This document shows, piece by piece, positions 1 to 22,082 of a stretch of 22,082 nucleotides of DNA. Position 1 is the stretch's first letter. Each line of letters opens with the position of its first letter. The notes beneath the pieces are model-generated. The model was not told the origin of the DNA. It made no database searches and saw only the letters and a program-made list of their open reading frames with translations. The stretch lies in contig JANQDY010000173.1 of NCBI GenBank assembly GCA_028278625.1, positions 1 through 22,082 on the forward strand. Reading direction: 5' to 3'. Position numbers and translations under genes: made by a program. This DNA is from Thermodesulfobacteriota bacterium. Lineage in GTDB: Bacteria; Desulfobacterota; DSM-4660; Desulfatiglandales; Desulfatiglandaceae.

Positions 1-240
1 AAAGACACGATGATCGCTTCCCATGTGCCGCTTGATGGACCTGATGGTATTCTCTGGATTGATGGAGGCCTGTCTCTTGGCCACGGAACCCACAAGGCGG
101 CGACCGTTGGCTGTTTCAGCGACCACGGAAGGCGTGAGGTGCTCCCCTTCCGTATTGGGAATAACCCTGGCTCTGCCGTTATCGATGAAGGCCGCCACGG
201 AATAGGTTGTACCAAGATCTATGCCGATTGCTCTTGACAA
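1..240 (-). CDS. Hsp70/DnaK-family chaperone, N-terminal part (runs off the window)
   Basis: The first 80 codons are present and the gene continues past base 1. The N-terminus reads [15 protein letters not shown], the phosphate-1 loop of Hsp70 ATPases (IDLGTTxS), followed by an N-T-E-G...T-P-S-V-V segment and [10 protein letters not shown], all in the order expected for DnaK. The start is TTG at 240, placed by a GGAG seven bases upstream; no ATG is available. It begins four bases after the stop of the receiver gene, so it should be the last visible member of the same operon. Hsp70 proteins are ATP-driven holdases/foldases that need a J-protein; the J-domain GvpF/L at 6459-7484 is a candidate partner (inference). 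Whether this is a full DnaK or a shorter Hsp70-like protein cannot be seen here. Confidence 0.9.
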
Positions 241-244
241 CGGT

Positions 245-877
245 TTACTCCGATTTCAATGGTTGGCGCTTTCCAAACCGGTTCAGCATCCCGGTAATCT
301 CTTCCACCGTGAACGGCTTGTCGATGAAACCAAAGACACCCCGTTCGCTGGCTTCCACGATCCGTTCCTCGCTGCCATAGGCGCTGATCACCACCACCAA
401 GGCCTTCGGGGCTCTTCTGTCGATAAGGGGAAGGATATCCATGCCATCGCCATCGGGCAGTTTGAGATCCAGAAAAACCAGATCTGGCTTTTTTAGAAGA
501 AGGGCAGTAGCATCCGCCAAACTGTTGGCCGTCTGTACATCATATCCTCTTGCATAAAGGGCGCTCGACAGAAGCCAGCATAGATCTTCTTCGTCATCGA
601 TGATCAGAATTCGCTTGATTTCTTTTCGAGGTATCCGGGGCGAAATCTTTTCGACCCTTGTCCTTCGTCGGTGTTCCCTCTCGCGTATGTCAAAAAAGGG
701 CTTCAGTTCCTTAAGGTCTTCGGGTCGTCGCCATCCGGAAAGCCCGCTTCGCCACACAAGTGCTTCATCACGCTTGATAATCCCCTTTAAGATCCAGTTT
801 TTCAGCCTGGGTTGGTAGACGGCAGTATAGGTGTCGGCCCCGCGACGGACATCATATTTCAATTCCTGGGTGGACAT
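245..877 (-). CDS. Response regulator with GYF_2/DUF4339-like N-terminus and receiver domain
   Basis: This 210-residue protein has two parts. Residues about 15-62 contain W-I-L-K-G-I-I and [12 protein letters not shown], the pattern of small GYF_2/DUF4339-type domains. Residues about 88-205 are a receiver domain with acidic pocket D94-D95, phosphoacceptor D137 (F-L-D-L-K-L-P), S165 and K187 (I-D-K-P-F). There is no DNA-binding output domain, so it probably acts through protein contacts. Its ATG follows the stop of the kinase gene as TGAAAATG, which suggests translational coupling and makes that kinase the likely phosphodonor. The next gene encodes the DnaK homologue. The receiver call is firm; the N-terminal domain is a pattern match only. 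Confidence 0.9.
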
Positions 878-879
878 TT

Positions 880-1602
880 TCAGGCCATGGGTAGAGAGAT
901 TGTAAAAATGGAGCCCTCGTTCTTCTGGCTTTCCACACTGATGGTGCCGCCATGACTGACCACCGTCGTATAGGTAATCGAAAGGCCGAGCCCGATCCCG
1001 GAACTCTTGGTGCTGAAAAAGGGGTCAAAGATGCGGATGATATCTTCCTCTCTAATGCCTTCCCCCGTATCCCTTATCTTGACCGCAAAAGAACCGTTTT
1101 TCATGTGGGTTTCAACGGTCAACACCCCTCCTTGGGCCATGGCTTCAATGGAGTTGATCATTACATTGACAAAAACCCGCATCATCTGCTCCCGATCCAC
1201 CAGAAGCGACGGTGGTCTGGCACAGTAGGATTTGCGGACACGGACTCTCTGAACCGTCATTTTGGCTTTGATTGAATCAAGGGTGCTGTCCAAAATGGCA
1301 TTGATATTGTGCGGCCTGATGTTGAGTTCCGGCGGTCTGGCGCAATTTAGCAGTTCCGTGATCAGAAAATTGATACGTTCTGTATTTCGCTCTATGATTT
1401 CAATATGCCGGGCCCAGGGGCTGTCCTTACTAAACGCCTCTTTCAGCTGCTTGGCCGACATGGAGACATTGGTCAGGGGGTTCCTGATTTCATGGGCAAT
1501 ACTCGCAGCGATTCTTCCCGTAAAGGCCAATCTTTCTGAAAAACCGGAAATTTCCTTTTGTTCTAATTGGATCTTGTCACGTTTTCCGTCGGTCAAATTC
1601 AT
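880..1602 (-). CDS. Soluble sensor histidine kinase
   Basis: This 240-residue kinase has almost only the catalytic core. The H-box is I-A-H-E-I-R-N-P with H37, the N-box asparagine is N150, the G1 box D-T-G-E-G is at 178-182, the F-box F-D-P-F-F follows, and G2 G-I-G-L-G-L is at 202-207. No transmembrane segment or PAS/GAF sensor domain is seen, so it is cytoplasmic and may receive its signal through a partner. The gene sits between a GvpJ-type gene and a receiver gene whose start is coupled to its stop, so the two probably form a pair. The ATG at 1602 follows a GAGAAGG sequence at very short spacing. The kinase assignment is certain; its signal is unknown. Confidence 0.95.
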   Translation of the reverse strand: MNLTDGKRDKIQLEQKEISGFSERLAFTGRIAASIAHEIRNPLTNVSMSAKQLKEAFSKDSPWARHIEIIERNTERINFLITELLNCARPPELNIRPHNINAILDSTLDSIKAKMTVQRVRVRKSYCARPPSLLVDREQMMRVFVNVMINSIEAMAQGGVLTVETHMKNGSFAVKIRDTGEGIREEDIIRIFDPFFSTKSSGIGLGLSITYTTVVSHGGTISVESQKNEGSIFTISLPMA

Positions 1603-1632
1603 CCTTCTCTTTGTCCCATAACACGCCTCAAC

Positions 1633-2346
1633 TTATAAAACTGCCGCTATTTGCCGCCCCCCCGCGGGACTGGTCCATCCACATTCCCCGCACCCGGCCT
1701 CCAGCAACCGCTGCCTCATATGGGGGTATCCACAGCCTGGGCAGGTTTCCGTCACATCATTTGGAAGGGTCTCAACTGAAAACCCCCCGCGCAAAACGGA
1801 CTTTAACAGCCCCTCTTTCAATTCTTCGACTTGCATGGCACGCAACCGGTGTCCCCGGCCCTTTTTCAGAAGCAAATGCAGCTCAAGATAGCCGTTTTGG
1901 TTTGTCCCGCTCTCCTGTCGGTAAAGGGTCAATCCCATGATGTCTTGAAATGCCACCTCGAAAAGGACACTGTTGAAGACATCATGATAGAGGACCAGGC
2001 GTTTGGAGGTCAAATAAAAGCAACCGCATTCCCAGGTATTGAACAGACCGTCATTGGAATAGCACGACCCATGCAGTTTTTTGAGCAATGTTTCATTGTG
2101 CAATAGCATCTCACATTTCTCTTGCCGGGCATCCCTTTCCCAATTGCGGATGCTTTCATCCCACTCCCGCATCACACCGTAATCCAGCATGGTTTCCATG
2201 CCCGCCAATGCCGCCCGCAGGCTCACACCGATCAGCGGGATGCCCGCCACGGAAACGATGAGATCCGCTTGAATCACGAGCCCTTTGTCCAGCACGCGAT
2301 CGAGCAAATCTACCAGGGTGGCGGGTGTATCTCGTTGGGGCGTCAT
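1633..2346 (-). CDS. GvpA/GvpJ-family protein with PH/GRAM-like domain and C-terminal zinc ribbon
   Basis: This 237-residue protein combines three modules. Residues about 8-58 follow the GvpA/GvpJ pattern (L-L-D-R-V-L-D-K-G-L-V-I, then A-D-L-I-V-S-V-A-G-I-P-L-I-G). Residues about 75-190 contain F-Y-L-T-S-K-R-L-V-L-Y and F-E-V-A-F-Q-D-I, typical of bacterial PH or GRAM-like folds. Residues 202-222 hold two CxxC pairs (C202/C205 and C219/C222) ending in C-G-W, a zinc ribbon. GvpJ-type minor proteins are usually about 100-150 residues and help nucleate vesicles or cap their tips, so the added domains are unusual. A similar ribbon ends the GvpJ-type protein at 3894-4280. The ATG at 2346 has no strong ribosome binding site. 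The GvpA-like part is secure, the PH/GRAM part moderate. Confidence 0.85.
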   Translation of the reverse strand: MTPQRDTPATLVDLLDRVLDKGLVIQADLIVSVAGIPLIGVSLRAALAGMETMLDYGVMREWDESIRNWERDARQEKCEMLLHNETLLKKLHGSCYSNDGLFNTWECGCFYLTSKRLVLYHDVFNSVLFEVAFQDIMGLTLYRQESGTNQNGYLELHLLLKKGRGHRLRAMQVEELKEGLLKSVLRGGFSVETLPNDVTETCPGCGYPHMRQRLLEAGCGECGWTSPAGGRQIAAVL

Positions 2347-2359
2347 GGTTCTTAGGGAT

Positions 2360-2387
2360 CAGTTATCAGTTTCCAGTGTTCAGCAAA
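2360..2387 (+). repeat. Degenerate heptamer array (CAGTNNN), four units
   Basis: Four consecutive seven-base units read CAGTTAT, CAGTTTC, CAGTGTT and CAGCAAA. The same heptamer family occurs at 3895, 9657, 16136 and, inverted, at 16349. It lies just upstream of the PH-like GvpJ gene, in the gap after gvpL. Confidence 0.7.
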
Positions 2388-2537
2388 TGGTTCTATAATC
2401 AAGACGATCTGTCGGATTACCTCATTGAAAACGATCCGGCGTTTACAGTGAGAATCGAAGAGGTCTATTCCGATCATGAAAATCAGGGTGGCATTACAAG
2501 CGAAAAGCCCTCAAAAGACTTAAACATCCCTCCTGAT
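2388..2537 (+). pseudogene. Possible remnant of an unrelated small gene
   Basis: In the 208-base gap between gvpL and the next gvp gene, the plus strand can be read as D-D-L-S-D-Y-L-I-E-N-D-P-A-F followed by R-I-E-E-V-Y-S-D. This has the look of a small helical antitoxin-like or conserved hypothetical protein. It has no credible start: the reading frame runs in from the heptamer array. It continues into the antisense of gvpL before stopping. It is best read as a decayed fragment that arrived with the repeat array; chance is possible. Confidence 0.25.
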
Positions 2538-2554
2538 CCAGTTGTCAACAACTG

Positions 2555-3559
2555 CTACACAAAACTGTACGGCGGCCAGGGGCCCGTATACCGCACTGAA
2601 AAGGCTTCCCGGCCATCAATCGCCTCAAGGATGTCCCCCAGCTTTCGACGGTTTTCCTCGGTGAGCAAGCAAGAGAGATTCAGCAGCATCTGAAGGGCGT
2701 CGTCTTCAGCTTTTTTAGTTTTTTCAAACCGAATGTCATCGGCGTACGGCTTGATCATTTGATAGAATTCCTGAAAGCATTCATCGGCTCTTCGGGACAT
2801 GCTGTTTTTCAGCACTTTCTCCACATTGTGGCGCAGCATATAGGCGACACCTCTCGGTTTTGTCCTGATCTTTTCCTGCAACCGTTTGAGATCATCAATC
2901 TCATCGCTGACTTTCCGTGCCATTTTCCGGGTCTCCCAGAAGATCTGGACCCCATATTCGGCCCTGTTCCTGACTTTTTTCAGCTTTGATTTCAGGTCCT
3001 CCCGATCGGCCTCGATCCACGCTTTGAGGGGAACAATGGGGCTTTCGCTCTTGCTGTCGGCAATTATGGTGTCAAATCCGATGGGAATAACGGTCCCAAA
3101 GGTCTTCCAGACTTTATCCACCACCCTCTGGTGGGCCAGAACCCATTCCCTGACCTTCTCTTGGTCTTCCGATTGATACGGTTCGGCGACGCAGTTGTGG
3201 ACAACCGCCGAAAGACTGCCGAAATCAAGAGTATAGACATCACGGCTTTCAATCCCTATGGGTCCGAAGACGTTTTCATGACCCCCGTCGGCAAGGCAGT
3301 AGAGATACAATCCAATTACGGATTTGGGATTGGGAATTGCGGATTGGTTGGTGGCGGGTTTGGGGAGAAGTGCCGGGGCATCTCCCTTTCCCACATCGGT
3401 TTTGAATGATTGTTCCAGAGATTTCAGTATTTCCGCTCGAATGGATTTTTTGAGTTCAGGAAGAAGGGTTGATGCCACGGCTTCCTTGATCGTTTCGCTG
3501 CTTTCCCCAAGGACCTTTTCGATTTCCGCCTTCACCAGTTCTTTGATGACTGTTTCCAA
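2555..3559 (-). CDS. gvpL: Gas vesicle protein GvpL/GvpF with helical N-terminal extension
   Basis: This 334-residue member of the GvpF/GvpL family ends in G-P-W-P-P-Y-S-F-V, the hallmark C-terminus. The family core begins near residue 81 (V-I-G-L-Y-L-Y-C) and includes P-I-G-F-D-T. Residues 1-55 are an added charged, probably helical extension, then a Pro-rich linker at about 65-80. That linker is encoded by a heptamer repeat at 3313-3347. GvpF/L proteins are minor cytoplasmic accessory proteins that bind GvpA during early assembly. The start is TTG at 3559, supported by a GAGG six bases upstream; no better ATG lies near the N-terminal helix. It follows gvpK by 44 bases. The L rather than F label rests on its length and C-terminus and is tentative. 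Confidence 0.92.
   Translation of the reverse strand: METVIKELVKAEIEKVLGESSETIKEAVASTLLPELKKSIRAEILKSLEQSFKTDVGKGDAPALLPKPATNQSAIPNPKSVIGLYLYCLADGGHENVFGPIGIESRDVYTLDFGSLSAVVHNCVAEPYQSEDQEKVREWVLAHQRVVDKVWKTFGTVIPIGFDTIIADSKSESPIVPLKAWIEADREDLKSKLKKVRNRAEYGVQIFWETRKMARKVSDEIDDLKRLQEKIRTKPRGVAYMLRHNVEKVLKNSMSRRADECFQEFYQMIKPYADDIRFEKTKKAEDDALQMLLNLSCLLTEENRRKLGDILEAIDGREAFSVRYTGPWPPYSFV
3313..3347 (+). repeat. Second heptamer family inside gvpL
   Basis: Five seven-base units (CAATTAC, GGATTTG, GGATTGG, GAATTGC, GGATTGG) lie in frame in gvpL. They encode the N/P/S-rich linker between its helical extension and the GvpL core. Confidence 0.6.
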
Positions 3560-3603
3560 TGACTCCCTCTTTCCCGCCCACGGTTAATCGTCTATGCTTG
3601 TTC

Positions 3604-3891
3604 TTACGGCGCCAGCACCTGATCCAGCAAATCATCCACAATGCCGTCCAGACCGTTTCGCACCGTTTTGACCGATTCGGTGATGCCTTGTTCCATTTTC
3701 ATGGCTTCAATGGCCGCATCCAAATCCATCAAGGCTTCCCCCAGTCGATTGGTCTCCTCTTCCGTCAATCCGCCGCCGTTCATCCGTTTTAAGGCCTGAA
3801 GCCGGAGTGCATCCTTGATGATTTCCACCAGCGCTACCACCAGGCCGAGAACACCATGTTTTATATTTTCTGTGTTGATGTCGATGGACAT
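3604..3891 (-). CDS. gvpK: Gas vesicle protein GvpK
   Basis: This 95-residue protein fits GvpK: an N-terminal I-K-H-G-V-L-G-L-V-V-A-L-V-E-I-I, the stretch L-Q-A-L-K-R-M-N-G-G-G-L, then E-E-E-T-N-R-L-G-E-A-L-M-D-L-D. The length is normal for the family. GvpK is a minor cytoplasmic protein needed for vesicle formation in organisms where it has been tested; its mechanism is unclear. The ATG at 3891 follows the stop of the preceding GvpJ-type gene as TGAAAATG, with no separate ribosome binding site. Translational coupling is therefore likely, and the two products may be made in a fixed ratio. Confidence 0.95.
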   Translation of the reverse strand: MSIDINTENIKHGVLGLVVALVEIIKDALRLQALKRMNGGGLTEEETNRLGEALMDLDAAIEAMKMEQGITESVKTVRNGLDGIVDDLLDQVLAP

Positions 3892-3893
3892 TT

Positions 3894-4280
3894 TCAGTGT
3901 TCAGTGTTCAGTGGCCGGTGGTTCAACTTTCCACTGATAGCTTCCTTTGCCTTTGCGCCGACCCAGCCGCACCAGGGGCAGCCGGTATTCATTAGATCTT
4001 CTTTGGCGATACGTTTTTCACATTGGGGACAATATTCCTTGTTCGCAACCGCCTCTTCCCAGGCGGGTGTTTCAAGGGCTGTTCCCGACGGGAACTCGAG
4101 ACCGTATCTGGCGGCGGTTTCAAAGGATGCCAGGGTGGCTCGGATCTTGATTCCTAAGAGTTCCACCCCCACCACGGATACGGTGATGTCGGCATTTATT
4201 ACCAGGCCCTTGTCCAGGAGTCTGTCAATGACATCCGCCAGTCCGGCGCCTCTCTCATCTCTGGTTGGCTCCATGGCCAT
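3894..4280 (-). CDS. gvpJ: GvpA/GvpJ-family protein with C-terminal zinc ribbon
   Basis: This 128-residue protein starts with a GvpA/GvpJ domain (about 13-62: D-V-I-D-R-L-L-D-K-G-L-V-I, A-D-I-T-V-S-V-V-G-V-E-L-L-G-I-K-I-R-A). A zinc ribbon follows, with C84/C87 and C101/C104 and the ending C-P-W-C-G-W. GvpJ-type proteins are minor, GvpA-like components thought to act in nucleation. The ribbon is not part of the classic protein and is shared with the PH-like GvpJ at 1633-2346. The last residues (L-N-T-E-H) are encoded by a heptamer repeat at 3895-3915, so the natural C-terminus may have been altered by repeat insertion. A GGAGG lies 13 bases before the ATG, a long spacing. The J label (versus M or S) is tentative. 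Confidence 0.88.
   Translation of the reverse strand: MAMEPTRDERGAGLADVIDRLLDKGLVINADITVSVVGVELLGIKIRATLASFETAARYGLEFPSGTALETPAWEEAVANKEYCPQCEKRIAKEDLMNTGCPWCGWVGAKAKEAISGKLNHRPLNTEH
3895..3915 (+). repeat. Heptamer array at the gvpJ 3' end, three units
   Basis: The units CAGTGTT, CAGTGTT and CAGTGGC are tandem and lie inside the last codons and stop of the GvpJ-type gene, directly before the gvpK start. Confidence 0.75.
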
Positions 4281-4304
4281 AATTTGTTTGATGCCTCCGT
4301 TTTT

Positions 4305-5054
4305 CTAGTACATCTTGTTGGTCTTTTGGTCCCCATTGACCAAATGGATGACACCTTTTCCGGCGCATTTCAGACATGTTAAAGCCGTGCCCTGTTCCAT
4401 GCCTGATCCGTTGCACTGGCTGCAAACGCCGATCGGTACACGCACCGACACAACGCCCTTGCCGCGACAGACTGGGCAGGCTCTACCGGTTCGCCGTTCG
4501 ATACCACGACCTTTGCAGAAGGCGCACGAAACAGCCGGCGGAACAACGATCACCCGGCCGGTGCCTCGGCAGACAGAACATGTGGCACCACCTCTCACTC
4601 TGCCTGTTCCCCTGCAACACCCGCACGGCTGGTCTTTTTCCTTCAGCAGGGAGATCTGAGCAGAGCCATTTAGGTTCCCCCACCGTGTATTCCCATAACT
4701 CACCAAGCGGAAAAGCCCCTCATCCTGACCGTTTTTTGGAAAACCATTTCGCACGGGGGCATGTCGCGTGGAAATCGGATTTACCGAACGCCAGTGAAAC
4801 TCTTCCTTCTGAATGCCTTTGGCAGGTACCCCGTGTCCCCTAATATTGCAGACCGTTTTCCCGGACCAGCCAAGGGCTTTTCGTCCTTTTGATGTGATTT
4901 TGAAACGACCCCGCCCCTCCCGTGCCAAATGCTCACTGCTGATCAGGCTGTTACAGAGCATGGTGGCATAGGATGCATCAATGCCCAACTGACGGCAGAC
5001 AAGGCGGGTTGTGGTCTCACCGCTCTCTCTGGCCACGGTCTTCAATGCTTTCAT
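4305..5054 (-). CDS. Winged-helix protein with six DnaJ-type CxxCxGxG motifs
   Basis: From the ATG at 5054 this is 249 residues. The first ~62 look like a winged helix (M-K-A-L-K-T-V-A, L-G-I-D-A-S-Y-A-T-M-L-C-N-S-L, then F-K-I-T-S-K-G-R-K-A-L). After a ~75-residue linker come six zinc motifs: CGCCRGTG, CSVCRGTG, CAFCKGRG, CPVCRGKG, CSQCNGSG and CLKCAGKG. DnaJ has four such motifs binding two zinc ions; six would allow three. There is no J-domain, so this is a DnaJ zinc domain on its own. ATG 5054 has an AGGA six bases upstream; a GTG at 5072 after TAGGAG is a plausible alternative. It is a paralogue of 11835-12209. Its role, perhaps binding unfolded Gvp proteins, is inferred. Confidence 0.85.
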   Translation of the reverse strand: MKALKTVARESGETTTRLVCRQLGIDASYATMLCNSLISSEHLAREGRGRFKITSKGRKALGWSGKTVCNIRGHGVPAKGIQKEEFHWRSVNPISTRHAPVRNGFPKNGQDEGLFRLVSYGNTRWGNLNGSAQISLLKEKDQPCGCCRGTGRVRGGATCSVCRGTGRVIVVPPAVSCAFCKGRGIERRTGRACPVCRGKGVVSVRVPIGVCSQCNGSGMEQGTALTCLKCAGKGVIHLVNGDQKTNKMY

Positions 5055-5082
5055 TTCGCTTCCTGAAACCACGCTTTTTCTC

Positions 5083-5349
5083 CTACTCGTGCGTCCATTC
5101 CGTATCAATCCGTCTTCTCATGCCGGTGCGCCGGAATTCGAGCATGCCGCCAGCCGCGTCCAGCCGCGTTTCGTAGGAAGCCAGAATATCCATCCCTTCT
5201 GGAATGGAGTGTTTTTCCACCACTTCAAGAACAACACGCCATTCGTCCTCTTCCTTCATCACCTCAATGGTGGAGGAAATCTCAAGTCCGGTAAGCGCAT
5301 TCAATTCGGACCGAGCCCTATCTACAATCTGCGCCATACCTGCAGCCAT
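5083..5349 (-). CDS. gvpO: Gas vesicle protein GvpO
   Basis: This 88-residue protein matches GvpO: A-R-S-E-L-N-A-L-T-G-L-E near the N-terminus, E-E-D-E-W-R-V-V-L-E-V-V-E in the middle, then I-P-E-G-M-D-I-L-A-S-Y-E-T-R-L-D and R-R-T-G-M-R-R-R. GvpO is a small accessory protein required for vesicle formation in haloarchaea. The ATG at 5349 has a GGAG seven bases upstream. It lies between gvpG and the winged-helix zinc protein, both within about 30 bases, so it is operonic. Confidence 0.93.
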   Translation of the reverse strand: MAAGMAQIVDRARSELNALTGLEISSTIEVMKEEDEWRVVLEVVEKHSIPEGMDILASYETRLDAAGGMLEFRRTGMRRRIDTEWTHE

Positions 5350-5378
5350 TATCCGTCTCCTTGTCTTTGGGGGTTCTT

Positions 5379-5627
5379 TCAGCCTGCCTGTGTCTCTTCT
5401 TTCAACCGCCGGATCATTTCGAGCTGCTCCATGAGGCGTTTTTCCTGTTTTTCATATTCTTCTTCGCTGATCTCTTCCATTTCAAATTGCATCTGGAGAT
5501 GCAATAGCCCTTCATAGATTTTTGATTCATCCGTCATTTCGCTATAGGCGGCATCCCGCAGTTTCTCACCCAGCCAGATGGTCAACTTAATGGGCGAAAA
5601 AAGAATGTCATCCAAAATGAAAGCCAC
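5379..5627 (-). CDS. gvpG: Gas vesicle protein GvpG
   Basis: This 82-residue protein has the GvpG signature at its N-terminus (F-I-L-D-D-I-L-F-S-P-I-K-L-T-I-W-L-G-E-K-L) and a charged helical second half rich in Glu (E-E-I-S-E-E-E-Y-E-K-Q-E). GvpG works with GvpF and GvpL in the accessory complex that binds GvpA. The start is GTG at 5627, fixed by the conserved M-A-F-I-L-D-D-I-L N-terminus. The gene follows a gvpF/L by 57 bases. Confidence 0.94.
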   Translation of the reverse strand: MAFILDDILFSPIKLTIWLGEKLRDAAYSEMTDESKIYEGLLHLQMQFEMEEISEEEYEKQEKRLMEQLEMIRRLKEETQAG

Positions 5628-5684
5628 GGCCTTTTGTCCTCTGAATCATTTCCACTACTTTCAAAGTTTCCGCTTCTTGCCAGT

Positions 5685-6437
5685 CTACCATTTCACAACG
5701 ATCTCCACGAAATTGCAGGGAGGAACGGGCCCCACGTACTTGAAAGTCATTTCTTCCCCATAGGTGTCCGAGATGGTTTCAACCGCATCATCAAACAAAT
5801 TCTCATTTTCCTTTTTCACCAGAAATGCAGCGTTAAGGATCATCTGATCTCCGAAATGGTTGTTCAGCTTCTTTTCGATCCACAAGCCATCCAAATTCCG
5901 TAGCAACTCTTTCTCGCGGTCTTCTTTCAAGGTTTGCAGGGCATCCTTGACCATTTCACCTAGACGCATCTGATCCCGCTGCGCGCCACCCCGCCGTTTT
6001 AGCAGACGGTCCCTAAAGCGGCTGATCTCACTGTTCCGGGACAAAATGCCGTCAAAAACCGGTTTCATCTCCTTCCAGATCCCCTTAAGACCCAGTTCGA
6101 CTTTGTCCTCCATATAAGCCAGGGTTTCCATCAGTTCCGCTTTCCTCTCTGAAAGGAGCTTTTCGCGGATCAGATCCACCCCTTCGCTCACCGTTCCAAA
6201 CCGCACCGGAAGCATGGGGTACGATGGCATGATCGTTTCCATCACATGTTGATGAGCAATGGTATTGGCCCGGGTGACCGGATATTGTTGAACCGGCGAA
6301 TCACTGATAACGGCCCCTAATCCCTCCCAGGTGACGGTGTAAACATTCGTCTTTTCCTTTCCGATGCTAATGGCACCGAAATCGGCGTCCCGGTCGGTTT
6401 TGATGATTGCGTAAATGTACTGTCCTTTCAGTGGCAT
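5685..6437 (-). CDS. gvpF: Gas vesicle protein GvpF/GvpL
   Basis: This 250-residue protein is a plain GvpF/L family member. The N-terminus reads Y-I-Y-A-I-I-K, a central P-V-R-F-G-T-V marks the end of the first domain, and F-K-Y-V-G-P-V-P-P-C-N-F-V closes the second. The start is ATG at 6437, eight bases after GGAGGAAG, rather than an in-frame TTG farther upstream. It follows the J-domain GvpF/L gene closely and shares with it the same core (about 240 residues), as does 9755-10507. The three presumably arose by duplication. The Cys in G-P-V-P-P-C replaces the Phe or Tyr usual at that position. Confidence 0.93.
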   Translation of the reverse strand: MPLKGQYIYAIIKTDRDADFGAISIGKEKTNVYTVTWEGLGAVISDSPVQQYPVTRANTIAHQHVMETIMPSYPMLPVRFGTVSEGVDLIREKLLSERKAELMETLAYMEDKVELGLKGIWKEMKPVFDGILSRNSEISRFRDRLLKRRGGAQRDQMRLGEMVKDALQTLKEDREKELLRNLDGLWIEKKLNNHFGDQMILNAAFLVKKENENLFDDAVETISDTYGEEMTFKYVGPVPPCNFVEIVVKW

Positions 6438-6458
6438 AAGAATTACTTCCTCCAATAA

Positions 6459-7484
6459 CTAATTGGAATTGCCCACCGCCTTTAGAGACACCCACTCCGC
6501 CACGTCCTGTTTTCCGAAACTGCAGGTGCTCTCGGTGCAGTAATCCGTTACCGTTTTATAGGCCTGGTTGATGGCCTCATACTGTTTCTGAGCCTCCGGA
6601 TGACCCGGAGACCTGTCCGGATGATTCTTTTTGCTCAGTTGCCGGTAATGGTCCCGAATTTCCCGCTGCGTGGTCTGCTCTGGCAGCTCAAGCACTTTTC
6701 GCGCTTGTTTCAGTTCCTCGTAGTCCGCCGTCCGGATTTCAATGGTTCTAAAACTGAAAGGGGGCAGCGGGCCGATAATTCGGAAATTGATGCGATCTTC
6801 ATAATGCCGGTCAAGCCCTGCGACAGTCCCCTCCAGTCGGTCTGCGTCTTCTCCGTTGATCAAGAACGCCCCATTCATGATCATACTGTCGTCCATAAGG
6901 GCGTGGATGCGGTGTTTTTCCGCCATGGCCACCAGAGGCGGCAAGATGACCGACTGAATGGTTTCACGCTCTTTGTCCAAAAGGGCCTTAACCCGTTTGC
7001 CCAACTCAATCTGAATCCGTAGAACAGCCTCTTTGGACGCATCGACCGCTTTCTTCTTGATGGCCAGAATCTCCTCTGATTTTCCGATCTCATCAAGAAC
7101 CGGAGCCAGATCGCGCCAGAGAGCGACCACATCCAACTCGATCTTGTTTTCCATATCTTTCAAGGATGCCGCAATCTGGTCTTTTCCCTTTTCCATCATG
7201 CGGATGACCGCCTCATCCCGGTCAAGCAGCGTTCCGAATTTCACCGGAATAACCGGACACTTTGCCATCACCGTTTCAATGGCGGACTGATAGGTGGTCA
7301 GGTTTCGAAGGAGGGATTCCTTGGGAATGTGATCATGTCCCGCCGGTTCGTTGCGGCTGATCAGAGCGGAAATATTTTCCAAGGGTAGGGTGTAGACTTC
7401 ACTACCGTCAATGCCGATGGCACCAAAACTGTGAACGTCACCTCCTTTTATGAAACCGTAAATGGTTCTGCCGTCATGTGTCAT
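6459..7484 (-). CDS. GvpF/GvpL fused to a C-terminal DnaJ J-domain
   Basis: Residues 1-250 are a GvpF/L protein (I-Y-G-F-I-K, F-G-A-I-G-I-D, V-I-P-V-K-F-G-T, I-G-P-L-P-P-F-S-F). Residues about 258-318 form a J-domain: A-R-K-V-L-E-L-P for helix I, I-R-D-H-Y-R-Q-L-S-K-K-N for helix II, the invariant H288-P289-D290, then Y-E-A-I-N-Q-A-Y for helix III. A short tail with two Cys follows. J-domains stimulate Hsp70 ATPase activity through the HPD motif, so this protein could bring the DnaK homologue (1-240) to nascent GvpA. The ATG at 7484 has a GAAGGAG seven bases upstream. Both domains are clearly visible in one uninterrupted frame, so the fusion is real in this sequence. Confidence 0.93.
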   Translation of the reverse strand: MTHDGRTIYGFIKGGDVHSFGAIGIDGSEVYTLPLENISALISRNEPAGHDHIPKESLLRNLTTYQSAIETVMAKCPVIPVKFGTLLDRDEAVIRMMEKGKDQIAASLKDMENKIELDVVALWRDLAPVLDEIGKSEEILAIKKKAVDASKEAVLRIQIELGKRVKALLDKERETIQSVILPPLVAMAEKHRIHALMDDSMIMNGAFLINGEDADRLEGTVAGLDRHYEDRINFRIIGPLPPFSFRTIEIRTADYEELKQARKVLELPEQTTQREIRDHYRQLSKKNHPDRSPGHPEAQKQYEAINQAYKTVTDYCTESTCSFGKQDVAEWVSLKAVGNSN

Positions 7485-7506
7485 CGCTCTACTCCTTCAT
7501 GTCGAA

Positions 7507-9639
7507 TTACTGTTGTTTCAATTCCTTGAGCGCATCTTGAAAATCCTCACTGGAAATCTCAAATCTGAGATGGTCCCGCTCACCGCTCACAATGAATTTT
7601 CGAATGGCTTTCATGGCGGCCTTTTCACATATTGATTCCAGATCCGCTCCCACCAGATCTTGGGTCACTTGGGTCAGGGATTCCAGGTTCACATCGCTGG
7701 CCAAGGGCTTTCCCCGTGTATGAACCTTCAGGATTTCCAGTCTGGCATTTTGGCCCGGAATGGGGATCTCAAAATGAAAGTCGAACCGACCGGCCCGGAG
7801 CAAAGCCTCATCAATGATATCCCGGCGATTAGTGGCTGCCAGCACAATGATCCCCTTAAGCTCTTCGATACCGTCCATTTCCGTCAAAAACTGGCTGATA
7901 ACCCGGTCCGCCACATGGGAAGAGCTGTCTGTCCCCCGTCTTGGCACAACACTGTCAATCTCATCGAAAAAGATAATGCAGGGTGATGCCTGTCGGGCCT
8001 TCTTAAAGACTTCCCGAACCCCTTTTTCGCTCTCACCCACCCATTTGCTCATGAGTTCCGGTCCCTTGATGGAAATGAAGTTTACTTCCGACTCCGATGC
8101 CACCGCCTTGGCCAGAAGCGTCTTCCCGGTGCCGGGGGGGCCGTACAGCAGAATGCCCTTGGAGGGCGTGGCACCCGCGACTTTGAAAAGATCGCCGTGT
8201 TTAAGAGGCCATTCAATGGTTTCCTTAAGCACCCGTTTGATCTCTTCCAGCCCTCCCACATCGCTCCATTTGACATTGGGAATTTCCGTAAACACCTCCC
8301 TGATGGCGGACGGTTCGACGGATTTTAGGGCCTCCAGAAAATCGTCCATGGAGACATGAAGGGTTGTGAGCGTTTCATAGGGAATTTCTTCCAGCTCAAA
8401 GTCAATTCGGGGGAAAATTTTCCGAAGGGTGGCCATGGCCGCTTCTCTCGAAAGGGCTTTCAAATCGGCGCCCACAAATCCATGGGTAATTTCAGCAAGG
8501 CGTCTCACGTCCACGTCTTCCGCAAGGGGCATCCCCCGAGTGTGTACATCCAGGATGGCCAGTCTTCCGTTAGTATCGGGAATCCCGATTTCAATCTCAC
8601 GGTCAAAACGGCCGGGCCGCCGGAGTGCCGGGTCCAGAACATTGGGGATGTTTGTAGCGCCAATGACGATGACCTGGCCACGGGATGAGAGTCCGTCCAA
8701 AAGGGCCAGAAGCTGTGCCACCACCCGTTTTTCAACCTGTTTCTCTCCTCCCATCTCCTCTCGCTTGGGGGCCAGGGCATCAATCTCGTCTAGGAAGATG
8801 ATGCTGGGGGCACGAGCCGATGCTTCGTCAAAGATCTTTCGGAGGTTGGCCTCACTCTGACCGTAGAACTTGTGCATGATTTCCGGACCGCTGATGGTGC
8901 GAAAAAAAGCATCCGTCTCATTGGCCACGGCACGGGCGATCAGTGTTTTCCCGCAACCCGGCGGTCCGTGCAGCAGAACCCCTTTCGGCGGATCGATGCC
9001 AAGACGCTCAAAAATTTGGGGGTATTTCAGTGGCAATTCGATCATTTCGCGGATTTTTCGAATTTCACGGCCCAGCCCGCCAATGTCTTCATAGCTGATG
9101 CGTGTTTTACCTTCGCCGGGCTCTTTCTTTTGCTGAATCTCCATGGCCGTCTGAGGATGAATGATCACCACGCCCTGGGGAACGGTTCTCGCCACCTTGA
9201 AATCTTGGGTTCTGGAACCGATCAACCGGGTACGCACCAGGTCCCCTTCTACCAGGGGAAGGCCTTCCAGAAGGCTTCCGATATACCGAGCGTCGTAGGA
9301 GCGCATTGCGCTCAGGGGCGCTACAACGATTTTTCGGGCCGGCTGAAAATCGCTTCTTGTAACGGTTACCTTTTCATCGATACCCACCTGGGCATTCTCC
9401 CGGGTGATCCCGTCCAGCCGAATCAATCCCCTGCTTCTGTCGTCCATATAGGCGGGGAGCACCTTGGCCACGGTCCGGCGTTTGCCGCTTACCGTAATCA
9501 CGTCACCCACCTGAACGCCCAGCGTCTCAAAATCCCCCGGGTCAAATCGAACGATGCCGCGCCCCACGTCTTTGGCTGTGGCTTCCGCCACTTTGAGGGT
9601 CAGAGAATTCGTTTCGGATTTTTGATTGTCGGAAGTCAT
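7507..9639 (-). CDS. CDC48/VCP-type AAA+ ATPase
   Basis: This 710-residue protein has the full CDC48 layout: an N-domain (about 12-175, with R-G-I-V-R-F-D-P) and two AAA modules. D1 has Walker A G-P-P-G-C-G-K-T at 225-232 and Walker B I-I-F-L-D-E-I-D at 280-287. D2 has G-P-P-G-T-G-K-T at 500-507 and I-I-F-F-D-E-I-D at 555-562. R-P-G-R-F-D and R-A-G-R-F-D follow the respective modules. CDC48 proteins are hexameric unfoldases common in archaea and less so in bacteria. Here the gene lies between gvpF/L genes, so a role in vesicle assembly, remodelling or turnover is likely but inferred. The ATG at 9639 has only a weak GGGG upstream. Confidence 0.95.
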
Positions 9640-9656
9640 TGATACCCCACATGTGG

Positions 9657-9691
9657 CAGTGGTTGGCCATCAGTTCCGAGTGGTCAGTTGT
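9657..9691 (+). repeat. Degenerate heptamer array upstream of the CDC48-like gene
   Basis: Five seven-base units (CAGTGGT, TGGCCAT, CAGTTCC, GAGTGGT, CAGTTGT) fill much of the 115-base gap between the gvpF/L at 9755 and the ATPase gene. They are more degenerate than the other copies. Confidence 0.5.
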
Positions 9692-9754
9692 GGGTTAGAA
9701 GCTTCTTTTCAGATGGACGCTAAGAAGAGATGAACCGACCACCATCGCTGTTGG

Positions 9755-10507
9755 TTACAATTTCATTTCAATGCTCACAAAATTAAAAGGGGGTGCCGGG
9801 CCCACCAGCTTGAAATTCGCTTCATTTTCATATTCTTCCGCCAGATCTTCCACCAAAAAGTCAATCTGCTTTTCCCGGGTTCGGTCGATTAAGAATACCG
9901 CATTAATAAACATGTCATCCCCCACCGGTTCCTGCTGTTTCATGCCCAGGGTCAACCGCTTGAACAGGCGCAGTATTTTTTCGCCAAGATAGACCTTTTC
10001 TTCATCCAGGGCAGCTTTCACGGCCTTGCCAAGTTCGATTTTGAGGGTGTCGCCTGTCTCCCCTTCCCGGCCTGAAATTTCGGCTTTGAGCGCTTTTACA
10101 TCCGGATCGTTCTTTCCGATATCTTCAAAAACCTTATCCATCCGGGTCCAGCGCGCTTTCAACCCCATCTCCACTTTATTATCCAGGTCATGGAGCATCC
10201 CCTTGAACTCCCCGTACTGCCGCCGTAGAAAAGTCCGGACTTCTTCCGCGCTGTTGGCAATGGTACAGAACCTCACCGGCAGAACCGTATAGTCTTTCAT
10301 CACCTCTTCGATCACTTTCTCATGGACGGTCAGGTTCTCAGGATCGATGACATATTGGGTGATGGGTGAAGAACTGATAACCGCGCTGATGTCCTGGAAA
10401 CCGATTGTGGAAACGATGTCTCCCCGTTTGCCGATACCGATGGAGCCGAAATTCCGGCCCTCGTTGCCGTTGATGATGCAGTAGATGTATTTTCCCTCTT
10501 TGGCCAT
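9755..10507 (-). CDS. gvpF: Gas vesicle protein GvpF/GvpL
   Basis: This 250-residue GvpF/L protein has Y-I-Y-C-I-I-N at the N-terminus, F-G-S-I-G-I-G-K-R, V-L-P-V-R-F-C-T-I in the centre and F-K-L-V-G-P-A-P-P-F-N-F-V-S near the end. The ATG at 10507 has GGAG five bases upstream. It is the first of four GvpF/L genes in transcription order. It is most like 5685-6437 in size and layout, with no added domain. A heptamer-bearing gap separates it from the downstream CDC48-like gene. Confidence 0.93.
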   Translation of the reverse strand: MAKEGKYIYCIINGNEGRNFGSIGIGKRGDIVSTIGFQDISAVISSSPITQYVIDPENLTVHEKVIEEVMKDYTVLPVRFCTIANSAEEVRTFLRRQYGEFKGMLHDLDNKVEMGLKARWTRMDKVFEDIGKNDPDVKALKAEISGREGETGDTLKIELGKAVKAALDEEKVYLGEKILRLFKRLTLGMKQQEPVGDDMFINAVFLIDRTREKQIDFLVEDLAEEYENEANFKLVGPAPPFNFVSIEMKL

Positions 10508-10552
10508 GGTCTCTCCACACTCGTTTGGGGCGTTTGCACTGCGTAAGGCTCG

Positions 10553-10852
10553 TCAATAGTCCATTTTCATGACCTTTATACCGCTTTTGGGCAGCTTTTT
10601 TGGCGCAGCCTGGCCGTCAGCCATCTGGGCCTTTTTCTCCAGTTCCGCGATTCTGTTTTCAATATCTGCGATACGGGTTTCAATCTCATTTTTTCGCTGA
10701 CTGATGCTGCCAAGTTCCTTTTTGGATAGAGACAGATTGTTCTTCAACAGGTAAATCTCAGCTTCATTTGCTCTTTCGGCTTTTGGCAACGAACGGTGTT
10801 TCATCCCCATGAGCGTTTTAACGTGAGTCAGCGAACGAACTCTTTTTCCCAT
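10553..10852 (-). CDS. Small coiled-coil protein, possibly GvpV-like
   Basis: This 99-residue protein has a basic N-terminus (R-V-R-S-L-T-H-V-K-T-L), a long coiled coil at about 28-75 with regular I/L spacing (I-E-T-R-I-A-D-I-E-N-R-I-A-E-L-E), and a basic tail ending in M-K-M-D-Y. The arrangement resembles the small GvpV proteins of other gvp clusters, but I cannot confirm homology. The ATG at 10852 has AGGAGG six bases upstream. It lies between gvpN and a gvpF/L gene, so a structural or assembly role is likely. Confidence 0.7.
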   Translation of the reverse strand: MGKRVRSLTHVKTLMGMKHRSLPKAERANEAEIYLLKNNLSLSKKELGSISQRKNEIETRIADIENRIAELEKKAQMADGQAAPKKLPKSGIKVMKMDY

Positions 10853-10872
10853 GAAACGCCTCCTTTCGACCC

Positions 10873-11787
10873 CTAACAGATCTCATTAATTAGCTCGTTG
10901 ATGACGCGCTTCACCCGTTTCTGGCTTCCGGCGGTGCCGATACGGCTGGTCTCCGAAGACAGAATATCCATGCAGGTCTGCCTGAATATGGGATCCTCTT
11001 TGTCCACCGACGCCTCCCGGACGGCGATGGCCTTGGCAATCATGATGCAGCCTCTGATGGTAGGCGCGAACTCATAGGAATCCGATTCCCTGAGTCCCCT
11101 GACGACCCGCACGATTTTGGTGGCATCCCCATTGACAAGACCCGATTTGAACTCCGTGATGCGGATTTCCGTCTCTTCGTCGAAGTAGTCCACATCCAGG
11201 GTGATCATCCGGTCCCGAAGCGCGTCCTGGCTACGGTGGACACCTGCGTATTCTTCCGGGTTGCTGGTGAAGATGGCGGTAAAAGCAGGGTGTACCTTCA
11301 GATAATTCCCTTCGCCCTGACGGGGGACCGGCAGATCGAGCATCCGTTCTTGAAGCACCGACAGTAAAATATTGTTGGCTTCAGGCCTTGTGCGGGTAAA
11401 TTCGTCGTAAATGAGGGTGAAGCCGTTTTTGCAGGCCACGGTCAACCGGTTGTCGGCCCATCTTTTCTGCATGTCCTCTTCGGTCTTCTTGACGGTGTGA
11501 ATGAAATTGTCCACCACTTTCCGCCTGCGAAACCCGGTCTCACCTCCCACCAGATCCGAAGTGGAGAATTCCTCGTCTCCATGGATCATGACCACGGGCC
11601 GTCCGATCATGGCCGCCACATGCATGGCCAGGGTGGTTTTGCCGGTTCCGGAGATCCCCCTGAAATGGATGGGAAACCCTGCCGCAATATAGGCCATGGC
11701 CCGTTCCGTGATATCCTGCACATAGGGCGTTTTCACGAAATTGGGCAGTGAACGGGGCTCCAGAACCGTTGTGCTGTTCAGTGACAT
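10873..11787 (-). CDS. gvpN: Gas vesicle protein GvpN, MoxR-type AAA+ ATPase
   Basis: This 304-residue protein has P-Y-V-Q-D-I-T-E-R-A-M-A-Y at the N-terminus and Walker A G-I-S-G-T-G-K-T-T at 44-52. H-G-D-E-E-F-S-T-S-D-L follows, then Walker B L-I-Y-D-E-F-T-R around 125-132 and the sensor region F-T-S-N-P-E-E-Y-A-G. All of these are standard for GvpN. GvpN is an ATPase needed for vesicles to enlarge to full size in several organisms. The ATG at 11787 has AAAGGAGG at good spacing. It is the best-conserved accessory gene here and fixes the identity of the cluster. Confidence 0.97.
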   Translation of the reverse strand: MSLNSTTVLEPRSLPNFVKTPYVQDITERAMAYIAAGFPIHFRGISGTGKTTLAMHVAAMIGRPVVMIHGDEEFSTSDLVGGETGFRRRKVVDNFIHTVKKTEEDMQKRWADNRLTVACKNGFTLIYDEFTRTRPEANNILLSVLQERMLDLPVPRQGEGNYLKVHPAFTAIFTSNPEEYAGVHRSQDALRDRMITLDVDYFDEETEIRITEFKSGLVNGDATKIVRVVRGLRESDSYEFAPTIRGCIMIAKAIAVREASVDKEDPIFRQTCMDILSSETSRIGTAGSQKRVKRVINELINEIC

Positions 11788-11834
11788 GGAATCCTCCTTT
11801 TCCAGACAAAAACCGTAAGCTGTTTTGCAGAGTT

Positions 11835-12209
11835 CTATTCCCTGCCGTCCTCTGAGTGTTTTACCGTAATGGCGCCTTTACCGCCGCAGGTGAGACAGGG
11901 CAGGTATTCTCCCTGCCGGGACCCTTTTCCATCGCATCCGTGACAGGTTTGAGCGGGTTCTTGCAACAAAACCACCCCTTTTCCAGCGCAGACGGTACAT
12001 ACCATCCGCCGGTGGACATGAACCCCCGTACCGCTGCAATAGGCACAGGGGATAACCGGCCCGAGGATTGTCACTTTACCGCTTCCCCCGCAGACCTGAC
12101 AGCGGGACCCCGCTGCAAGAAGCCCAAAGGGATCCCGGCCAGCGCTTCTGCAAAACGCGCAATCAACGGTGATGACGCCATTTATGTCCGCACTGTTCCG
12201 TTGGTCCAC
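11835..12209 (-). CDS. Small zinc protein with six DnaJ-type CxxCxGxG motifs
   Basis: This 124-residue protein is almost entirely a zinc domain. Its motifs are CAFCRSAG (degenerate), CQVCGGSG, CAYCSGTG, CTVCAGKG, CHGCDGKG and CLTCGGKG. Their spacing matches the zinc half of the winged-helix protein at 4305-5054, so the two are paralogues. It has neither J-domain nor winged helix. The start is GTG at 12209, five bases after AGGAGG; a TTG at 12281 would add a poorly conserved extension. It lies between the GvpC-like gene and gvpN. It may hold unfolded Gvp proteins in the way the zinc region of DnaJ does (inference). Confidence 0.83.
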   Translation of the reverse strand: MDQRNSADINGVITVDCAFCRSAGRDPFGLLAAGSRCQVCGGSGKVTILGPVIPCAYCSGTGVHVHRRMVCTVCAGKGVVLLQEPAQTCHGCDGKGSRQGEYLPCLTCGGKGAITVKHSEDGRE

Positions 12210-12305
12210 GTTCCCCTCCTCTGCCGGCGGCCAGGGTTCTAAAAGGGCGGCGCATAGGCTCCGTTCCTTCCATGGCCACAAGTGTTGTGTAAAAATGAGC
12301 TGTCG

Positions 12306-13865
12306 TTAAGCAATGAAATAGGTTGAGTCTTCCTTGCGGACTTCACCTTTTTCCAGCAGATCTCGAATCACGGGAATCAGGGAACGCCAGTTTTCAATCC
12401 TCAAGTGCTCCGCAATCTCCACCATGCGCAGCCCCTCCGGCGTATCCTCCAGAATGGACAAAATCTCTTCCGACACAGATTCGGTGTCCACGTCCGTATC
12501 CGGCAATTCCCCAGGGTCTTCTTTCGAAACGTCATCCTCCAACGCCACTGAGGGCTCCGGTTCAGGGATTTCATCGGTTACAACTGGTTCTTGGTACGTT
12601 TGAGAGGGTTCTTCAGAGGTCTCTACGGCCGCTTCTTCCAGGACCTCGGGTTCTTTCGGTTTGGCTTCCGGCTCGGCAACCTCGGTTTTGCTTTCAGGGA
12701 CGGCCAGCGCAACACCCCTACCCGATCGCATGGCCGATAGGATCGCACTCCAGGCCGCCACGGCTTCGGAGCGGTCTTTCTTGAGTTCACCCATGAGACC
12801 TGCCACACCGGCCGACAGATCGCTACTGAAACTACTCAAGGTGGCCCTCAGTTCTGTGGCCTTTTCTTTCAGCTCACTTCCAACGGTTTCCTGCCGCTCC
12901 ACTTCCGCCCGGTCCAGACCCGCTTTAAACTGGGATAACAGGGACCTGAACCCGTCTAACTCGGACTTGAGAGCGTCCCAAATGGCCTTTCGGCCGTTTG
13001 CGAATTCCTCCAGCAGATTCCGCGCATCTGTTTTGAGGTTATTGATCTGCTCCCGGCGATCAGAGATTTCCTGGCCCATCACATCCTGACGTTCAAGCTC
13101 GGCCCGGTCCAGATCCGCTTTGAACTGGGAAAGCGCGTCGGTAAATGCATCCAGTCTCCCTTTTAAGTCCGCCCACATCTCGGCGCGGGCCCGGCCAAAG
13201 GCATTCAAAAGATCCCGGGTACCGCTCAGAATTTCCCCCACTTCCTGCTTTCTGTCATCAATTTCGGCCAGGGCTTCCTTTTTTCGCTCAGTTTCCGACC
13301 GGTCGAGATCAGCCTTGAACTGATTCAGTCTGGAAGTAAAATCAACCAATTCCGATCTGAGGCTTTCACCCATGGCATTCAGTTCGGACCGAATGGTCTC
13401 AAGCCGCTCCTTGTTTGCCTGTGACATCTCTTTTCTGAAACCGGCCAGTTCTTTCGTAAAAACATCCAACCGGGATCTCAGGTTCGCCCACATGTCGCTC
13501 CTGCCGCTTTCAAAATCACTGATAAGATTGAGGGTGGTATTCTTAAGATCGTTAATGTAATCTTTACGGTCTGAAATCTCCGCCGCGGCTTTCGTCTGAC
13601 GTTCCCTTTCTGCCTGATCCAATTCCTTCTTAAAATCCGCCAGACGTTCGCTGAAATCATTTAACTCCGCGCGAAGGGTGTCTCCCATCTCTTTCAGTTC
13701 CGACTGAACCTTTTCCGCCCGTTCCCGGTTGGATGCTTCCAGATTGCTCCGGAACTCTTCCAGTTTCTGAACGGTTTCCTCTTTGCGCTCCTTGATGCTT
13801 TCAACCCGTTCCTCATAGGCACCCGCAATCTCTTCCGCCAGTCTTCTCAAATCATCTGCCAGCAT
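12306..13865 (-). CDS. GvpC-like repeat coiled-coil protein with C-terminal winged helix
   Basis: This 519-residue protein has three regions. Residues 1-380 are helical repeats with the motif F-K-A-D-L-D-R-A-E-x-E-R. The motif Phe falls at 38, 78, 143, 183, 248 and 313, with spacings of 40, 65, 40, 65 and 65. A second Phe follows exactly 33 residues after three of them (71, 176, 346). GvpC, the outer strengthening protein of gas vesicles, is built from 33-residue helical repeats. Residues about 386-462 are an acidic Pro/Glu-rich linker. Residues about 462-519 look like a winged helix (V-S-E-E-I-L-S-I-L-E, M-V-E-I-A-E-H-L). The ATG at 13865 has GGAGGG six bases upstream; an ATG six bases earlier is too close to it. 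GvpC homology is inferred from periodicity. Confidence 0.8.
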   Translation of the reverse strand: MLADDLRRLAEEIAGAYEERVESIKERKEETVQKLEEFRSNLEASNRERAEKVQSELKEMGDTLRAELNDFSERLADFKKELDQAERERQTKAAAEISDRKDYINDLKNTTLNLISDFESGRSDMWANLRSRLDVFTKELAGFRKEMSQANKERLETIRSELNAMGESLRSELVDFTSRLNQFKADLDRSETERKKEALAEIDDRKQEVGEILSGTRDLLNAFGRARAEMWADLKGRLDAFTDALSQFKADLDRAELERQDVMGQEISDRREQINNLKTDARNLLEEFANGRKAIWDALKSELDGFRSLLSQFKAGLDRAEVERQETVGSELKEKATELRATLSSFSSDLSAGVAGLMGELKKDRSEAVAAWSAILSAMRSGRGVALAVPESKTEVAEPEAKPKEPEVLEEAAVETSEEPSQTYQEPVVTDEIPEPEPSVALEDDVSKEDPGELPDTDVDTESVSEEILSILEDTPEGLRMVEIAEHLRIENWRSLIPVIRDLLEKGEVRKEDSTYFIA

Positions 13866-14046
13866 GATCATCCCTCCTTAGAAAGTTTGATTTTTGAAGA
13901 CATGCTTGAGATTCTCACCCATTCGAATATGAGGGTAAATCTACACTCCATGGTATCCTCAAGGACGTCTCTTCCATTTCAGTCTGGCGAATCCGGCCAG
14001 ATGAGGCACAATTCCGGCACGGATTGGCAAAAGTTGTTGCTAAGCA

Positions 14047-14062
14047 GGGCTTTTTCAAGCCC
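14047..14062 (-). other. Hairpin at the stop codon of the 210-residue coiled-coil gene
   Basis: On the minus strand GGGCTT pairs with AAGCCC around a GAAA loop, and the TGA stop lies inside it. No U-tract follows, so it is more likely an mRNA 3' hairpin or partial attenuator than an intrinsic terminator. The 189-base gap to the next gene holds no other recognised feature. Confidence 0.35.
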
Positions 14063-14687
14063 CCCCGACTGCTTTCTGCCACTGGCTTTGAACCTTTTCC
14101 CGGACCATGTCCAGATCCTCCAGAAACTGGCTGAGCTGGTTGTCCCGTGTCCGCTGCTGGATTTTCAGAGATTTCAACATCAATTTGAAGTCCCTAAGCC
14201 GCACGGTTTCTCCTTTTTGCAGCAATTTCTTCAAAGCCGTTTTCAATTCCTCCTGCTCCACCTCAACTTCCTTTAAGGCCTGAACAATACCTGTTTCCCG
14301 CTCTTTCTGCCGTTTCAGAATATCTTCTTTGATCAGCTCCATATCTTCCGGATTGGACCGCCTTCCGCACGAAATCACATTCCGTAGCCTACGGACCATC
14401 TCCTTCTCTTCCGTCTTAAAAGCAAAAAAGACCCGTTCCGCTTCCGCCTCCCGAAGGCGCCGTTTCTCAGTCAAACCGCCCATCATTCGATCAAAATCCG
14501 TTTTTCGAAGGCTTTCCGATTTGGCCAGGTTATTCTTCAATTCTAGAATCATCTCCTCTAGCTCCCTGTGAAAGCTACCCAGGAATCGGTAGGCCTGTTC
14601 CATGAGCCCGTTCACGGTTTTCACGCGAATTTCATAGGAATCAATAATGCTGTTGGCGAGATCTCTTAGATTTTCTCCGGTCCCCAT
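14055..14687 (-). CDS. Coiled-coil protein of the gas-vesicle cluster
   Basis: This 210-residue protein is nearly all charged helix. Its N-terminus (E-N-L-R-D-L-A-N-S-I-I-D-S-Y-E-I-R-V) parallels that of the GvpC-like protein encoded next (D-D-L-R-R-L-A-E-E-I-A-G-A-Y-E-E-R-V), which points to a shared N-terminal module. The rest has E-R-V-F-F-A-F-K-T-E-E and F-K-L-M-L-K-S-L-K but no 33-residue periodicity I could fix. The start is ATG at 14687 after GAGGTG; an upstream in-frame start would add 18 residues unlike its paralogue. It is the second gene after the gvpA promoter. I do not recognise a named family; an accessory structural role is inferred from position. Confidence 0.78.
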   Translation of the reverse strand: MGTGENLRDLANSIIDSYEIRVKTVNGLMEQAYRFLGSFHRELEEMILELKNNLAKSESLRKTDFDRMMGGLTEKRRLREAEAERVFFAFKTEEKEMVRRLRNVISCGRRSNPEDMELIKEDILKRQKERETGIVQALKEVEVEQEELKTALKKLLQKGETVRLRDFKLMLKSLKIQQRTRDNQLSQFLEDLDMVREKVQSQWQKAVGGA

Positions 14688-14849
14688 TTCAAACACCTCA
14701 TCAGAAAGAAAAACCGCAAATAATTCGCACAATATGACCATCCATTCAAATGGAAGGGAGTATTGTCAGACTTATTTACGGTCTTTTTGTGTGCTGACGG
14801 AGATTTCAGATATGCCTAAGACTCTTCCTGCTGAAATCCTCTTCATTGG

Positions 14850-14874
14850 GAGAGGGGTTGATGTAACGCCTCTC
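14850..14874 (-). other. Hairpin 57 bases downstream of gvpA
   Basis: On the minus strand GAGAGG pairs with CCTCTC. A C/C mismatch and an inner GTT/AAC stem enclose a five-base loop. There is no U-tract. A hairpin here could protect the gvpA message or cut readthrough into the accessory genes, as might be expected when shell protein is needed in large excess. The 243-base gap it sits in has no gene. Confidence 0.4.
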
Positions 14875-14930
14875 TGATCTCAAGGATATCCGGCAATCTC
14901 CCTTCGATGCGTGTATGGTTTAATTAGGAT

Positions 14931-15134
14931 TTACGCCGTCGCTGTGAGTCCCACGGCCTCGGCATACTTCAGATAGGTTTCAACACCGGCAACCACGGCA
15001 CGCGCTTCAACCGCCAGGAGTTCGATGCCAACGAGAGAAACCCTTGCCCATGCGTCCACAACAACGCCCTTGTCCAGAATCCTGTCCACCACCTCTGCCA
15101 GACTTGAGGAAGCCATTGATTTTTCCATTGCCAT
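14931..15134 (-). CDS. gvpA: Gas vesicle major structural protein GvpA
   Basis: This 67-residue protein is a near-canonical Gvp[30 protein letters not shown], then [14 protein letters not shown]. GvpA polymerises into the gas-permeable, water-excluding ribs of the vesicle wall. The start at 15134 follows AAAGGAG at good spacing and gives the standard length; an upstream in-frame GTG would add 12 residues and remove that site. It is the first gene of the minus-strand array and lies behind a sigma-54 promoter at 15227-15241. It is shorter at the C-terminus than some GvpA proteins but complete in its conserved core. Confidence 0.98.
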
Positions 15135-15182
15135 GATAAATTCTCCTTTCTCCTTTTGAATTTGAACCACTTTTTACATCCT

Positions 15183-15199
15183 GGCAGCCCCACGCTGCC
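15183..15199 (-). promoter_or_regulatory. Hairpin in the gvpA 5' leader
   Basis: GGCAGC and GCTGCC form a perfect six-base-pair stem with a five-base loop. If transcription starts about 12 bases past the -12 element (near 15215), this hairpin begins some 16 bases from the 5' end. That is a common position for stems that protect abundant messages from decay. Confidence 0.5.
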
Positions 15200-15226
15200 G
15201 TTCCGTATTGCTTGCCAGTCTTATAC

Positions 15227-15241
15227 GCATGTGCCGTGCCA
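15227..15241 (-). promoter_or_regulatory. Sigma-54 promoter of gvpA
   Basis: The minus strand reads TGGCACG, four bases, then ATGC. The -24 element is a perfect match to the sigma-54 consensus. The -12 element keeps the invariant GC with one mismatch in TTGC. The GG-to-GC spacing is exactly as required. It lies 93 bases upstream of the gvpA start codon and 90 bases from the palindrome at 15331-15368. Confidence 0.85.
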
Positions 15242-15248
15242 AAAAATG

Positions 15249-15288
15249 CGATTTATTTCTATCCACTAAATTTTACACGATTTATTTC
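15249..15288. repeat. 11-bp direct repeat in AT-rich promoter-upstream DNA
   Basis: CGATTTATTTC occurs at 15249-15259 and again at 15278-15288, between the gvpA promoter and the palindrome. The spacing of 29 bases is just under three helical turns. It could be a bending or IHF-type region, though no good IHF consensus was found. Confidence 0.4.
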
Positions 15289-15330
15289 AAACAGATGCCC
15301 AAAAAACGGAAAAGTTGGGAAGTAGCTGGG

Positions 15331-15368
15331 TATGGCATTGACACCCCAATTGGGGCATGAATGCCATA
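15331..15368. promoter_or_regulatory. 38-bp two-level palindrome, likely activator binding site
   Basis: Outer arms TATGGCATT and AATGCCATA are perfect nine-base inverted repeats. They are centred exactly on an inner perfect 12-base palindrome, CCCCAATTGGGG, with four-base spacers on each side. The centre is about 109 bases from the -24 of the gvpA promoter and about 128 from the -24 of the divergent promoter, the usual range for sigma-54 enhancer sites. It is the natural candidate for binding the NtrC-type activator encoded at 16445-17854 (inference). Confidence 0.8.
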
Positions 15369-15476
15369 GAAGTGAATGGTGAATGGTTGTTGGTTCATCT
15401 AAAAAAAACGGATGGAACTGGTTTGGGAGGGGGCAATAGCAAGAACGCCTGAACGCCAGCAATTTGGTTTGACTTT

Positions 15477-15492
15477 TGGTCCCGCAATTGCA
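15477..15492 (+). promoter_or_regulatory. Divergent sigma-54 promoter
   Basis: The plus strand reads TGGTCCCGCAATTGCA. The GG and GC invariants are 12 bases apart as required and the -12 element TTGCA is perfect; the -24 element is weaker, with mismatches after TGG. It lies 54 bases upstream of the arginine-rich gene. Confidence 0.65.
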
Positions 15493-15503
15493 GTCTTATT
15501 GAA

Positions 15504-15516
15504 GGTCGAAAAGACC
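15504..15516 (+). promoter_or_regulatory. Hairpin at the 5' end of the divergent transcript
   Basis: GGTC and GACC pair around a GAAAA loop. The stem would start within a base or two of the start site predicted from the sigma-54 promoter. It mirrors the leader hairpin of gvpA, but the stem is only four base pairs. Confidence 0.35.
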
Positions 15517-15545
15517 ACAGCATGCTAGAAAGAGGAGGTATGACC

Positions 15546-15827
15546 ATGAGAATCTCAAAACGACCTTCGGACACGGCTACCATGGGTCATGTAAATCGTT
15601 TTCCAAGAACGATTCAAACCACCCTTCATGAACAGGTCCCCATCCGTCGACTACGGAACCTGAAACACAGCAAAATGATCCGTGGAACCCGGGATGTGGA
15701 AAGGTTGGGGACAACGGACTGGGATCGTCGCGTTTCCAGAAAGAACAGGCGGCGCGCGCGACGAAAATACCGTCAGAAGACCATCTTCTTTCGCGCAATG
15801 GAAGGGGATGTCTACGCCGGGGCTTAA
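15546..15827 (+). CDS. Small arginine-rich protein divergent from gvpA
   Basis: This 93-residue protein is not one I recognise. It has 20 Arg and 6 Lys, concentrated in the C-terminal half (R-R-V-S-R-K-N-R-R-R-A-R-R-K-Y-R), and ends E-G-D-V-Y-A-G-A. There is no signal peptide or membrane segment. The start is ATG at 15546, seven bases after a perfect AGGAGG; an ATG at 15540 is only one base from that site. The sigma-54 promoter at 15477-15492 and the shared palindrome suggest it is switched on with gvpA. It is the only convincing plus-strand gene here. It could bind nucleic acid or an acidic partner such as a coiled-coil Gvp protein. A real gene is likely; its function is unknown. Confidence 0.7.
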   Translation: MRISKRPSDTATMGHVNRFPRTIQTTLHEQVPIRRLRNLKHSKMIRGTRDVERLGTTDWDRRVSRKNRRRARRKYRQKTIFFRAMEGDVYAGA

Positions 15828-16135
15828 CCACCACAAACATGTGAAGCTCCGGCATTTGCCGATGATGATCGGACCTGTATCAACGATAATTTCGGTCGTC
15901 ATCGATCATGAGCCTTGCATCCAGATCGGCATCTTCCGGTTCTTGGGTTACCGATAGAGACTCTAAACCGCCTTCGGAAAAACCCTTATGAAGAAGTAAA
16001 TTAGGACATGGAGATGGGCTTCCGAGCGTTTCTGGAAAAGTTCGTCCTGCGGGGGAAGCTGGCTCGTACGGCGCGGCGGGGGGAGATAATGGACAATCGT
16101 CATTGCTCATTACCTTGTCACTCAGTTCAATTTGT
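15828..16135. other. Stretch with no convincing gene
   Basis: No gene with a good start and recognisable product is seen. A minus-strand open frame at 15880-16110 is Pro/Ser-rich and has no ribosome binding site. A weak CCGAT/ATCGG hairpin lies near 15858-15871 after the arginine-rich gene; it has no U-tract. Confidence 0.5.
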
Positions 16136-16156
16136 CAGTTATCAGTTTTCAGCAGG
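16136..16156 (+). repeat. Heptamer array, left arm of an inverted pair
   Basis: The units CAGTTAT, CAGTTTT and CAGCAGG are tandem. Bases 16137-16152 are a perfect 16-base inverted match to 16360-16375, so the truncated gene between them is bracketed. Confidence 0.8.
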
Positions 16157-16182
16157 GGCATATTGATTTCAGTCTGTCTTTT

Positions 16183-16344
16183 TCATGGATTTGCTGAGTT
16201 GAGTCCTACGAGCATCGCCGATGCTTCTTTTGTTTCTTGATCACGAAACCCGAAATCATTCATGTCCCCAAGGTATCTATACAAATCCGCACACAATCGT
16301 GAAGATCTTCTCCATACTTCCAAGTCCTCAAATTTTAATACAAC
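16183..16344 (-). pseudogene. Truncated four-helix-bundle (23S rRNA intervening-sequence type) gene
   Basis: The frame reads V-L-K-F-E-D-L-E-V-W-R-R-S-S-R-L, then F-G-F-R-D-Q, the start of the S23/four-helix-bundle family (K-F-E-D-L-x-V-W ... G-L-x-x-Q). The expected continuation (S-I-P-x-N-I-A-E-G) is missing: the frame runs into unrelated sequence and stops after about 54 residues, against the usual 110-125. No proper start codon remains, because the frame enters from the heptamer array. It is a broken copy and probably not functional. Confidence 0.7.
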
Positions 16345-16348
16345 CGTC

Positions 16349-16383
16349 CGTCCTGACAACTGAAAACTGATAACTACCAACTG
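16349..16383 (-). repeat. Heptamer array, right arm of an inverted pair
   Basis: On the minus strand five units read CAGTTGG, TAGTTAT, CAGTTTT, CAGTTGT and CAGGACG. It is inverted relative to the array at 16136, with the broken S23-type gene between them. Confidence 0.8.
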
Positions 16384-16444
16384 CATCCCACAACTTCTCT
16401 TTCGGTTTCGTGTATGGCAAGCATCAGATACTGGTTCTTGGTTA

Positions 16445-17854
16445 TTATGTGAGCCCGTGGGTTTTGATTTTTCTAAGGAGGGTTTTGTAATCGATCTTGA
16501 GAGTTCGAGCCGCGGCGCTTTTGTTGCCCCCCGATTTCCTTAACACTTCCGTAATGATCTCGATTTCAGCTGCATTTACCTGCTCATTGACTATTTCCCT
16601 GAGGGACCCCTTCCCCATTGCGGAGTGGGAGCGGACCTGGGACCCTTCAGGGGCAGGGTGCCGTGACGTGAACCTCAGATGAGAGTCCTTGATGGCGCTT
16701 TCTTCTTCACTTAAAAGCGCCGCCTGTCGGATCACGTTTTTCAGTTCCCGCACATTTCCTGGCCAGGGATAGGCTACAAGGGCCAGGAGGCCTTCCTTGG
16801 AAAAACCTGCACATTTCTTTTTCAGGTCCCTTTCCGCTTCATCCAGAAATCTTTTGGCCAGATAGGGGATGTCTTCCGCCCTTTCTTTTAGGGAAGGCAT
16901 TTTTAGGAAAAATTCATTCAGACGAAAATAGAGATCCTGTCGGAACCGCCCTTTTTTCAGGTCTACAGCAAAGTATTGATTGGTTGCGGCGATGATTCGA
17001 ACACTCACCGGTACGGGCTTCTTGCTGCCCAGTCTCCAAATCATGCGCTCCTGAAGGGCGCGGAGCAGCTTTTGCTGCGTGGCATAGGAAAGGTTGCCAA
17101 TCTCGTCCAGAAAAAGGGTCCCTTCATGGGCCATTTCGAAGTGACCCGGTCTGTCTCGGTCAGCGCCGGTAAAAGCGCCTTTATTTGACCCGAACAGTTC
17201 ACTTTCCACCAGGGTTTCAGGGATGGCACCGCAATCGAGCCCCACAAACGGGCCTTTTCTGGCTCGGCTCAAATCATGAATGTATCGGGCGATCAATTCC
17301 TTGCCCGTACCGCTTTCTCCTTCTATGAGAACCGTAAACGTCGTTGGCGCAACTTTTTCCGCCCGCTCAAGTAGTTTCCTGACGGGATCGCTGGTTCCCA
17401 TCTGCTTTAAAAGGGTGGCTCTTTCGGAAAGAACCCTTCGCAAATAAGCCATTTCCTGCATTAAGCCACCGGTTTCGAGGGCGCGCTTAATGGTGAAAAG
17501 GAGATCGTTATTGTCTACGGGCTTGGTCACATAATCATAAACACCCAGCTTCATGGCCTTTACCGCGGAGTCGACTTCACCATAAGCCGTGATCAAAACA
17601 ACGGGTACGGCCGGGATGATCCGTTTCATTTCAGCGGCTACAGCCAAACCGTTCATGCCAGACATTCTGTAGTCCATGAGAACTAAATCAGGAATCTCCC
17701 TTTCCACGAGACTCAGCGCTTCTTGACCATCCGAGGCCTGAATGACGCCATATCCGACCGCTTTTAAAACATTTCCCGTGGCCCACCTGAAATCCTCATC
17801 ATCGTCCACAAGAAGTATTCTGGTTTGTGTAATCACGTTTGCCTCTTCAACCAT
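16445..17854 (-). CDS. NtrC-type sigma-54-dependent response regulator
   Basis: This 469-residue protein has the full activator layout. The receiver domain (about 11-125) has D17-D18, phosphoacceptor D61 (L-M-D-Y-R-M), T89 and K111. The AAA+ domain (about 150-385) has Walker A G-E-S-G-T-G-K-E at 179-186, the sigma-54 contact loop G-A-F-T-G-A at 226-231 and Walker B T-L-F-L-D-E-I-G. A Fis-type helix-turn-helix lies at about 430-466 (N-K-S-A-A-A-R-T-L-K-I-D). Phosphorylated NtrC-type proteins bind distant dyads and drive open-complex formation by sigma-54 polymerase. Its start overlaps the end of the kinase gene by eight bases; a GTG at 17836 after GAAGAGG is an alternative. It is the likely activator of gvpA and the divergent gene (inference). 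Confidence 0.96.
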   Translation of the reverse strand: MVEEANVITQTRILLVDDDEDFRWATGNVLKAVGYGVIQASDGQEALSLVEREIPDLVLMDYRMSGMNGLAVAAEMKRIIPAVPVVLITAYGEVDSAVKAMKLGVYDYVTKPVDNNDLLFTIKRALETGGLMQEMAYLRRVLSERATLLKQMGTSDPVRKLLERAEKVAPTTFTVLIEGESGTGKELIARYIHDLSRARKGPFVGLDCGAIPETLVESELFGSNKGAFTGADRDRPGHFEMAHEGTLFLDEIGNLSYATQQKLLRALQERMIWRLGSKKPVPVSVRIIAATNQYFAVDLKKGRFRQDLYFRLNEFFLKMPSLKERAEDIPYLAKRFLDEAERDLKKKCAGFSKEGLLALVAYPWPGNVRELKNVIRQAALLSEEESAIKDSHLRFTSRHPAPEGSQVRSHSAMGKGSLREIVNEQVNAAEIEIITEVLRKSGGNKSAAARTLKIDYKTLLRKIKTHGLT

Positions 17855-19391
17855 GGGGTGACTTTTTCATTTCTTCCGATTCAAACGGCAGCCTTACCAG
17901 GAATCGCGTACTCCTTTTCTCTTCACATTCAACCGCTATCAGGCCTCCGTGCTGCATCACGATGGCGTCACAGATGCTGAGACCAAGACCGGTGCCGCCT
18001 TCTTTGGTGGTGAAGAAAGGATCGAATATCCGCTTTTGAGACGGCTCCGCAATGCCCGGTCCGTCGTCGGCAACGCTGAATTCCAGCTTTGGTTCCCCGG
18101 TTGGATCCCACCCCGTTGTGAGGGTGATTGTCCCTTTTGGTGATACGGCTTGAATGGCATTCTGGATCAAATTGATGCAAACCTGACCTATTTTTTCCTC
18201 ATCCGCAGGGATTCTTGGTAACCCTATTTGAAATGATTTTATAAATTGGATATCAGAGTGATGTGACCCCATCTTTGCCATATCAAGCATTTTTTCGAGC
18301 AATTGATTCAGATCAACCATTTTAAATTTCAATTGATCCGGACGCGCATAGGCCAGGAGCTCGCCAATCAGCTTACTTGCCCGTTGGCTGTTTCGATGTA
18401 TGACTTCGAAATTTTCGGCAATCAAACCGGAAACGTCCATGTTTTCCAAACAGAACTGTGTGCAGGAACTGATGACGGCCAGAGGATTTCTCAATTCATG
18501 TGCGAGTCCCGAGGAGAGTTGACCCAGGGATGCCATCTTTTCAGACCGAACCATCATTTCTTCCATGTGTTTCTTTTGGGAGATGTCTCCCAGAAAGCAT
18601 AAATCTGCCGGCTTATCCTTCCAGGTGCTTTCCACCATCCGGATGTCCATCCACAAAAACGAACCATCTTTTTTCCGAATTCTGAATCTTTGCGCAGTGA
18701 ATGAGTGTGCAAAGGATTGCTCGGCCTCAGTTGTTTCCTTTCGGTGCTTTGCACAATCCTCAAGATGCACCAGATTCAAGAGCGGCTGATTTTCAATTTC
18801 GTGGCGGGAGTATCCGGTGAGCACGCAAAACCGTTTATTGACGAATTCTATGAGATTGTCCTGAACGATGACGATCGCATCCGTGGCGTTGTTGACGATG
18901 TTCTTGTATTTGATCTGGCATTCCCTGAGGCGAAATACCTTCTCCTTAAAACCCTCCTCCAGCTCCCTAATACGGGCTTTAAGTGCCTCTTTTTCATTTG
19001 AGTTTCTTAATACAAGGGCCCTGTTATCCAGGGCTCTTTTGATGGTTATTTTGAGTTCCGAAGTGTCAAAAGGCTTGATCAGATAATCAAATGCGTTGTA
19101 ATCAAAAAACGCTGTTTCAAGATCCTTTAAGTGTGTTTGGCCCGTGATGATCAAAACTTCGGTGTTTTTATCGATGGTCTTGATTTCTTTGAACGCTTGC
19201 ATTCCTCCCAGCTTTGGCATTCTGAGATCGAGTATTGCTAGATCAATGGGGTGGTTTTCCGCCACTTCCACCGCTTCTTCACCATCAGACGCATAAAAAA
19301 GCGTGTATTTCTCACCTCGAAGCACATTGTCAAACAGCTTTAGAATGGGGGGTTCATCATCGGCAATCAGGATGTTTGGTTGAGGGGGCAT
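17847..19391 (-). CDS. Hybrid sensor kinase: receiver, PAS, histidine kinase
   Basis: This 514-residue protein has a receiver at the N-terminus (about 5-120, phosphoacceptor D55, K106), a short coiled coil, a PAS domain (about 160-275) and a kinase core. The core has H298 (L-A-H-E-L-R-N-P), an N-box with N-L-I-Q-N-A-I-Q-A, D-D-G-P-G-I and G-T-G-L-G-L-S-I. No membrane segment is seen, so it is cytoplasmic. An N-terminal receiver means it may itself be controlled by another kinase. The gene overlaps the NtrC-type gene, so the two form a cognate pair. The ATG at 19391 follows GAGGT; upstream in-frame codons lack the receiver pattern. Confidence 0.94.
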   Translation of the reverse strand: MPPQPNILIADDEPPILKLFDNVLRGEKYTLFYASDGEEAVEVAENHPIDLAILDLRMPKLGGMQAFKEIKTIDKNTEVLIITGQTHLKDLETAFFDYNAFDYLIKPFDTSELKITIKRALDNRALVLRNSNEKEALKARIRELEEGFKEKVFRLRECQIKYKNIVNNATDAIVIVQDNLIEFVNKRFCVLTGYSRHEIENQPLLNLVHLEDCAKHRKETTEAEQSFAHSFTAQRFRIRKKDGSFLWMDIRMVESTWKDKPADLCFLGDISQKKHMEEMMVRSEKMASLGQLSSGLAHELRNPLAVISSCTQFCLENMDVSGLIAENFEVIHRNSQRASKLIGELLAYARPDQLKFKMVDLNQLLEKMLDMAKMGSHHSDIQFIKSFQIGLPRIPADEEKIGQVCINLIQNAIQAVSPKGTITLTTGWDPTGEPKLEFSVADDGPGIAEPSQKRIFDPFFTTKEGGTGLGLSICDAIVMQHGGLIAVECEEKRSTRFLVRLPFESEEMKKSPHG

Positions 19392-19490
19392 TGCAGACCT
19401 CAGACCTGTGTTAAAGCGCTTCCAGAATATACTAACATATTGTGGAATACTGAACGAGAAACACTCAGTGGGCGGCAACTATTTATATTG

Positions 19491-19520
19491 ATGCTACCGC
19501 AGATGTTCTGGACTTGTCAA
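19491..19520 (-). promoter_or_regulatory. Candidate sigma-70 promoter for the kinase/activator pair
   Basis: On the minus strand a perfect -35 TTGACA (19520-19515) is followed after 18 bases by TAGCAT (19496-19491), which matches the -10 consensus in four of six bases. It is about 100 bases upstream of the kinase start. Confidence 0.45.
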
Positions 19521-19542
19521 GCAATGAGGGTGGGACGAATCA

Positions 19543-20244
19543 TTATGGATGACATCGCAACGCTTCATCAGGTTTGTGCGTGATAGGAGACACCATATAA
19601 GCGGACAACAATGTCAGCAATTCCCGGGGACCTTTGCCGTAAAGAATTTTCAGATAGGCTGCAATCTTATCCTTTTGTTTCAATTCTCTAACATCAATAT
19701 CTTTGTCCAAGTGGGCCGTTATTTCATGAAATGCGCCGATGAAGAGTACGCCCCGTCGCTCTAATGTTTTGTTGATGCGTTGGGCAGCAAAACGGTCGCG
19801 GTCGGCGAGTAAGCGGTTCCCGGAATCACAAATGATGCTTTCTGTTTTGTCCGCCAGGTGATTGGTCGCGTATTCCCGGGCTCTTATCAGTTCCTTTTGG
19901 AGCAGTTCGAGATCCTCCGTCTTTCTGAGGTGAGCGCCCCTTTTCATCAAGTCAAGTACAATTTGGTGGTTCCTGCTCCCTCTATGGGCGCCTTCGCGAA
20001 TAATTCGTTCTGCGATTACACCCCCAAACGGCAAACCGTCCTGAAAGATTTCGAGACCGTTGGCCTCGATTTCCCGGAAATACCTTGCGATTTGTTCCCA
20101 AAAGGACTCGACAACCTTCCGGTGGTGTTCCCATTCTTCTTGACCGATCAAATCCCTTCCTTTTAGAGCAGCAGCGTCGGAAACAGTCCCGAGGTCTGCC
20201 GCTTCATGAATGACGGGAATATAAAGGAGGGTTCTCATGAACAT
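19543..20244 (-). CDS. Conserved protein of unknown function
   Basis: This 233-residue protein begins M-F-M-R-T-L-L-Y-I-P-V-I-H-E-A-A-D-L-G and contains G-S-R-N-H-Q-I-V-L-D-L-M-K-R-G-A and G-V-L-F-I-G-A-F-H-E. I remember similar openings in proteins annotated as hypothetical in bacteria and archaea, but I cannot name the family. It has no signal peptide or obvious membrane segment and is probably cytoplasmic. It lies 74 bases downstream of the XRE-GvpH gene and may share its transcript. The start lacks a good ribosome binding site; the second Met (20238) is equally possible. Any link with gas vesicles is by position only. Confidence 0.75.
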   Translation of the reverse strand: MFMRTLLYIPVIHEAADLGTVSDAAALKGRDLIGQEEWEHHRKVVESFWEQIARYFREIEANGLEIFQDGLPFGGVIAERIIREGAHRGSRNHQIVLDLMKRGAHLRKTEDLELLQKELIRAREYATNHLADKTESIICDSGNRLLADRDRFAAQRINKTLERRGVLFIGAFHEITAHLDKDIDVRELKQKDKIAAYLKILYGKGPRELLTLLSAYMVSPITHKPDEALRCHP

Positions 20245-20318
20245 GCACCAAATTGACGAACATCACAACGCGTGGCCACGGTCGTAATAACTGACTAACG
20301 GACCGAAAAATTAGGAAC

Positions 20319-21404
20319 CTATATTTTCATGGTGGGAATTTTGATCTCCAGCATGCCGTTCTTGTAAGACCATGTCATGGTGTCTGCTGTAGCTTCTCGT
20401 GAAAGCAGCACTTCTTTTTGGTATTTTCTGTTCTTACTGTCGGCACTGATGTTCAAAATATCCCCTCTGATCTCTAACTTAATATCCTTTTCATCAATGC
20501 CCGGCATTTCAGCCACCAGATGAATCTGCTCAGGCTCATCGAAAATGTCAAGGATCGGTTCACGTACCTCTTCAACAATCGGGCCTTTTGGGGTTTTTTT
20601 TATGTTTCCAAATGGTTGTACGGATGCTTTCCCATCACCCATGGTGCTAACTCTGACACCATAGACACCCTTTAAATCCTGAAGTCCCTTTATTTTTTTC
20701 AGGCCGCTAAAGTTGATTTCACCCGATTTAGATATTTCTTCACCTTTCTCAGAGAGTTTGGATGCTGCTTCAATCAAATCTCCCAGCCCTCTGAGTAGAC
20801 CTCCCAATCCAAAATCGGCATTGACACCCGCTTTTCTTTCTTCCATTTTTGTTCCCTCCTCTTTAGAAACCCTTTTCGGTTCATTGTTGCTGGTTATTTC
20901 CCAAACGCCTTCCTTTTCCGAACAGCTCAAATGGTTTGCATCGAGAACGGCTTTGAGTCCTTTTATAAGACCGTACCCGGCCAGACTTGACAGGACCGGC
21001 ACCGCACTTACTAAGGTAGTCGAAACGTTTAAAGACGCGCCCGCAATGGTACCCAGCCCGGCCAAAATACCCGATGGTGTCAGCTCTTTTACCATGCGGG
21101 AATTCATGTCATCGGAAGAATTCTGGACATTCTCACCAATCCCTTCCAGCAAGGATGCGAAATGGTCCCTATCTTCTTGATTTAAATTAATAAATTTGGA
21201 TATTCCGATAAGTTGAATTGCTTTCAGACGATTCATAAGCGCTTCGGAAGGTAATGTTTGGCCTGCTTCAATCCTCATGATCGTGCTTCTAGACACACCC
21301 AGCGTTTTGGCCAGATCCGCCATGGACATACTGCCGAATGTTCTTCGAATGTCCTTTAGTACTTCTCCGCAATTTTCCCGATTAACTCTCTGAGGCTTCT
21401 TCAT
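20319..21404 (-). CDS. gvpH: XRE-type regulator fused to GvpH (Hsp20-like)
   Basis: From the ATG at 21404 this is 361 residues. Residues about 15-62 are an XRE helix-turn-helix (M-A-D-L-A-K-T-L-G-V-S-R-S-T-I-M-R-I-E-A-G). Residues about 110-154 are Gly/Ala-rich and hydrophobic. Residues 187-361 are GvpH: G-L-G-G-L-L-R-G-L-G-D-L-I-E-A-A, then an Hsp20/alpha-crystallin core (H-L-V-A-E-M-P-G-I-D-E-K-D-I). An internal ATG at 20846 has a strong ribosome binding site, so free GvpH may also be made. An upstream ATG at 21452 would sit at the predicted transcription start and is less likely. Hsp20 proteins are ATP-independent holdases. The fusion would couple a chaperone to DNA binding, possibly autoregulation. 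Confidence 0.88.
   Translation of the reverse strand: MKKPQRVNRENCGEVLKDIRRTFGSMSMADLAKTLGVSRSTIMRIEAGQTLPSEALMNRLKAIQLIGISKFINLNQEDRDHFASLLEGIGENVQNSSDDMNSRMVKELTPSGILAGLGTIAGASLNVSTTLVSAVPVLSSLAGYGLIKGLKAVLDANHLSCSEKEGVWEITSNNEPKRVSKEEGTKMEERKAGVNADFGLGGLLRGLGDLIEAASKLSEKGEEISKSGEINFSGLKKIKGLQDLKGVYGVRVSTMGDGKASVQPFGNIKKTPKGPIVEEVREPILDIFDEPEQIHLVAEMPGIDEKDIKLEIRGDILNISADSKNRKYQKEVLLSREATADTMTWSYKNGMLEIKIPTMKI
20846..20860 (-). promoter_or_regulatory. Internal ribosome binding site and ATG for free GvpH
   Basis: Inside the fusion gene, AGGAGGG (20860-20854) lies seven bases before an in-frame ATG (20846-20844), exactly at the junction between the regulator half and the GvpH half. Translation from here would give a 175-residue GvpH of ordinary size. 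Confidence 0.65.
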
Positions 21405-21435
21405 GGAGGTCCATCTCTCAGACTGTGCTATTGCT

Positions 21436-21461
21436 GTTGCATACTGTTGCATTTAGTTGCA
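21436..21461. promoter_or_regulatory. Operator: three GTTGCA repeats, 10-bp period
   Basis: GTTGCA occurs at 21436, 21446 and 21456, one helical turn apart, so all copies face the same side of DNA. The array abuts the -10 element and covers the predicted start site of the XRE-GvpH gene. Repression by the XRE domain of that same protein is the simplest reading (inference). Confidence 0.65.
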
Positions 21462-21489
21462 ATATTAACCATCCTTAAATCCTTGTCAA
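21462..21489 (-). promoter_or_regulatory. Sigma-70 promoter of the XRE-gvpH gene
   Basis: On the minus strand TTGACA (21489-21484), a 16-base spacer and TAATAT (21467-21462) form a near-consensus promoter. The predicted start near 21455 leaves a leader of about 50 bases before the ATG at 21404. Confidence 0.75.
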
Positions 21490-21956
21490 CTATCTTTCTT
21501 GGGTGTTTTGTGATAACCGTTTGAATTCGTAAGGTAATTTAGATCACCAAACGGTCGCGGAGAAGGATCGTTCTTTTGGATTTGCCAATCATCTTTCTTT
21601 TCTTAGGCCATGTGAGGGCATTCATCTCAATATAGCGGATAATGGGGAGGGGTTTGAGGTGGCAATGGCCCATGAAAGGGCGCGAGCCGGTGAAAGCACG
21701 GGCCTTTTGGGAATCAGGGAGCGGGATGATCACCTGCTGGAAGGTCGCATCAACATTAAGAGCCAATCGGAAAAGGGGACTCATACCCTCGCCTTTTTTC
21801 CGGTTTCGCGGCTCCGTAAAAGGGAAGCGAAGGGCTGAAGATGAAAAAGAACCATCATCCAGTCATTGAGTTGTTCATTATATCGGTATCCTAAGAGCGA
21901 CAGGCCTCCTTATTCTCAACCATTGACTAATAATGTGAAATTCAATTTTCGGATAA
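21490..21956. other. Stretch with no convincing gene
   Basis: Only a weak minus-strand frame (21539-21784) is present. It contains P-I-I-R-Y-I-E-M-N-A-L, reminiscent of the R-Y-x-x-x-N-P segment of REP-associated (IS200-like) transposases, but nothing else of that family. It may be a decayed remnant or chance. No terminator with a U-tract was found. Confidence 0.4.
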
Positions 21957-22082
21957 TTAACCTTGGTTTTCAGATTTTGGCTCATCCAGCACTTTTCTAA
22001 CCGTCTTTGCAAGCTGTGATTTTACCGCAGGCTTCATCAATACATCTTTCACACCTTTAACCCTTAGCCTTTCCAGATTAAA
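21957..22082 (-). CDS. Receiver-domain protein, C-terminal end (runs off the window)
   Basis: The last 41 codons and stop are present. L-R-V-K-G-V-K-D-V-L-M-K-P-A followed by L-A-K-T-V-R-K-V-L-D is the end of a receiver domain, with the conserved Lys-Pro before the last helix. Ending in a receiver, it could be a response regulator or a hybrid histidine kinase; the part seen cannot decide. It lies upstream of the gvpH promoter on the same strand. Confidence 0.8.
   Translation of the reverse strand, partial: FNLERLRVKGVKDVLMKPAVKSQLAKTVRKVLDEPKSENQG

Follow-up and report, generated by a model that had tools for sequence, protein, structure and literature searches.

In the isc operon, HscA is a dedicated Hsp70 and HscB its J-protein, which has a C-terminal helical domain and IscU as its client. 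The sHsp-DnaK/DnaJ-ClpB disaggregase is built of successive tiers (an sHsp, a J-protein, an Hsp70 and a double AAA+ ATPase), and the zinc domain of DnaJ carries four CxxCxGxG motifs. For gas vesicles the question is how aggregation of GvpA, a small and very hydrophobic protein, is avoided and its delivery to the growing shell achieved. In the available parts of PMC11445434 and PMC9501494, GvpF has been proposed as a chaperone of GvpA, and the former report also names GvpG as a possible chaperone. No description of a gas-vesicle system formed by a J-domain fusion and an Hsp70 was found in the open-licence papers searched. Many gas-vesicle bacteria appear to tie folding machinery into their gvp set, in the form of a J-domain carried by an assembly protein and, often, of a private Hsp70.

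The window, i.e. the whole stretch of 22,082 nucleotides that was analysed, contains the following features, with the gas-vesicle genes, the fusion, the zinc proteins and the Hsp70 all on the minus strand.

1..240, minus strand: N-terminus of an Hsp70, truncated by the window end, after a kinase/regulator pair (PF00012, 87.7 bits over 80 residues)
245..1602, minus strand: two-component pair, a response regulator at 245-877 and a histidine kinase at 880-1602, lying between the GvpJ-type gene and the Hsp70 (PF00512/PF02518, PF00072)
1633..2346, minus strand: GvpA-like protein of the GvpJ type with C-terminal CxxC pairs (PF00741, sequence)
2555..3559, minus strand: GvpF/L, GvpL-like (PF06386; lineage profile: Halobacterium GvpL 195.8, GvpF 75.6 bits)
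3604..3891, minus strand: GvpK (PF05121)
3894..4280, minus strand: GvpA-like protein of the GvpJ/S type with a C-terminal CxxC...CxxC (PF00741, sequence)
4305..5108, minus strand: ZnB, six CxxCxGxG motifs (4353-4625; PF00684 DnaJ_CXXCXGXG, 34.9 bits for 4305-5054), start uncertain and possibly at 5108
5083..5349, minus strand: GvpO (PF05800)
5379..5627, minus strand: GvpG (PF05120)
5685..6455, minus strand: GvpF/L, GvpF-like (PF06386; lineage profile: Halobacterium GvpF 99.8, GvpL 65.4 bits)
6459..7484, minus strand: GvpF/L fused to a C-terminal J-domain, FLJ (PF06386 and PF00226, AlphaFold2 model, Foldseek)
6615..6623, minus strand: HPD motif of the FLJ J-domain (codons translate to HPD)
7507..9639, minus strand: Cdc48-type ATPase with an N-domain and two AAA+ domains, immediately 5' of the fusion gene (PF00004 twice, PF02359, PF02933)
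9755..10507, minus strand: GvpF/L, GvpF-like (PF06386; lineage profile: Halobacterium GvpF 93.1, GvpL 48.3 bits)
10873..11787, minus strand: GvpN ATPase (NCBIfam TIGR02640, 347.4 bits, cut-off 266.8)
11835..12281, minus strand: ZnA, six CxxCxGxG motifs (11874-12161), the first degenerate (CAFCRSAG; PF00684, 34.0 bits), start uncertain and possibly at 12281
14931..15170, minus strand: GvpA shell protein (PF00741)
20319..21452, minus strand: HTH and Hsp20 protein, GvpH-like (PF01381 27.7 bits, PF00011 26.7 bits, both above cut-off)

The fusion, the two zinc proteins and the Hsp70 N-terminus are thus where the original prediction had placed them. In FLJ, Pfam recognises GvpL_GvpF (PF06386, 150.3 bits against a gathering score of 23.6) at residues 8-245 and DnaJ (PF00226, 52.5 bits against a cut-off of 27.8) at residues 263-314. 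The AlphaFold2 model is confident (mean pLDDT 92.9, pTM 0.83) and forms helices at 255-264, 273-286 and 296-315, with the HPD motif (residues 288-290) between the last two, as in a class C J-domain protein. In Foldseek searches the model matches the GvpF structures 6l5d and 4qsg at E 1e-12 or better (6l5d, 1.9e-15), and many J-domains, including 5nro chain B, at weak E values (0.015 or higher) with a probability of 1.00. The protein is not of the HscB type, scoring 19.7 bits under a cut-off of 46.75 (NCBIfam), and its non-J part is GvpF/L. The GvpF and GvpL proteins of Halobacterium, Anabaena and Microcystis have in common with it the 6l5d/4qsg fold and the gas-vesicle neighbourhood; the fusion differs from them in its C-terminal J-domain and in forming a separate lineage, equidistant from Halobacterium GvpF and GvpL (98.7 and 92.4 bits with the fusion-lineage profile). 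It is also below both NCBIfam equivalog cut-offs (cyanobacterial GvpF, 59.6 against 350 bits; GvpL, 40.6 against 200 bits). Because of this near-equal closeness to GvpF and GvpL, the dedication to GvpA contained in the original prediction is an unproven guess.

The fusion is one GvpF/L lineage, spread over many bacterial phyla. In a tree of the GvpF/L domains of 40 chosen loci, a single branch (SH-aLRT 98) splits the 24 fused domains from the 90 unfused ones, implying one origin of the fusion. Homologues of the window protein number 149; among the 120 listed, its own entry included, precomputed annotation gives both domains in 118 and the HPD motif is present in 119, the lone exception (P0078) having the appearance of a frameshift. 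The motif is found in 97/97 distinct fusion loci, and none of H288, P289 and D290 varies among 40 aligned fusions that are 31-65% identical to the window protein. Another genome has, at locus L145, the parts of the window in identical order plus a second GvpA, so that with 149 homologues the arrangement is more than chance. Five homologues of alphaproteobacterial type, that of Octadecabacter antarcticus 307 included, have lost HPD although the J profile continues to recognise them (15-28 bits); J activity may therefore be dispensable within that group. Octadecabacter is a gas-vacuole-containing genus to which the cultured strain O. arcticus 238 belongs (PMC3646047, available part), and the term 'DnaJ' is absent from the main text of that report on its gas-vesicle cluster. 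Like the window, the cluster of O. arcticus 238 carries a fusion with HPD; unlike the window, it has no Hsp70, zinc or Cdc48 gene.

The Hsp70 has a fixed position 3' of the last GvpJ-like gene and a lineage of its own. Over its 80 residues, the window Hsp70 has 14 best matches among the 34 Hsp70s compared that are all gas-vesicle-linked, at 61-77% identity. The highest-placed canonical DnaK comes 15th, canonical DnaKs as a group spanning 51-61%, and the other 11 gas-vesicle-linked proteins fall at 50-63%. Its full-length relatives consist of NBD, linker and SBD-beta and are shortened at the C-terminus, and that of locus L001 matches the DnaK structure 2v7y with 621 bits. The 25 gas-vesicle-linked Hsp70s separate with support 100/99 from 8 canonical DnaKs that come from eight of the fusion genomes. 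Of R167, N170 and T173 (E. coli numbering), which we take to be the DnaK residues contacting the J-domain, the first and third are found in 25/25 gas-vesicle-linked Hsp70s and N170 in 20/25, while the linker motif L-x-D-V is present in all 22 that cover that region. These contact residues, like the invariance of HPD across wide divergence, make it very unlikely that the J-domain is vestigial or acts as a structural clamp, with the Hsp70 carried as an operon passenger that perhaps serves the adjacent two-component pair. The five homologues that have lost HPD would fit such an explanation, as would the Hsp70 following the kinase/regulator pair in the window, L001 and L005 (the pair lies beside the Hsp70 in the same order also in L081, L131, L136 and L145); however, in 10/14 further loci the Hsp70 comes after the GvpJ-type gene without an intervening pair of this kind.

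Fusion loci were counted as well covered if they extended to GvpK and then either contained an Hsp70 or continued for at least 2 kb. Of these 34 loci, the window among them, 16 have an Hsp70 3' of the last GvpJ-like gene and 18 have none; 15 are without a zinc protein, 11 without both and 12 have both. The picture is thus mixed with respect to the original expectation that the fusion should not occur without the DnaK or the zinc proteins in most relatives. The 18 loci without Hsp70 and the five related proteins without HPD are the observations that go against the reading favoured here. In complete sampled gas-vesicle clusters, an Hsp70 is present in 6/11 with the fusion and in 0/30 without it, bearing out, with its lineage and fixed position, its claimed membership of the cluster. 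When the three centre genomes are dropped, the figures are 3/8 and 0/30 (p 0.007) or, letting in clusters cut at the 5' side, 5/14 and 2/38 (p 0.011), p-values that are rough because of the shared ancestry of the loci; the two fusion-less clusters with Hsp70 (L131 and L144) are both cut by the contig start.

From domains, conservation, lineages and gene association we infer that the fusion is probably a class C J-domain protein specialised for gas-vesicle assembly, paired with Hsp70 much as HscB is with HscA. Its GvpF/L half would bind either an intermediate of assembly or one of the hydrophobic GvpA/GvpJ-family shell proteins, and the J-domain would recruit Hsp70 and trigger ATP hydrolysis, so that Hsp70 would clamp the client until its entry into the growing shell. 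The partner would be a private Hsp70 paralogue, encoded at the 3' end of the gene set, in about half of the well-covered clusters, that of the window included; in the others the general DnaK would have to serve the fusion. Hsp70 matches are present in 25/25 fusion genomes tested. The likeness to HscA/HscB lies in a J-protein with a non-J client-binding part and a divergent Hsp70 paralogue of the same gene set, beside the general DnaK. The differences are that the client-binding half, as predicted here from sequence, is GvpF/L rather than a helical domain, and that the private Hsp70, though its lineage is co-inherited with the J-protein, is missing from those 18 loci.

In the original prediction the relay also included the zinc proteins, viewed as one part of a DnaJ split in two that would bind the client and hand GvpA to Hsp70 through the fusion. 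While the J-fusion and the cluster Hsp70 stand, this role of the zinc proteins is highly improbable. It is true that in the 18 genomes tested the short J-less zinc frames share their contigs with gas-vesicle genes in every case but one, the 4.2-kb contig L211, on which an Hsp70 fragment is the only recognised neighbour, and that J-less CxxCxGxG-type chaperones exist (BSD2 of plants, and PSA2, ZnJ2 and ZnJ6, in the available descriptions). Taking the pairing in DnaJ as we assume it, the strand order in the ZnA model (11835-12209, pLDDT 88.4) also suggests motif pairs 1-6, 2-3 and 4-5, an extended form of the DnaJ pairing. However, a DnaJ-length frame (368-439 residues) with a zinc domain is retained elsewhere in 16/18 fusion-bearing genomes, the zinc trait requires 14 changes on the fusion tree against 5 for Hsp70, so that the two were gained or lost separately, and the motifs are six, not four as in DnaJ or, as described, in ZnJ6. 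A class A DnaJ or a split one, in which J-domain, G/F linker, four-motif zinc domain and C-terminal client domains would make up a single chain or be inherited together as separate parts, is thus not supported. The six motifs recur at near-constant spacing in 52/58 zinc frames listed with at least five strict motifs (15, 18, 16, 18 and 16 in ZnB), and the PF00684 scores of ZnA and ZnB are barely above the cut-off of 32.7 bits. No Foldseek match of ZnA reaches E<=0.001; the top one is a DnaJ zinc finger (E 6e-3, probability 0.23, TM 0.21-0.25), followed by anti-TRAP with higher probabilities (0.72 and 0.69), and in NCBIfam anti-TRAP scores slightly over DnaJ for both proteins, every score being below cut-off. 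ZnA and ZnB form two families; the head of ZnB before the motifs looks winged-helix-like by eye, all its HTH matches being sub-threshold.

The fusion's most regular neighbour, a Cdc48-type ATPase that an Hsp20 usually accompanies, had no place in the original reasoning. The window protein scores 948.8 bits with the NCBIfam CDC48 model (cut-off 802.65). Among 65 distinct fusion loci whose upstream sequence is 4 kb or longer, Cdc48 is present in 58 (directly upstream in 48) and Hsp20 in 57 (in 42 within 2.5 kb upstream of Cdc48), and both probably work on the same clients as the fusion. All four proteins, Hsp20, Cdc48, the fusion and Hsp70, are encoded in 14 loci, the window among them, four being counted through an adjoining fetched stretch. 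Such a set could also act in reverse, as a quality-control or disassembly crew that resembles the sHsp-DnaK-ClpB disaggregase, with ClpB replaced by Cdc48, and pulls misassembled or collapsed GvpA off aggregates. The gene counts agree with this reading, which is nonetheless rather unlikely: Cdc48 and Hsp20 are also found in 13 and 14, respectively, of 53 sampled gas-vesicle loci without the fusion, the available parts of PMC11445434 and PMC9501494 place GvpF in assembly in other species, and Pfam recognises no protease family in any of the 25 window frames tested. With respect to the disaggregase, each tier has a putative counterpart in the 14 loci, but the AAA+ protein is Cdc48-type rather than ClpB and the window has no GrpE among its Pfam matches. 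It is possible, if doubtful, that the four proteins form an ATP-driven machine for one organelle in which Hsp20 holds, the fusion targets, the private Hsp70 clamps and Cdc48, as an unfoldase, threads the hydrophobic shell subunits.

A J-domain on a GvpF/L protein, with PF06386, PF00226 and a strongly conserved HPD as originally claimed, would link GvpA delivery to Hsp70 biochemistry, in which a single motif, HPD, is open to mutation and the stimulation of ATPase activity can be assayed; the natural loss of HPD in O. antarcticus 307 offers a ready-made control. The fusion and its Hsp70 might raise the yields of heterologous gas vesicles, which serve as acoustic reporters (PMC10344784, available part). 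The four-tier machine, if true, would be a complete protein-homeostasis network for a single protein shell, with Cdc48 replacing ClpB.

The fusion gene (6459-7484, minus strand) matches PF06386 and PF00226, each well above the cut-off, and the AlphaFold2 model of its product (pLDDT 92.9, pTM 0.83) shows the three helices of a J-domain, with HPD between the second and the third. Structural matches of this model are to crystal structures of GvpF and, at lower strength, to J-domains, among them the DnaK-bound one in 5nro. The gene stands within the following set on the minus strand, given from 5′ to 3′ (coordinates where assigned).

20319-21452, minus: HTH and Hsp20 domains in one chain, GvpH-like, with a possible DNA-binding head
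minus: unknown protein
minus: hybrid kinase
minus: NtrC-type regulator
minus: GvpA
minus: two long proteins of no clear family, one of them with many coiled-coil-like matches
11835-12281, minus: ZnA, a protein with CxxCxGxG motifs
minus: GvpN
minus: small coiled-coil-like protein
minus: GvpF-like protein
7507-9639, minus: full Cdc48-type ATPase (N-domain and two AAA modules), directly 5′ of the fusion
6459-7484, minus: GvpF/L-J fusion
minus: GvpF-like protein
minus: GvpG, then GvpO
4305-5108, minus: ZnB, the second protein with CxxCxGxG motifs
3894-4280, minus: GvpA-like protein (GvpJ type) with C-terminal CxxC pairs, a zinc-ribbon-like tail (CxxC...CxxC)
minus: GvpK
minus: GvpL-like protein
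1633-2346, minus: second GvpA-like protein (GvpJ type) with the same kind of tail
minus: kinase and regulator pair
1-240, minus: start of Hsp70

Rfam (gathering thresholds) and tRNA scans of the window gave no matches, and sigma-70 and terminator matches were at chance level, as were sigma-54-like sites (15 found, 10.9 expected). One site of this chance-level class, at 15226-15241 (minus strand, two mismatches), lies directly ahead of GvpA and matches the presence of an NtrC-type regulator.

The protein search returned 149 homologues of the fusion, and HPD is present in 119 of the 120 listed, the exception (P0078) appearing frameshifted; H288, P289 and D290 are invariant in a 40-sequence alignment whose members can be as little as 31% identical to the window protein. 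By HMM the fusion was found in 80 of 81 loci (window included), all 80 with HPD, while in the remaining one (L063) the match stops at the contig end. A wider count of 201 in 210 scores P0045 negative by a script artefact, this protein having HPD, and a stricter motif window misses P0195, a 214-residue fragment. By record title, the best 80 of 97 relatives in the genome scan come from Desulfobacteraceae, other deltaproteobacteria, Nitrospirae, Elusimicrobia, Planctomycetes, Omnitrophota, Chloroflexi, Actinomycetota, Acidobacteria and others; nearly all are metagenome-assembled, and some taxon names may be mistaken. Seven plasmid records match the fusion, none covering more than 80% of the query at a single site; the J-domain is reached only by the match in Octadecabacter arcticus (query 55-315). 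An assembly or frameshift artefact is ruled out by 97 distinct fusion loci (107 minus eight loci of the phylum samples and two others sharing the J-region).

The fusion lineage has a single origin: one branch of the tree separates all 24 fused GvpF/L domains from the others (support 98; 114 domains from 40 chosen loci). That it might be GvpF proper was rejected on lineage-profile and NCBIfam scores, its profile scoring Halobacterium GvpF and GvpL at 98.7 and 92.4 bits, with no preference, whereas the profiles of the other GvpF/L types of the window clearly match one or the other. Databases already record the domain pair, both through precomputed domains and under 'DnaJ-domain-containing protein' labels; neither a GvpF/L-J fusion nor a gas-vesicle Hsp70 was seen described among the open-licence PubMed Central papers searched.

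In clusters covered as far as the 3′ end, Hsp70 often comes after the last GvpJ-like gene, directly or behind a kinase/regulator pair, so that gene order here is fixed. Derivation from the host DnaK by local copying was rejected on the tree, where 25 gas-vesicle-linked Hsp70s, spanning several phyla by record title, branch apart from eight canonical DnaKs of eight fusion genomes (100/99; rooted on one divergent Hsp70 only); the 80 Hsp70 residues of the window match this distinct lineage best. All 25 keep R167 and T173 (E. coli DnaK numbering) and 20 of them N170; the linker L-x-D-V is kept in each of the 22 that cover it. Most stop before the canonical tail, and those of L047, L059 and L133 end at 485-504 residues. 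On another gas-vesicle contig (L209:3132, G003:C5), a second divergent frame of 638 residues that weakly matches Hsp70 (78 bits) sits between an NtrC-like gene and GvpA.

Association of this Hsp70 with the fusion was evaluated in phylum samples of genomes that match GvpF/L. The regions examined, mostly a single cluster from each genome, came from 21 of 26 such genomes in Desulfobacterota, 20 of 28 in Actinomycetota and 41 of 44 in Chloroflexota. The phyla are named from the record titles of the centre genomes (L001, L067 and L078), which were picked because they bear the fusion and are themselves included, as are L008 and L013 (the latter scored for Hsp70 from its extension, L082). Of 85 loci, 41 are complete (containing GvpK, with 3 kb or more downstream and 1 kb or more upstream), or 38 without the centres. 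Hsp70 is associated with the fusion, being present in 6/11 complete clusters with it versus 0/30 without, and in 3/8 versus 0/30 when the centres are left out (p 0.007, kinship uncorrected). Four Hsp70-positive sample loci in which the fusion is not in view (L131, L136, L144 and L163) belong to short contigs or are truncated by a contig start. The co-occurrence of fusion, Hsp70 and zinc proteins named as a check in the original prediction held only in part, Hsp70 being absent from 18, and both from 11, of the 34 well-covered fusion loci (window included), namely those that reach GvpK and show Hsp70 or extend at least 2 kb further. On the fusion tree, Hsp70 requires five changes over 49 loci, which fits a single old partnership followed by several losses, if without proving it, and the zinc trait 14.

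The zinc proteins had been regarded as the half missing from a split DnaJ, a view not borne out, as 16 of 18 fusion genomes retain elsewhere a DnaJ-length frame including the zinc domain (the G002 and G019 assemblies show none). In these 18 genomes short J-less zinc frames are found on gas-vesicle contigs, except for one short contig where only an Hsp70 fragment was recognised beside them. Six CxxCxGxG motifs are present in 52 of 58 listed frames (the list holding those with at least five strict motifs), and spacing distinguishes ZnA (typically 20,18,16,18,16) from ZnB (14-17,18,17,18-19,16). Motif number and spacing, with the DnaJ-length gene retained elsewhere, led to rejection of plain DnaJ fragments as an explanation, and we read the zinc proteins as cluster-specific, with an unsettled role. 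The strands of the ZnA model (pLDDT 88.4) suggest motif pairing 1-6, 2-3 and 4-5, which would extend the pairing of DnaJ; the structural matches of the model are weak, the DnaJ zinc finger being first by E-value (6e-3, probability 0.23), followed by anti-TRAP (0.39, probability 0.72). Winged-helix-like stretches are seen by eye before or after the zinc region of ZnB (window 4305-5108, L003, L005, L016, L020 and L022). In Pfam, the HTH matches of the window protein and of L005 stay below threshold, and L016, L020 and L022 have none; ZnB proteins might be regulators. A Phycisphaerae cluster carries a 488-residue frame (L040:2488-3951) with 14 strict (16 loose) motifs.

The Cdc48-type ATPase is the most regular neighbour of the fusion: of the 65 distinct fusion loci whose upstream sequence reaches 4 kb or more, 48 have it immediately 5′ and 58 have it anywhere in the locus. 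Hsp20 occurs in 57 of the 65, and in 42 it lies no more than 2.5 kb upstream of Cdc48; its labels were assigned by likeness to the window protein, with 91/91 labelled frames matching the Hsp20 part of that protein and 4/4 tested passing PF00011. Cdc48 is found in 9/11 complete sampled clusters with the fusion versus 5/30 without, and in 13 of 53 sampled loci lacking it. The boldest reading that this allows would be an organelle-specific disaggregase-like network.

GvpF is reported to bind GvpA and has been proposed as its chaperone, and for GvpL, binding to GvpJ, to GvpM and to numerous further Gvps is reported (PMC11445434, PMC9501494). The fusion would deliver GvpA-family clients to Hsp70, the partner being presumably the private copy encoded in the cluster in the case of this window, and DnaK where the cluster encodes none. 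In function, HscB/HscA would be the closest to the fusion and Hsp70, and the ClpB disaggregase is the system to which the disaggregase-like network is compared.

The Octadecabacter arcticus 238 cluster, from a genus described as gas-vacuole-containing in PMC3646047, has a fusion with HPD and, among Hsp70, zinc, Cdc48 and Hsp20 partners, only Hsp20. HPD is present in 82 of 89 homologues of its protein; two give no J-domain match, and five (P0132 of Octadecabacter antarcticus 307, P0128, P0129, P0134 and P0139) match the J profile without HPD, showing, for example, QQD instead. These five sequences, the Octadecabacter arcticus cluster and the clusters without Hsp70 count against the proposed delivery of clients to Hsp70: J activity can probably be lost, the private Hsp70 being optional. 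The HPD-less homologues offer a natural experiment on the importance of J activity.
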